Notes under the pieces: model-generated
What the model saw: only the letters and a program-made list of their open reading frames with translations
What the model was told of the DNA's origin: nothing
Databases searched by the model: none
Origin: Streptomyces griseochromogenes
GTDB taxonomy: Bacteria > Actinomycetota > Actinomycetes > Streptomycetales > Streptomycetaceae
Length of the DNA: 64,000 nt
NCBI RefSeq assembly: GCF_001542625.1
Contig: NZ_CP016279.1
Location: 2,294,001 to 2,358,000 of the forward strand
Reading direction: 5' to 3'
In this document: positions 1 to 64,000 of the stretch, piece by piece
How the letters are laid out: each line of letters begins with the position of its first letter
Position numbering within the stretch: the first letter of the stretch is position 1
Program-made: the position numbers and the translations under genes

Positions 1-1
1 T

Positions 2-3000
2 GGTGCCGGCGGCATGATGTCGGTGACCGAGCCGGCTGCCCGGGTCGAGGAACGCCTCGGCCGCTGGGAGGGCCGTCTGTCGCTGGCGGCGGTCAACGGC
101 CCGGCCGCGGTGGTCGTCTCCGGCGAGCCGATGGCGCTGGAAGAGTTGAAGCGGGAGCTGGAGGCCGAGGGCGTGCGCGCCCGGATGGTCGCGGTGGACT
201 ACGCCTCGCACTGTGCGCAGGTGGAGCAGCTGGAGAAGGAGATCCTGTCGGTTCTGGCCGGGGTGGCTCCGCGTGCGGGCCGGGTGCCGATGGTCTCGGC
301 GATGACGGGCGAGACCCTGACCGGCACCGAGCTGGATGCCGCCTACTGGTACGGCAGCCTGCGCGCACCGGTGTACTTCGACCGGGCGGTCCACATCCTG
401 GCCGATATGGGCCACCAGCTGTTCATCGAGGTCTCCCCGCACCCGGTGCTGATGGGGGCGGTGACCGACACCCTTGAGGTGGTCGCGCACGAGGCGGGCC
501 CGGGCACGTTGGCCGGTGTGGTGTGCGGGACGCTGCGCCGGGACGACGGCGGAGCGGCACGTCTGATCACCTCGCTCGCCGAGGCGTTCGTGCATGGTGC
601 GTCGGTCGACTGGGCTGCGCTTCTGTCTGCCGGACAGCGGGTGGAGCTGCCCACGTACGCCTTCCAGCACGAGCGGTTCTGGCCCAAGGCGGTGGGACCG
701 GTCCTCGGCGGGGACGCGGTGTCGCTCGGCCTGGGTGCGGTGGGTCATCCGCTGCTGGGTGCGGCGGTGGAACTGGCCGGGGGAGCCGGGCTGGTGTGCA
801 CCGGACGGCTGTCCGTGCGTACGCACCCGTGGCTGGCCGATCACGCTGTCGGCGGCGTGATCCTGCTGCCGGGCACCGGGTTCGTGGAACTGGTTGTCCG
901 AGCGGGTGACCAGGTCGGGTGCGGTCTGCTGGAGGAGCTGACGCTGCAGGCGCCGTTGGTGGTGCCCGCCGACGGCGGCGGGGTGCAGGTTCAGGTCGTG
1001 GTGGCGGCGGCTGATGCCGATGGACGGCGCGAGGTCGAGGTCTTCTCCCGTCCCGACGAGCCCGGCACCGAACAGCCGTGGGTCCAGCACGCCAGCGCGC
1101 TGATCGCTCCCGCCGTGCCGGTGACGGGAGTGGAAGAGGACTTCGCGGTGTGGCCGCCGCGGGATGCGACCGCGGTGGACATCAGCGGCATGTACGAGGC
1201 CCTGGCCGCGGCTTCTTACGGTTACGGCCCGGCGTTCCAGGGTCTGCGGGCGGTCTGGCGTCGTGGCGAGGACGTCTTCGCCGAGGTGGCACTGCCGGAG
1301 GACGTGGCACAGGACGCGGGCGCCTTCGGACTGCACCCGGCCTTGCTGGACGCGGTCTTGCAGGCGAGCGCGCTGGCTGGTGAGAGCGGCGAGACCGCGC
1401 AGGGTGAGGTGCGACTGCCGTTCGCGTGGGCGGGTGTGGAACTGCACGCGAGTGGAGCGTCGGTTCTGCGGGCTCGGCTGCGTCGTGACGCGCAGGGCAG
1501 TCTGACGCTGACGGCGGCAGACACCACCGGCGCACCGGTGGTCTCGGTGGCGTCACTCATCACCCGTCCCGTCTCCTCGGATCAGCTGCGGACGGGCGAT
1601 ACCGGCGTGGCCGACGCGCTGTTCAGCGTGGACTGGGCTCCGGTTGCCGAGATCGCGGTCCCCGCTGGGGACTGGGCGCTGATCGGAGCGGACCGTTTCG
1701 CGTTGGTGGATGTGCTGGGATCGGCCGGGGTGCCGGTCCGGGCCTTTGCCGATCTGGCCGAGGTCGCTGCCGCCACCGAGGCGGGGGAGGTCGCCCCGCA
1801 GGTGGTGCTCGTTTGCGCGGACACGGAGAGCAGCGGTGATGCGGCGCAGGCGGCTCGGCGGGCTGCCGGATCGATGCTGGGCCTGGTGCAGGAGTGGATG
1901 GAGGAACAGCGTCTGGAGTCGGCGCAGTTGGTGGTCGTCACGCGAGGTGCGGTGTCCGCCGTGCCCGGTGAGGGCGTGACGGACCTGGCGGCGGCCGCCG
2001 TATGGGGTCTGTTGCGGTCGGCGCAGTCGGAGAACCCGGGGCGTCTGGTCCTTGCCGACCTGCCCGTCACCGGCGACCACGCGACCGTGCTGCCGACCGT
2101 GCTCGGCAACGGTGAGCCGGAACTGGTCATCCGCGGCCAGAACGCCTACGGGCGTCGGCTGACCCGTCCGTCGGGTGACCTCGTCGTGCCCGATGGGGCC
2201 TGGCGATTGGAGCCTGATGAGGGCGGGTCCTTGGACGGGCTGGTGCTGGCTGAGGTGCCGCAGGTGGGGGAGCGGCTGTCGGCCGGGCAGGTGCGGGTGG
2301 CGGTGCGGGCGGCCGGGCTGAACTTCCGGGATGTGCTGATCGGGCTGAACATGTATCCCGGTGGCGGTCTGATGGGCAGTGAGATCGCGGGTGTGGTGAC
2401 CGAGACAGGTCCTGGAGTGTCCCATCTGGCGGTGGGGGACCGGGTGATGGGGATCGCTTCGGGCGGGTTCGGTCCGATGGTGGTCACCGACGCACAACAG
2501 GTTGTCCCGATTCCCGAGGGGTTGTCGTTCACGGCCGCCGCCTCGGTGCCGGTCGCGTTCCTGACGGCGTGGTATGCGCTGGTGGAGTTGGCTGGTGCGC
2601 GTGCTGGGCAGCGGCTGTTGGTGCATGCGGGTGCTGGTGGTGTGGGTATGGCCGCGGTGCAGATCGCGCGGCATCTGGGTCTGGAGGTGTTCGCGACGGC
2701 GAGTCCGGCCAAGTGGCCGGTGCTGGCCGAGGCGGGTCTGGACGCGTCGCACATCGCTTCTTCCCGTAGCGCTGGTTTCGAGGCGGAGTTCCTGGCTGCC
2801 ACGGGTGGGGCGGGGATGGACATCGTGTTGAACTCCCTGGCTGGGGAGTTGACTGATGCGTCGCTGCGGCTGTTGGCGCGTGGTGGTGCGTTCATCGAGA
2901 TGGGCCGTACGGATCTGCGGGATCCGGAGGTGCTGGGCGGTGACTTCCCGGGTGTGATGTACCGGCCGTTCGATCTGGGTGAGGCCGGGTCGCAGCGGAT

Positions 3001-6000
3001 GGGGGAGATGCTCGGCCGGGTGGTGGAGCTGATGGCGGCTGGTGAGTTGTCGTTGCTGCCGGTGCGGGTGTGGGATGTGCGGCGGGCGCGGGAGGCGTTC
3101 CGGTTCATGTCGCAGGCCCGGCATACGGGGAAGCTGGTTCTGGCGATTCCTGCTGGTGTGGTTGTGTCTGGTGGGGGTGGTCGGTCGGCGTTGGTGACGG
3201 GTGGTACGGGCACGCTGGGTGGGCTGGTGGCCAGGCATCTGGCGGCGACCGGCCGCGCGGACGCTGTGGTGCTGACGAGTCGTTCGGGTCCGGCTGCTGC
3301 GGGTGTGGCGGCTCTGGTGGCTGAGCTGGCCTCGTCGGGAACGCGGGTCGAGGTGGTGGCCTGCGACGCCGCCGAGCGCGACGCGCTGGCCACCGTGCTG
3401 GCCGGGATCCCCGAAGACCTCCCGCTGACCACGGTCGTGCACACCGCCGGAGTACTGGACGACGGCGTGATCGCGTCGCTGACGCCGGAGCGGGTCGCGG
3501 GGGTGATGCGGCCCAAGGCCGACGGCGCCTGGAATCTGCACGAGCTCACCAAGGACCTGGACCTGGAGCACTTCGTGCTCTTCTCCTCGGCGGCTTCGGC
3601 GATCGGTGCGCCGGGTCAGGGCAACTACGTGGCGGCGAACGCGTTCCTGGACGCGCTGGCGGCCGAGCGCCGTGCGGCCGGGCTGGCCGGAACGTCGCTG
3701 GCCTGGGGCCTGTGGGCCGAGGTCAGTGCGCTGACCGGGCAGCTCACGGACGCCGAACGGGCCCGGATCAACCGCGGCGGAGTGAGCGCGCTGAGCGCGG
3801 ACGAGGGTCTGGCCCTGCTGGACCTGTCCATGGCGCGCGACGAGGCCGTGCTGGTCCCGACCCGATTCGACCTGGCCGGGCTGCGCGCCCAGGCCGCCCG
3901 TAGCACCGAGATCCCGCCGCTGTGGCGGGCTCTGGTCAGCGGTGGTCCGGGCCGGCGGACCGCGGCCTCCGGCACGGCCGTCGGGGCGGACTCGCTGCAC
4001 CAGCAGCTGGCCGGCCTGTCCGGCCCGGACCGCGACCGGATGCTGACCGACCTGGTCCGCACCCATGTCGCCGCCGTACTCGGACACACCTCGCTCGACG
4101 CGATCGAACCCACCCGGGCCTTCACCGACCTGGGCTTCGACTCACTGACAGCCGTAGAGCTGCGCAACCGGCTCAGCACGGCCACCGGACTGCGCCTGCC
4201 CGCCACGCTCGTATTCGACTACCCCAACCCGTTCGCGCTCGCCGTGTACCTACGAGACCGGGTCATGGGCGATGAAGCACCAGCCGTCAGCGTGCCACGA
4301 GTCCCCTCGGCGACGACGGCCGTCGACGAGCCGATCGCGATCGTGGGTCTGGGCTGCCGGTACCCCGGCGAGGTGAACAACCCCGACGAGTTCTGGGAGT
4401 TGCTCGCCACCGGGACGGACGCCGTATCCGGGTTCCCGGACGACCGTGGCTGGGACGCGGAGGGACTCTACGACCCGGACCCCGACCACGCGGGAACCAT
4501 CTACACCCGCTCGGGCGCGTTCGTCCACGACGCCAGCGGCTTCGATGCCGGGTTCTTCGGGATCAGCCCGCGTGAGGCCCTCGCCATGGATCCGCAGCAG
4601 CGGCAGTTGCTGGAGGTGTCGTGGGAGGCGCTGGAGCGGGCCGGAATCGACCCCGGATCGCTGCGCGGCAGCCCGACCGGTGTGTTCGTCGGCGGGTTCG
4701 CCTCGGGATACGGCTTCGGCGTGGCCATGGGCAGCGAGGGCTCCGAAGGGCACCTGACGACCGGCTTCGCGACGAGTGTGATGTCGGGCCGGGTGTCGTA
4801 TGCGCTGGGTCTTGAGGGTCCGGCGGTGACGGTGGACACGGCGTGTTCGTCGTCGCTGGTGGCGCTGCACCTGGCTTGCCAGGCGATCCGCGCCGGAGAG
4901 TGCACGCTGGCCCTGGCCGGCGGAGCCACGGTGATTTCCACCCCTGATGGGTTCGTGGGGTTCAGCCAGCAGCGTGGCCTGGCAGTGGACGGACGCTGCA
5001 AGGCGTTCTCGGCCGAGGCCGACGGCATGGGCATGGCCGAGGGCACCGGCGTCGTGGTCGTGGAACGGCTGTCCGACGCCCGCCGCAACGGGCACCGAGT
5101 CCTGGCGGTGGTCCGCGGTTCCGCGGTGAACCAGGACGGTGCGTCCAACGGTCTGACCGCGCCGAACGGCCCGTCGCAGCAGCGGGTGATCCGGGCGGCC
5201 CTGGCCAACGCCCGGCTGTCGGCCGCCGACGTGGACGTCGTCGAGGCGCACGGTACGGGCACGACGCTGGGTGACCCGATCGAGGCGCAGGCGCTGCTCG
5301 CGACCTATGGCCAGGAGCGGTCGGAGGAGCGGCCGTTGTGGCTCGGGTCGGTGAAGTCGAACATCGGTCACACGCAGGCCGCCGCCGGTGTCGCCGGTGT
5401 CATCAAGATGGTGCTGGCGCTGCAGAACCAGCAGCTGCCGCAGACGCTGCATGCGCAGGAGCCCTCGCCGCACGTGGACTGGTCGGCGGGCGAGGTGCGG
5501 CTGCTGACCGAGTCCGTCCCCTGGCCTGCTGGGGAGCGTGCGCGCCGTGCCGGTGTGTCCTCGTTCGGCATCAGCGGCACCAACGTCCACCTCATCGTCG
5601 AGGAAGCCCCGGCCGAGGACGGCCAGGCGGCGCAGGCCCTGGACGAACCCGCCGGTGAGCGGTCGGCCGCACCCGCGGTTGTCGAGACCGACGGGATCGG
5701 TGCGTGGGTGGTGTCCGCGCGGTCGGCCGACGGGCTGACCGGGCAGGCGGGACGGTTGCGGGAATGGGCGACCGCCCGGCCTGAGGCGGACCTGGCTGAT
5801 GTGGCGTGGTCGTTGGCGGCGACGCGGTCGGTGTTCGAGCACCGGGCCGTGGTGGTCGGCACCGGCCGCGATGAGCTGGTGACGGGTCTGGGGAGTCTGA
5901 CTGAAGGCGTGCCTGCCGCGTCGGTCGTGTCCGGCGTCGCGCGGCCGGGCGCCCGGGTGGTGTTCGTCTTCCCGGGTCAGGGGTCTCAGTGGCTGGGGAT

Positions 6001-9000
6001 GGGGCGTGAACTGGCTGAGTCCAGTCCGGTGTTCGCGGCTCGTCTGGCCGAGTGTGAGCGGGCGCTGGCCCCGTATGTGGACTGGTCGCTGACCGATGTT
6101 CTTGCAGGCGCGGACGGTGCTCCGGAGCTGGAGTCGGCGGATGTGGTGCAGCCGGCGCTGTGGGCGGTGATGGTCTCTCTGGCTGCGGTGTGGGAAGCCG
6201 CCGGTGTGACGCCGGACGCGGTTGCCGGTCATTCGCAGGGTGAGATCGCGGCGGCGACGGTGGCCGGGATGCTCAGCCTGGAGGACGGCGCGCGGGTCGT
6301 CGCGCTGCGCTCGCAGTCGTTGCGCGTGCTGTCTGGTGCCGGCGGCATGATGTCGGTGACCGAACCGGCCGCCCGGGTCGAGGAACGCCTCGGCCGCTGG
6401 GACGGTCGTCTGTCGCTGGCGGCGGTCAACGGCCCGGCCGCGGTGGTCGTCTCCGGTGAGCCGACGGCGCTGGAAGAATTGAAGCGGGAGCTGGAGGCCG
6501 AGGGCGTGCGCGCCCGGATGGTCGCGGTGGACTACGCCTCGCACTGTGCGCAGGTGGAGCAGCTGGAGAAGGAGATTCTCTCGGTTCTGGCCGGGGTGGC
6601 TCCGCGTGCGGGCCGGGTGCCGATGGTCTCCGCGATGACGGGCGAGATGCTGACCGGCACCGAGCTGGATGCCGGCTACTGGTACGGCAGCCTGCGGGCG
6701 TCGGTGCAGTTCGATGGCGCCGTGCGGACCCTGGCCGGCATGGGGCACCAGGTGTTCATCGAGGTCTCCCCGCACCCGGTGCTGCTCGGGGCGATGACCG
6801 AGACGCTGGAAGAGGCCGCTCTGGAAGCAGGTCCGGGCGCCCAGCCGGGGGTGGTGTGCGGGACGCTGCGCCGGGACGAGGGCGGAGCGGCACGTCTGAT
6901 CACCTCGCTCGCCGAGGCGTTCGTGCATGGTGCGCCGGTCGACTGGGCTGCGCTTCTGTCTGCCGGACAGCGGGTGGAGCTGCCCACGTACGCCTTCCAG
7001 CACGAGCGGTTCTGGCCCAAGGCGGCCGTATCTGCCACCGGCGGGGACGCGGTGTCGCTTGGCCTGGGTGCGGTGGGTCATCCGCTGCTGGGTGCGGCGG
7101 TTGAACTGGCCGGTGGAGCCGGGCTGGTGTGCACCGGACGGCTGTCCGTGCGTACGCACCCGTGGCTGGCCGACCACGCTGTCGGCGGCGTGATCCTGCT
7201 GCCGGGCACCGGGTTCGTGGAACTGGTTGTCCGAGCGGGTGACCAGGTCGGGTGCGGTCTGCTGGAGGAGCTGACGCTGCAGGCGCCGTTGGTGGTGCCC
7301 GCCGACGGTGGCGGGGTGCAGGTCCAGGTCGTGGTGGCGGCGGCTGATGCCGATGGACGGCGTGGTGTGGAGGTCTTCTCCCGTCCCGACCAGCCCGGCA
7401 CCGAACAGCCGTGGGTCCAGCACGCCAGCGCGCTGATCGCTCCCGCCACAACAGTCGGACAGGCCGACGATGACCTCGCTGTGTGGCCGCCGCGGGATGC
7501 GACCGCGGTGGACATCAGCGGCATGTACGAGGCCCTGGCCGCGGCTTCTTACGGTTACGGCCCGGCGTTCCAGGGTCTGCGGGCGGTCTGGCGTCGTGGC
7601 GAGGACGTCTTCGCCGAGGTGGCACTGCCGGAGGACGTGGCACAGGACGCGGGCGCCTTCGGACTGCACCCGGCGCTGCTGGACGCGGTGCTGCAGGCCG
7701 GCGCGCTGGCGGCCGATGAGAGCGGCGAGACCGCGCAAGGTGAGGTACGGCTGCCGTTCGCGTGGACGGGTGTGGAACTGCACGCGAGTGGAGCGTCGGT
7801 TCTGCGGGCCCGGGTGCGTCGTGACGCGCAGGGCAGTTTGACGCTGACGGCGGCGGACACCACCGGCGCACCAGTGGTCTCGGTGGAGTCACTCATCACC
7901 CGCCCGGTGTCGGCAGACCAGCTGCAGCCGACCCATGGCGGCGTGGCTGACGCGCTGTTCAGTGTGGATTGGGTCCCGGTGTCCGAGGCCTCGCTCCCGG
8001 CGGGGGAGTGGGCGCTGATCGGCACCGATCACTTCGCCCTGGCCGACGCGCTGGACACGGCCGGGGTGCCGGTCCGGGCCTTTGCCGATCTGGCCGAGGT
8101 CGCTGTCGCCATCGAGGCGGGGGAGGTCGCCCCGCAGGTGGTGCTCGTCTGTGCGGACACGGAGAACATCGGTGATGCCGCCCTGGCTGCCCAGCGGGCT
8201 GCCGGATCGATGCTGGGCCTGGTGCAGGAGTGGCTGGAGGAACAGCGCCTGGAGTCGGCGCAGTTGGTGGTGGTCACCCGAGGTGCGGTGGCCACGGCTG
8301 CCGGTGAGGGCGTGACGGACCTGGCGGCAGCGGCCGTATGGGGTCTGCTGCGGTCGGCCCAGTCGGAGAATCCGGGGCGTCTGCTCCTGGCCGATCTGCC
8401 CGTCACCGGCGACCACGCGGCCGTACTGCCGACGGTGCTCGGCAGCGGTGAGCCGGAGTTGGCGATCCGCGACCACCACGCCTACGGGCGTCGGCTGACC
8501 CGCCCGAAGGGTGACCTGGTCGTACCGGAGCCGGACACCGACGCACCTTCACGCACGGTACTGGTGACCGGTGGGACCGGGACGCTGGGTGGGATGGTGG
8601 CCCGGCATCTGGTGGTGACCGGCCGGGCCGGTGGTGTGGTGCTGGTGAGCCGCTCGGGCCCGGAAGCCGCTGGTGTGGCGGCCTTGGCTGCCGAGTTGGC
8701 CGGGCTGGGGGCGTGGGTTCGGGTGGTCGCGGGTGATGTGGCCGACCGGGACGCACTGGCCGCGCTGCTGGGTCAGATCCCGGCCGACTGCCCGCTGGGA
8801 TCGGTCTTCCATGCCGCGGGGATCATCGACGACGGTGTCATCGGGGCGCTCACCCCGGAGCGTCTGGCGGCGGTGATGCGGCCGAAGGTGGATGCGGCTT
8901 GGTATCTGCATGAGTTGACCCAGGGCTTGGACCTGGAGCATTTCGTTCTGTTCTCGTCGGCGGCGGCGACGTTCGGTGCGCCGGGGCAGGGCAATTATGT

Positions 9001-12000
9001 GGCGGCGAACGCGTTCCTGGACGCGCTGGCGGCCGAACGACGCTCGGCCGGGCTGGCCGGAACGTCGCTGGCCTGGGGGCTGTGGGCCGAGGTCAGCGGG
9101 TTGACGGGGCAGCTGTCCGACGCCGAGCGGGCCCGGATGACCCGTAACGGAATCACCGCGCTGAGCGCGGAGGAGGGGCTGACCCTGCTGGACGTGGCTC
9201 TGGCCCGGGAGGAGGCCACGCTGGTTCCGGCCCGCCTGGACCTGGCGGGTCTGCGGGCCCAGGCGGCGCGCAGTGGTGAGATCCCGCCGCTGTGGCAGGT
9301 GCTGGCCGGTGCCCCGGCCCGGCGGACCGCCGCCTCCGGCAGCACCGCCGGTGCGGACTCGCTGCGGCAGCAGCTTGCCGCGCTGCCCGCCGCGGACGGT
9401 GACCAGATGCTGCTGAATCTGGTGCGCACCCATGTCGCGGCGGTTCTCGGTCACGCCTCGGCCGATGCGATCGAGCCCGGCCGGGCCTTCACCGACCTGG
9501 GCTTCGACTCCCTGACCGCCGTCGAGCTGCGCAACCGGCTCAACGCGGTGACAGGGCTGCGGCTGCCCGCGACCCTGGTGTTCGACTACCCCACCCCGAC
9601 GGTGCTCGCGGCACACCTGCGGGCCAAGCTGGTCGGGCAGCGTGCCGCGGGCGCCGCCGCCCTGGCCCCGGTCGGCGCCGCCGCCCACGACGAGCCGATC
9701 GCGATCGTGGGGATGAGCTGCCGGTTCCCCGGCGGTGTGGCAGGCCCGGAGGATCTGTGGCAGATGCTCGCCACCGGGCAGGACGCGATCTCCGAGTTCC
9801 CCGAGGACCGCGGCTGGGACCTGGCCGGCCTGTACGACCCCGACGCGGCGCATGCGGGAACCTCGTACACCCGGGCTGGCGGGTTCGTGAAGGACGCCAG
9901 CGGGTTCGATGCCGGGTTCTTCGGGATCAGTCCGCGTGAGGCCCTCGCCATGGACCCGCAGCAGCGGTTGCTGCTGGAGCTGTCCTGGGAGGCCTTCGAG
10001 CGGGCCGGGATCGACCCGGTCAGCCTGCGCGGCAGCCAGACCGGCGCGTTCGTGGGCGGCTACACGTCCGGATACGAGATGGGCGTGCTGGCGGAGGGTG
10101 CCGAGGTCGAGGGGCACTTGATGACGGGCATCGCGACGAGCATCCTGTCCGGCCGGGTGTCGTACGCGTTCGGTCTCGAAGGGCCGGCGATGACGGTGGA
10201 CACGGCCTGCTCGTCGGCGCTGGTGGCGCTGCACCTGGCCTGCCAGGCGATCCGTTCCGGCGAATGCGCGATGGCGTTGGCCGGCGGTGTGACGATCATG
10301 GCCACTCCGGGGACCTTCATCGAGTTCTCCCGGCAGCGCGGGCTGGCGCCGGACGGGCGGTGCAAGGCGTTCTCGTCCGACGCGGACGGCACGGGCTTCG
10401 CGGAGGGCGCCGGCATGCTCGTCGTGGAGCGGCTGTCGGATGCCCGGCGCAACGGGCATCGGGTCCTCGCGGTGCTGCGCGGCAGCGCGGTGAACCAGGA
10501 CGGTGCGTCCAACGGACTGACGGCGCCCAACGGGCCCTCGCAGCAGCGGGTGATCCGCGCCGCCCTCGCCAACGCCCGGCTGTCGGCGGCTGAAGTGGAC
10601 GTGGTGGAGGCGCACGGTACGGGGACCACGCTCGGTGACCCGATCGAGGCGCAGGCGATCATCGACACCTACGGGCAGGAGCGTGCGCAGGAGCGGCCGT
10701 TGTGGCTCGGCTCGGTGAAGTCCAACATCGGGCACACGCAGGCCGCCGCCGGTGTCGCAGGTGTGATCAAGATGGTGCTGGCGCTGCAGAACCAGCAGCT
10801 GCCGCAGACGCTGCATGTGCAGGAGCCTTCGCCGCACGTGGACTGGTCGGCCGGTGAGGTGCGGCTGCTGACCGAAGCGGTGCCCTGGCCGGTGAACGGG
10901 CGGGTACGGCGTGCCGGTGTGTCCTCGTTCGGGATCAGCGGCACCAACGCGCACATCATCGTGGAGGAGGCCCCCGAGGCCGAGGAAGCCGAGGCTCCCG
11001 CCGAGGCGCCGGCGCCGCCCGCGGTGCCGTGGGTGCTGTCGGGGCGGACGCAGGAGGCGCTTCAGGCGCAGGCCGGACGGCTGCGGGCGTTCCTCGTCGA
11101 CCGGCCCGAACTGGACCCGGTGGACGTCGGGTTGTCGCTGGCCACGACCCGTTCGGGCTTCGACCGCCGGGCGGTCGTGCTGGGCGAGGACCGCGACGGC
11201 CTGCTCGCCGGGCTGGCCGTGGTCGCCGCGGGCGTGGAGACAGGGGACGTCCTGACCGGGACCGCGGCGGCGGAACAGAAGGCGGTGTTCGTCTTCCCCG
11301 GCACCGAGTCGGGCTGGGCCGGATCCGCCGCGCGACTGCTGGACGAGGCACCCGTGTTCGCGGCGCACATGGCCGAGTGCGAACGGGCCCTGGCCCCGTT
11401 CGTCGACTGGTCGCTGACCGAGGTGGTGCGGAGCGGACCGGAGGCCCGGGATTTCGAACGCCCCGACGTCGTGGGGCCGGTGCTGTGGGCGGTGATGGTG
11501 TCGCTGGCCGCGCTGTGGCGTTCGGCGGGCGTCCACCCGGCCGCCGTCACGGGCTACGACCTGGGCGAGATCGCCGCCGCGCAGGTGGCCGGTGTGCTGT
11601 CACTGGCCGACGCGGCCAAGGTGGCGGCGCTGACCAGCCGGGTGCCCGCCGGTGCGCAGCCGGGTCCCGAAGAGCTGGCCTCGATCCGCCCGCGACCGGG
11701 CAAGGTACCGATGCTCTCCACCCGGGACGCGGCGTGGGTCGCCGGAGCGGACCTGGACGCCGCCTACTGGTGCGGGAGTTCACGGGAGGCCGCGCCGTTG
11801 CGGGACGTGGTGCGCGCCCTGGCCGGAGACGGGTTCGGCGTCTGCATCGAGGTCAGCACCGACCCGGTGCTGACCACCGGGATCACCGAGGCCCTCGGCG
11901 AGACGGACCTGAAGAACGACGTCGTCACCGTGACCGGGACACTGCGCCGGGAGGATGCGGGCCTGCGGCGATTCCTGGCCGGCCTGGCCGCCGTCCACGT

Positions 12001-12667
12001 CCGCGGGACCACGGTGGACTGGGCCGCGGTGCTGGGCGGCGGGCGGAAGGTGGATCTGCCCACCTACGCCTTCCAACGCCAGCGGTACTGGCCGTCGGTG
12101 CCGGTCCGCGAGACCGTGGCGGCGCCGGGCGCCGAGAGCCAGTCTTCCCCGGGCGAGCGGCAGTTCTGGTCCGCGGTGGAGCAGGGAGACATGGCCGCGC
12201 TGGCCGGGATGCTCGGCCTCGCGGAGCCGCTCAGGGAGGACATGCCGCTCGGCACGATCCTGGCGTCGCTGTCGTCGTGGCGGCAGCGGGAGCAGGCCCA
12301 GCTCAACGGCGCCCCGGACAGCGAGGCCGACGCGGACTCCGCGGCGCCGGCCCTGGACTGGCTGCGGCAACTGGCCGAGGCGTCCCCGTCCGAGCGGCAG
12401 GAACTGCTGCGCGGGCTGGTCCGCGAGGAGATCGCCGCGATGCTCGGCTACGAATCCCTCGACCAGGTTCCCCTCGAAGGCGATGTCTTTGAGATGGGAA
12501 TGACGTCGATGTCGGCTGTTCAACTGCGGGAGGCAATAATCGAGCACACTGGAGTGAAGCCGCCGGAGGGCTTCGTCTATGATTTCTATTCGCCAGCCGC
12601 GATCGCGGACTTCCTGTTGACCGAGCTGTCAGCGGGGCTTCCGGAAGGTGACTTGGGAGCCGTTTAG
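2..12667 (+). CDS. Modular type I PKS, 5'-truncated by the window edge (three modules, last one eroded)
   Basis: The reading frame is already open at base 2, inside an AT domain, so the gene starts upstream. Domains in order (approximate bases): AT remainder 2-690 with YASH at 200-211 (methylmalonyl type); DH 746-1580 with His of HxxxGxxxxP at 842; ER 2215-3150; KR 3180-3720 (LDD, B type); ACP 4045-4250, Ser at 4142; KS 4327-5605, Cys at 4844; AT 5955-7020, GHSQGE at 6229 and YASH at 6533; DH 7076-7910; KR 8545-9100; ACP 9405-9620, Ser at 9509; KS 9690-10960, Cys at 10208; degenerate AT 11280-12080; KR dimerisation element without KR 12160-12290; ACP 12400-12630, Ser at 12506. The first module sets a methyl branch with full reduction. 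The second has no ER and should leave a 2-methyl-enoyl unit. The C-terminus lacks the acidic docking end seen on the other two PKS proteins, so this is probably the last PKS of the line. The partner genes for release follow directly. Confidence 0.95.
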   Translation, partial: GAGGMMSVTEPAARVEERLGRWEGRLSLAAVNGPAAVVVSGEPMALEELKRELEAEGVRARMVAVDYASHCAQVEQLEKEILSVLAGVAPRAGRVPMVSAMTGETLTGTELDAAYWYGSLRAPVYFDRAVHILADMGHQLFIEVSPHPVLMGAVTDTLEVVAHEAGPGTLAGVVCGTLRRDDGGAARLITSLAEAFVHGASVDWAALLSAGQRVELPTYAFQHERFWPKAVGPVLGGDAVSLGLGAVGHPLLGAAVELAGGAGLVCTGRLSVRTHPWLADHAVGGVILLPGTGFVELVVRAGDQVGCGLLEELTLQAPLVVPADGGGVQVQVVVAAADADGRREVEVFSRPDEPGTEQPWVQHASALIAPAVPVTGVEEDFAVWPPRDATAVDISGMYEALAAASYGYGPAFQGLRAVWRRGEDVFAEVALPEDVAQDAGAFGLHPALLDAVLQASALAGESGETAQGEVRLPFAWAGVELHASGASVLRARLRRDAQGSLTLTAADTTGAPVVSVASLITRPVSSDQLRTGDTGVADALFSVDWAPVAEIAVPAGDWALIGADRFALVDVLGSAGVPVRAFADLAEVAAATEAGEVAPQVVLVCADTESSGDAAQAARRAAGSMLGLVQEWMEEQRLESAQLVVVTRGAVSAVPGEGVTDLAAAAVWGLLRSAQSENPGRLVLADLPVTGDHATVLPTVLGNGEPELVIRGQNAYGRRLTRPSGDLVVPDGAWRLEPDEGGSLDGLVLAEVPQVGERLSAGQVRVAVRAAGLNFRDVLIGLNMYPGGGLMGSEIAGVVTETGPGVSHLAVGDRVMGIASGGFGPMVVTDAQQVVPIPEGLSFTAAASVPVAFLTAWYALVELAGARAGQRLLVHAGAGGVGMAAVQIARHLGLEVFATASPAKWPVLAEAGLDASHIASSRSAGFEAEFLAATGGAGMDIVLNSLAGELTDASLRLLARGGAFIEMGRTDLRDPEVLGGDFPGVMYRPFDLGEAGSQRMGEMLGRVVELMAAGELSLLPVRVWDVRRAREAFRFMSQARHTGKLVLAIPAGVVVSGGGGRSALVTGGTGTLGGLVARHLAATGRADAVVLTSRSGPAAAGVAALVAELASSGTRVEVVACDAAERDALATVLAGIPEDLPLTTVVHTAGVLDDGVIASLTPERVAGVMRPKADGAWNLHELTKDLDLEHFVLFSSAASAIGAPGQGNYVAANAFLDALAAERRAAGLAGTSLAWGLWAEVSALTGQLTDAERARINRGGVSALSADEGLALLDLSMARDEAVLVPTRFDLAGLRAQAARSTEIPPLWRALVSGGPGRRTAASGTAVGADSLHQQLAGLSGPDRDRMLTDLVRTHVAAVLGHTSLDAIEPTRAFTDLGFDSLTAVELRNRLSTATGLRLPATLVFDYPNPFALAVYLRDRVMGDEAPAVSVPRVPSATTAVDEPIAIVGLGCRYPGEVNNPDEFWELLATGTDAVSGFPDDRGWDAEGLYDPDPDHAGTIYTRSGAFVHDASGFDAGFFGISPREALAMDPQQRQLLEVSWEALERAGIDPGSLRGSPTGVFVGGFASGYGFGVAMGSEGSEGHLTTGFATSVMSGRVSYALGLEGPAVTVDTACSSSLVALHLACQAIRAGECTLALAGGATVISTPDGFVGFSQQRGLAVDGRCKAFSAEADGMGMAEGTGVVVVERLSDARRNGHRVLAVVRGSAVNQDGASNGLTAPNGPSQQRVIRAALANARLSAADVDVVEAHGTGTTLGDPIEAQALLATYGQERSEERPLWLGSVKSNIGHTQAAAGVAGVIKMVLALQNQQLPQTLHAQEPSPHVDWSAGEVRLLTESVPWPAGERARRAGVSSFGISGTNVHLIVEEAPAEDGQAAQALDEPAGERSAAPAVVETDGIGAWVVSARSADGLTGQAGRLREWATARPEADLADVAWSLAATRSVFEHRAVVVGTGRDELVTGLGSLTEGVPAASVVSGVARPGARVVFVFPGQGSQWLGMGRELAESSPVFAARLAECERALAPYVDWSLTDVLAGADGAPELESADVVQPALWAVMVSLAAVWEAAGVTPDAVAGHSQGEIAAATVAGMLSLEDGARVVALRSQSLRVLSGAGGMMSVTEPAARVEERLGRWDGRLSLAAVNGPAAVVVSGEPTALEELKRELEAEGVRARMVAVDYASHCAQVEQLEKEILSVLAGVAPRAGRVPMVSAMTGEMLTGTELDAGYWYGSLRASVQFDGAVRTLAGMGHQVFIEVSPHPVLLGAMTETLEEAALEAGPGAQPGVVCGTLRRDEGGAARLITSLAEAFVHGAPVDWAALLSAGQRVELPTYAFQHERFWPKAAVSATGGDAVSLGLGAVGHPLLGAAVELAGGAGLVCTGRLSVRTHPWLADHAVGGVILLPGTGFVELVVRAGDQVGCGLLEELTLQAPLVVPADGGGVQVQVVVAAADADGRRGVEVFSRPDQPGTEQPWVQHASALIAPATTVGQADDDLAVWPPRDATAVDISGMYEALAAASYGYGPAFQGLRAVWRRGEDVFAEVALPEDVAQDAGAFGLHPALLDAVLQAGALAADESGETAQGEVRLPFAWTGVELHASGASVLRARVRRDAQGSLTLTAADTTGAPVVSVESLITRPVSADQLQPTHGGVADALFSVDWVPVSEASLPAGEWALIGTDHFALADALDTAGVPVRAFADLAEVAVAIEAGEVAPQVVLVCADTENIGDAALAAQRAAGSMLGLVQEWLEEQRLESAQLVVVTRGAVATAAGEGVTDLAAAAVWGLLRSAQSENPGRLLLADLPVTGDHAAVLPTVLGSGEPELAIRDHHAYGRRLTRPKGDLVVPEPDTDAPSRTVLVTGGTGTLGGMVARHLVVTGRAGGVVLVSRSGPEAAGVAALAAELAGLGAWVRVVAGDVADRDALAALLGQIPADCPLGSVFHAAGIIDDGVIGALTPERLAAVMRPKVDAAWYLHELTQGLDLEHFVLFSSAAATFGAPGQGNYVAANAFLDALAAERRSAGLAGTSLAWGLWAEVSGLTGQLSDAERARMTRNGITALSAEEGLTLLDVALAREEATLVPARLDLAGLRAQAARSGEIPPLWQVLAGAPARRTAASGSTAGADSLRQQLAALPAADGDQMLLNLVRTHVAAVLGHASADAIEPGRAFTDLGFDSLTAVELRNRLNAVTGLRLPATLVFDYPTPTVLAAHLRAKLVGQRAAGAAALAPVGAAAHDEPIAIVGMSCRFPGGVAGPEDLWQMLATGQDAISEFPEDRGWDLAGLYDPDAAHAGTSYTRAGGFVKDASGFDAGFFGISPREALAMDPQQRLLLELSWEAFERAGIDPVSLRGSQTGAFVGGYTSGYEMGVLAEGAEVEGHLMTGIATSILSGRVSYAFGLEGPAMTVDTACSSALVALHLACQAIRSGECAMALAGGVTIMATPGTFIEFSRQRGLAPDGRCKAFSSDADGTGFAEGAGMLVVERLSDARRNGHRVLAVLRGSAVNQDGASNGLTAPNGPSQQRVIRAALANARLSAAEVDVVEAHGTGTTLGDPIEAQAIIDTYGQERAQERPLWLGSVKSNIGHTQAAAGVAGVIKMVLALQNQQLPQTLHVQEPSPHVDWSAGEVRLLTEAVPWPVNGRVRRAGVSSFGISGTNAHIIVEEAPEAEEAEAPAEAPAPPAVPWVLSGRTQEALQAQAGRLRAFLVDRPELDPVDVGLSLATTRSGFDRRAVVLGEDRDGLLAGLAVVAAGVETGDVLTGTAAAEQKAVFVFPGTESGWAGSAARLLDEAPVFAAHMAECERALAPFVDWSLTEVVRSGPEARDFERPDVVGPVLWAVMVSLAALWRSAGVHPAAVTGYDLGEIAAAQVAGVLSLADAAKVAALTSRVPAGAQPGPEELASIRPRPGKVPMLSTRDAAWVAGADLDAAYWCGSSREAAPLRDVVRALAGDGFGVCIEVSTDPVLTTGITEALGETDLKNDVVTVTGTLRREDAGLRRFLAGLAAVHVRGTTVDWAAVLGGGRKVDLPTYAFQRQRYWPSVPVRETVAAPGAESQSSPGERQFWSAVEQGDMAALAGMLGLAEPLREDMPLGTILASLSSWRQREQAQLNGAPDSEADADSAAPALDWLRQLAEASPSERQELLRGLVREEIAAMLGYESLDQVPLEGDVFEMGMTSMSAVQLREAIIEHTGVKPPEGFVYDFYSPAAIADFLLTELSAGLPEGDLGAV
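11280..12080 (+). other. Degenerate acyltransferase domain (AT0) in the last PKS module
   Basis: The nucleophile motif GHSxGE of the other ATs reads GYDLGE here (11552-11569), so the catalytic Ser is Asp. The N-terminal GQGSQ motif reads GTESG. The stretch that carries the small ferredoxin-like subdomain and the YASH/HAFH His in neighbouring ATs is missing: about 100 residues are replaced by a Pro/Gly-rich linker of about 25. The frame is intact and the flanks (start of the fold, AYW and [11 protein letters not shown] post-AT motif) are kept, so this is an in-frame decayed domain, not an assembly break. It cannot load an extender by the known AT mechanism. Confidence 0.9.
12160..12290 (+). 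other. KR dimerisation element left without a KR
   Basis: After the dead AT the protein shows a helical segment with FWSAVEQGDMAAL and a later LASLSSWRQRE. This is the pattern of the dimerisation element that normally sits between AT and KR in AT-KR modules. No Rossmann GxGxxG or NYxxAN KR motif follows; the chain goes straight to the ACP. I infer that an ancestral KR was lost from this module. Confidence 0.6.
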
Positions 12668-12697
12668 GGTTCCCCGGCCCCTGAGCTCGTGCTAGCG

Positions 12698-12713
12698 TCT
12701 GGCGCGCTATTAG
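12698..12713 (+). promoter_or_regulatory. Possible promoter/operator motif shared with 20271-20285
   Basis: The 138-bp gap between the PKS and the thioesterase-like gene contains TCTGGCGCGCTATTAG. The same 11-mer TCTGGCGCGCT followed by an A/T-rich TTTA occurs upstream of the loading-module PKS gene. Both copies lie 40-110 bp before a start codon on the same strand. It may be part of a promoter or an activator box; chance similarity in GC-rich DNA cannot be excluded. Confidence 0.3.
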
Positions 12714-12805
12714 GGGTGCGATCTGCCGTGAAAGAGCGGTTCAGGTAAGAAGCAGGATCCGGCGCAGGGAAACCGGCCGTCCGACTCCTATGATGGGATG
12801 AACAA

Positions 12806-13642
12806 GTGCCGAACGAAGGCTCGTGGAGCGTCATATCCACCCCCAAGTCGAACCGTATTATCCTCGCCGTTGATTTCCCCGCGGCCGGGCGCCGCGAGGC
12901 AGGTTTCGGGGATCTCGCGGCCAAGGTGGGGCCGGCCTGGTCCGACTACGGATTCCTGCAGACCACACCGCCTTCCGTGCGGCTGTCCGAGCGTCCTTCC
13001 GGCGACTTCTACACCGAGCACTGGATCCGGGGCGGCGAGTGGGAGAAGTACGAGGTGGTGGCCGTGCTCGGCTACTGCGTCGGCAGCGTCTACGCGGCGG
13101 AGCTCGCCCAGCGGCTGACCCGGTGGCAGAGCACCGAGCCCAAGGTCATTCTCTTCGACCCGCAGCTCACCGACAGCCAGCTGCTCGCCATGGAAATGCA
13201 CAAGATGATCGGCATGGCCGGCCCGCTCTTCTCCGACGAGGAAGCCGAGCGGGCCAGGCAGAGTGCCACCGCGATCATCGAGACCCACGCGGGCGGCCTG
13301 GTGGACGCCGCCATCGAGATCGTCGGGCTCTACCGGGAGATGGCGACGATCGCCTTCAAGCGGCTCGGTCTCGCCGACTCCCGCCGGGACGAAGTGGTCC
13401 TGCTCTTCGAGTCGTACATGACCTGGCTCTCGGCCGCCGCACAGGTCGACCCGAGCACGGTGTGGCGGCGCTCCACCGCGATCACCTCGACCGACTGGGC
13501 CGCCATGGAGAGCCGCGGCGACACCACGGTCCTCAACGCCAGCAAGGTGATCGGCCGGAAGTTCCCGGTCGACATCGACCACGCCGACCTGATGCGCACG
13601 GATTCCGCCGTTCAGATACTCCTTGACGAAGGCGAATTCTGA
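12806..13642 (+). CDS. Alpha/beta-hydrolase, thioesterase-like, with Cys nucleophile
   Basis: The 278-aa protein has the layout of a type II thioesterase: a first strand near residues 17-24, a nucleophile elbow at 89-93 reading G-Y-C-V-G, a following strand with LFDPQ, a helical lid, and a C-terminal DHADL (His259) in the place of the usual GxHF motif. The nucleophile position is Cys91 rather than Ser. Cys thioesterases are known in some NRPS/PKS release domains, where they favour acyl transfer. Its place right after the terminal PKS module and 5 nt before an NRPS gene suggests a role in off-loading or in moving the chain to the NRPS. The GTG start at 12806 is the first in-frame start after the PKS stop; its ribosome site is weak. 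A proofreading role is the main alternative. Confidence 0.7.
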   Translation: MPNEGSWSVISTPKSNRIILAVDFPAAGRREAGFGDLAAKVGPAWSDYGFLQTTPPSVRLSERPSGDFYTEHWIRGGEWEKYEVVAVLGYCVGSVYAAELAQRLTRWQSTEPKVILFDPQLTDSQLLAMEMHKMIGMAGPLFSDEEAERARQSATAIIETHAGGLVDAAIEIVGLYREMATIAFKRLGLADSRRDEVVLLFESYMTWLSAAAQVDPSTVWRRSTAITSTDWAAMESRGDTTVLNASKVIGRKFPVDIDHADLMRTDSAVQILLDEGEF

Positions 13643-13647
13643 GCGAC

Positions 13648-16600
13648 ATGAATGCGGAAAGCGGCACGCCCGTCGGGTCATTGAAACCAGCCACGGCTTC
13701 CCTGTCGGTCACCAACAAGGAAAAAGCCTTGTGGCTGCTGGAGAAGCTCGTTCCGGACACGGGTATCAACAACGTCGGGCTTGCTCTCCAGGTGAGCGGC
13801 CGGCTGCGCCCGGACGCGCTGAAAGCGGCCATGGCCATCATGCTCGGCCGGCACGAGGTCCTTCGGACGGTTTTCCGCGCCGACGGTACGGCGGACCTGG
13901 TCAAGGAGACCGTTCCGGCCGGTGAGTTCAAGGTGGACATCGAGCCGCTCGACCTGTCCGGCGGGCCGTTGCAGGAGCGGCTGACCGCATTCGTCGACCG
14001 CCCTTTCCGGCTCGACGGCCGGCCGCTGGTCAGGGCCGGGTTCGCCACGCACCCGGACGGTGACGTCCTGTGCGTGGGAGTGCACCACCTGGCGTTCGAC
14101 ATGGTCTCCATAGCCGTGTTCATGCGCGAGTTCATCCCGGTCTACGAGGCGCTGGCCACCGGCCGTCCGATACCGGCCGAGGCGGCGACGCGGGCCCCGC
14201 TCGTCACCGGGCCCGAACCGCAGCCGGCCGATCTCGCCTACTGGCGCGAGACCCTGAGCGGACTCACACCGGGCGGACTCGACCTGTGGTGCGGCGTGCC
14301 GCGTGGCCGGCAGCCCGTGATGACGGGCGAGAACGCGGGCCGCACCCTCTCCCCGGAGGCACAGCACGCCGTGCTGCACCTGCAGCGCGTGGCCAGAGCA
14401 CCCGTCGCCGCCGTGCTGCTGGCCGCCTACAGCGCCCTGCTCGCCTCGCACGGTGCCGGACCCGACATCGTCATCGGCTCACCGGTCGACGTCCGCGGGA
14501 CCAACACGTCCGCCATCGGCTACCACGTGAACGTCGTCCCGCTGCGCATCCGCGTGGACTTCACCGAAGGCTTCCGCGCCCTGGCCCGCAAGGCCCGGGA
14601 CGCCTTCCTCGGCGCGATGGGACACGCGGGCGTCTCCGTCGACGACCTGAACGGCGAACTCCCCGGCTTCGGCTCGTCCTGGCAGACCGCGCTCTTCAGG
14701 CACATGTTCAACTTCCTGCCCGACACCTCCCCGGGCGAGCTGTCGATCGACGGAATGCCCGCCCGGCTGCTGACGATCGAGAACCCCTACAGCAAGTCCG
14801 ACCTGGAGCTCGTCGGTACGCCGTCCAAGGCCGACGTCTGGTTCCGCTACTCCCGCGAGATCCTGGCCCGCGCCGACGTCGAGGCGATGCTGCGCCGGTT
14901 CGAAGCCCTGCTGATCGCGGCCGCCCAGGACGCCGACCGGCCGATCGGGGAGACAGCGGGCTGGAGCGACCTCGACCGCGAGGTCACCGACCGGGCCAAC
15001 GAGACCGCGAGCCCGGCCGCACCCGAAACGGTGCCGGCGGCCTTCCGGTCGTGGGCGACGGCGTCACCCGAGGCTCCGGCCGTCGTCGACGGCGAACGCA
15101 CCCTCACCTACCAGCAGGCGCACCGGGCCGCGCTCGAGATCCGGGACCTGCTGGCAACCGAGGCCGGTGTCCGCCCGGGCGACGTCGTGGCGGTGGCCGC
15201 GTCCCCGGGCGAGGCCGCCGTGGCCGCGCTCGGCATATGGCTCGCCGGCGCGGTCCACCTCCCCGTCGACGCGGGCCACGACGCCTCCTGGACGGCACGG
15301 CAGCTGACCCACTCCGGGGCGAAGGCGGTACTGACCGGGACCGGCGTCCGGTTATCCGCCGATGACCAGCCCCTTCCCGTCCTGTCCATGGACACCGCCC
15401 GGCCGGCCGCATCCGCCGAGCCGGGCCCGGCCGGCGAACCGGCCGACCCGCGATCCCCCGCCTGCCTGTTCTACGCGTCCGCGCCGGACGGAGAACCGGT
15501 CGCCACCACCCTGAGCCACGCGGGCATCGCCAACCTGGTCGCCCACGTCGCCACCGAACTGTCCGCCACGCCGGGCACGGGCACCCTGACACTCGCCGGC
15601 CTCACGTCGTACGAGTCGCTGGTCGACCTCTTCCTGCCGCTGACCTCGGGCGGGCGGCTCGTCGTCGCCCCCGACGAGGCCCGCGGCGACGGACCCGCAC
15701 TGCGCGACCTGATCGACCGTCACGACGTCGGCATCGTGCGGATCCCGGCGGGCACCCCGGCCCGCATCCTTCAGGACGCGGCCGACCGGCTGCCGGGCCT
15801 GCGCGTCCTCGTCCGGGGCGAGGAGGTCTCCCGCGCGACCGCGGACCGGCTCCTCACGGCCGGATGCCGGCTGTACGGCGTCCACGGCGCCGCCGAGACC
15901 GGCGGCTGGGCCCTGTCCGCGCGGATCGACGACCCGGACGACCTGACCTCGGGACGCCCCCTCACGAACACCCGGGCCTTCATCACCGCCCCCGACGGCC
16001 GGGAACTGCCCATCGGACTGCGCGGCGAGCTGTGCCTGGCCGGAACCGGGCTCGCACCGGCGGGCCCCGACGACGCCCGGTTCTCGCACAACGAGCGCTA
16101 CGGGCGCCACTACCGCACCGGAGAACTGGCCCGCCGCCGGCCCGACGGAACGATCGAACGGCTCGGCCACGGCAGCCGGCAGATCGTCACCGCCGACGGC
16201 CCGGTCGACCCGAGCGGGATCGAGGCGGTCCTGCTCGACCATCCCGCCGTACGCGCGGCCGTGGCCCTGGCCGTGACCTCGCCCGGCGAAGACCGCACCG
16301 TCGTCGCCTTCGCCGAGGTGACCGACACCGCCGAGCCGGCCGACGGCCCACTGCTGCGGGCGCACGCACGAGAACACCTGGCCCCACCCGCCGTCCCCCG
16401 GCAGGTCGTCCGTCTGACCGCGCTGCCCAGGAACGCCGACGGCCGGCCCGACCTCGACGCGCTCGCACGCCTCGCCGCGAAATCCCTCGAAGCGGGTCCC
16501 GACGAACACGACCCCGCCGCGGACGACAAACTCGTCCAGGAACTCGTCGAATTGTGGCGGCAGCTCCTCAATACCGAGGTGACGGCCCAGACGAGTTTCT

Positions 16601-16737
16601 TCGAAGCAGGCGGCCATTCACTGCTCGCCGCGGTACTGGCGCAAAAAATCGAGGAACTGACCGGGGTGTCCCTCGAACTCTCCGAAGTCTTCGAACACCC
16701 GACACCCGCCGCTCTCGCTGCGCGGGTGCGCGCGTAA
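13648..16737 (+). CDS. Stand-alone NRPS module C-A(degenerate)-PCP
   Basis: The 1029-aa protein has a condensation domain (about residues 20-450) with HHLAFDM at 146-152: both His and the Asp are present but the usual Gly is Met. The adenylation domain (about 455-945) is degenerate. Core A3, normally YTSGSTGxPKG, reads FYASAPDGEPVAT; A8 lacks the GRxDxQVKxRG pattern; the A10 Lys is Arg (NADGRPDL). The PCP is intact with GGHSLL, Ser991. I infer that it cannot activate its own amino acid and that its PCP is charged by another A domain, most simply the glycine-type one at 55355-58474. It starts 5 nt after the thioesterase-like gene, so the two are probably co-translated. Codon 569 (15352-15354) is TTA, a rare Leu codon that in Streptomyces makes translation depend on the bldA tRNA. 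Confidence 0.9.
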   Translation: MNAESGTPVGSLKPATASLSVTNKEKALWLLEKLVPDTGINNVGLALQVSGRLRPDALKAAMAIMLGRHEVLRTVFRADGTADLVKETVPAGEFKVDIEPLDLSGGPLQERLTAFVDRPFRLDGRPLVRAGFATHPDGDVLCVGVHHLAFDMVSIAVFMREFIPVYEALATGRPIPAEAATRAPLVTGPEPQPADLAYWRETLSGLTPGGLDLWCGVPRGRQPVMTGENAGRTLSPEAQHAVLHLQRVARAPVAAVLLAAYSALLASHGAGPDIVIGSPVDVRGTNTSAIGYHVNVVPLRIRVDFTEGFRALARKARDAFLGAMGHAGVSVDDLNGELPGFGSSWQTALFRHMFNFLPDTSPGELSIDGMPARLLTIENPYSKSDLELVGTPSKADVWFRYSREILARADVEAMLRRFEALLIAAAQDADRPIGETAGWSDLDREVTDRANETASPAAPETVPAAFRSWATASPEAPAVVDGERTLTYQQAHRAALEIRDLLATEAGVRPGDVVAVAASPGEAAVAALGIWLAGAVHLPVDAGHDASWTARQLTHSGAKAVLTGTGVRLSADDQPLPVLSMDTARPAASAEPGPAGEPADPRSPACLFYASAPDGEPVATTLSHAGIANLVAHVATELSATPGTGTLTLAGLTSYESLVDLFLPLTSGGRLVVAPDEARGDGPALRDLIDRHDVGIVRIPAGTPARILQDAADRLPGLRVLVRGEEVSRATADRLLTAGCRLYGVHGAAETGGWALSARIDDPDDLTSGRPLTNTRAFITAPDGRELPIGLRGELCLAGTGLAPAGPDDARFSHNERYGRHYRTGELARRRPDGTIERLGHGSRQIVTADGPVDPSGIEAVLLDHPAVRAAVALAVTSPGEDRTVVAFAEVTDTAEPADGPLLRAHAREHLAPPAVPRQVVRLTALPRNADGRPDLDALARLAAKSLEAGPDEHDPAADDKLVQELVELWRQLLNTEVTAQTSFFEAGGHSLLAAVLAQKIEELTGVSLELSEVFEHPTPAALAARVRA

Positions 16738-16763
16738 ACAACCCACGAAACCGCAGGGAATAC

Positions 16764-17633
16764 ATGATGAGTACTGATTTTGGTGAGCACCGTCTCGCCA
16801 TTGTCGGGGCCGGCGTGATGGGTACGAACATCACGACGCTCGCCCTCGGCCACGGGGTCCCCGTCGTCCTGGTGGACGTCAGCGAGGCCGTACTGGAGCA
16901 GGCACGCGCCACCATCAAGCAGAAGCTGCGCCACGCCCAGCTCATGGGCGTCCTGCCGGCGGACCGCCCGCAGGGCGAGCTGACCACGAGCGTGTCCCTG
17001 GACGACATCGCGGACGCCACCACCGTCATCGAGGCGGTCACGGAGGTCGCCGAGGTCAAGGAGAAGGTCCTGACCGCGGCCTCGGCGATCGTCCGCCCGG
17101 GCACCACCCTCATCTCCAACACCTCGTGCATCCCGATCGACGAGATGGCCGCCTGGGTCGCACGCCCCGAGGAACTCGTCGGCGTGCACTTCATGAACCC
17201 CTCCTACCTGATCAAGATGGTCGAGGTCATCCGCGGCCCGCGCACCGACGCCGGCATCGTGGAAGCCGTCACCGGACTGCTGACCGTCCTCGGCCGCGAG
17301 TCGCTCGTCATCAACGACTCGACCGGCTTCGTGATCAACCGGCTGCTGCACCCGCTGATCAACACCGCGGCCATGCTCGTCCAGGAGGGCGTCGCCTCCG
17401 CCGAAGTCGTCGACGGCCTCCTCGAAGGCTGCCTCGGACACTCGACCGGGCCGCTGCGCACCGGCGACCTCATCGGCCTGGACAACCTGGTCGACTCGCT
17501 CAACGTGCTCTACGAGCGCCGCGGCGACGAAAGCTGCCGCCCCTGTGACCTGCTGCTCGCGAAGGTGCGGGACGGCCACCTCGGCCGGAAGTCCGGACGA
17601 GGGTTCTACGACTACGGAAAGGTCGCCTCATGA
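16764..17633 (+). CDS. 3-hydroxyacyl-CoA dehydrogenase family protein of ACP-linked extender-unit synthesis (FkbK type)
   Basis: The 289-aa protein has the NAD-binding fingerprint GAGVMG at residues 15-20, the VHFMNP catalytic-His segment and the C-terminal GRKSGRGFYDY motif of this family. In methoxymalonyl- and hydroxymalonyl-ACP pathways the homologue oxidises the C3 hydroxyl of ACP-bound glycerate. The start is ATG at 16764 (a second ATG follows directly), with AGGGA a few bases before it. The frame is open about 900 bases further upstream, but that part lies inside the NRPS gene in another frame. The stop overlaps the next gene (ATGA at 17630), so translation is likely coupled. Confidence 0.9.
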   Translation: MMSTDFGEHRLAIVGAGVMGTNITTLALGHGVPVVLVDVSEAVLEQARATIKQKLRHAQLMGVLPADRPQGELTTSVSLDDIADATTVIEAVTEVAEVKEKVLTAASAIVRPGTTLISNTSCIPIDEMAAWVARPEELVGVHFMNPSYLIKMVEVIRGPRTDAGIVEAVTGLLTVLGRESLVINDSTGFVINRLLHPLINTAAMLVQEGVASAEVVDGLLEGCLGHSTGPLRTGDLIGLDNLVDSLNVLYERRGDESCRPCDLLLAKVRDGHLGRKSGRGFYDYGKVAS

Positions 17634-17914
17634 CTGCCGAACTCTCTTCCCTCACGGCTGAGAGCATCCAGAAGGAACTCCTCGGATTCCTCAGCGAGCG
17701 CATCAAGACCGATGTGGAGCTGGACCAGGACCTCTTCAGCTCCGGCCTGGTCTCCTCCATGTTCGCGATGCAGCTGGTCGTCCACCTCGAAGAGGCCTAC
17801 GACATCGCCATCGTCGGCCCGGACCTCAAGTTCGACAACTTCCGCACCGTCGAGTCCATGACCAGCCTCGTGCAGCGGCTGCGGGACGCGTCGGGTCCGG
17901 CCGAAGATGCCTGA
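17630..17914 (+). CDS. Discrete acyl carrier protein for the glycerate-derived extender unit (FkbJ type)
   Basis: This 94-aa four-helix carrier protein has its attachment site in the context GLVSSMFAMQL; by alignment to the usual DSL the phosphopantetheine Ser is Ser43. Discrete ACPs of this type carry the glyceryl unit while the two dehydrogenases oxidise it, and then present the finished extender to the PKS. It overlaps the dehydrogenase upstream by 4 nt and the acyl-CoA dehydrogenase downstream by 8 nt, forming one tightly coupled sub-operon. The last PKS module has a dead AT, so this ACP may have to serve that module directly or through another AT (inference). Confidence 0.9.
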   Translation: MTAELSSLTAESIQKELLGFLSERIKTDVELDQDLFSSGLVSSMFAMQLVVHLEEAYDIAIVGPDLKFDNFRTVESMTSLVQRLRDASGPAEDA

Positions 17915-19016
17915 GCGGCTCGCCGACGAGCACGCCTTCGTGGGCGAGCTTGTCGGCAACCGTCCGGACGCCTGGGACCGCTCGGGCGAACTGCCCATCG
18001 ACCTGCTGCACAAGCTCGGCGCCCGCGGCCTGCTGTGCGCGGAGGTCCCGGCGTCCTACGGCGGCCTCGGCGCGAGCAGCCGGGACAACGGCGAGTTCAC
18101 CGCCTACGTGGGCAGCCTGTGCAGTTCCCTGCGGTCCATCATGACCTCGCAGGGCATCGTCGCCCACACCGTCCGGCGCTTCGGCGACCGCACCCAACGA
18201 CGCCAGTTCCTCGGAGAACTGACGAACGGGAAGCTCGCCGGGGTCGGATTCAGCGAGCCGGCCGCCGGCAGCGACCTGTCGGCCATGCGGACCCGGATCG
18301 AACCCGACGGCGACACCTTCGTCGTCAACGGGGAGAAGAAGTGGCTGACCGGCAGCCGGTACGCCGACTTCCTGCTGATCCTCGGACTGAACGGCGACGG
18401 CGCCGCCGCCGCTCTCATCCCCACGGACACACCGGGCCTGGACATCGAGCTGGTGGCCGACCCGATGGGCTGCCGGGCCGCCGGACACGCCAACGTCCGC
18501 ATGGACGACGTACGCATCCCTGCGGCCAACGTCCTGGGCGGCGGCGGCCAGTCCCTGCCGATGCTGTTCACCACCGCGCTCTCCTACGGGCGCATGTCGA
18601 TCGCGTGGGGCTGCGTCGGGATCATCCGCGCCTGCCTGAACGCCGCGGGCGCGCACGCCAAGACCCGCGAGCAGGCAGGCGTGCCGCTCTCCGAGCACCA
18701 GCTCGTGCGCAGGCACCTCGCCGAACTCCTGATCGCCGAACAGTCCTCGACCCGGGTCTGCGAGCACGCCAGCCAGGCCTGGGACTCCGCCTCGCCGGAC
18801 ATGGCCGTCCAGGCGGTCCTGGCCAAGCACGTCAGCGCCGGCCATGCCGCGCGCGGCGCCGCCACCGCCGTACAACTGCTGGGATCGGCGGGCGCCCAGG
18901 ACGGGCACGTCGTCGCCCGGGCCTACCGGGACGCGAAACTCATGGAACTCATCGAGGGCAGCAACGAGATCTGCCAGCTGATCCTGGCAGAGCACGTCCT
19001 GTCCATTTCAGGATGA
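17907..19016 (+). CDS. Acyl-CoA dehydrogenase family oxidase of ACP-bound extender (FkbI type)
   Basis: The 369-aa flavoprotein has the family motifs GFSEPAAGSD (FAD/substrate region), NGEKKWLTG, and a C-terminal ELIEGSNEICQ segment that contains the usual catalytic Glu position. In FK520-type and zwittermicin-type pathways the homologue carries out the second oxidation of the ACP-bound glyceryl unit. It begins inside the end of the ACP gene (8-nt overlap) and ends 53 nt before the FkbH-type gene, so all four genes should be co-transcribed. Confidence 0.9.
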   Translation: MPERLADEHAFVGELVGNRPDAWDRSGELPIDLLHKLGARGLLCAEVPASYGGLGASSRDNGEFTAYVGSLCSSLRSIMTSQGIVAHTVRRFGDRTQRRQFLGELTNGKLAGVGFSEPAAGSDLSAMRTRIEPDGDTFVVNGEKKWLTGSRYADFLLILGLNGDGAAAALIPTDTPGLDIELVADPMGCRAAGHANVRMDDVRIPAANVLGGGGQSLPMLFTTALSYGRMSIAWGCVGIIRACLNAAGAHAKTREQAGVPLSEHQLVRRHLAELLIAEQSSTRVCEHASQAWDSASPDMAVQAVLAKHVSAGHAARGAATAVQLLGSAGAQDGHVVARAYRDAKLMELIEGSNEICQLILAEHVLSISG

Positions 19017-19020
19017 CAGC

Positions 19021-19043
19021 ACACCCTTAAACAACACCCTTAA
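19021..19043. repeat. Two direct copies of ACACCCTTAA
   Basis: The 53-bp gap before the FkbH-type gene is unusually A/T-rich for this window and holds ACACCCTTAA at 19021-19030 and again at 19034-19043, a 13-bp period. It could be a protein-binding site or an A/T-rich spacer; nothing more can be said. Confidence 0.4.
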
Positions 19044-19069
19044 TCAAAAGTGGTGCCGGGGAGGACCCT

Positions 19070-20179
19070 GTGGCTGAGAAGCCCACCATAGTCAAGTGCC
19101 TGGTCTGGGACCTGGACAATACCGTCTGGGACGGCACGCTGCTGGAAGACTCTGAGGTCAAGCTGTTCCCGGGAATCCGTGAAGTGATCGTCGAGCTGGA
19201 TTCCCGGGGCATTCTGCACTCGGTCGCCAGCAAGAACGATCACGACATGGCCTGGCAGCAGCTCGAGAAACTCGGCCTCGCCGAGTACTTCGTCCACCCG
19301 CAGATCAGCTGGGGACGCAAATCCGACGCGGTCAAGGAGATCGCCGAGCGGCTGAACTTCGCGCAGTCCACCATCGCCTTCATCGACGACCTGCCCACCG
19401 AGCGCGCCGAGGTGACCTTCCACTCGCCCGAGGTCCGCTGCTACGCCGCCGACCAGGCGACCTCGCTGACCGAACTCCCCGAGTTCAGCCCGGAGATCGT
19501 CACCGTCGACGCCCGGCGGCGCCGCGAGATGTACCAGGCAGGGTTCCGCCGGGAGGCCGAGAAGGAGTCCTTCAGCGGGCCCGACGAGGACTTCCTGCGC
19601 ACCCTCGACCTGGTCATGGCGATCAAGCGGGCCGACGAGGAAGACCTGTCCCGGGTCGAGGAACTGACCCTGCGGACCAGCCAGATGAACGCCACCGGGG
19701 TGCACTACTCCGACGAGGCGCTGCGCGGTCTGCTGGCCGACCCCGACCACGAGGTCCTCACCGTCACCCTGACGGACCGCTTCGGCCCGCACGGCGCGGT
19801 GGGCGTCCTCCTGCTCAGGTACCACGAGAACGTGTGGAACCTGAAGCTGCTCGCGACCTCGTGCCGCGTGGTGACCTTCGGAGCCGGTGCGGTCATCCTC
19901 AACTGGCTGATCGACCAGGCCGCCAAGGCCGGCGTGGACCTGGCCGCGGACTTCCGGCCGACCGACCGCAACCGCATGATGGACATCGCCTACCGCTTCG
20001 CGGGCTTCACCAACGACTCGGCCGACAGCCTGGCCGAGCTCGACCCGCCCGCCGGCGAGGGAGTCCAGCGCCTGTACCTGGCCCCGACGCCGAAGAACGC
20101 GCCCACCACGATGCAGCTCAGCGCGCCCGAACTGGCCGCCGACCTCAGCCGCCGCACGGGCGGCGCGGCACGCGGTTGA
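19070..20179 (+). CDS. FkbH-type HAD-superfamily glyceryl-ACP synthase
   Basis: The 369-aa protein has the HAD phosphatase motif D14-L-D16-N-T18 near the N-terminus. Its C-terminal half contains the ATSCRVVTFG segment, corresponding to the conserved Cys region of this family. FkbH-type enzymes take a C3 unit from 1,3-bisphosphoglycerate, remove the phosphate and transfer D-glycerate to an ACP. With the dehydrogenase pair and ACP just upstream, this makes hydroxymalonyl-ACP, or methoxymalonyl-ACP if an O-methyltransferase exists elsewhere. None is seen in this window. The GTG start at 19070 has a strong GGGGAGG at 19058-19064. Confidence 0.92.
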   Translation: MAEKPTIVKCLVWDLDNTVWDGTLLEDSEVKLFPGIREVIVELDSRGILHSVASKNDHDMAWQQLEKLGLAEYFVHPQISWGRKSDAVKEIAERLNFAQSTIAFIDDLPTERAEVTFHSPEVRCYAADQATSLTELPEFSPEIVTVDARRRREMYQAGFRREAEKESFSGPDEDFLRTLDLVMAIKRADEEDLSRVEELTLRTSQMNATGVHYSDEALRGLLADPDHEVLTVTLTDRFGPHGAVGVLLLRYHENVWNLKLLATSCRVVTFGAGAVILNWLIDQAAKAGVDLAADFRPTDRNRMMDIAYRFAGFTNDSADSLAELDPPAGEGVQRLYLAPTPKNAPTTMQLSAPELAADLSRRTGGAARG

Positions 20180-20195
20180 GGCGACGCGGCGCCGC

Positions 20196-20223
20196 TCAAC
20201 CGAAGCGCCTTTGCGTCGGTTGA
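20196..20223 (+). terminator. Stem-loop between the FkbH-type gene and the loading PKS gene
   Basis: TCAACCGA (20196-20203) pairs with TCGGTTGA (20216-20223) around a short loop. A competing partner GGTTGAG lies at 20174-20180. There is no T run, so it may be a weak terminator, an attenuator or an operator rather than a classical terminator. Confidence 0.35.
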
Positions 20224-20270
20224 ACACATGGTCCATTGGCGTACCCTCTCCATAACCTGGCGTTGACGGC

Positions 20271-20285
20271 TCTGGCGCGCTTTAT
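20271..20285 (+). promoter_or_regulatory. Second copy of the shared TCTGGCGCGCT motif
   Basis: TCTGGCGCGCT followed by TTTA lies 76 bp before the probable GTG start of the loading-module PKS gene and matches 12698-12713. TTGACG at 20263 precedes it, but no -10 hexamer at a good distance is clear. It is a candidate promoter region for the giant PKS genes. Confidence 0.3.
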
Positions 20286-20360
20286 GAGTAGCCGTTTCCA
20301 TTCCCTGCGGGAATGTTTTCGACCAGGTACAAGACTCAATCCCGGAATGCCGAGGGATCT

Positions 20361-23300
20361 GTGAACGAGACTGTTGAGCCAGCGACGGAACTCGCGGTAG
20401 CCGGTGCGGAGCCCCTGGCGATCATCGGCATGAGCTGCCGGTATCCCGGTGGGGTCCGCTCACCGGAGGCGCTGTGGAAACTGCTCGCCGATCGGCGGGA
20501 TGTCCTCTCGGACTTTCCCGCCGATCGGAACTGGGACCTCGAGAACCTTTACAGCGAGGACCCGGCGAGCGCGGGTAAGACATATCTCACCCGGGGTGGT
20601 TTCCTTGAGGACGCCGCCGGTTTCGATGCCGGATTCTTCGGCATCCCGCCCCGCGAGGCCCTGTCGATGGAGCCTCAGCAACGTCTCCTGCTCGAAGCCT
20701 CCTGGGAGGCTCTGGAACACGCCGCCCTCACCCCGGCCGCCGTCCGGGACACCCGGACCGGCGTGTTCGTGGGCGCCGAGCCGCGAGAGTACGGTCCGCG
20801 GCTCCAGGACGCGCCGGAAAGCGTCAAGGGCTACCTGCTCACCGGCACGACCACCAGCGTGATGTCCGGCCGGATCTCCTACCTCCTCGGCCTGCACGGC
20901 CCTTCGCTCACGGTCGACACCTCCGCCTCCAGCTCCCTGGTCGCCATTCACCTCGCCGCACAGGCCCTGCGGCAGGGCGACTGCTCGCTGGCCCTCGCGG
21001 GCGGCGTCTCCGTGATGTCCACACCGGGCAACTTCGTCGCCTTCAGCGGACTGCGGGCACTGTCCCCCGAGGGCGTGTGCAAGCCGTTCTCCGCCTCGGC
21101 GGACGGCACCGTCTGGTCCGAGGGCGTCGGCCTGATCGTCCTGGAGCGCCTGAGCGACGCGCTCCGCAACGGCCACCGCGTACTCGCCGTGCTGCGCGGA
21201 TCGGCGATCAACTCCGACGGCACCAGCGAAGGCCTGACCGCCCCGAACGGCCAGGCCCAGCAGGCGGTCATCCGCCGGGCCCTGTCCAACGCCGGCCTCA
21301 CCGCCCAGGACGTGGACGCGGTGGAGGCGCACGGCACCGGGACCAGGCTCGGCGACCCGATCGAGGCCCAGGCGCTGCTCGCCACCTACGGCCAGGAACG
21401 GCCGGGGGAACGGCCGTTGTGGCTCGGCTCGGTGAAATCCAACATCGGGCACACCCAGGCGGCCGCCGGCGCGGCGGGCGTGATCAAGATGGTGCTGGCG
21501 CTGCGCAACCAGCAGCTGCCCGCGATGCTCCACGCGGACGAACCCTCACCACACGTGGACTGGTCGGCCGGGCAGGTGCGGCTGCTGACCGAACCGGTCC
21601 CGTGGCCCGCGGGGGAGCGCGCCCGCCGCGCCGGTGTGTCGGCATTCGGCCTGAGCGGCACGAACGTCCACCTCATCCTGGAGGAGGCGCCCGCGACCCA
21701 GGCCGCCGAACTCGCGGCCGACGAGGGTGCTCCGGCCACGACACCGGTGGTGTCGGGCGCGGAAGCCTGGGTGATCTCGGGCCGTTCGACGGACGGCCTG
21801 GCGGCCCAGGCCGACCGGTTGCACGAGTGGGTGGCCGCCCGCCCGGAGCTGGAACCGGCGGACGTGGCCTGGTCGTTGACGGCGACCCGGTCGGTGTTCG
21901 AGCACCGGGCCGTGGTGGTCGGCACCGACCGCGAGGACCTGCTCACCGGAATGCGGAGCCTGGCCGGTGGAGTGCCGGCCGGATCGGTCGTGTCGGGTGT
22001 GGCACGACCGGCCGCACAGGTCGCCTTCGTCTTCCCCGGCCAAGGATCCCAGTGGGCGGCCATGGGCCGCGAACTGGCCCTCTCCTCCCCGGTGTTCGCC
22101 GCCCGCCTGACCGAGTGCGAGCAGGCACTCGCCCCGTACGTCGACTGGTCCCTGACCGAGGTCCTGGCCGGCGCGCCGGGGGCTCCTGAGCTGGAGTCGG
22201 CGGACGTCGTCCAGCCCGTGCTGTGGGCCGTGATGGTCTCCCTCGCCGCGGTGTGGGAGGCGTCCGGCGTGACCCCGGACGCGGTAGTGGGCCACTCGCA
22301 GGGCGAGATCGCCGCCGCCACGGTGGCCGGCATGCTCGGCCTGGAGGACGCCGCGAAGGTGGTCTCCCTGCGCTCGCAGTCCCTGCGCGTCCTGTCGGGC
22401 GCCGGCGGGATGCTGTCGGTGACCGAGCCGGCCGCCCAGGTCGAGGAGCGCCTGGACCGCTGGGAGGGCCGCCTGTCGGTGGCCGCGGTCAACGGCCCGG
22501 CGGCCATCGTGGTCTCCGGCGAGGTGACCGCGCTGGAGGAACTGGCACGGGAGCTCGAGGCCGAGAGCGTACGGCACCGCATGGTCGCCGTGGACTACGC
22601 CTCGCACTGCGCCCAGGTCGAACGGCTCGAACAGGAGATCCTCTCGATCCTCGCCGGCCTCGCTCCCCGCCAGGGCCGCGTCCCGATGGTCTCCGCGATG
22701 TCGGGCGAGGTCCTGACCGGCACCGAGCTGGACGCCGCCTACTGGTACGGCAGCCTGCGCGCACCGGTCCACTTCGACCGTGCCGTACGCATCCTGTCCG
22801 GCATGGGTCACCAGGTGTTCCTGGAGATCTCCCCGCACCCGGTGCTCATGGGTGCCATGACCGACACCCTGGAAGAGGCCGCGCTGGAGGCGGGCCCGGG
22901 CACCATCGCCGGCGTCGTGTGCGGCACCCTGCGCCGGGACGAAGGCGGAGCGGCACGCCTGCTCACCTCGCTCGCCGAGGCGTTCGTCCACGGCGCACCC
23001 GTCGACTGGACGGCGGTCCTCCCGCCCCGGCGGCAGGTGGAACTGCCCACGTACGCCTTCCAGCACGAGCGGTACTGGCTCGACGGCGGCGCCCGCCCGG
23101 ACATGGCCGAACTCCCGCTGTCGGCAGGCCTCCCGGCCACGTCTCCCGCGCCCAAGGCCGGCACCGGGGCGCTGCGGCACCTGGCGGAACTGCCGGAACC
23201 CGAACAACTGCAGACGATCCTCGACCTGATCCAGCGGCACGCGGCGGCGATCCTCGGCCACCCCTCGCCCCAGACGATCGAACCGGCCCACACCTTCAAG

Positions 23301-26300
23301 GAACTGGGCTTCGACTCCGTCACCGGCGTGGAGCTGCGCAACCGGCTGAGCAGCGCCGTCGCCCTGCAGCTCCCCACCACCCTGATCTTCGACTACCCGA
23401 CCCCATCGGCGCTGACCGAGTTCCTGCGCGCCCAGGCGCTCGGGACCCCGGACGAGACGGCGCCCCGGCCCCGCACGGCCGCACCCACCGACGACCCGAT
23501 CGCCATCGTGTCGATGAGCTGCCGGCTCCCCGGGGGCGTGCGCGCCCCGGAGGAGCTGTGGGCCCTGCTGGCCGAGGGCGGCGACGGGGTTGCCGAGCTC
23601 CCCACCGACCGCGGCTGGGACCTCGCGGAACTCTACGACCCCGACTCGACCCGCCCCGGAACCTTCTACGCCCGCGAGGGCGGGTTCATATCAGGCGCGG
23701 GCGAGTTCGACGCGGCGTTCTTCGGCATCAGCCCGCGCGAGGCGCTCGCGATGGACCCGCAGCAGCGGCTCCTGCTGGAGATGTCCTGGGAGGCCTTCGA
23801 ACGGGCGGGCATCGACCCGGCACGGCTGCGCGGCTCGGCTACCGGCGTGTTCGTGGGCGCGGCCGCCTCCGGCTACGGCGCCGGCGCACCCGAAGGCCTG
23901 GAAGGCCATCTGCAGTCGGGCATCGCTCCCAGCGTGATATCGGGCCGGGTGGCCTACACCTTCGGCCTCGAAGGCCCCGCCGTGACCGTGGACACGGCCT
24001 GCTCGTCATCACTGGTGGCACTGCATCTGGCCACCCAGGCCCTGCGGTCCGGCGAGTGCTCGCTGGCGCTCGTCGGCGGCGTGACCGTACACGCCACCCC
24101 GGCATGGCTCGTCTGGTTCAGCCGACAGCAGGGACTGGCGGCCGACGGACGCTGCAAGGCCTTCTCGGACGAGGCCGACGGCATGGGCATGGCCGAAGGC
24201 GCCGGCGTCATCCTGCTGGAGCGCCTGTCGGAGGCACGGCGCCTCGGACACGAGGTGCTGGCGGTGGTCTCCGGCAGCGCGGTGAACCAGGACGGCGCGT
24301 CCAACGGACTGACCGCGCCGAATGGGCCGGCTCAGCAGCGGGTGATCCGTTCGGCGCTGGCCAGTGCGGGTCTGGGCACCGGTGACGTGGACGTCGTCGA
24401 GGGACACGGGACCGGGACCCCGCTGGGTGACCCGATCGAGGCGCAGGCGCTGATCGCCACCTACGGCCAGGACCGGCCGGAGGAACAGCCGCTGTGGCTC
24501 GGCTCGGTGAAGTCCAACATCGGCCACACCCAGTGGGCCGCCGGCGTGGCGGGGATCATCAAGATGGTCACCGCGATGCAGCACGGCGTCGTCCCGGCCA
24601 CGCTGCATGCGGATGCTCCGACTTCGCACGTGGACTGGGACACGGGCGCGGTGCGGCTCGTGACGGAGACGATGCCGTGGCCGGACGCCGGACGTCCCAG
24701 GCGCGCGGGCGTGTCCTCGTTCGGCATCAGCGGCACGAACGCGCACGTGATCATCGAGCAGGCACCCGCCGACGACGCTGTGCAGGCCGACCCTGCCGAT
24801 GGCGATGCGGGTCTGCCGCCGGTGGTGCCCTGGGTGGTGTCGGGACGCACTGCTGCAGGGCTAGCCGCACAGGCGGAAAAGCTCTCGGCCTTTGTCCAGA
24901 GCCGTGCGGATGCGGGTGTGGCCGGTGTGGGCCGGTCGCTGGTGGCGATGCGGTCGGCGTTGGAGCACCGGGCGGTGGTGCTGGGGTCCGACCGTGAGGA
25001 GTTGCTGGCGGGGCTGGACGCGCTCGCTGAGGGTCGTGAGGTCGCGGGCGTGGTGACGGGAGTGGTGGGCCCGGTCGGCAAGGTGGGTTTTGTGTTCACC
25101 GGTCAGGGTGCTCAGCGGCTGGGTATGGGCCGGGAGTTGTATGAGGCGTTCCCGGTGTTCGCCGGGGCGTTCGATGCGGTGTGTGCGGGTCTGGATGAGC
25201 ATCTGAACGGTTCTGTGGCTGCCGTCGTCCGGGGTGAGGGTCTGCCGGACTGGGTGGGTGCGGGTCTGGTGGATGAGACGGTGTGGGCGCAGGCGGGATT
25301 GTTCGCGGTTGAGGTGGCGCTGTTCCGGTTGCTGGAGTCGTGGGGGATTGCTCCGCAGGTCGTTGCCGGCCACTCGATCGGTGAACTGGCGGCGGCCCAC
25401 GTCGCCGGGGTGTGGTCGTTGGAGGATGCCTGTGCGGTTGTGGCTGCGCGTGGTCGGTTGATGCAGGAGTTGCCTTCGGGTGGGGCGATGGTCGCTGTCG
25501 AGGCCACGGAGGAGCAGGTCGCCGAAGCGATCCAGGGTCGTTCTTTGGTGGGGATCGCGGCGGTGAATGGCCCTCGGGCTGTGGTGATTTCTGGTGCTGA
25601 GGCTGAGGTGGAGGCGGTTGCGGAGGAGCTGGCCCGGGCAGGGGCGCGTACCAGGCGTTTGCGGGTGTCGCACGCGTTCCACTCCCCGTTGATGGAGCCG
25701 ATGCTGGAGCGGTTCGCCGAGGTGGTCGGTTCGGTCGGCTATCAGGAGCCGCGGCTGGCTATGGTGTCGGCGCTGACCGGACGGTCGGTGACCAGTGAGG
25801 TCACCGACCCCGCGTACTGGGTGTCGCATGTCCGCGAAGCGGTTCGTTTCGCCGACGCCGTCTCTGCCCTGCGGGACAACGGCGTACGCACGTTCGTCGA
25901 GATCGGTCCGGACGGGGTCCTGTCGGGCATGGGCCCCCAGACCCGCAGTGCCGGTGACTCTGGTGGTGAGGTGTGGCTGCCGGTGCTGCGCCGGGGGCGT
26001 GGTGAGGTTCGGGCGCTGTTCACGGCGGTGGCCAAGGTCCATGTCCGGGGCCTGGCGGTGGACTGGGACCAGGTGTTCGCGGGGAGGGGTGCGGAGCGGG
26101 TCGACCTGCCTACGTATGCCTTCCAGCGTCAGCGGTACTGGCTGACCCCGGTCTCGGCGAGCCGGGCCGAGCACCTGGGTCTGGAGAGCTCCGGGCACCC
26201 GCTGCTGGGCGCGGCCGTCGAGCTGCCCGCCACTGGTGGCCTGGTGTTGACGGGTCGGTTGTCGTTGGCTGCGCAGCCGTGGTTGGCGGATCACGTGGTG

Positions 26301-27347
26301 TGGGGTCGGGTGGTGGTGCCGGGTGCGGCGCTGCTGGAGATGGTTGTGCGTGCTGGTGATGAGGCTGGTTGTGGGCTGGTTGAGGAGTTGCTTGTTGAGG
26401 CGCCGTTGGTGTTGGCGGGTCGTGGTGGGGTTCGGGTGCAGGTGACGGTGGAGGGGCCGGATGAGGCCGGCCGTCGGGTGGTTGGTGTTTATGCTCAGGC
26501 TGAGGATGCCGGGGTTGAGGGTGAGTGGGTGCGGCATGCTGTGGGTGTTGTGGCGCCTGCCGATGCCGATGCCGGTGCCGGTGTTGTTGGGGTTGAGGTT
26601 GATGGGTTGTCGGTGTGGCCGCCGGTGGGTGCGGTTGAGGTGGATCTGGCGGGGTTCTATTCGGGGCTGGCTGAGGTGGGTCTTGTGTATGGGCCGGTGT
26701 TTCGGGGGACGCGGGCGGTGTGGCGGCGTGGTGAGGAGTTGTTTGCTGAGGTTGCGTTGCCGGATGACGTGAGTGCGGGTGAGTTTGGTCTGCATCCGGC
26801 TCTGTTGGATGCTGCTTTGCATGTGATTGTGGGTGTTGGTGGGCGTGGGGAGTTGCCTGAGGTTCCGTTTGCGTGGGGGCGGGTGAGTCTGCATGCGGTG
26901 GGTGCGTCGGTGGCGCGGGTGCGGGTGAGGCCAGCTCCGAGTGGTGAGGGTGTGTCGCTTGTTTTGGCGGATGCTGTTGGTGGGTTGATTGCTTCGGTGG
27001 GGTCGTTGGTGTTGCGGCCGTTGTCCGCTGATGCGTTGGCTGGGGGCGGGCTCGGGACGGGTTGTTCCGGGTGGAGTGGGTGCCTGCCCTGTCTGCGGAG
27101 TCCGTCGAGTCTGTTGAGCAGGCGGATGGTGGGCGGTGGGTGTGGGTTGGTGTTGGTGGTGTGGGTGAGTTGGTGGCTGGGGTGGAGGCGGGTGGTGGGG
27201 TGCCTGAGGTTGTGGTGGTGTGTGTTGTGCCGGAGTCGGGGGTGGGTGTTGCGGAGGCGGCTCGGGGTGTGGCGGTGGGCGTGCTTGGTGTGGTGCGGGA
27301 GTGGTTGGCTGCGGATGTGTTGTCGGGGTCGCGGTTGTTGGTGGTGA
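20361..27347 (+). CDS. Modular type I PKS, loading module and first part of module 1 (5' part of a frameshifted gene)
   Basis: The loading module has a KS at about 20409-21690 with DTSASSS in place of DTACSSS, so the active Cys is Ala (20925-20927) while both His motifs remain. It also has an AT at 22019-23090 with GHSQGE and YASH (22596-22607), methylmalonyl type, and an ACP at 23200-23430 (Ser 23316). Module 1 follows: KS 23490-24780 (Cys 24000), AT 25080-26150 with GHSIGE and HAFH (25671-25682), malonyl type, and DH 26196-27030 (His 26292). At 27042-27046 the frame is lost, and the last ~100 codons, rich in Trp, Cys and Arg, are out of frame. The true protein continues in the next entry. 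GTG at 20361 is preferred because GAGGGA lies just before it; an ATG at 20313 has no ribosome site. A KS without Cys next to a methylmalonyl AT is the layout of a decarboxylating loading module giving a propionyl starter. Confidence 0.88.
27042..27046 (+). other. Frameshift: G run one base short in the post-DH linker
   Basis: The three paralogous copies of this linker (33302, 39551 and 46112 regions) read GCT then six G then CGGGCTCGG, giving AGGRARD. Here the run has five G. The shift ends the first PKS frame at 27347, and the paralogous protein sequence ([14 protein letters not shown]) resumes in the +2 frame from 27062. Without the deletion 20361-42427 is one gene of about 7,355 codons. 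Confidence 0.92.
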
Positions 27348-30300
27348 CGGAGCGGGCGGTGGACGCCGGCTCTGAGACGTTGGTCGAGGTTGCGGGTGCG
27401 TCGGCGTGGGGTCTCGTACGGGCCATCCAGTCGGAGAATCCGGGTCGTGTGCTGCTGGCTGACGTTGACGATGTGGCTGACGCTGGTGTGGAGGTGGTGT
27501 TGCGGGCGGGTGTTGCCTCGGGTGAGGCGCAGTTCGTGGTGCGTTCGGGTCAGGTGCGGGTTCCGCGTCTGGGGCGTGCGGTGCCGGGGTTGCGGGTTCC
27601 GGCGGAGGGTGGTTGGCGTCTTGGGTTCAGTGAGCGGGGCACGCTGGACAATCTGGTTCTGGCGCCTGCGGATGCGGGTGAGTTGGGTGTGGGTGAGGTG
27701 CGGGTGGGGTTGCGTGCGGCGGGGGTGAATTTCCGGGATGTGTTGAATGTGTTGGGGATGTATCCGGGTGAGGCGGGTTTGCTTGGTTTGGAGGGTGCGG
27801 GTGTGGTGTTGGAGGTGGGGTCTGGGGTGAGTGGGTTGCGGCCGGGTGATGCGGTGATGGGGTTGTTCTCGGGGGCGTTTACGGCGGAGGCGGTGACGGA
27901 TGCGCGGTTGTTGGCGCCGGTTCCGGTTGGTTGGTCGATGGCGGAGGCGGCTGCGGCGCCGGTGGTGTTTTTGACGGCTTGGTATGCGTTGGTGGAGCTG
28001 GCCGGTTTGCAGTCGGGTGAGTCGGTGTTGGTTCATGCGGCTGCGGGTGGTGTGGGTATTGCCGCGGTGCAGTTGGCGCGTCATCTGGGTGCGGAGGTGT
28101 TCGCGACGGCGTCGCCGTCGAAGTGGGCGGCCGTGCGGGAGCTGGGTGTTGACGCTTCGCATATTGCTTCGTCGCGGACGACGGAGTTCGAGGCGGTTTT
28201 CCGTGATGTGTCGGGTGGGCGTGGTGTGGATGTGGTGCTGGACTCGCTGGCGGGTGAGTTCGTGGACGCTTCCCTGCGCCTGACCCGTCCCGGTGGGCGG
28301 TTTGTGGAGATGGGCAAGACTGATATCCGTGATCCTGAGGAGGTCGAGCGGCTGCATCGGGTGGCGTATCAGGCGTTTGATCTGTTGCAGCAGGACCCGG
28401 GTGTGATCGGGGCGATGCTGTCGTCGTTGACGGAGTTGTTCGCTCGGGGTGTGCTCAGGCCGTTGCCGGTGGCGTGCTGGGATGTGCGGCGGGCGGTGGA
28501 TGCGTTCCGGTTCCTGAGTCAGGCTCGTCACATCGGCAAGGTCGTACTGACCGTTCCCGTGCGGGAGTCGGGGCGTGCCGGCACGGTGCTGATCACGGGT
28601 GCTTCGGGTGCGTTGGGCAGGCTGGTGGCCCGGCACCTCGTCGTGAGTGGTCAGGCGCAGCGGTTGTTGCTGGTCTCGCGCCGGGGTTTGGATGCGTCGG
28701 GTATGCCGGAGCTGGTGGCGGAACTGCATCAGTTGGGGGCTGAGGTCAGGGTTGCGGCTTGCGATGCCGCTGACCGTGACCAGTTGGCGGGTCTTGTTGC
28801 AGAGGTGCCGTTGACCGGGGTGGTTCATGCGGCGGGTGTGCTTGATGACGGGTTGGCTGTGTCGTTGACGCCTGAGCGGGTGGAAGCGGTGATGCGGCCC
28901 AAGGTTGATGCGGCCTGGCACCTGCATGAGTTGACTCGTCATGCCGGTCTGGAGTCGTTCGTACTGTTTTCTTCGATTGCTGGTGTCTGGGGTAATGCGG
29001 GTCAGGCGAATTATGCGGCTGCGAATACGTTCTTGGATGCGTTGGCTGCGTATCGGTGTCGTGAGGGTTTGTCTGGTGTGTCGTTGGCGTGGGGTCCGTG
29101 GGATGAGGGGATGGCTGGTGGGCTGACGGATGCTGATTGGCAGCGGATGGCTCGTCAGGGGTTGCGGCCGTTGTCGGGGCCGGAGGGTCTGGAGTTGCTG
29201 GACGCGGCTGCTGTTGAGGCGGTTGATCCGTTGCTGGTGGCGGCCCGGCTGGACCTTGCCGCGTTGCGTCGCTCGGGTGAGATCCCACCGCTCCTCTCGG
29301 CTCTCGTTCAGGCAGGCCGTGCGAACGCCCCGGCCCGCCGGACGGTCGGTGATTCTGCCGCTGGTGACAGTAATGCTCTGGCTTCTCGCCTTGCGGTGCT
29401 CACTTCTGATGAGCGGGCCGAATTGGTTCAGGATCTGGTGATGAGCCAGGCCGCTTTGGTGCTGGGCATGGCTGGGCCGGAGACGATCGATTCCGGTCGC
29501 ACGTTCCGTGATGTCGGGTTCGATTCCCTGACGGCTGTTGAGCTGCGAAACCGGCTGAATACTGCCACGGGCCTCCGTCTGCCGGCGACCGTGATCTTCG
29601 ACTACCCCACTCCCGCGGTACTGGCCGAGTTTGTGCTGGGTGAGGTGTTGGGTGATGTGGGTGGTGTGTCGGTGGGGGCGGTGATTCCTGCTGGTGGTGG
29701 GGTTGTGGTTGATGATGATCGTTTTGTGATTGTGGGTATGGGGTGTCGTTTTCCTGGGGGTGTGTCGTCTCCGGGGGAGTTTTGGCGGTTGTTGGTGTCG
29801 GGTGGGGATGCGGTGGGGGAGTTTCCGGTGGATCGGGGTTGGGGTGGGGATGTGTATGACCCGGATCCGGATGCGGTGGGGAAGAGTTATTCGGGTCGGG
29901 GTGGGTTTTTGTATGGTGCGGGGGAGTTTGATGCGGGGTTTTTCGGGATCAGTCCGCGTGAGGCGTTGGCGATGGATCCGCAGCAGCGGTTGTTGTTGGA
30001 GACGTCGTGGGAGGCGTTGGAGGATGCGGGGATTGATCCGGGTGGTTTGCGGGGGTCGGCGACGGGTGTGTTCGCGGGTTTGATCTATCACGATTATTTG
30101 CAGTTTGGTGCGGTGTCGGGGGATGTGGAGGGGTATTTGGGTACGGGTGGTTCGGGTGGGGTGGCGTCGGGGCGGGTGGCGTATGCGTTGGGTCTTGAGG
30201 GTCCGGCGGTGACGGTGGATACGGCGTGTTCGTCGTCGTTGGTGGCGGTGCATTTGGCGGTGCAGTCGTTGCGGTCGGGTGAGTGTTCGTTGGCGTTGGC

Positions 30301-33300
30301 TGGTGGTGTGACGGTGATGGCGACGCCGGGTACGTTCGTTGATTTTTCGCGGCAGCGGGGGTTGGCGGCGGATGGCCGGTGTAAGGCGTATGCGCAGGGG
30401 GCGGATGGTACGGGGTGGGGTGAGGGTGTGGGTGTGTTGGTGTTGGAGCGGCTTTCGGATGCCCGGCGTCTTGGTCATCGGGTTCTTGGGGTGGTGGCCG
30501 GGAGTGCGATGAATCAGGATGGTGCGTCTAATGGGCTGACGGCGCCGAATGGGCCGGCTCAGCAGCGGGTGATCCGTTCGGCGCTGGCCAGTGCGGGTCT
30601 GGGCACCGGTGACGTGGACGTCGTCGAGGGACACGGGACGGGGACGCGGCTGGGTGATCCGATCGAGGCGCAGGCGCTGATCGCCACGTATGGCCAGGAC
30701 CGGTCGGTGGAGCGGCCGTTGTGGCTGGGTTCGGTGAAGTCGAACATCGGTCATACGCAGGCGGCGGCCGGTGTGGCGGGGATCATCAAGATGGTTGCTG
30801 CGATGCAGCATGGTGTGGTTCCGGCGACGTTGCATGTGGATGCTCCGTCTTCGCACATCGACTGGGATGCGGGTGCGGTGCGGTTGGTGACGGAGGCGGT
30901 GGCGTGGCCGGATGCCGGGCGTCCCCGGCGGGCGGGTGTGTCCTCGTTCGGGTTCTCCGGCACCAACGCGCACGTGATCATCGAACAGGCCCCCGCCGAC
31001 GACACTCCCGGCACCGACCCCACGACCGGCCCTGCCGATGACACCGCCGGTGTGCTGCCGGTCGTGCCCTGGGTCGTGTCGGGACGCACGCCTGAAGGAC
31101 TTGCCGCACAGGCGGAACGACTCACAGAACACATCCAGGACCACGAGGACGCTACCGCCACGGACGTGGGGTGGTCGTTGGCCAGGACCCGTTCGGCGTT
31201 GGAGCACCGGGCGGTGGTGTTGGGCGCTGACCAGGCGGAACTCCTGGCGGGGCTGGGTGCGTTGGCCGAGGGTCGTGAGGTCGCCGGTGTGGTCACCGGA
31301 GTGGTGGGCCCGGTCGGCAAGGTGGGCTTTGTGTTCACCGGTCAGGGTGCTCAGCGGCTGGGTATGGGCCGGGAGTTGTATGAGGCGTTCCCCGTGTTCG
31401 CCGAGGCCTTCGACGCCGTCTGCGCGGGTCTGGATGAGCATCTGAACGGATCCGTGGCCGCCGTCATCCGGGGTGAAGGCCGACCGGACTGGGTGGGCGC
31501 GGGTCTGGTGGATGAGACGGTGTGGGCGCAGGCGGGACTGTTCGCGGTCGAGGTGGCGCTGTTCCGGTTGCTGGAGTCGTGGGGGATTGCTCCGCAGGTC
31601 GTTGCCGGCCACTCGATCGGTGAACTGGCCGCCGCCCACGTCGCCGGGGTGTGGTCCCTGGAGGACGCGTGTGCGGTTGTGGCCGCGCGTGGTCGGTTGA
31701 TGCAGGAGTTGCCTTCGGGCGGGGCGATGGTCGCTGTCGAGGCCACGGAGGAGCAGGTCGCCGAAGCGATCCAGGACCGCGCCCTCGTGGGGATCGCGGC
31801 GGTGAACGGTCCCCGGGCTGTGGTGATTTCCGGTGCTGAGGCCGAGGTGGAGGCGGTCGCGGAGGAGCTGGCCCAGGCAGGGGCACGCACCAGGCGTCTG
31901 CGAGTGTCGCACGCGTTCCACTCCCCGCTGATGGAACCGATGCTGGAACGGTTCGCCGAGGTGGTCGGTTCGGTCGGCTACCGGACACCCCAGCTGGCCA
32001 TGGTGTCGGCGCTGACCGGACAGTCGGTGACCAGTGAGGTCACCGACCCCGCGTACTGGGTGTCGCATGTCCGCGAAGCGGTCCGTTTCGCCGACGCCGT
32101 CTCCGCCCTACGGGACAACGGCGTACGCACCTTCATCGAGATCGGTCCGGACGGGGTCCTGTCGGGCATGGGCCCCCAGACCCGCAGTGCCGGTGACGCT
32201 GGTGGTGAGGTGTGGCTGCCGGTGCTGCGCCGGGGGCGTGGTGAGGTTCGGGCGCTGTTCACGGCGGTGGCCAAGGTCCATGTCCGGGGCCTGGCGGTGG
32301 ACTGGGACCAGGTGTTCGCGGGGAGGGGTGCGGAGCGGGTCGACCTGCCTACGTATGCCTTCCAGCGTCAGCGGTACTGGCTGCCGGCGAGTTCCGGCCT
32401 GATTGATGCGACCGGGCTGGGACAGTCTCCGGCGCGTCATCCGCTGCTGGGCGCGGCGGTGACCCTGCCCTCGAACGGTGGCCTGGTGTTGACGGGGCGG
32501 TTGTCGTTGGCTGCGCAGCCGTGGTTGGCGGATCACGTGGTGTCGGGTCGGGTGGTGGTGCCGGGTGCGGCGCTGCTGGAGATGGTTGTGCGTGCTGGTG
32601 ATGAGGCTGGTTGTGGGCTGGTTGAGGAGTTGCTTGTTGAGGCGCCGTTGGTGTTGGCGGGTCGTGGTGGGGTTCGGGTGCAGGTGACGGTGGAGGGGCC
32701 GGATGAGGCCGGCCGTCGGGTGGTTGGTGTTTATGCTCAGGCTGAGGATGCCGGGGTTGAGGGTGAGTGGGTGCGGCATGCTGTGGGTGTTGTGGCGCCT
32801 GCCGATGCCGATGCCGATGCCGATGCCGATGCCGATGCCGGTGTTGTTGGGGTTGAGGTTGATGGGTTGTCGGTGTGGCCGCCGGTGGGTGCGGTTGAGG
32901 TGGATCTGGCGGGGTTCTATTCGGGGCTGGCTGAGGTGGGTCTTGTGTATGGGCCGGTGTTTCGGGGGACGCGGGCGGTGTGGCGGCGTGGTGAGGAGTT
33001 GTTTGCTGAGGTTGCGTTGCCGGATGACGTGAGTGCGGGTGAGTTTGGTCTGCATCCGGCTCTGTTGGATGCTGCTTTGCATGTGATTGTGGGTGTTGGT
33101 GGGCGTGGGGAGTTGCCTGAGGTTCCGTTTGCGTGGGGGCGGGTGAGTCTGCATGCGGTGGGTGCGTCGGTGGCGCGGGTGCGGGTGAGGCCGGCTCCGA
33201 GTGGTGAGGGTGTGTCTGTCACGTTGGCGGATGCGGTTGGTGGGTTGATCGCTTCGGTGGGGTCGTTGGTGTTGCGGCCGTTGTCCGCTGATGCGTTGGC

Positions 33301-36300
33301 TGGGGGGCGGGCTCGGGACGGGTTGTTCCGGGTGGAGTGGGTGCCTGCCCTGTCTGCGGAGTCCGTCGAGTCTGTTGAGCAGGCGGATGGTGGGCGGTGG
33401 GTGTGGGTTGGTGTTGGTGGTGTGGGTGAGTTGGTGGCTGGGGTGGAGGCGGGTGGTGGGGTGCCTGAGGTTGTGGTGGTGTGTGTTGTGCCGGAGTCGG
33501 GGGTGGGTGTTGCGGAGGCGGCTCGGGGTGTGGCGGTGGGCGTTCTTGGTGTGGTGCGGGAGTGGTTGGCTGCGGATGTGTTGTCGGGGTCGCGGTTGTT
33601 GGTGGTGACGGAGCGGGCGGTGGACGCCGGCTCTGAGACGTTGGTCGAGGTTGCGGGTGCGTCGGCGTGGGGTCTCGTACGGGCCATCCAGTCGGAGAAT
33701 CCGGGTCGTGTGCTGCTGGCTGACGTTGACGATGTGGCTGACGCTGGTGTGGAGGGGGTGTTGCGGGCGGGTGTTGCCTCGGGTGAGGCGCAGTTCGTGG
33801 TGCGTTCGGGTCAGGTGCGGGTTCCGCGTCTGGGGCGTGCGGTGCCGGGTTTGCGGGTTCCGGCGGAGGGTGGTTGGCGTCTTGGGTTCAGTGAGCGGGG
33901 CACGCTGGACAATCTGGTCCTGGCGCCTGCCGGCTCTGGTGAGTTGGGTGTGGGTGAGGTGCGGGTGGGGTTGCGTGCGGCGGGGGTGAATTTCCGGGAT
34001 GTGTTGAATGTGTTGGGGATGTATCCGGGTGAGGCGGGTTTGCTTGGTTTGGAGGGTGCGGGTGTGGTGTTGGAGGTGGGGTCTGGGGTGAGTGGGTTGC
34101 GGCCGGGTGATGCGGTGATGGGGTTGTTCTCGGGGGCGTTTACGGCGGAGGCGGTGACGGATGCGCGGTTGTTGGCGCCGGTTCCGGTTGGTTGGTCGAT
34201 GGCGGAGGCGGCTGCGGCGCCGGTGGTGTTTTTGACGGCTTGGTATGCGTTGGTGGAGCTGGCCGGTTTGCAGTCGGGTGAGTCGGTGTTGGTTCATGCG
34301 GCTGCGGGTGGTGTGGGTATTGCCGCGGTGCAGTTGGCGCGTCATCTGGGTGCGGAGGTGTTCGCGACGGCGTCGCCGTCGAAGTGGGCGGCCGTGCGGG
34401 AGCTGGGTGTTGACGCTTCGCATATTGCTTCGTCGCGGACGACGGAGTTCGAGGCGGTTTTCCGTGATGTGTCGGGTGGGCGTGGTGTGGATGTGGTGCT
34501 GGACTCGCTGGCGGGTGAGTTCGTGGACGCTTCCCTGCGCCTGACCCGTCCCGGTGGGCGGTTTGTGGAGATGGGCAAGACTGATATCCGTGATCCTGAG
34601 GAGGTCGAGCGGCTGCATCGGGTGGCGTATCAGGCGTTTGATCTGTTGCAGCAGGACCCGGGTGTGATCGGGGCGATGCTGTCGTCGTTGACGGAGTTGT
34701 TCGCTCGGGGTGTGCTCAGGCCGTTGCCGGTGGCGTGCTGGGATGTGCGGCGGGCGGTGGATGCGTTCCGGTTCCTGAGTCAGGCTCGTCACATCGGCAA
34801 GGTCGTACTGACCGTTCCGGCTGGTGCCGGCCGGCAGATGGTGCACACGGGTACGGTGCTGATCACGGGTGCTTCGGGTGCGTTGGGCAGGCTGGTGGCC
34901 CGGCACCTCGTCGTGAGTGGTCAGGCGCAGCGGTTGTTGCTGGTCTCGCGCCGGGGTATGGACGCGTCGGGTATGCCGGAGCTGGTGGCGGAACTGCATC
35001 AGTTGGGGGCTGAGGTCAGGGTTGCGGCTTGCGATGCCGCTGACCGTGACCAGTTGGCGGGTCTTGTTGCAGAGGTGCCGTTGACCGGGGTGGTTCATGC
35101 GGCGGGTGTGCTTGATGACGGGTTGGCTGTGTCGTTGACGCCTGAGCGGGTGGAAGCGGTGATGCGGCCCAAGGTTGATGCGGCCTGGCACCTGCATGAG
35201 CTCACTCGTCATCTGGATCTGGATATGTTCGTTCTGTTCTCGTCGATTGCTGGTGTTACCGGTAATGCGGGTCAGGCGAATTATGCGGCTGCGAATACGT
35301 TCTTGGATGCGTTGGCTGCGTATCGGTGTCGTGAGGGTTTGTCTGGTGTGTCGTTGGCGTGGGGTCCGTGGGATGAGGGGATGGCTGGTGGGCTGACGGA
35401 TGCTGATTGGCAGCGGATGGCTCGTCAGGGGTTGCGGCCGTTGTCGGGGCCGGAGGGTCTGGAGTTGCTGGACGCGGCTGCTGTTGAGGCGGTTGATCCG
35501 TTGCTGGTGGCGGCCCGGCTGGATCTTGCGACGTTGCGTCGCTCGGGCGAGATCCCGCCGTTGCTGTCCGGTCTGGCGCACACCGGGCCTTCGAACGCCC
35601 CGGCCCGCCGCACGGTCGGCGCCCCGGCCGCCGAAAGCAACAACGCTCTGGCTTCTCGCCTTGCGGTGCTCACTTCTGATGAGCGGGCCGAATTGGTTCA
35701 GGATCTGGTGATGAGCCAGGCCGCTTTGGTGCTGGGTATGGCTGGGCCGGAGACGATCGATTCCGGTCGCACGTTCCGTGATGTCGGGTTCGATTCCCTG
35801 ACGGCTGTTGAGCTGCGAAACCGGCTGAATACTGCCACGGGACTCCGTCTGCCGGCGACCGCTGTTTTCGACTACCCCACCCCGACAGCCCTGGCCGAGT
35901 TTGTGCTGGGTGAGGTGCTTGGCGAAGCGGCCGACGAGACCGCTGACAGCCGGGATGGTCTGGTTCCGGTTAGCGGGTCGGATGATGATGATCGTTTTGT
36001 GATTGTGGGTATGGGGTGTCGTTTTCCTGGGGGTGTGTCGTCTCCGGGGGAGTTTTGGCGGTTGTTGGTGTCGGGTGGGGATGCGGTGGGGGAGTTTCCG
36101 GTGGATCGGGGTTGGGGTGGGGATGTGTATGACCCGGATCCGGATGCGGTGGGGAAGAGTTATTCGGGTCGGGGTGGGTTTTTGTATGGGGCGGGGGAGT
36201 TTGATGCGGGGTTTTTCGGGATCAGTCCGCGTGAGGCGTTGGCGATGGATCCGCAGCAGCGGTTGTTGTTGGAGACGTCGTGGGAGGCGTTGGAGGATGC

Positions 36301-39300
36301 GGGGATTGATCCGGGTGGTTTGCGGGGGTCGGCGACGGGTGTGTTTGCGGGTTTGATCTATCACGATTATTTGCAGTTTGGTGCGGTGTCGGGGGATGTG
36401 GAGGGGTATTTGGGTACGGGTGGTTCGGGTGGGGTGGCGTCGGGGCGGGTGGCGTATGCGTTGGGTCTTGAGGGTCCGGCGGTGACGGTGGATACGGCGT
36501 GTTCGTCGTCGTTGGTGGCGGTGCATTTGGCGGTGCAGTCGTTGCGGTCGGGTGAGTGTTCGTTGGCGTTGGCTGGTGGTGTGACGGTGATGGCGACGCC
36601 GGGTACGTTTGTTGATTTTTCGCGGCAGCGGGGGTTGGCGGCGGATGGCCGGTGTAAGGCGTATGCGCAGGGGGCGGATGGTACGGGGTGGGGTGAGGGT
36701 GTGGGTGTGCTGGTGTTGGAGCGGCTTTCGGATGCCCGGCGTCTTGGTCATCGGGTTCTTGGGGTGGTGGCCGGGAGTGCGATGAATCAGGATGGTGCGT
36801 CTAATGGGCTGACGGCGCCGAATGGTCCGGCTCAGCAGCGGGTGATCCGTTCGGCGCTGGCCAGTGCGGGTCTGGGCACCGGTGACGTGGACGTCGTCGA
36901 GGGACACGGGACGGGGACGCGGCTGGGTGATCCGATCGAGGCGCAGGCGCTGATCGCCACGTATGGCCAGGACCGGTCGGTGGAGCGGCCGTTGTGGCTG
37001 GGTTCGGTGAAGTCGAACATCGGTCATACGCAGGCGGCGGCCGGTGTGGCGGGGATCATCAAGATGGTTGCTGCGATGCAGCATGGTGTGGTTCCGGCGA
37101 CGTTGCATGTGGATGCTCCGTCTTCGCACATCGACTGGGATGCGGGTGCGGTGCGGTTGGTGACGGAGGCGGTGGCGTGGCCGGATGCCGGGCGTCCCCG
37201 GCGGGCGGGTGTGTCCTCGTTCGGGTTCTCCGGCACCAACGCCCACGTGATCATCGAACAGGCCCCCGCCGACGACACCCCCGACACCGACCCCGCCGAC
37301 GGTGATGCGGGTGCGCTGCCGGTGGTGCCCTGGGTCGTATCGGGTCAGTCGGCCATCGGACTGGGGGCGCAGGCGGAACGCCTCGCGGAATTCCTTCAGG
37401 ACCGTGCAGATGTGCGTGTGGCGGACGTGGGGTGGTCGTTGGCCAGGACCCGTTCGGCGTTGGAGCACCGGGCGGTGGTGCTGGGCGCTGACCAGGCGGA
37501 ACTCCTGGCGGGGCTGGGTGCGTTGGCCGAGGGGCGTGAGGTCGCGGGCGTGGTGACGGGAGTGGTGGGCCCGGTCGGCAAGGTGGGTTTTGTGTTCACC
37601 GGTCAGGGTGCTCAGCGGCTGGGTATGGGCCGGGAGTTGTATGAGGCGTTCCCCGTGTTCGCCGAGGCGTTCGACGCCGTCTGCGCGGGTCTGGATGAGC
37701 ATCTGAACGGATCCGTGGCTGCCGTCGTCCGGGGTGAGGGTCTGCCGGACTGGGTGGGTGCGGGTCTGGTGGATGAGACGGTGTGGGCGCAGGCGGGACT
37801 GTTCGCGGTTGAGGTGGCGCTGTTCCGGTTGCTGGAGTCGTGGGGGATTGCTCCGCAGGTGGTTGCGGGGCATTCGATCGGTGAGCTGGCGGCTGCGTAT
37901 GTGGCCGGGGTGTGGTCCCTGGAGGACGCGTGTGCGGTTGTGGCTGCGCGTGGTCGGTTGATGCAGGAGTTGCCTTCGGGCGGGGCGATGGTCGCTGTCG
38001 AGGCCACGGAGGAGCAGGTCGCCGAAGCGATCCAGGACCGCGCCCTCGTGGGGATCGCGGCGGTGAACGGTCCCCGGGCTGTGGTGATTTCCGGTGCTGA
38101 GGCCGAGGTGGAGGCGGTCGCGGAGGAGCTGGCCCAGGCAGGGGCGCGTACCAGGCGTCTGCGGGTGTCGCACGCGTTCCACTCCCCGCTGATGGAACCG
38201 ATGCTGGAACGGTTCGCCGAGGTGGTCAGCGCGGTCGGCTACCAGACACCCCAGCTGGCCATGGTCTCCGCCCTGACCGGACAGCCCGTGACCAGTGAGG
38301 TCACCGACCCCGCGTACTGGGTGTCGCATGTCCGCGAAGCGGTCCGTTTCGCTGATGCGGTGTCGGCGCTGCGTGAGAGTGGTGTGCGGACCTTCGTCGA
38401 GATAGGTCCGGACGGGGTCCTGTCGGGCATGGGCCCCCAGATCCGCACCACCAGCGAGGCCGGTGACGCCGGCGAGCCGGGTAACGGTGAGGTGTGGCTG
38501 CCGGTGCTGCGCCGGGGGCGTGATGAGGTTCGGGCGCTGTTCACGGCGGTGGCCAAGGTCCATGTCCGGGGCCTGGCGGTGGACTGGGAGCAGATCTTCA
38601 CGCGGACGGGCGCGCGTCGCGTCGATCTGCCCACGTATGCGTTCCAGCGTCAGCGGTACTGGCTGAACGCGGTCTCGGCGAGCCGGGTCGAACACCTGGG
38701 CCTGGAGAGCTCCGGTCACCCGCTGCTGGGCGCGGCCGTCGAGCTGCCCGCGACCGGTGGGCTGGTGCTGACCGGGCAGTTGTCCCTCTCCGCTCAGCCA
38801 TGGCTGGCGGACCATGTGGTGGCCGGTCGGGTGGTGGTGCCGGGTGCGGCACTGCTGGAGATGGCCGTACGCGCAGGTGATGAAGCCGAGTGCGGGCGGA
38901 TCGAGGAACTGCTCATCGAAACCCCCCTGACACTGCCGGAACGCGGCGGCGTCCGAGTCCAGGTGACCGTGGAGGGGCCGGACGAGGCCGGCCGTCGGGA
39001 GTTCGGTGTTTACGCCCAGGCCGAGGACGCGTCCGGAGGCGAGTGGACCCGCCATGCGACAGGTGTGGTGGCACCTGCCGATATGGGCGTCGATGAAGTT
39101 GTGGTTGGGGATGGGGAGTTGGCGGTGTGGCCGCCGGTGGGTGCGGTTGAGGTGGACTTGGCTGATTTCTATGGTGGGTTGGGTCGGCGTGGGTTGGTGT
39201 ATGGGCCGGTGTTTCGGGGGACGCAGGCGGCGTGGCGGCGTGGTGAGGAGTTGTTTGCTGAGGTTGCGTTGCCGGAGGGGGTGACGGTTGCGGGGTTTGG

Positions 39301-42300
39301 GTTGCATCCGGCTTTGTTGGATGCGGCGTTGCATGTGGCTGGTTTGGGTGTTGGTGGTGAGGGGTTGGTGTTGCCGTTCGCGTGGGGTGATGTGGTGGTG
39401 CATGCGGCGGGTGCGGTGTCGGCGCGGGTGCGGATCGTTCCGGGGGTTTCGGGTGAGGGTGTGTCTGTCACGTTGGCGGATGCTGTTGGTGGGTTGATTG
39501 CTTCGGTGGGGTCGTTGGTGTTGCGGCCGATGTCCGCTGATGCGTTGGCTGGGGGGCGGGCTCGGGATGGGTTGTTCCGGGTGGAGTGGGTGCCTGCCCT
39601 GTCTGCGGAGTCCGTCGAGTCTGTTGAGCAGGCGGATGGTGGGCGGTGGGTGTGGGTTGGTGTTGGTGGTGTGGGTGAGTTGGTGGCTGGGGTGGAGGCG
39701 GGTGGTGAGGTGCCTGAGGTTGTGGTGGTGTGTGCTGTGCCGGAGTCGGGGGTGGGTGTTGCGGAGGCGGCTCGGGGTGTGGCGGTGGGCGTGCTTGGTG
39801 TGGTGCGGGAGTGGTTGGCTGCGGATGTGTTGTCGGGGTCGCGGTTGTTGGTGGTGACGGAGCGGGCGGTGGACGCCGGCTCTGAGACGTTGGTCGAGGT
39901 TGCGGGTGCGTCGGCGTGGGGTCTCGTACGGGCCATCCAGTCGGAGAATCCGGGTCGTGTGCTGCTGGCTGACGTTGACGATGTGGCTGACGCTGGTGTG
40001 GAGGTGGTGTTGCGGGCGGGTGTTGCCTCGGGTGAGGCGCAGTTCGTGGTGCGTTCGGGTCAGGTGCGGGTTCCGCGTCTGGGGCGTGCGGTGCCGGGGT
40101 TGCGGGTTCCGGCGGAGGGTGGTTGGCGTCTTGGGTTCAGTGAGCGGGGCACGCTGGACAATCTGGTTCTGGCGCCTGCGGATGCGGGTGAGTTGGGTGT
40201 GGGTGAGGTGCGGGTGGGGTTGCGTGCGGCGGGGGTGAATTTCCGGGATGTGTTGAATGTGTTGGGGATGTATCCGGGTGAGGCGGGTTTGCTTGGTTTG
40301 GAGGGTGCGGGTGTGGTGTTGGAGGTGGGGTCTGGGGTGAGTGGGTTGCGGCCGGGTGATGCGGTGATGGGGTTGTTCTCGGGGGCGTTTACGGCGGAGG
40401 CGGTGACGGATGCGCGGTTGTTGGCGCCGGTTCCGGTTGGTTGGTCGATGGCGGAGGCGGCTGCGGCGCCGGTGGTGTTTTTGACGGCTTGGTATGCGTT
40501 GGTGGAGCTGGCCGGTTTGCAGTCGGGTGAGTCGGTGTTGGTTCATGCGGCTGCGGGTGGTGTGGGTATTGCCGCGGTGCAGTTGGCGCGTCATCTGGGT
40601 GCGGAGGTGTTCGCGACGGCGTCGCCGTCGAAGTGGGTGGCCGTGCGGGAGCTGGGCGTCGAGACAACCCACATCGCTTCGTCGCGGACGACGGAGTTCG
40701 AGGCGGTTTTCCGTGATGTGTCGGGTGGGCGTGGTGTGGATGTGGTGCTGGACTCGCTGGCGGGTGAGTTCGTGGACGCTTCGCTGCGCTTGACCCGTCC
40801 CGGTGGGCGGTTTGTGGAGATGGGCAAGACCGATATCCGTGATCCTGAGGAGGTCGAGCGGCTGCATCGGGTGGCGTATCAGGCGTTTGATCTGTTGCAG
40901 CAGGACCCGGGTGTGATCGGGGCGATGCTGTCGTCGTTGACGGAGTTGTTCGCTCGGGGTGTGCTCAGGCCGTTGCCGGTGGCGTGCTGGGATGTGCGGC
41001 GGGCGGTGGATGCGTTCCGGTTCCTGAGTCAGGCTCGTCACATCGGCAAGGTCGTACTGACCGTTCCGGCTGGTGCCGGCCGGCAGATGGTGCACACGGG
41101 TACGGTGCTGATCACGGGTGCTTCGGGTGCGTTGGGCAGGCTGGTGGCCCGGCACCTCGTCGTGAGTGGTCAGGCGCAGCGGTTGTTGCTGGTCTCGCGC
41201 CGGGGTATGGACGCGTCGGGTATGCCGGAGCTGGTGGCGGAACTGCATCAGTTGGGGGCTGAGGTCAGGGTTGCGGCTTGCGATGCCGCTGACCGTGACC
41301 AGTTGGCGGGTCTTGTTGCAGAGGTGCCGTTGACCGGGGTGGTTCATGCGGCGGGTGTGCTTGATGACGGGTTGGCTGTGTCGTTGACGCCTGAGCGGGT
41401 GGAAGCGGTGATGCGGCCCAAGGTTGATGCGGCCTGGCACCTGCATGAGCTCACTCGTCATCTGGATCTGGATATGTTCGTTCTGTTCTCGTCGATTGCT
41501 GGTGTTACCGGTAATGCGGGTCAGGCGAATTATGCGGCTGCGAATACGTTCTTGGATGCGTTGGCTGCGTATCGGTGTCGTGAGGGTTTGTCTGGTGTGT
41601 CGTTGGCGTGGGGTCCGTGGGATGAGGGGATGGCTGGTGGGCTGACGGATGCTGATTGGCAGCGGATGGCTCGTCAGGGGTTGCGGCCGTTGTCGGGGCC
41701 GGAGGGTCTGGAGTTGCTGGACGCGGCTGCTGTTGAGGCGGTTGATCCGTTGCTGGTGGCGGCCCGGCTGGACCTTGCCGCGTTGCGTCGCTCGGGTGAG
41801 ATCCCACCGCTCCTCTCGGCTCTCGTTCAGGCAGGCCGTGCGAACGCCCCGGCCCGCCGCACGGTCGGCGCCCCGGCTGCCGGCGGCGACCATGCCCTGG
41901 CCGGGCGCTTGGCTGCACTGAGCCCGGCCGAGCAGCAGGACGTGCTGCAGGACCTGGTCATGGAGCAAGCGGCTCTGGTTCTGGGGATGTCCGGACCGGA
42001 CATCATCGAAGCCGGTCGCACGTTCCGTGATGTCGGGTTCGATTCCCTGACCGCGGTCGAACTGCGTAACCGGCTGAACAGCGCCACCGGTCTGCACCTG
42101 CCGGCAACGGCCGTCTTCGACTACCCCACCCCGACAGCCCTGGCCGAGTTCTTGGCGCAGGAAATGCTTGGTTCGACGACGGAGGAAACAACCGCCCTCT
42201 CGGCCTACTCCGGACTCGACAAGCTCGAAGCCTCGATCACCGAGATCATTGGCGATGACACTGCACGGACGCGGGTCACAGCACGGCTCAAGGACATTCT

Positions 42301-42427
42301 TACTCTGCTGAACGACGCCGGCGGACCCAGTGAAGTCGGGGACGACGGTGACTCGGTTGCCGACAAGATTCAGTCGGCCAGCGATGACGACATGTTCGAT
42401 TTCATCGATAACCAGCTTGGAATCTGA
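27062..42427 (+). CDS. Modular type I PKS, rest of module 1 plus modules 2 and 3 (3' part of the frameshifted gene)
   Basis: This part begins in a post-DH linker, so TTG at 27062 is not a natural start; it continues the gene that starts at 20361. Module 1: ER 27640-28560 ([15 protein letters not shown]), KR 28575-29150 (LDD, NYAAAN), ACP 29420-29640 (Ser 29525). Module 2: KS 29717-31000 (Cys 30227), AT 31320-32390 (HAFH 31910), DH 32430-33290, ER 33900-34820, KR 34850-35420, ACP 35690-35910. Module 3: KS 35990-37250 (Cys 36500), AT 37580-38670 (HAFH 38171), DH 38710-39540, ER 40150-41070, KR 41095-41670, ACP 41930-42150. Every catalytic motif checked is intact, so each module adds a malonyl-derived C2 unit and reduces it fully. 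The C-terminal ~90 residues end in [14 protein letters not shown], an acidic helical docking domain that fits the N-terminus of the next gene. Confidence 0.9.
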
Positions 42428-45400
42428 GTACGCCGCTGTCTCGGCAGGCGTAACAAGGAAGGCGTTTTTGGATGGCGAACGAAGAGAAGCTTCGTGACTA
42501 TCTCAAACGGGTCACCACTGATCTGCACCAGACCCGTGAACGCCTGCGTGAGATAGAGGACCGTCGGCAGGAGCCGATGGCAATCGTGGGTATGGGGTGT
42601 CGTTTTCCTGGGGGTGTGTCGTCTCCGGGGGAGTTTTGGCGGTTGTTGGTGTCGGGTGGGGATGCGGTGGGGGAGTTTCCGGTGGATCGGGGTTGGGGTG
42701 GGGATGTGTATGACCCGGATCCGGATGCGGTGGGGAAGAGTTATTCGGGTCGGGGTGGGTTTTTGTATGGGGCGGGGGAGTTTGATGCGGGGTTTTTCGG
42801 GATCAGTCCGCGTGAGGCGTTGGCGATGGATCCGCAGCAGCGGTTGTTGTTGGAGACGTCGTGGGAGGCGTTGGAGGATGCGGGGATTGATCCGGGTGGT
42901 TTGCGGGGGTCGGCGACGGGTGTGTTCGCGGGTTTGATCTATCACGATTATTTGCAGTTTGGTGCGGTGTCGGGGGATGTGGAGGGGTATTTGGGTACGG
43001 GTGGTTCGGGTGGGGTGGCGTCGGGGCGGGTGGCGTATGCGTTGGGTCTTGAGGGTCCGGCGGTGACGGTGGATACGGCGTGTTCGTCGTCGTTGGTGGC
43101 GGTGCATTTGGCGGTGCAGTCGTTGCGGTCGGGTGAGTGTTCGTTGGCGTTGGCTGGTGGTGTGACGGTGATGGCGACGCCGGGTACGTTTGTTGATTTT
43201 TCGCGGCAGCGGGGGTTGGCGGCGGATGGCCGGTGTAAGGCGTATGCGCAGGGGGCGGATGGTACGGGGTGGGGTGAGGGTGTGGGTGTGCTGGTGTTGG
43301 AGCGGCTTTCGGATGCCCGGCGTCTTGGTCATCGGGTTCTTGGGGTGGTGGCCGGGAGTGCGATGAATCAGGATGGTGCGTCCAATGGGCTGACGGCGCC
43401 GAATGGTCCGGCTCAGCAGCGGGTGATCCGGGCTGCGCTGGCCAGTGCTGGGGTGGGTGCGGACGGGGTTGATGTTGTCGAGGGGCATGGGACGGGGACG
43501 CGGCTGGGTGATCCGATCGAGGCGCAGGCGCTGATCGCCACGTATGGCCAGGACCGGTCGGTGGAGCGGCCGTTGTGGCTGGGTTCGGTGAAGTCGAATA
43601 TCGGTCATACGCAGGCGGCGGCCGGTGTGGCGGGGATCATCAAGATGGTCGCTGCGATGCAGCATGGTGTGGTTCCGGCGACGTTGCATGTGGATGCTCC
43701 GTCTTCGCACATCGACTGGGATGCGGGTGCGGTGCGGTTGGTGACGGAGGCGGTGGCGTGGCCGGATGCCGGGCGTCCCCGGCGGGCGGGTGTGTCCTCG
43801 TTCGGGTTCTCCGGCACCAACGCGCACGTGATCATCGAACAGGCCCCCGCCGACGACACCCCCGACACCGACCCCGCCGACGGTGATGCGGGTCTGCCGC
43901 CGGTGGTGCCCTGGGTGGTGTCGGGACGCACGGCTGCAGGGCTCGCCGCACAGGCGGAAAGGCTCTCGGCCTTTGTCCAGAGCTGTGCGGATGTGGGTGT
44001 GGCCGATGTGGGTTGGTCCCTCGCGGCGATGCGGTCGGCGTTGGAGCACCGGGCGGTGGTGCTGGGCGCTGACCAGGCGGAACTCCTGGCGGGGCTGGAC
44101 GCGCTCGCTGAGGGGCGTGAGGTCGCGGGCGTGGTGACGGGAGTGGTGGGCCCGGTCGGCAAGGTGGGCTTTGTGTTCACCGGTCAGGGTGCTCAGCGGC
44201 TGGGTATGGGCCGGGAGTTGTATGAGGCGTTCCCCGTGTTCGCCGAGGCCTTCGACGCCGTCTGCGCGGGTCTGGATGAGCATCTGAACGGATCCGTGGC
44301 CGCCGTCATCCGGGGTGAAGGCCGACCGGACTGGGTGGGCGCGGGTCAGGTGGATGAGACGGTGTGGGCGCAGGCGGGACTGTTCGCGGTCGAGGTGGCG
44401 CTGTTCCGGTTGCTGGAGTCGTGGGGGATTGCCCCGCAGGTCGTCGCCGGCCACTCGATCGGTGAACTGGCCGCCGCCCACGTCGCCGGAGTCTGGTCCC
44501 TGGAAGACGCGTGCGCGGTTGTGGCTGCGCGTGGTCGGTTGATGCAGGAGTTGCCTTCGGGTGGGGCGATGGTCGCTGTCGAGGCCACGGAGGAGCAGGT
44601 CGCCGAAGCGATCCAGGGTCGTTCTTTGGTGGGGATCGCGGCGGTGAATGGCCCTCGGGCTGTGGTGATTTCTGGTGCTGAGGCCGAGGTGGAGGCGGTT
44701 GCGGAGGAGCTGGCCCGGGCAGGGGCGCGTACCAGGCGTCTGCGGGTGTCGCACGCGTTCCACTCCCCGTTGATGGAGCCGATGCTGGAGCGGTTCGCCG
44801 AGGTGGTCGGTTCGGTCGGCTACCAGGAGCCGCGGCTGGCTATGGTGTCGGCGCTGACCGGGCAGCCTGTGACCAGTGAGGTCACCGACCCCGCGTACTG
44901 GGTGTCGCATGTCCGTGAAGCGGTTCGTTTCGCTGATGCGGTGTCGGCGCTGCGTGAGAGTGGTGTGCGGACGTTCGTCGAGATCGGTCCGGACGGGGTC
45001 CTGTCGGGCATGGGCCCCCAGACCCACACCACCAGCGAGGCCGGTGACGCTGATGCCGATGAGGCGTGGCTGCCGGTGCTGCGCCGTGGTCGTAATGAGG
45101 TCAAGGCGCTGCTCACAGCTTTGGCCAGGATCCATGTCCGGGGCCTGGCGGTGGACTGGGAGCAGATCTTCACGGGGACGGGCGCGCGTCGCGTCGATCT
45201 GCCCACGTATGCGTTCCAGCGTCAGCGGTACTGGCTTCCGGCGAGTTCCGGCCTGGTTGATGCGACCGGGCTGGGACAGTCTCCGGCGCGTCATCCGTTG
45301 CTGGGCGCGGCCGTTGAATTGCCCGCGAACGGTGGCCTGGTGCTGACCGGGCGGTTGTCCGTGGCTGCCCAGCCGTGGCTGGCAGACCATGTCGTGGCCG

Positions 45401-48400
45401 GTCGGGTGGTGGTGCCGGGTGCGGCACTGCTGGAGATGGCCGTACGCGCCGGCGACGAAGCCGAGTGCGCACGGATCGAGGAACTGCTCATCGAAACGCC
45501 CCTGACGCTGCCGGAACGCGGCGGCGTGCAGGTACAGGTCACCCTTGCTGAGCCGGATCACGAGGGTCGACGAGACGTGGCGATCTACTCCCGGCCCGAG
45601 GACGCCGTACCCGGAGAGCAGTGGACTCGACACGCCACAGGCGTGGCAACGCCTGCCGAAGTTGTAGTTGGGGATGGGGAGTTGGCGGTGTGGCCGCCGG
45701 TGGGTGCGGTAGAGGTGGACTTGGCTGATTTCTATGGTGGGTTGGGTCGGCGTGGGTTGGTGTATGGGCCGGTGTTTCGGGGGACGCAGGCGGCGTGGCG
45801 GCGTGGTGAGGAGTTGTTTGCTGAGGTTGCGTTGCCGGAGGGGGTGACGGTTGCGGGGTTTGGGTTGCATCCGGCTTTGTTGGATGCGGCGTTGCATGTG
45901 GCTGGTTTGGGTGTTGGGGGTGAGGGGTTGGTGTTGCCGTTTGCGTGGGGTGATGTGGTGGTGCATGCGGCGGGTGCGGTGTCGGCGCGGGTGCGGATCG
46001 TTCCGGGGGTTTCGGGTGAGGGTGTGTCTGTCACGTTGGCGGATGCGGTTGGTGGGTTGATTGCTTCGGTGGGGTCGTTGGTGTTGCGGCCGTTGTCTGC
46101 TGATGCGTTGGCTGGGGGGCGGGCTCGGGATGGGTTGTTCCGGGTGGAGTGGGTGCCTGCCCTGTCTGTGGAGTCCGTCGAGTCTGTTGAGCAGGCGGAT
46201 GGTGGGCGGTGGGTGTGGGTTGGTGTTGGTGGTGTGGGTGAGTTGGTGGCTGGGGTGGAGGCGGGTGGTGGGGTGCCTGAGGTTGTGGTGGTGTGTGCTG
46301 TGCCGGATTCGGGGGTGGGTGTTGCGGAGGCGGCTCGGGGTGTGGCGGTGGGTGTGCTTGGTGTGGTGCGGGAGTGGTTGGCTGCGGATGTGTTGTCGGG
46401 GTCGCGGTTGTTGGTGGTGACGGAGCGGGCGGTGGACGCCGGTTTTGAGGTGCCGGTGGTGGGGGCTGCGTCGGTGTGGGGGTTGGTGGGTGCGGTCCAG
46501 TCGGAGAATCCGGGTCGTGTGCTGCTGGCTGATGTTGATGATGTGGCTGCTGTTGGTGTGGAGGGGGTGTTGCGGGCGGGTGTTGCCTCGGGTGAGGCGC
46601 AGTTTGTGGTGCGTTCGGGTCAGGTGCGGGTTCCGCGTCTGGGGCGTGCGGTGCCGGGTTTGCGGGTTCCGGCGGAGGGTGGTTGGCGTCTTGGGTTCGG
46701 TGAGCGGGGCACGCTGGACAATCTGGTCCTGGTGCCTGCCGGCTCTGGTGAGTTGGGTGTGGGTGAGGTGCGGGTGGGGTTGCGTGCGGCGGGGGTGAAT
46801 TTCCGGGATGTGTTGAATGTGTTGGGGATGTATCCGGGTGAGGCGGGTTTGCTTGGTTTGGAGGGTGCGGGTGTGGTGTTGGAGGTGGGGTCTGGGGTGA
46901 GTGGGTTGCGGCCGGGTGATGCGGTGATGGGGTTGTTCTCGGGGGCGTTTACGGCGGAGGCGGTGACGGATGCGCGGTTGTTGGCGCCGGTTCCGGTTGG
47001 TTGGTCGATGGCGGAGGCGGCTGCGGCGCCGGTGGTGTTTTTGACGGCTTGGTATGCGTTGGTGGAGCTGGCCGGTTTGCAGTCGGGTGAGTCGGTGTTG
47101 GTTCATGCGGCTGCGGGTGGTGTGGGTATTGCCGCGGTGCAGTTGGCGCGTCATCTGGGTGCGGAGGTGTTCGCGACGGCGTCGCCGTCGAAGTGGGCGG
47201 CCGTGCGGGAGCTGGGCGTCGAGACAACCCACATCGCTTCGTCGCGGACGACGGAGTTCGAGGCGGTTTTCCGTGATGTGTCGGGTGGGCGTGGTGTGGA
47301 TGTGGTGCTGGACTCGCTGGCGGGTGAGTTCGTGGACGCTTCGCTGCGCTTGACCCGTCCCGGTGGGCGGTTTGTGGAGATGGGCAAGACCGATATCCGT
47401 GATCCTGAGGAGGTCGAGCGGCTGCATCGGGTGGCGTATCAGGCGTTTGATCTGTTGCAGCAGGACCCGGGTGTGATCGGGGCGATGCTGTCGTCGTTGA
47501 CGGAGTTGTTCGCTCGGGGTGTGCTCAGGCCGTTGCCGGTGGCGTGCTGGGATGTGCGGCGGGCGGTGGATGCGTTCCGGTTCCTGAGTCAGGCTCGTCA
47601 CATCGGCAAGGTCGTACTGACCGTTCCCGTGCGGGAGTCGGGGCGTGCCGGCACGGTGCTGATCACGGGTGCTTCCGGAGCGTTGGGCAGGCTGGTGGCC
47701 CGGCATTTGGCGGTGACTGGCCAGGCGCAGCGGTTGTTGCTGGTCTCGCGCCGGGGTATGGACGCGCCCGGTATGCCGGAGCTGGTCACCGAGTTGGCCG
47801 GCTTTGGGGTCACGGCGCAGGCTGTGGCTTGTGATGCCGCTGATCGGGGCCAGCTTGCTGGTGTTCTGGCTGATGTGCCGGTTGAGGTGCCGTTGACCGG
47901 GGTGGTTCATGCGGCGGGTGTGCTTGATGACGGGTTGGCTGTGTCGTTGACGCCTGAGCGGGTGGAAGCGGTGATGCGGCCCAAGGTTGATGCGGCCTGG
48001 CATCTGCATGAGCTCACTCGTCATCTGGATCTGGATATGTTCGTTCTGTTCTCGTCGATTGCTGGTGTTACCGGTAATGCGGGTCAGGCGAATTATGCGG
48101 CTGCGAATACGTTCTTGGATGCGTTGGCTGCGTATCGGTGTCGTGAGGGTTTGTCTGGTGTGTCGTTGGCGTGGGGTCCGTGGGATGAGGGGATGGCTGG
48201 TGGGCTGACGGATGCTGATTGGCAGCGGATGGCTCGTCAGGGGTTGCGGCCGTTGTCGGGGCCGGAGGGTCTGGAGTTGCTGGACGCGGCTGCTGTTGAG
48301 GCGGTTGATCCGTTGCTGGTGGCGGCCCGGCTGGATCTTGCGACGTTGCGTCGCTCGGGCGAGATCCCACCGCTCCTCTCGGCTCTCGTTCAGGCAGGCC
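27600..48400 (+). repeat. Four near-identical ER-KR-coding segments
   Basis: Segments of about 1.7 kb start near 27600, 33880, 40130 and 46690. They share almost all bases through ER and KR. A fifth copy in module 5 is diverged up to about 53500, then becomes near-identical to about 53990, which looks like a conversion-tract boundary. The DH and ACP parts instead pair as modules 1+2 and 3+4, so the modules are mosaics. Confidence 0.88.
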
Positions 48401-50060
48401 GTTCGAACGCTCCGGGCCGCCGCACGGTCGGCGCCCCGGCTGCCGGCGGCGACCATGCCCTGGCCGGGCGCTTGGCTGCACTGAGCCCGGCCGAGCAGCA
48501 GGACGTGCTGCAGGACCTGGTCATGGAGCAAGCGGCTCTGGTTCTGGGGATGTCCGGACCGGACATCATCGAAGCCGGTCGCACGTTCCGTGATGTCGGG
48601 TTCGATTCCCTGACCGCGGTCGAACTGCGTAACCGACTGAACAGCGCCACCGGTCTGCACCTGCCGGCAACGGCCGTCTTCGACTACCCCACCCCGACAG
48701 CCCTGGCCGAGTTTGTGCTGGGTGAGGTGTTGGGTGATGTGGGTGGTGTGTCGGTGGGGGCGGTGGTTCCTGCTGGTGGTGGGGTTGTGGTTGATGATGA
48801 TCGTTTTGTGATTGTGGGTATGGGGTGTCGTTTTCCTGGGGGTGTGTCGTCTCCGGGGGAGTTTTGGCGGTTGTTGGTGTCGGGTGGGGATGCGGTGGGG
48901 GAGTTTCCGGTGGATCGGGGTTGGGGTGGGGATGTGTATGACCCGGATCCGGATGCGGTGGGGAAGAGTTATTCGGGTCGGGGTGGGTTTTTGTATGGTG
49001 CGGGGGAGTTTGATGCGGGGTTTTTCGGGATCAGTCCGCGTGAGGCGTTGGCGATGGATCCGCAGCAGCGGTTGTTGTTGGAGACGTCGTGGGAGGCGTT
49101 GGAGGATGCGGGGATTGATCCGGGTGGTTTGCGGGGGTCGGCGACGGGTGTGTTCGCGGGTTTGATCTATCACGATTATTTGCAGTTTGGTGCGGTGTCG
49201 GGGGATGTGGAGGGGTATTTGGGTACGGGTGGTTCGGGTGGGGTGGCGTCGGGGCGGGTGGCGTATGCGTTGGGTCTTGAGGGTCCGGCGGTGACGGTGG
49301 ATACGGCGTGTTCGTCGTCGTTGGTGGCGGTGCATTTGGCGGTGCAGTCGTTGCGGTCGGGTGAGTGTTCGTTGGCGTTGGCTGGTGGTGTGACGGTGAT
49401 GGCGACGCCGGGTACGTTCGTTGATTTTTCGCGGCAGCGGGGGTTGGCGGCGGATGGCCGGTGTAAGGCGTATGCGCAGGGGGCGGATGGTACGGGGTGG
49501 GGTGAGGGTGTGGGTGTGCTGGTGTTGGAGCGGCTTTCGGATGCCCGGCGTCTTGGTCATCGGGTTCTTGGGGTGGTGGCCGGGAGTGCGATGAATCAGG
49601 ATGGTGCGTCTAATGGGCTGACGGCGCCGAATGGGCCGGCTCAGCAGCGGGTGATCCGTTCGGCGCTGGCCAGTGCGGGTCTGGGCACCGGTGACGTGGA
49701 CGTCGTCGAGGGACACGGGACGGGGACGCGGCTGGGTGACCCGATCGAGGCGCAGGCGCTGATCGCCACGTATGGCCAGGACCGGTCGGTGGAGCGGCCG
49801 TTGTGGCTGGGTTCGGTGAAGTCGAATATCGGTCATACGCAGGCGGCGGCCGGTGTGGCGGGGATCATCAAGATGGTTGCTGCGATGCAGCATGGTGTGG
49901 TTCCGGCGACGTTGCATGTGGATGCTCCGTCTTCGCACATCGACTGGGATGCGGGTGCGGTGCGGTTGGTGACGGAGGCGGTGGCGTGGCCGGATGCCGG
50001 GCGTCCCCGGCGGGCGGGTGTGTCCTCGTTCGGGTTCTCCGGCACCAACGCGCACGTGAT
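29711..50060 (+). repeat. Four near-identical KS-coding segments
   Basis: KS segments of about 1.25 kb start at 29711, 35986, 42586 and 48795 and are almost base-for-base identical, including silent positions (for example GGTATGGGGTGTCGTTTTCC at each start). They are G+T-rich with many TTG, GTG and GGT codons, unlike the C-ending codons of the loading KS and the KS of module 1. Such silent identity points to recent duplication or gene conversion. Confidence 0.9.
32801..32836 (+). repeat. (GCCGAT)6 microsatellite in the module 2 DH
   Basis: Six perfect GCCGAT units encode alternating Ala-Asp. The paralogous site in module 1 (about 26561-26584) has two GCCGAT and two GCCGGT units. The tract is in frame and lies in a surface linker, so length changes would be tolerated. 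Confidence 0.9.
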
Positions 50061-53000
50061 CATCGAACAGGCCCCCGCCGACGCCGCTGCGCAGGTCGAT
50101 CCTGTCGATGGTGATGCGGGTGCGCTGCCGGTGGTGCCCTGGGTCGTATCGGGACGCACGCCTGAAGGACTTGCCGCACAGGCGGAACGACTCACAGAAC
50201 ACATCCAGGACCACGAGGACGCTACCGCCACGGACGTGGGGTGGTCGTTGGCCAGGACCCGTTCGGCGTTGGAGCACCGGGCGGTGGTGTTGGGCGCTGA
50301 CCAGGCGGAACTCCTGGCGGGGCTGGGTGCGTTGGCCGAGGGGCGTGAGGTCGCCGGTGTGGTGACGGGGGTGGTGGGCCCGGTCGGCAAGGTGGGTTTT
50401 GTGTTCACCGGTCAGGGTGCTCAGCGGCTGGGTATGGGCCGGGAGTTGTATGAGGCGTTCCCCGTGTTCGCCGAGGCGTTCGACGCCGTCTGCGCGGGTC
50501 TGGATGAGCATCTGAACGGTTCTGTGGCCGCCGTCATCCGGGGTGAGGGTCTGCCGGACTGGGTGGGCGCGGGTCTGGTGGATGAGACGGTGTGGGCGCA
50601 GGCGGGACTGTTCGCGGTCGAGGTGGCGCTGTTCCGGCTTCTGGAGTCCTGGGGGATTGCCCCGCAGGTCGTCGCCGGCCACTCGATCGGTGAACTGGCC
50701 GCCGCCCACGTCGCCGGAGTCTGGTCTCTGGAAGACGCGTGCGCGGTTGTGGCCGCGCGTGGTCGGTTGATGCAGGAGTTGCCTTCGGGCGGGGCGATGG
50801 TCGCTGTCGAGGCCACGGAGGAGCAGGTCGCCGAAGCGATCCAGGGTCGTTCCTTGGTGGGGATCGCGGCGGTGAACGGCCCTCGGGCTGTGGTGATTTC
50901 CGGCGCTGAGGCTGAGGTGGAGGCGGTTGCGGAGGAGCTGGCCCGGGCAGGGGCGCGTACCAGGCGTTTGCGGGTGTCGCACGCGTTCCACTCCCCGTTG
51001 ATGGAGCCGATGCTGGAACGGTTCGCCGAGGTGGTCGGCGCGGTCGGCTACCAGACACCCCAGCTGGCCATGGTCTCCGCCTTGACCGGACAGGCGGTGA
51101 CCAGTGAGGTCACCGACCCCGCGTACTGGGTGTCGCATGTCCGTGAAGCGGTCCGTTTCGCTGATGCGGTGTCGGCGCTGCGTGAGAGTGGTGTGCGGAC
51201 GTTCGTCGAGATCGGTCCGGACGGGGTCCTGTCGGGCATGGGCCCCCAGACCCGCAGTGCCGGTGAGGCCGGTGGTGACGCTGGTGGTGAGGTGTGGCTG
51301 CCGGTGCTGCGCCGGGGGCGTGATGAGGTTCGGGCGCTGTTCACGGCGGTGGCCAAGGTCCATGTCCGGGGCCTGGCGGTGGACTGGGAGCAGATCTTCA
51401 CGGGGACGGGCGCGCGTCGCGTCGATCTGCCCACGTATGCCTTCCAGCGTCAGCGGTACTGGCTGACCCCGGTCTCGGCGAGCCGGGCCGAGCACCTGGG
51501 CCTGGAGAGCTCCGGTCACCCGCTGCTGGGCGCGGCCGTCGAGCTGCCCGCGACCGGTGGGCTGGTGCTGACCGGGCAGTTGTCCCTCTCCGCTCAGCCA
51601 TGGCTGGCGGACCATGTGGTGGCCGGTCGGGTGGTGGTGCCGGGTGCGGCACTGCTGGAGATGGCCGTACGCGCCGGCGACGAAGCCGAGTGCGCACGGA
51701 TCGAGGAACTGCTCATCGAAACCCCCCTGACACTGCCGGAACGCGGCGGCGTGCAGGTGCAGGTGACCGTGGGCGAAGCCGACCAGGAGGGACGCCGCGA
51801 GCTCGCGGTGTTCGCTCGGGCGGCCGAGGGAGCGTGGGTGCGGCATGCATCGGGAGCGCTGACCTCGGCCGAAACCGATGGGCAGGCCGGTGGGCAGGCG
51901 GGTGGACAGGCCGGTGGGCAGGCCGATAGGCAGGTCGGCGGGGAAGCCGCTGCGGAGGACACCGAGTGGGTCGCGCAGTGGCCGCCCGCCAAGGCCGTGG
52001 CCGTTGAGACGGGCGGGCTGTACGAAGGGCTGGCGGGCGCCGGGCTGGAGTACGGGCCGGTGTTCCGGGGAGTCCAGGCGGCGTGGCGGCGCGGGAATGA
52101 GCTGTTCGCCGAGGTCGCGCTGGCCGAGGGTACGGAGGTGTCCGGGTTCGGTCTGCACCCTGCGCTGCTCGACGCGGCTCTGCATGTCACGGAGCTGGAG
52201 TCGGTGGGCGGTGAGGGGCCGCTGCTGCCGCTCGAGTGGGGTGACGTAGCGGTGCACGCGGCGGGCGCGGTGGCGGCGCGGGTGCGGATCGCCCCGTCGG
52301 ATTCGGGCGACGGAGTGTCACTCACCCTGGTCGACGCGGTCGGCGGGTTGATCGCTTCCGCGGAGTCGGTGGTGCTGGGGGCGCTGCCGGCCGGTGCCCT
52401 GGAGCCGGCGGCTGGTACGGCCGGCGACGCGTTCTTCCGGGTGGAGTGGATTCCGGCCGCCGCGGCGGCGGGATCCGAGGAAGTGGGCTGCCGGTGGGCG
52501 GTGCTGGGTGAGGACGGCGGGCTGGGAGTGCCCGGTGCCACGCTCTACACGGACGTGGCTGAGTTGGTGGCCGCGGTGGCGGCGGGCGCGGAGGTGCCCG
52601 ACGTCGTGGTGGCCTGCTGCGTACCCGGCACAGGAGGCGGCGGTGACGCAGCCTCGGTCCGCTCCGGCGACTTGGCGGATGCGGCCCAGGAGGTCGTACT
52701 GCGGGTGCTGGGCGTGGTGCAGGAGTGGTTGGCGACGGGGGTGTTGGACGGATCGCGGCTCGTGGTGGTGACGGAGCGCGCCGTGGACGCCGGACCCGCG
52801 GTGGGCGTGCGGCTGGACGGCGCCGGTGTGGCCGGACTGGTGCGCGCGGCGGCGAACGAGCATCCGGAGCGGGTGGTGCTCGCGGATGTGGACGCACTGG
52901 TGGGCGCGGGAAGCCTGGTGCTCGGGGGCACGGAGCTGGGCGAGCCGGAGTTCGCGGTACGGGACGGACAGGTACGGGTGCCCCGGCTGGTGCGGGCGGT

Positions 53001-55293
53001 CGAGGACGGGCTGGCGGTGCCGGACGGTCGGCGCTGGCGCCTGGGATCGGCGCGGCAGGGGACGATCGAGGACCTGGTGCTGGAGGACCGGGGCGACGGA
53101 GGGCGGCCGCTGGAGCCCGGTGAGGTACGGGTGGCGGTGCGCGCGGCCGGGGTGAACTTCCGGGACGTGCTGAACGTCCTGGGGATGTATCCCGGTGAGG
53201 CGGGCCCGATGGGTCTGGAAGGTGCCGGTGTGGTGTCGGAGGTCGGGCCGGACGTGGCGGACCTGGCCGTCGGCGATGCGGTGATGGGGCTGTTCCCGGG
53301 GGCGTTCGGGCCGACGGTGGTGGCCGATGCGCGACTGGTGAGGCCAGTGCCGACGGGGTGGTCGTTGGCGCAGGCGGCCGCGATGCCGGTGGCGTTCCTG
53401 ACGGCGTATCACGCGCTCGTGGAGCTGGCCGGTCTGCGACCGGGGGAGCGGGTACTGATCCACTCGGCGGCCGGCGGAGTGGGAATGGCGGCAGTGCAGT
53501 TGGCGCGCCATCTGGGTGCGGAGGTGTTCGCCACCGCGTCGCCGTCCAAGTGGGCGGCCGTGCGGGAGCTGGGCGTCGAGACAACCCACATCGCTTCGTC
53601 GCGGACGACGGAGTTCGAGGCGCTTTTCCGTGACGCGTCCGGTGGGCGTGGTGTGGATGTGGTGCTGGACTCGCTGGCGGGTGAGTTCGTGGACGCTTCC
53701 CTGCGCCTGACGCGTGCGGGTGGGCGGTTCGTGGAGATGGGCAAGACCGACATCCGTGATCCTGAGGAGGTCGAGCGGCTGCACCGGGTGGCGTATCAGG
53801 CGTTCGATCTGCTGCAGCAGGACCCGGGTGTGATCGGGGCGATGCTGTCGTCGCTGACCGAGCTGTTCGCCCAGGGTTCGCTCGTGCCGTTGCCGGTGGC
53901 GTGCTGGGACGTGCGGCGAGCGGCGGACGCGTTCCGGTTCCTGAGTCAGGCCCGTCACATCGGCAAGGTCGTACTGACCGTTCCGGCCGAACGGGAGGCC
54001 GGGCGCGGCGGTACGGTGCTGATCACCGGTGCCTCGGGTGCGCTGGGCAAGCTGGTCGCCCGGCACCTCGTCGTGACCGGGCAGGCGCAGCGACTGCTGC
54101 TGGTCTCGCGCCGTGGTCCGGCCGCGCCGGGTATGGCCGCGCTGGCCGCCGAGTTGCACGGGCTGGGCGCCGAGGTCACCCTGACCGCCTGTGACACGGC
54201 CGACAGGGACCAGCTCGCCGGTGTTCTGGCCGGCGTGCCGCTGACCGGGGTCATCCACACCGCGGGTGTGCTCGACGACGGGGTCATCGGGGCGCTGACC
54301 CGGGAGCGGCTCCGGCAGGTCATGCGGCCCAAGGTCGAAGCCGCCTGGCACCTGCACGAACTCACCCGTGATCTGGACCTGGACACCTTCATCCTGTTCT
54401 CGTCCGTCGCCGGTGTCATCGGCAACGCGGGTCAGGCCAACTACGCGGCTGCCAACACGTTCCTGGACGCCCTTGCCGCCCACCGCCGGCATCAGGGCCT
54501 GCCCGCCCTGTCGCTGGCCTGGGGTCCCTGGGAGGACGGCATGGCCGGTGGCCTCGCCGACGCCGACCGGCAGCGGATGGCCCGTCAGGGTCTGCGGCCG
54601 CTGGCCGGGTCCGACGGGCTCGCGCTGCTGGACTCGGCCGCGGACCGGGCAGCACCCATGCTGGTGACGGCACGGCTCGACCTGCCGGCCTTCCGCCGCC
54701 CCGGCAGTGCCGTCCCCGCCCTGATGACCAGCCTGGTCCGCCCTGGACGGCGTACCGCCGGGCGGCCCTCCTCGGACGGGGGCAAGAACCTGGCGAACCG
54801 CCTGGCCACCTTGCCGGTGGCCGAGCGGGAGAAGGAGATCCTGCAACTGATCCTGACCCAGGCGGCACTCGTCCTCGGCCTGCCCGGGCCGGACGCCATC
54901 GACCCCGCGCGGTACTTCCGTCAGCTCGGCTTCGACTCGCTGACCGCACTGGAGTTCCGTAACCGGATCAGCAACGCCGTCGGGTTGCGTCTGCCCGCGG
55001 CGGTGGTCTTCGACTATCCGACTCCCGCAGGGCTCGCCGGATATCTCGGGGAGAAGATCGCCGACCAGGAAATCGACTACCAGCCTGTGCTGAAAGAGCT
55101 CGACAAACTCGAGTCCCTGCTGTCCGTGATTGCCCAGCACAATGGCAAGAAGTTGAAGATCATCACCCGCCTCGAAACCATCATGGACGATTTCCGCACG
55201 GGGGCCGCGGACGATACGTCCGGCGACCAGGACATCGCAGAGGCGACGGACGATGAAATGTTCGATCTCATCAATAAAGAGCTGGGAATCTAG
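42472..55293 (+). CDS. Modular type I PKS, modules 4 and 5 (both fully reducing, malonyl)
   Basis: The 4273-aa protein starts with a coiled-coil docking helix ([18 protein letters not shown]) that matches the acidic tail of the preceding PKS. Module 4: KS 42577-43850 (Cys 43081), AT 44170-45240 (GHSIGE, HAFH), DH 45290-46130 ([11 protein letters not shown]), ER 46710-47630, KR 47650-48230, ACP 48500-48720. Module 5: KS 48800-50080 (Cys 49309), AT 50400-51470 (HAFH 50980), DH 51500-52400, ER 53060-53990, KR 54010-54580, ACP 54850-55050. The C-terminus ends in [14 protein letters not shown], another acidic docking end, but no PKS with the matching N-terminal helix is seen in the window; the partner is probably encoded left of base 1. 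AAGGAAGG lies before the ATG. It starts 44 nt after the previous gene, so they form one operon. Module 5 DH and early ER are clearly less similar to the other copies. Confidence 0.95.
51880..51939 (+). repeat. 12-bp tandem repeat in the module 5 DH linker
   Basis: About four imperfect GGGCAGGCCGGT units encode a GGQA-type repeat in a DH surface loop. It is absent from the other four malonyl modules and is in frame. Confidence 0.8.
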
Positions 55294-55354
55294 GTTGCCG
55301 GGTGGTCCTGTGTGGATTCCGGCGAACCGAACGGACTCGTGAAGGGGTAACGCC

Positions 55355-58300
55355 ATGATCTCTTCGGAAGAGATTGTGCCTGCGGAACCGGGCGTTGATG
55401 TCGAAGTCTCTCCCAAGGAAGAGGCGCTGTGGATGCTCGAGTCGCTGGCGCCCGGCACACCGGTGAACAACCAGTCCGTAGCGTTCGCCGTGGCCGGGCA
55501 GCTGGATCCGGCGGAGCTGGAACGTGCCCTGTCCGTCCTGCTGCGCCGCCATGAGGCACTGCGTACGGTCTATCGCGGCGACGGCACGCGGTTGGTCAAG
55601 CGTGTGGTCGGCCCGGACGAGTTCGAGCTGGACATCGCCCAGGTCGTCCTCCCGCAGGAGCCGACCGAGGACGATCTCGCTTCGGTGACCGCCGCGCCGT
55701 TCGACCTGAACGGCCGGCCGATGCTGAGAGTGGCGCTCTTCCGCGGTCCCGGCAGGGACGTCTTCTGTGTGACGGCGCACCACTTGATTTTCGACGGGCT
55801 GTCCTCCGCCGTCTTTCTCGAGGAGTTCGCGGCCGCGTACGGGCATGTCGTCGAGGGACAGCCGGTGCTCGGAACCGTCCAGGCGGCGCCGAGCGGGCAG
55901 AGCCTCGCCTTCTGGAAGAAGGAGCTGGCGGGCGCGAGCGTCGACGACCTCGAGCTGGCGTGCGCGGCCCCCGAGCCCGACCGGCCGACGCTGGCCGGTG
56001 CGCAGATCAGCCGTAGCCTGTCGCCGCGGATCGTGGCCGCGGTCCGGAGGCTGGGCGGCGAACTGCGGGTTCCGGATTCCGCGATCCTGCTCGCCGCCTA
56101 TTACGCGCTGCTGGAGGGGCACGGCGCCGGTCCCGATCTCGTCGTCGGCTCCCCGGTCGACGTCCGGCCCGAGCACGCGGCGCGCGCCATCGGATACCAC
56201 GTCAACTACGTGCCGTTGCGGATGAGGGTGGATCAGGAGGAGCGCGTACGCGATCTGGTGCTCAGGAGCAACGAAACGCTGCTGACGGCCACGGCGCACG
56301 CCGACGTGCCCGTGGACGCGCATGCCGATCTCATGCCCAGATCGCGATCCGGCCGACGGGCCACGCCCTTTCGGTATGTTTTCCAGTACCGGACGGGTGA
56401 CGATCTCGCCGAATTCCGTATCGGCAGTCTCGTGGCCCGGCCCTTTCTGCCCGGGAACGGATTCAGCAAGTTCGACGTCGATTTCTCCGCTGCTGTGACG
56501 GATGAATCCATCGAGGTGCGGGCCCGCTACCGTACCGAGCTTTTCGAATCGTCCGATGCCGAACTCCTGCTGGTGCGCTACGAGGCGGTGCTCTCCTCGT
56601 TCGCGGATGACGCCGACGGCAGGATCGGTGACGTACGGATGTGGAGCGCGCGCGACCGCGAGGTCATCGGGGAGGCCAACGACACCGCCCGGCCCGTCGA
56701 GCCCGCTTCCGTCCTGCGCGGCATTCAGGACCGCGTGCGGGAGACGCCCGACGCCGTCGCCGTCGTGGACGGCGAACAGCTCGTGAGCTACCGGCGCCTG
56801 TGGAACGCGGCGCACGGAATATGCGAGCTGATCCACGGCGCCGGCCTGGGCACCGGCGACGTGGTGGCCGTGGCCCTTCCGCGCGGCGCCGAACTGGCCG
56901 CCGCGGTCATCGGGACCTGGCTGGCCGGCGCGGCCTACCTGCCCATCGACTCGGCCCACCCCGAGGAGCGGATCAGGTACCAGCTCTCGGACTCGGCCGC
57001 GAAGGTCCTCCTGGCGACCGAGGACATGGCGCATTTCGCGGACGGCGAGCTCACGGTGCTGACCGTGCCGACGGCGGCCGACGCACCGGACAGCGACCTC
57101 GTCGGCACCCGGCCCGTGGTGGTCGATCCGGCGGCCTGCGCGTACCTGATCTACACATCCGGATCCACCGGCCGCCCCAAGGGCACACTGGTCAGCCACT
57201 CCGCACTGGCCAACCTCACCGCCCACTTCGTCGAGGAACTGGGGGCGGCGGCCACCGACACCATGCTGTGGCTGACCACGTTCGCCTTCGACATCTCCGG
57301 TCTCGAGCTGTTCGTTCCCCTGGTCTCGGGCGGCCGCCTGGTGCCCGCCCCCGACCCGGCCAGGAGCGACGGACGGGTCCTGCGCGAGCTGGTGGAACGC
57401 CACCAGGTGCGGTTCATCCAGGCGACACCGACGACCTGGCGCCTCGTCATCGACCGGGTCGAAGGCTGTCTCGGCGGCCGCAGCGTGCTGGCGGGCGGCG
57501 AGCCCGTGCCCGCCTGGCTGGCCCAGCGGCTGGTGGCCGCCGGCAGCGAGTTCCACCATGTGTACGGGCCGACCGAGACGACCATCTGGTCGACCTCGCG
57601 TGTCGTGTCCGACGAGTCCGAAGCGCGACTGGACGTCGGCCGGCCGATCCGCAACACCCAGGTCCTCGTCCTCGACCAGTACGGTCGTGAGCTCCCGATC
57701 GGCGTCCGCGGTGAACTGTGCATCGCGGGCGCGGGAGTGGCGATCGGATATCACGACCGGCCGGAACTCAACGCGCAACGCTTCGGCGAGCACCCCGAGT
57801 ACGGCCGCTACTACCGCACGGGCGACGTGGCACGCTGGCGCGAGACCGGCGTGCTCGACCTGTTCGGCCGCAGCGACCGGCAGGTCAAACTCCGTGGGAA
57901 CCGCATCGAACTCGGCGAGATCGAGGCCACGTTGCTGGCACACCCGGAGGTCGGCGCGGCCGCCGTGATCATGATCGGGGACCCGAGCGCGGACGCCGTG
58001 CTCATCGGCTGTCTGGAGCCCGCCGACGGTTCGCTGGACATCGAGAGCGTCTGGGCGCACGCCCGCGCGCACCTGTCCCGGTCGATGCTCCCCGGTGACT
58101 TCTTCACGATGGACGCGCTGCCGGTCAACGGGAGCGGAAAGGTCGACTACCCCGCGCTGACGCGGCAGGTCGGCGAACGGCGTGAGCACGCTGCCGGCGC
58201 GCGGCTGGACCTGGACCACCCGGACCTGGACGACGAGCTGACAGCGCAGCTGACGGCGCTGTGGCGGACCATCCTCAAACGCGAGGACATCACCGCCGAC

Positions 58301-58474
58301 GCGGACTTCTTCGAGTGCGGGGGCAACTCCATGCTCGCCGCCTGGGCGATGCAGGAGCTCCAGAACATGAGCGGCATCTCGCTGAGCCTCGCCGAGATGT
58401 TCGAGAGGCCGACGCCGCGGGGCCTGGCCGTCCACGTGCGGGACACGGCGCGGCGGCAGCCGGCCGCTGGATGA
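55355..58474 (+). CDS. Stand-alone NRPS module C-A-PCP, predicted glycine-activating
   Basis: The 1039-aa protein has a C domain (about residues 20-440) with intact HHLIFDG at 142-148, an A domain (about 445-935) with intact A3 YTSGSTGRPKG, YGPTETT, GRSDRQVKLRGNRIE and NGSGK motifs, and a PCP with GGNSML (Ser992). Reading the ten specificity positions by eye against GrsA gives DILQLGVIWK, closest to known glycine codes. There is no thioesterase or reductase domain, so release must happen elsewhere. Its C domain resembles that of the degenerate NRPS at 13648-16737 in layout and N-terminal sequence, so the two are probably paralogues. It likely adds Gly to the polyketide, may also load the other PCP, or both. 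ATG at 55355 follows AAGGGG; the gap to the PKS is 61 nt. Confidence 0.92.
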   Translation: MISSEEIVPAEPGVDVEVSPKEEALWMLESLAPGTPVNNQSVAFAVAGQLDPAELERALSVLLRRHEALRTVYRGDGTRLVKRVVGPDEFELDIAQVVLPQEPTEDDLASVTAAPFDLNGRPMLRVALFRGPGRDVFCVTAHHLIFDGLSSAVFLEEFAAAYGHVVEGQPVLGTVQAAPSGQSLAFWKKELAGASVDDLELACAAPEPDRPTLAGAQISRSLSPRIVAAVRRLGGELRVPDSAILLAAYYALLEGHGAGPDLVVGSPVDVRPEHAARAIGYHVNYVPLRMRVDQEERVRDLVLRSNETLLTATAHADVPVDAHADLMPRSRSGRRATPFRYVFQYRTGDDLAEFRIGSLVARPFLPGNGFSKFDVDFSAAVTDESIEVRARYRTELFESSDAELLLVRYEAVLSSFADDADGRIGDVRMWSARDREVIGEANDTARPVEPASVLRGIQDRVRETPDAVAVVDGEQLVSYRRLWNAAHGICELIHGAGLGTGDVVAVALPRGAELAAAVIGTWLAGAAYLPIDSAHPEERIRYQLSDSAAKVLLATEDMAHFADGELTVLTVPTAADAPDSDLVGTRPVVVDPAACAYLIYTSGSTGRPKGTLVSHSALANLTAHFVEELGAAATDTMLWLTTFAFDISGLELFVPLVSGGRLVPAPDPARSDGRVLRELVERHQVRFIQATPTTWRLVIDRVEGCLGGRSVLAGGEPVPAWLAQRLVAAGSEFHHVYGPTETTIWSTSRVVSDESEARLDVGRPIRNTQVLVLDQYGRELPIGVRGELCIAGAGVAIGYHDRPELNAQRFGEHPEYGRYYRTGDVARWRETGVLDLFGRSDRQVKLRGNRIELGEIEATLLAHPEVGAAAVIMIGDPSADAVLIGCLEPADGSLDIESVWAHARAHLSRSMLPGDFFTMDALPVNGSGKVDYPALTRQVGERREHAAGARLDLDHPDLDDELTAQLTALWRTILKREDITADADFFECGGNSMLAAWAMQELQNMSGISLSLAEMFERPTPRGLAVHVRDTARRQPAAG

Positions 58475-58496
58475 GACGGCCGTACGAGGATCAGGG

Positions 58497-58520
58497 GCGG
58501 GACGTTCGCCGGACGCCCGC
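58497..58520. terminator. Hairpin between convergent NRPS and ABC genes
   Basis: GCGGGACGT (58497-58505) pairs with ACGCCCGC (58513-58520) with one bulged A and a 7-nt loop, 23 nt after the NRPS stop. The 207-bp convergent gap holds no other structure that I can see. It may end the long biosynthetic transcript. Confidence 0.4.
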
Positions 58521-58681
58521 TCGGACGGCCGCGCCGCGTTCGCGTGCGAGGGGCCGCATGTCGGTGGCGGGCGTGCGCCACGGCGCATGTCTGCGCACCC
58601 CGTCGGCGCTCGTTGCGCCGATGGCGGTGATGGCTGTGCTGGACACGGAGGTTTCTCCCGGCGCGTTCGGGTGTGGTCGGC

Positions 58682-59596
58682 CTAGAGGGTGGCGGAACGC
58701 TTGTGGGCCATGGTGAGGAGTACGTCCTCCAGCGTGGCCTGGTCGACGCGAAGGTGTTCGGCCACGATCTGGTGGTGCGCCAGCAGACAGGTGACCGCGC
58801 CCAGCGCGTTGTGGTTGCCGGTCACCACGACATAGTCGCCTTGGCGGGTCACACCGCTCACATCGGGCAGCCGTGCCAGCAGAGCGTCGTTGAGCGGCGC
58901 GGAGGGACGGAACTGGATGCGCTGCTCGGTCTGGACCCGCTCGGCCAGCCCGGCGGGGGTGTCGGTGGCCGCGATGCGGCCCTTGTCGATCACGGCGATC
59001 CGGTCGCACAGGAGCTCGGCCTCTTCCACGAAGCGCGTGACCAGGAGGATGGTGACGCCGCTGTCGCGCACCGTTTTGATCAGCTCCCAGGTCTCGCGCC
59101 TGGACTGCGGGTCCAGTTCGGTGGTGAGCTCGTCGAGCACGGCCACCTGAGGATTTCCGACCAGGGCCAGTGCGACGGACAGACGCTGCTTCTGGCTGCC
59201 GGACAGCGCGCCGCAGGCGTTGCCGCCCTTGGAGCTGAGCCCGAGCGCGTCCATGAGATGCCGCCAGTCGGCAGGGTTGCGGTAGAAGGAGCTGTAGAGC
59301 GACAGCGCCTCCGCGACCTGCATCCGGTCGGGTAATTGGCCGTCCTGCAGCTGGACACCGAGCTGCTGGGTGATCTCGGCCCGCTCCTGCCGGGGGTCGA
59401 GACCGAGCACGTTGATCTCGCCGCCGTCGCGGTTCCGCAGCCCCTCGATGCATTCCACGGTCGTGGTCTTGCCCGCGCCGCTGGGGCCGAGAATCCCGAA
59501 GATCTCGCCTTCCTCGACGGAGAAGGAGACATCGTCGACCGCCACGAGGTCGCCGTACTTCTTGTGCAGGTTCTGCACCTCAATCACTGCGGACAC
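58682..59596 (-). CDS. ABC transporter ATP-binding protein (drug/lipid exporter type), orphan
   Basis: The ~304-aa protein has Walker A GPSGAGKT (37-44), signature LSGSQKQRLS and Walker B VAVLDELTTELDP. The H-loop, normally THxxEEAE, reads TRFVEEAE, and the usual DEPT is DELT, so the switch His is absent. The family normally pairs with an ABC-2 permease encoded next door, but the next gene downstream is the convergent NRPS and no permease is in the window. Self-resistance or product export would be the expected role; reduced activity or a distant partner is possible. GTG at 59596 has AAAGGG seven bases before it; an upstream ATG at 59620 lacks a ribosome site. Codon 88 (59335-59333) is TTA, suggesting bldA control. 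The shared element at 59646-59709 is its likely promoter. Confidence 0.85.
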   Translation of the reverse strand: MSAVIEVQNLHKKYGDLVAVDDVSFSVEEGEIFGILGPSGAGKTTTVECIEGLRNRDGGEINVLGLDPRQERAEITQQLGVQLQDGQLPDRMQVAEALSLYSSFYRNPADWRHLMDALGLSSKGGNACGALSGSQKQRLSVALALVGNPQVAVLDELTTELDPQSRRETWELIKTVRDSGVTILLVTRFVEEAELLCDRIAVIDKGRIAATDTPAGLAERVQTEQRIQFRPSAPLNDALLARLPDVSGVTRQGDYVVVTGNHNALGAVTCLLAHHQIVAEHLRVDQATLEDVLLTMAHKRSATL

Positions 59597-59645
59597 GATC
59601 TGGCCCTTTCGTGCGCTCATTCAATTTGGCCGACGCTAGAAAATA

Positions 59646-59709
59646 TACGCCCGGCCCGCTTGCGCCTGGTATCCCGCTATGCCCCGTGGGGGGTGGGGCT
59701 AGACCCACC
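59646..59709 (-). promoter_or_regulatory. Promoter/operator element of the ABC gene, shared with the kinase operon
   Basis: It contains the near-palindrome GGTGGGGCTAGACCCACC (59692-59709), a 12-bp spacer, GGTATCCCGCTA (59668-59679) and TACGnnCGGCCCnCnTGnGCC to 59646. All parts recur in the same order and spacing at 62604-62668. On the - strand the conserved TAGCGGGATACC probably holds the -10 region and the palindrome the regulator site. It lies 50-110 bp before the ABC start. Confidence 0.7.
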
Positions 59710-59898
59710 GGGTTTCAGGCCTTTCGCGTTCAAACATTCATATGCCGATAAAGATCACGCCGAATGACCGAAGTTGTGCGTGAGTTGGCGAACAAATCGA
59801 GCATCGGGTTCGAAAGAGCCCGGAAAATGGCCGTACTTGGTGCAGCGGTTCGGTGTGGAACGGCTGAAACTGGCTGGTGAGGCAGGGTGATCGCGATG

Positions 59899-59923
59899 GC
59901 CGGCCGCCCGATGGGCGGCCGGC
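59899..59923. terminator. Perfect 11-bp GC-rich stem with 3-nt loop
   Basis: GCCGGCCGCCC, loop GAT, GGGCGGCCGGC. It is very stable and has no T run on either side. It could be a second terminator for the leftward regulator transcript or protect the ABC promoter from read-through. Confidence 0.5.
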
Positions 59924-60002
59924 ATGGCCGAATGAGGGTCCGGCCCGGCGAGAATCGGCCGTCGAATATCTCGACAGCGCGTGTCGGCCTTTGAAGCGGT
60001 AT

Positions 60003-60032
60003 GTCATCGGAAGTGGTGCGTCATCCGAAGTG
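60003..60032. repeat. Direct repeat GTCATC(G/C)GAAGTG
   Basis: Copies at 60003-60015 and 60020-60032 match at 12 of 13 bases with a 17-bp period. A regulator site is possible; no function can be assigned. Confidence 0.5.
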
Positions 60033-60131
60033 ACGTGCGGTCTCCAGAATTCTCAATGGCTATCCGGAGAGCGATACGCATCGCCTGTCGCGCGGAGTTT
60101 GTCGCACGAACCTTGTCGCAGGAAAAGGCGA

Positions 60132-60182
60132 ATATCCGGGCCGGTCGGCCGGTTTGGTCGGCCGACCTTCAAATCCCGGATA
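60132..60182 (-). terminator. Probable terminator of the sensor kinase / response regulator operon
   Basis: Directly after the regulator stop, ATATCCGGG (60132-60140) pairs with CCCGGATAT (60174-60182), enclosing a second stem GGTCGGCC (60143-60150) with GGCCGACC (60160-60167). On the - strand a T-rich stretch (CGCCTTTTCC) follows. Confidence 0.65.
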
Positions 60183-60845
60183 TCACTGGTCGTCCTGTCC
60201 GCCCGCGCCGAGATAGGTGAGGACGGCCCGGACCCGGCGGTTGGTGTCGTCGTCGGCGGCAAGGCCCAGCTTGGCGAAGATCGTGGTCGTGTACTTGCTG
60301 ATGGCGCCCTCGCTGAGGAACAGCCGGCCGGCGATCGCCGCATTGGACAGGCCCTCGGCCATCAGCGCGAGCACCGAGCGCTCCCGCTCGGTGAGCGTGG
60401 CGAGGGGATCGGCTCGCATGGGCCGGCCCAGCAGCTTCGCCACCACCGTCGGGTCGAGCGCCGTACCGCCGTCGGCGACGCGGTTGAGCGCGTCCATGAA
60501 CTGGCCTGCGTCCAGAACGCGGTCCTTGAGCTGGTAGCCGACGCCACCGTGCCCGTCGGCGAGCAACTCCCGCGCGTACAGCTGCTCCACATGCTGCGAG
60601 AGGATGAGCACGGGCAGCCCCGGCAGCACCCGGCGCGCGGCGAGCGCGGCCTGGAGACCCTCGTCGGAGAACGTCGGTGGCAGCCGGACGTCCACGATGG
60701 CCACATCCGGCCGCTCGTTGACCAGAGCGTCGAGCGTGGCGGGCCCGGAGTCGACCGCCGCGACCACGGAATGCCCGTGCGCCTCGACGAGACGCACCAT
60801 CCCGTCGCGGAGCAGGAACAGATCTTCGGCTACGACAACGCGCAC
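60183..60845 (-). CDS. NarL/LuxR-family response regulator
   Basis: The 220-aa protein has a receiver domain with acidic pair E7-D8, phospho-acceptor Asp52 (IVDVRLPP) and conserved K in YQLKD. Its C-terminal LuxR helix-turn-helix is LTERERSVLALMAEGLSNAAIAGRLFLS followed by the recognition helix. It overlaps the sensor kinase gene by 16 nt, so the two are translated together. The near-palindromic element before both this operon and the ABC gene is the obvious candidate target, giving autoregulation and control of export (inference). Confidence 0.93.
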   Translation of the reverse strand: MRVVVAEDLFLLRDGMVRLVEAHGHSVVAAVDSGPATLDALVNERPDVAIVDVRLPPTFSDEGLQAALAARRVLPGLPVLILSQHVEQLYARELLADGHGGVGYQLKDRVLDAGQFMDALNRVADGGTALDPTVVAKLLGRPMRADPLATLTERERSVLALMAEGLSNAAIAGRLFLSEGAISKYTTTIFAKLGLAADDDTNRRVRAVLTYLGAGGQDDQ

Positions 60846-62155
60846 GGTACCGCCACGGTGATGTGAGTAGGGCCGCCGGTGGGGCTCTCGATCTCCAGGC
60901 AGCCGCCGAACGCCGTCATCCGGCGTTCGATCCCGCTCAGCCCGGAGCCTTCCGACGCGGCGGCCCCGCCGACACCGTCATCGGTCACGGTCGCGGTGAG
61001 CGTCTCCTTGGCATAACCGAGTTCGACCGTCACCTCGGATGCCTGGGCGTGCTTGGCCACGTTCGCCAGAAGTTCCGCGACGGCGAAGTAGACCGCGGAC
61101 TCGACCGGACGTTCGGGGCGGGAGGGCACCGCGCTGTTCACGGTGACCTCGACGGGAGCGTCCAGTGCCAGGGCCCGGACGGCGTCCACCAGGCCGCGCT
61201 CGGCGAGCACGGGCGGGTTGATGCCGCGGACCAGCGACCGCAGCTCGGCGAGCGCGGTGGCCGAGGTGGCACGGGCGTCGGCGAGGATCCGCTTCGCGGC
61301 CTCGGGATCGGTGTCGACCAACTGCTCGGCGGCCCCCATCGACATACCCATGGCGACCAGCCGGGCCTGAGCCCCGTCGTGCAGACCCCGCTCGATGCGC
61401 TCCAGCTCGGCCGCCTGGGTCTGGGTCAGGTCCGCTCGGATGGCCTCCAGCTCCTCCACCCGCCGGCCGAGCAGCGAGCGCGGGGCGGGCCCGAGGAACC
61501 GGGCCGCCAGGGGGCCGAAGATCCGCCATGCGAACGGGGCGCCGACGAGGCTGGCGGCCATGACGGCGATGCCGTAGCCGACAAGTCCCGAGGCCAACGT
61601 CATGTAGAGCCCGCCGACGAGCCCGACCAGCGGCAGGGCCGCGACCGGCAGCACGGCGCCTGCGGCGACCACGGCCCACAGTCCGTCCCACTGCAGTTGC
61701 GGATCATGGAACCGGGCGTTCATCCGAGCCCGGCGGCGTGCCTCCCGCTCGGACCGGTGGTACTCCTTGCCGTCCCACCAGTAGCCCGTGGCCATGCGGG
61801 TGATCGGCGGAACGGGGCGGTACTCGGCCTGGATCCGCATGCCGAGCCAGTGTTCGGCACGCTGCCTGGCGGCCTGGCTGAGGGTCCGGCTGACCAGCAG
61901 GTGCGTGATCCAGGCGGCCACGGCGATCCACACGATCACCATCAACGTCTCTCCGAGGGCCGCCAGCGCTCGGACGAACCAGGACGCCGTCGAACCGTCG
62001 GACCAGGAGTAGGCCACCTCGGAGCCGCCGAGACCGACGACCAGGCCGACCGCCGGGATGACGCCGGTGAGCCCGACCAGTACCGCGGACCGGTACAGCC
62101 CCAGCGCGGTCTCGGAGCACCAGCGCAGGGGACCACCTACCGCGGGCAACCTCAT
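60830..62155 (-). CDS. Sensor histidine kinase, HisKA_3 type, membrane-bound
   Basis: The 441-aa protein has four predicted membrane segments (about residues 21-43, 64-88, 158-186, 191-213), a HisKA_3 motif with His259 in GLHDGAQARL, and an ATPase domain with N box AELLANVAKHA, G1 DDGVGG and G2 GSGLSGIERR. The cytosolic loop between segments 2 and 3 has WLGMRI and RPVP, resembling the sensor-domain type common in streptomycete kinases paired with LuxR regulators. ATG at 62155 has AAAGGA eight bases upstream. An in-frame ATG at 62311 with GAGGGA would add about 52 residues unlike any known sensor, so I prefer the shorter form. The signal is unknown; export-linked stress is common for such pairs. 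Confidence 0.9.
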   Translation of the reverse strand: MRLPAVGGPLRWCSETALGLYRSAVLVGLTGVIPAVGLVVGLGGSEVAYSWSDGSTASWFVRALAALGETLMVIVWIAVAAWITHLLVSRTLSQAARQRAEHWLGMRIQAEYRPVPPITRMATGYWWDGKEYHRSEREARRRARMNARFHDPQLQWDGLWAVVAAGAVLPVAALPLVGLVGGLYMTLASGLVGYGIAVMAASLVGAPFAWRIFGPLAARFLGPAPRSLLGRRVEELEAIRADLTQTQAAELERIERGLHDGAQARLVAMGMSMGAAEQLVDTDPEAAKRILADARATSATALAELRSLVRGINPPVLAERGLVDAVRALALDAPVEVTVNSAVPSRPERPVESAVYFAVAELLANVAKHAQASEVTVELGYAKETLTATVTDDGVGGAAASEGSGLSGIERRMTAFGGCLEIESPTGGPTHITVAVPCALS

Positions 62156-62856
62156 CCGCCTGATCCTTTCACCACGCCGACCATTGTGCCAGGCATACCC
62201 CGCCGGGGCAGGCCCCGTTGAGGGCAGACCACGCACCGAGGTACGCGCGGCGACGCCGGCGGTCGCCCCGACACATCCGTGCCGCCGGACTGGAGCTTTC
62301 TCACCGGACATGGTCATTTCCCTCACTGGTCGGATCGGCGTCGGCGGTCGGCGGGTGGCGGTCGACCGCTCGGCGGCCGGCCGGCGGCCCTCCGGGCCCG
62401 CCGCCGGTGGGTCGGAGCTGTCCTGTGGCTGGGCAGGCCGGTCGCCCGGGGGATGTAGCGACCGATGCCGGCCCAGCCGTCACCAGGACCGTGCCGGTGA
62501 CCATCGGGGCGCGGGGGCTCAGGCGGTGCAGTGGGAGGGAGGTCAACCCCTTCTTGTCCCCTGCCCGGGTGAGGCCGATTCGCCCCTCCGACACCAAAGA
62601 ACGTACGTTCGGCCCCCCTGTGCCCGGTATCCCGCTACACCCACGCGGGCGGTGGGCCTAGCCCCACACCATTCCGGCCACCCTCGTGCGCGGCATCCGT
62701 CGACTCCGACACGCGCCGGGTCCCTCACCGCAATGATCTTGTCCCCGACCCGTAACCCGCAGGCCGCTTCGCGGTTGGTAGCGGTGGGGGGCCTGCTGCC
62801 TGTGCCCGGTCCCCGCGGATCAATTCGCCTCTGGACAGCGGGGAGGACTCCGAGCC
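62156..62856. other. Divergent intergenic region between kinase and aminotransferase genes
   Basis: The 701-bp stretch has no clear gene. Its main landmark is the shared promoter element (62599-62668), 440 bp before the preferred kinase start, so the kinase mRNA would have a long leader or use the longer start. Short open frames (for example 98 codons on the - strand from 62597) are Pro/Gly/Ala-rich and unconvincing. No iron-box-like palindrome is visible before the aminotransferase. Confidence 0.6.
62599..62668 (-). promoter_or_regulatory. Promoter/operator element of the kinase-regulator operon
   Basis: It contains GGTGGGCCTAGCCCCACA (62651-62668), a 13-bp spacer, GGTATCCCGCTA (62626-62637), and TACGnnCGGCCCnCnTGnGCC to 62604, matching the ABC promoter in order, spacing and strand. 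A perfect palindrome GAACGTACGTTC lies at its downstream end (62599-62610), where the ABC copy has a diverged A/T-rich version. Confidence 0.68.
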
Positions 62857-64000
62857 GTGGCCGTGACCGAATCGGTGGCTGAAGGTGCGTACGGGGGAGC
62901 GGGCGCGATGCACGAGGGGATCCTGCGGCGCCAGTCGGCCCGCGAATCCGCCGCGCGCACCTACGCCCGGGCCCTGCCCATCGTGCCCGTGCGGGCACGG
63001 GGCATGACCATCGAGGGCGCTGACGGCCGCCGCTATCTGGACTGCCTCTCCGGCGCCGGAACCCTCGCTCTCGGCCACAACCACCCGGTCGTCCTGGAGG
63101 CCATCCGCCGGGTCCTCGACTCCGGCGCCCCGCTCTCCGTCCTCGACCTCGCGACCCCCGTCAAGGACGCCTTCATCACCGAGCTGTTCCGCACCCTGCC
63201 GCCCGGGCTCGCCGACCGCGCCCGGGTCCAGTTCTGCGGGCCGGCCGGCACCGACGCCGTCGAGGCCGCCCTCAAACTGGTCCGGGCCGCGACCGGGCGC
63301 ACCGGCATGCTCGCCTTCACCGGCGCCTACCACGGGATGACGGCCGGAGCCCTGGCCGCCTCCGGCGGCGCCGGCGACGTACGGGTCGCCCGCCTGCCCT
63401 ACCCGCAGGACTACCGCTGCCCCTTCGGCGTCGGCGGCAACCGCGGTGCCGAACTCGCCGCCCGCTGGTGCGAGTCCCTCCTCGACGATCCCAAGTCGGG
63501 TGTACCGCTGCCCGCCGGGATGATCCTCGAACCCGTCCAGGGCGAGGGCGGAGTCATCCCGGCGCCGGACGACTGGCTGCGCCGCATGCGGCAGATCACG
63601 GCCGACCGGTCCATCCCGCTGATCGCCGACGAGATCCAGACAGGCGTCGGCCGGACCGGCTCCTTCTGGGCCGTCGAACACAGCGGTGTCACGCCCGACG
63701 TGATGGTCCTCTCCAAGGCCATCGGCGGCAGCCTCCCCCTGGCCGTCCTCGTCTACCGAGACGACCTCGACGTCTGGCAACCCGGCGCGCACGCCGGCAC
63801 CTTCCGCGGCAACCAGCTCGCCATGGCCGCGGGCACCGCCACCCTGGCCCACGTCCGCGAGAACGGCCTCGCCGAACGAGCCGCCGCCCTCGGCTCCCGG
63901 ATGCTGTCCCAACTGCGCGAATTCCAGGCCGGGTTCCCCTGCGTGGGGGAGGTCAGAGGACGCGGTCTGATGATGGGGGTCGAGCTGGTGGACCCCGAGA
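62857..64000 (+). CDS. Class III aminotransferase, diaminobutyrate--2-oxoglutarate type (3'-truncated by the window edge)
   Basis: The frame runs off the window after 381 codons. Family motifs seen are [57 protein letters not shown] and the PLP-Lys segment [13 protein letters not shown]. The pattern is closest to L-2,4-diaminobutyrate aminotransferases, which make diaminobutyrate from aspartate semialdehyde for siderophores or ectoine. No ectoine or siderophore partner is in view. GTG at 62857 is chosen because GGGGAGGA (62840-62847) precedes it; GTG at 62863 and ATG at 62908 are in-frame alternatives. It is divergent from the kinase operon and probably belongs to a separate locus. Confidence 0.88.

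Follow-up and report, generated by a model that had tools for sequence, protein, structure and literature searches.

A last polyketide synthase module with an excised AT, probably loaded in trans with malonyl, at a putative glycine tetramate terminus of Streptomyces griseochromogenes

In Streptomyces griseochromogenes, a cis-AT PKS ends in a module that has an intact KS, an ACP with its attachment Ser, and a dead AT. This raises the question of where the module obtains an extender unit and which unit that would be. The module lies in a window of 64,000 nucleotides (the whole stretch of DNA that was analysed), corresponding to bases 2294001-2358000 of a 10.76-Mb contig, and the cluster around it spans about 2216700-2352500. 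The answer that we favour, and consider probable, is that the module forms the final PKS step of a line making a glycine-derived 3-acyl tetramate and that FabD or a malonyl AT of the PKS loads malonyl onto its ACP in trans. We infer the extension by this module, malonyl as its unit, the identity of the loader, and the product.

The module ends a protein encoded at 2..12667 on the forward strand, with its start to the left of the window. This protein has 4946 aa in the whole genome, where its frame is likewise open, which bears out the clean flanking frame described in the first-pass annotation. Its last modules are DH-ER-KR, DH-KR, and finally KS-AT0-DE-ACP (9689-12667, forward strand, as are the genes and domains placed at window positions below), where AT0 denotes the dead AT and DE a dimerisation element. 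The KS (9689..10975) is intact, as first noted, and retains its Cys, His, and His in DTACSS, EAHGTGT, and KSNIGH. The corresponding KS residues are also intact in the orthologue from Actinomadura violacea.

AT0 occupies 11024..12091 and is composed of a KS-AT linker, a hydrolase-like core, and a post-AT linker. The first-pass annotation described an AT lacking its Ser, its small subdomain, and its second His; these features stand, but not the start given at 11280, as the AT region begins at 11024. In the motif GYDLGE (11552-11569), Tyr-Asp replaces the His-Ser of GHS, and GTESG is found in place of GQGSQ. A segment of approximately 90 residues, which holds the small subdomain with the YASH His, is missing at about 11636-11690 (junction text 11642-11683), and alignment to the intact AT of the preceding module places the absent residues at 206-236 and 246-293. 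With 356 aa, AT0 falls below all 216 other AT regions that were delimited by roughly equivalent landmarks, the smallest of them having 365 aa; the Ser motif is present in 215 of the 216. AT0 is predicted to fold well (pLDDT 91.4, pTM 0.92).

Behind AT0 is a dimerisation element (PKS_DE; 12152..12301, aa 4052-4098, Pfam E 2.7e-10), and no KR is found between it and the ACP of this last module, in agreement with the earlier reading. The A. violacea element is likewise without a KR (E 1.2e-10). The view that such an orphan element is unique to this terminus was rejected: among six related terminal modules scanned, L194 has a clear element without a KR (E 1.5e-8), L191 and L192 have weak ones below the cut-off, and none is listed for L197, L200, and L203. 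The terminal ACP (12401..12628) has its attachment Ser and no C-terminal docking tail. Its motif, GMTSM (12497-12511), is as first read.

Twenty of the loci with a cyclase relative listed in a scan of the same genus were fetched and mapped, and a terminal tail-less ACP was defined as one with 20 or fewer residues behind it at the protein end. The Asp before the Ser is absent in 10/10 such carriers (T in four, S in three, A in two, N in one; L191, L192, L194, L195, L197, L198, L199, L200, L203, and L205) and in 15/238 other ACPs (Fisher 1.6e-11, a value that is overstated since the loci are partly close kin, L191/L192 and L195/L197 being near copies). Excluded from the count are rows in which the motif has no Ser, four terminal ACPs belonging to other loci (two with D, two with N), and 13 ACPs from the S. 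griseochromogenes and A. violacea clusters. Ten of these 13 are internal, all with D, and three are at an end (T, T, and D), the one with D being at a cut locus end. In some loci, e.g., L191, L192, L194, and L205, several kb separate the ACP from the cyclase. GMTSM and its A. violacea counterpart GITSI fit this pattern, so the motif may be taken as a family mark of tail-less terminal carriers and not a sign of decay. A dead carrier was rejected because the Ser is retained and the non-Asp motif is typical of tail-less terminal ACPs in tetramate loci. The missing Asp of the DSL motif is a possible genome-mining marker for such loci.

The A. violacea orthologue stands in an equivalent setting and its AT is cut likewise, lacking residues 208-297 in the alignment; the two AT0s are sisters in the tree (support 1.0). 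The same excision in another genus contradicts an assembly collapse of the AT, the alternative named in the first-pass annotation, and this explanation was rejected. A homologue with a full AT in the same strain was also looked for: the genome has no other match to the whole 550-aa query, the next-best match being 57% over query residues 3-227. Retention of the module in its cut form, as first suggested, is supported by one orthologue and by a dN/dS of 0.50 for AT0. The conservation claim thus covers two clusters, with at least one orthologue among the matches listed in the scan of genome contigs, in which diverged orthologues may have been missed. In a sample of the class with five candidates scored per genome, 1/394 genomes had the module, namely that of S. 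griseochromogenes itself. Cyclase relatives are found in 37/295 genomes of the genus, with identities of at most 36% outside this locus.

Constraint differs between the parts. AT0 is less constrained than the intact AT (dN/dS 0.50 vs 0.26), and the dead A domain of the downstream NRPS has a value of 0.63. The KS (0.30), ACP (0.38), and PCP (0.07) are under constraint, and the dimerisation element is under little (0.76 over 51 codons).

The S. griseochromogenes line is composed of one loading module and 23 extender modules, with the AT0 module last. The numbers of loading and extender modules are the same in A. violacea, which has an extra three-module PKS besides. This extra PKS (L116, A. violacea map 140940-156428) is a 5163-aa frame with a TE-like end by eye; it sits between NRPS1 and the hydroxymalonyl genes, where the S. 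griseochromogenes cluster has no counterpart. Read by eye, an N-terminal docking coil is present in seven of the S. griseochromogenes PKS proteins and a C-terminal tail in seven. The AT0 protein is the sole PKS protein with a coil and without a tail, which suggests that it is the last in the line.

Sorted by motif, the 24 ATs of S. griseochromogenes comprise 11 malonyl, seven methylmalonyl, and five third-class domains together with AT0; in A. violacea, the 27 ATs comprise six malonyl, 16 methylmalonyl, and four third-class domains together with AT0. With 23 of the 24 S. griseochromogenes ATs intact by motif, and no discrete AT in the cluster by a search with a single PKS AT, the line does not have the features of a trans-AT PKS. 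Both other ATs on the AT0 protein and the loading AT are of the methylmalonyl type. The loading-module KS (window about 20400-21700) reads VDTSASSS where extension KSs read VDTACSSS, its active Cys being replaced by a residue other than the usual Gln. Two frame breaks are seen elsewhere in the PKS, at window 27062-27347 and, outside the window, at genome 2285046-2285094. They fall after a DH and between a KR and an ACP, the matching A. violacea proteins are open, and the breaks are either real lesions or sequencing faults. To the right of the A. violacea cluster is a further NRPS frame (L114, A. violacea map 189330-192803, minus strand) with the A code DVYAMAQIVK.

Directly downstream of the AT0 protein is a Dieckmann cyclase of the NcmC/TrdC family (12806..13642). 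It has no Pfam or NCBIfam match at E 0.001 and matches NcmC (PDB 6e6t) with an E of 1.6e-28. Over residues 9-267, GYCVGS aligns with GFCAGS, FDPQ with FDPE, and DHADL with HHADL of NcmC, so that Cys, Asp, and His are kept. This cyclase likely releases the chain as a tetramic acid.

The cyclase is followed by NRPS1 (13648..16737), a C-A0-PCP protein with HHxxxD in its C domain, a dead A domain, and a PCP that retains its Ser in GGHSLL. In the A domain, the Asp at code position 235 is replaced by Tyr (Cys in A. violacea) and the last Lys by Arg (Leu in A. violacea), and motifs A3 and A5 are lost. A second protein, NRPS2 (55355..58474), is a C-A-PCP protein whose A domain is intact and has the glycine-type code DILQLGVIWK, the same in both species. 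The C domain of A. violacea NRPS2 reads HQLVLDG and has lost its second His. Because the A domain of NRPS1 is dead, NRPS2 is the likely source of its glycine. C-PCP proteins without a full A domain stand beside NcmC-type cyclases in 3/20 of the mapped loci (L200, L204, and L207); L207 is a second such place in the S. griseochromogenes genome, near contig position 3614380.

Set against an NcmC/TrdC-type tetramate terminus, the cyclase is an NcmC homologue with Cys, Asp, and His, the last PKS module has no KR, and the code of NRPS2 is that of a glycine-activating C-A-PCP, although the NRPS next to the cyclase has a dead A domain. An intact malonyl-type AT in the last module is usual without being strictly defining, and here the Ser, the His, and the small subdomain are lost. 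The best reading of these domains and motifs is a tetramate module that uses glycine and is split over two proteins.

The DH and KR motifs of the preceding module are intact in both species, and the arriving chain should therefore be an enoyl thioester. A beta-keto group is required for Dieckmann closure, and the AT0 module, with intact KS residues and no KR, is the only one that can make it, so this module most likely extends. Since its own AT is dead, loading must then come from outside. The suggestion that the extender is supplied in trans is accordingly the best inference, provided that the module extends at all.

The proposed course is as follows. The ACP of the AT0 module would be loaded in trans with plain malonyl, most likely by FabD (malonyl-CoA:ACP transacylase) or a malonyl-type AT belonging to this PKS. 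The KS, being intact, would condense the incoming 2-methyl-2-enoyl chain with malonyl and, with no KR present, leave a beta-ketoacyl-S-ACP. The C domain of NRPS1 would join this chain to glycine activated and handed over by NRPS2, and the NcmC-type cyclase would close the ring and free the product. In the tetramic acid, C2 and C3 would stem from the two carbons that the AT0 module adds.

The choice of malonyl draws on the related loci. All nine readable ATs of related terminal modules are of the malonyl type (GHS[IV]G and an AFH lid), a tenth (L195) being in another frame and outside this count. The KR is absent in eight of these nine modules, L199 having one. A search with a single PKS AT as query covered 170 kb around the cluster and 220 kb of A. 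violacea and turned up no discrete AT. The genome has two FabD-like frames, at 151072 (332 aa, 240.6 bits) and 5686757 (615 aa, 240.2 bits), both slightly below the family cut-off of 260.9 bits. The methylmalonyl-type ATs on the AT0 protein are the wrong unit nearby and count against the malonyl reading.

As the first-pass annotation reported, a discrete-ACP extender pathway lies 4 kb downstream of the AT0 module. This hydroxymalonyl-ACP set is made up of a 3-hydroxyacyl dehydrogenase (HADH, 16785..17633), a discrete ACP (17630..17914), an acyl dehydrogenase (ACAD, 17907..19016), and an FkbH-type enzyme (19070..20179). No O-methyltransferase is found among the genes of 12668-20312. A second FkbH domain is encoded in the genome at 6435714-6436667, within a 4639-aa frame with KS- and AT-like matches.

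The candidate users of this pathway are the five third-class ATs, which are intact and belong to the same PKS, at genome 2218486-2282317, all left of the window; A. violacea has four. Their lid reads [ML]RW(R/P)IP.TDFVAH (general form [ML]RW..D[FY]VAH). According to Park et al., ATs that take CoA-bound units have RXR ahead of the lid, and those that take ACP-bound units have MXW or hydrophobic residues of another kind (PMC4207774). The lids found here match MXW given one inserted residue, the alignment pairing LRWRIPETDFVAH with RARMIP-VDYASH. In AT0 the segment that would bear this motif is absent.

A lid of the third-class kind is found in 12 rows (11 distinct ATs) from five genomes among 266 AT matches, which were drawn from loci L022-L099 and L153-L182, the latter fetched as best matches to such an AT. 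Counting A. violacea, six genomes have the lid. The HADH-ACP-ACAD-FkbH set shares a cluster with third-class ATs in S. griseochromogenes, A. violacea, Catenulispora pinistramenti (its HADH cut by the edge of the stretch examined), Salinispora oceanensis, and genome G180. G215 has an AT with MRW..FAAH and an FkbH match on a different contig, the contigs being too short to place together. In G113, the four genes are on a different contig from its best AT, which bears a YASH lid. FkbH is above the cut-off in 125/295 genomes of the same genus; it is so common that a shared cluster counts and a shared genome does not. Co-occurrence and signature, read without a reverse control, make the third-class lid a candidate mark of hydroxymalonyl use.

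The first-pass annotation had proposed that hydroxymalonyl-ACP feeds the AT0 module, which now appears unlikely. In that case, the discrete ACP would hand hydroxymalonyl directly to the module, giving an alpha-hydroxy-beta-ketoacyl chain and a 3-hydroxylated tetramate or other end group. The closeness of the four genes, which are also in the A. violacea cluster, speaks for such a transfer, as does the methylmalonyl/ACP-type lineage of AT0, whose mean identity is 0.529 to ACP-type ATs, about the same to methylmalonyl ATs (0.524), and 0.39 to malonyl ATs. However, the intact third-class ATs of both species are the obvious users, and they share a cluster with the four-gene set in 5/5 of the genomes that can be resolved out of six. 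Hydroxymalonyl was rejected as the likely feed on this co-occurrence. The A. violacea set is moreover about 20 kb from the AT0 module and beside another PKS, and both the glycine-tetramate machinery and the malonyl-type ATs of 9/9 related terminal modules point elsewhere. We know of no route by which an extender on an ACP would reach an AT-less module unless some AT takes part. It is similarly doubtful that the AT0 module does not extend and that its KS and ACP merely pass the chain to NRPS1. The dead AT and the failure to find a discrete one in the cluster with the single AT query agree with this, but an enoyl thioester without a beta-keto group would make Dieckmann closure impossible, and the KS retains the His residues for decarboxylative condensation.

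A neighbouring AT of the same protein could load the ACP with methylmalonyl instead. Both candidates there are of that type, and neighbour loading, of malonyl, has been proposed for the dead terminal AT of irumamycin (PMC11672594), yet a methyl at this position would produce a quaternary tetramate C3, and none of the readable related terminal ATs is other than malonyl type; we regard this as very unlikely. Simple decay, with the AT deletion one of several lesions in a cluster that is being lost, is more improbable again. It would account for the two frame breaks and for the weaker constraint on AT0 and the dimerisation element. Against it are the same excision with about the same borders in A. 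violacea, where the broken frames are open, the constraint on KS, ACP, and PCP, and the well-folded prediction for AT0.

The origin of the module can be read in part from what is left. In a whole-length tree, AT0 groups with methylmalonyl/ACP-type ATs (support 0.98); in a tree of the C-terminal half, its placement is unstable (support 0.20). This lineage and the leftover dimerisation element suggest an ancestral module that carried out reduction and accepted a substituted unit, from the methylmalonyl/ACP-linked line. Loss of the AT and KR would convert a reducing, branching module to the non-reducing, unbranched one needed for tetramate closure. A more tentative idea, possible but not one that we would lean on, is that KS-AT0-ACP and C-A0-PCP have each lost a loader and are pure receivers fed in trans, with malonyl and glycine respectively, that the folded AT core serves the outside loader as a scaffold or docking face, and that the loss of the AT was an evolved switch from a branched to an unbranched unit, a natural equivalent of the engineered AT-null module.

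If malonyl loading in trans is correct, nature alters the unit at one position of a cis-AT line without mutating specificity motifs, by excising the small subdomain of the AT and using a loader from elsewhere. Such a terminus would also offer a ready-made receiver module for engineering, and a missing AT in it would predict malonyl for genome miners. The orphan dimerisation element, GMTSM, and the dead A domain would then be parts of one terminus.

Among the closest known systems are the termini of nocamycin, tirandamycin, and streptolydigin (NcmB-NcmC, TrdD-TrdC, SlgL). They share the Dieckmann cyclase with Cys, Asp, and His, the glycine code DILQLGVI, and a PKS followed by a C-A-PCP NRPS. 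The NcmB code was predicted by its authors for glycine, consistent with the product (PMC5466765). The S. griseochromogenes line differs in that C and A work are apparently split over two NRPS proteins. Nocamycin M8, the highest-numbered module named in the available part of that source, has malonate AT motifs, whereas the last AT here is dead and cut.

Bripiodionen synthase has a comparable split, with a C-A0-T protein (BpdC) carrying D552P and K792R, a separate live A-T (BpdD), and an NcmC-type cyclase; mutagenesis showed that both carriers are needed, and BpdD is proposed to feed BpdC (PMC10956176, in the portion available). NRPS1 has the same Asp and Lys losses and an intact carrier, and the live A domain is likewise on a separate protein. 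The helpers differ, being an A-T didomain for Asn in bripiodionen and a C-A-PCP coding glycine here, as do the last modules, KS-AT-ACP in bpd and KS-AT0-DE-ACP here. Passages from PMC9349299 and PMC12843615 have nothing on an excised AT and add one further NcmC-type cyclase, AvmQ. The zwittermicin (ZmaA-AT) and butyrolactol systems, which use hydroxymalonyl-ACP, share supply genes without an O-methyltransferase and MXW-like ATs in other modules; they differ from the AT0 module, which is without the very segment bearing the MXW-like signature.

Among long-chain tetramates, aflastatin A and blasticidin A have a chain numbered to C48 and an alanine-derived, N-methyl tetramate. The C48 numbering would presumably fit an acetate and 23 extenders, the number in both clusters when the extra A. 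violacea PKS is excluded. The glycine code and the methylmalonyl-type loading AT of S. griseochromogenes differ from these compounds, for which no cluster was met in the search of open PMC literature. Aflastatin A is described as a long polyol-polypropionate tetramate (PMC10094535, seen in part).

In module 12 of irumamycin, the AT Ser is replaced by Gly, and the authors propose that the carrier reaches the AT of module 11, with AT11 loading malonyl onto T12 (PMC11672594). The S. griseochromogenes terminus likewise belongs to a cis-AT PKS whose last module has a dead AT without its Ser, with the KS and the carrier retained, as they are in use in irumamycin. Irumamycin differs in its TE macrocyclisation and lack of a tetramate, and a missing small subdomain is unmentioned in the part of the paper available. 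An AT-null DEBS module 6, complemented by the malonyl transacylase of S. coelicolor, gave a desmethyl product, according to the available text (PMC6164871). This AT6-null enzyme shares with the S. griseochromogenes reading an AT-less last module of methylmalonyl origin that receives malonyl in trans; it is a laboratory construct, and in S. griseochromogenes the same change may have come about by evolution. The open PMC literature searched showed no tetramate line with an excised AT, which is not proof that none is in print. The AT0 terminus reads as a variant of the NcmC-type tetramate terminus, and its closest likeness is an engineered enzyme.
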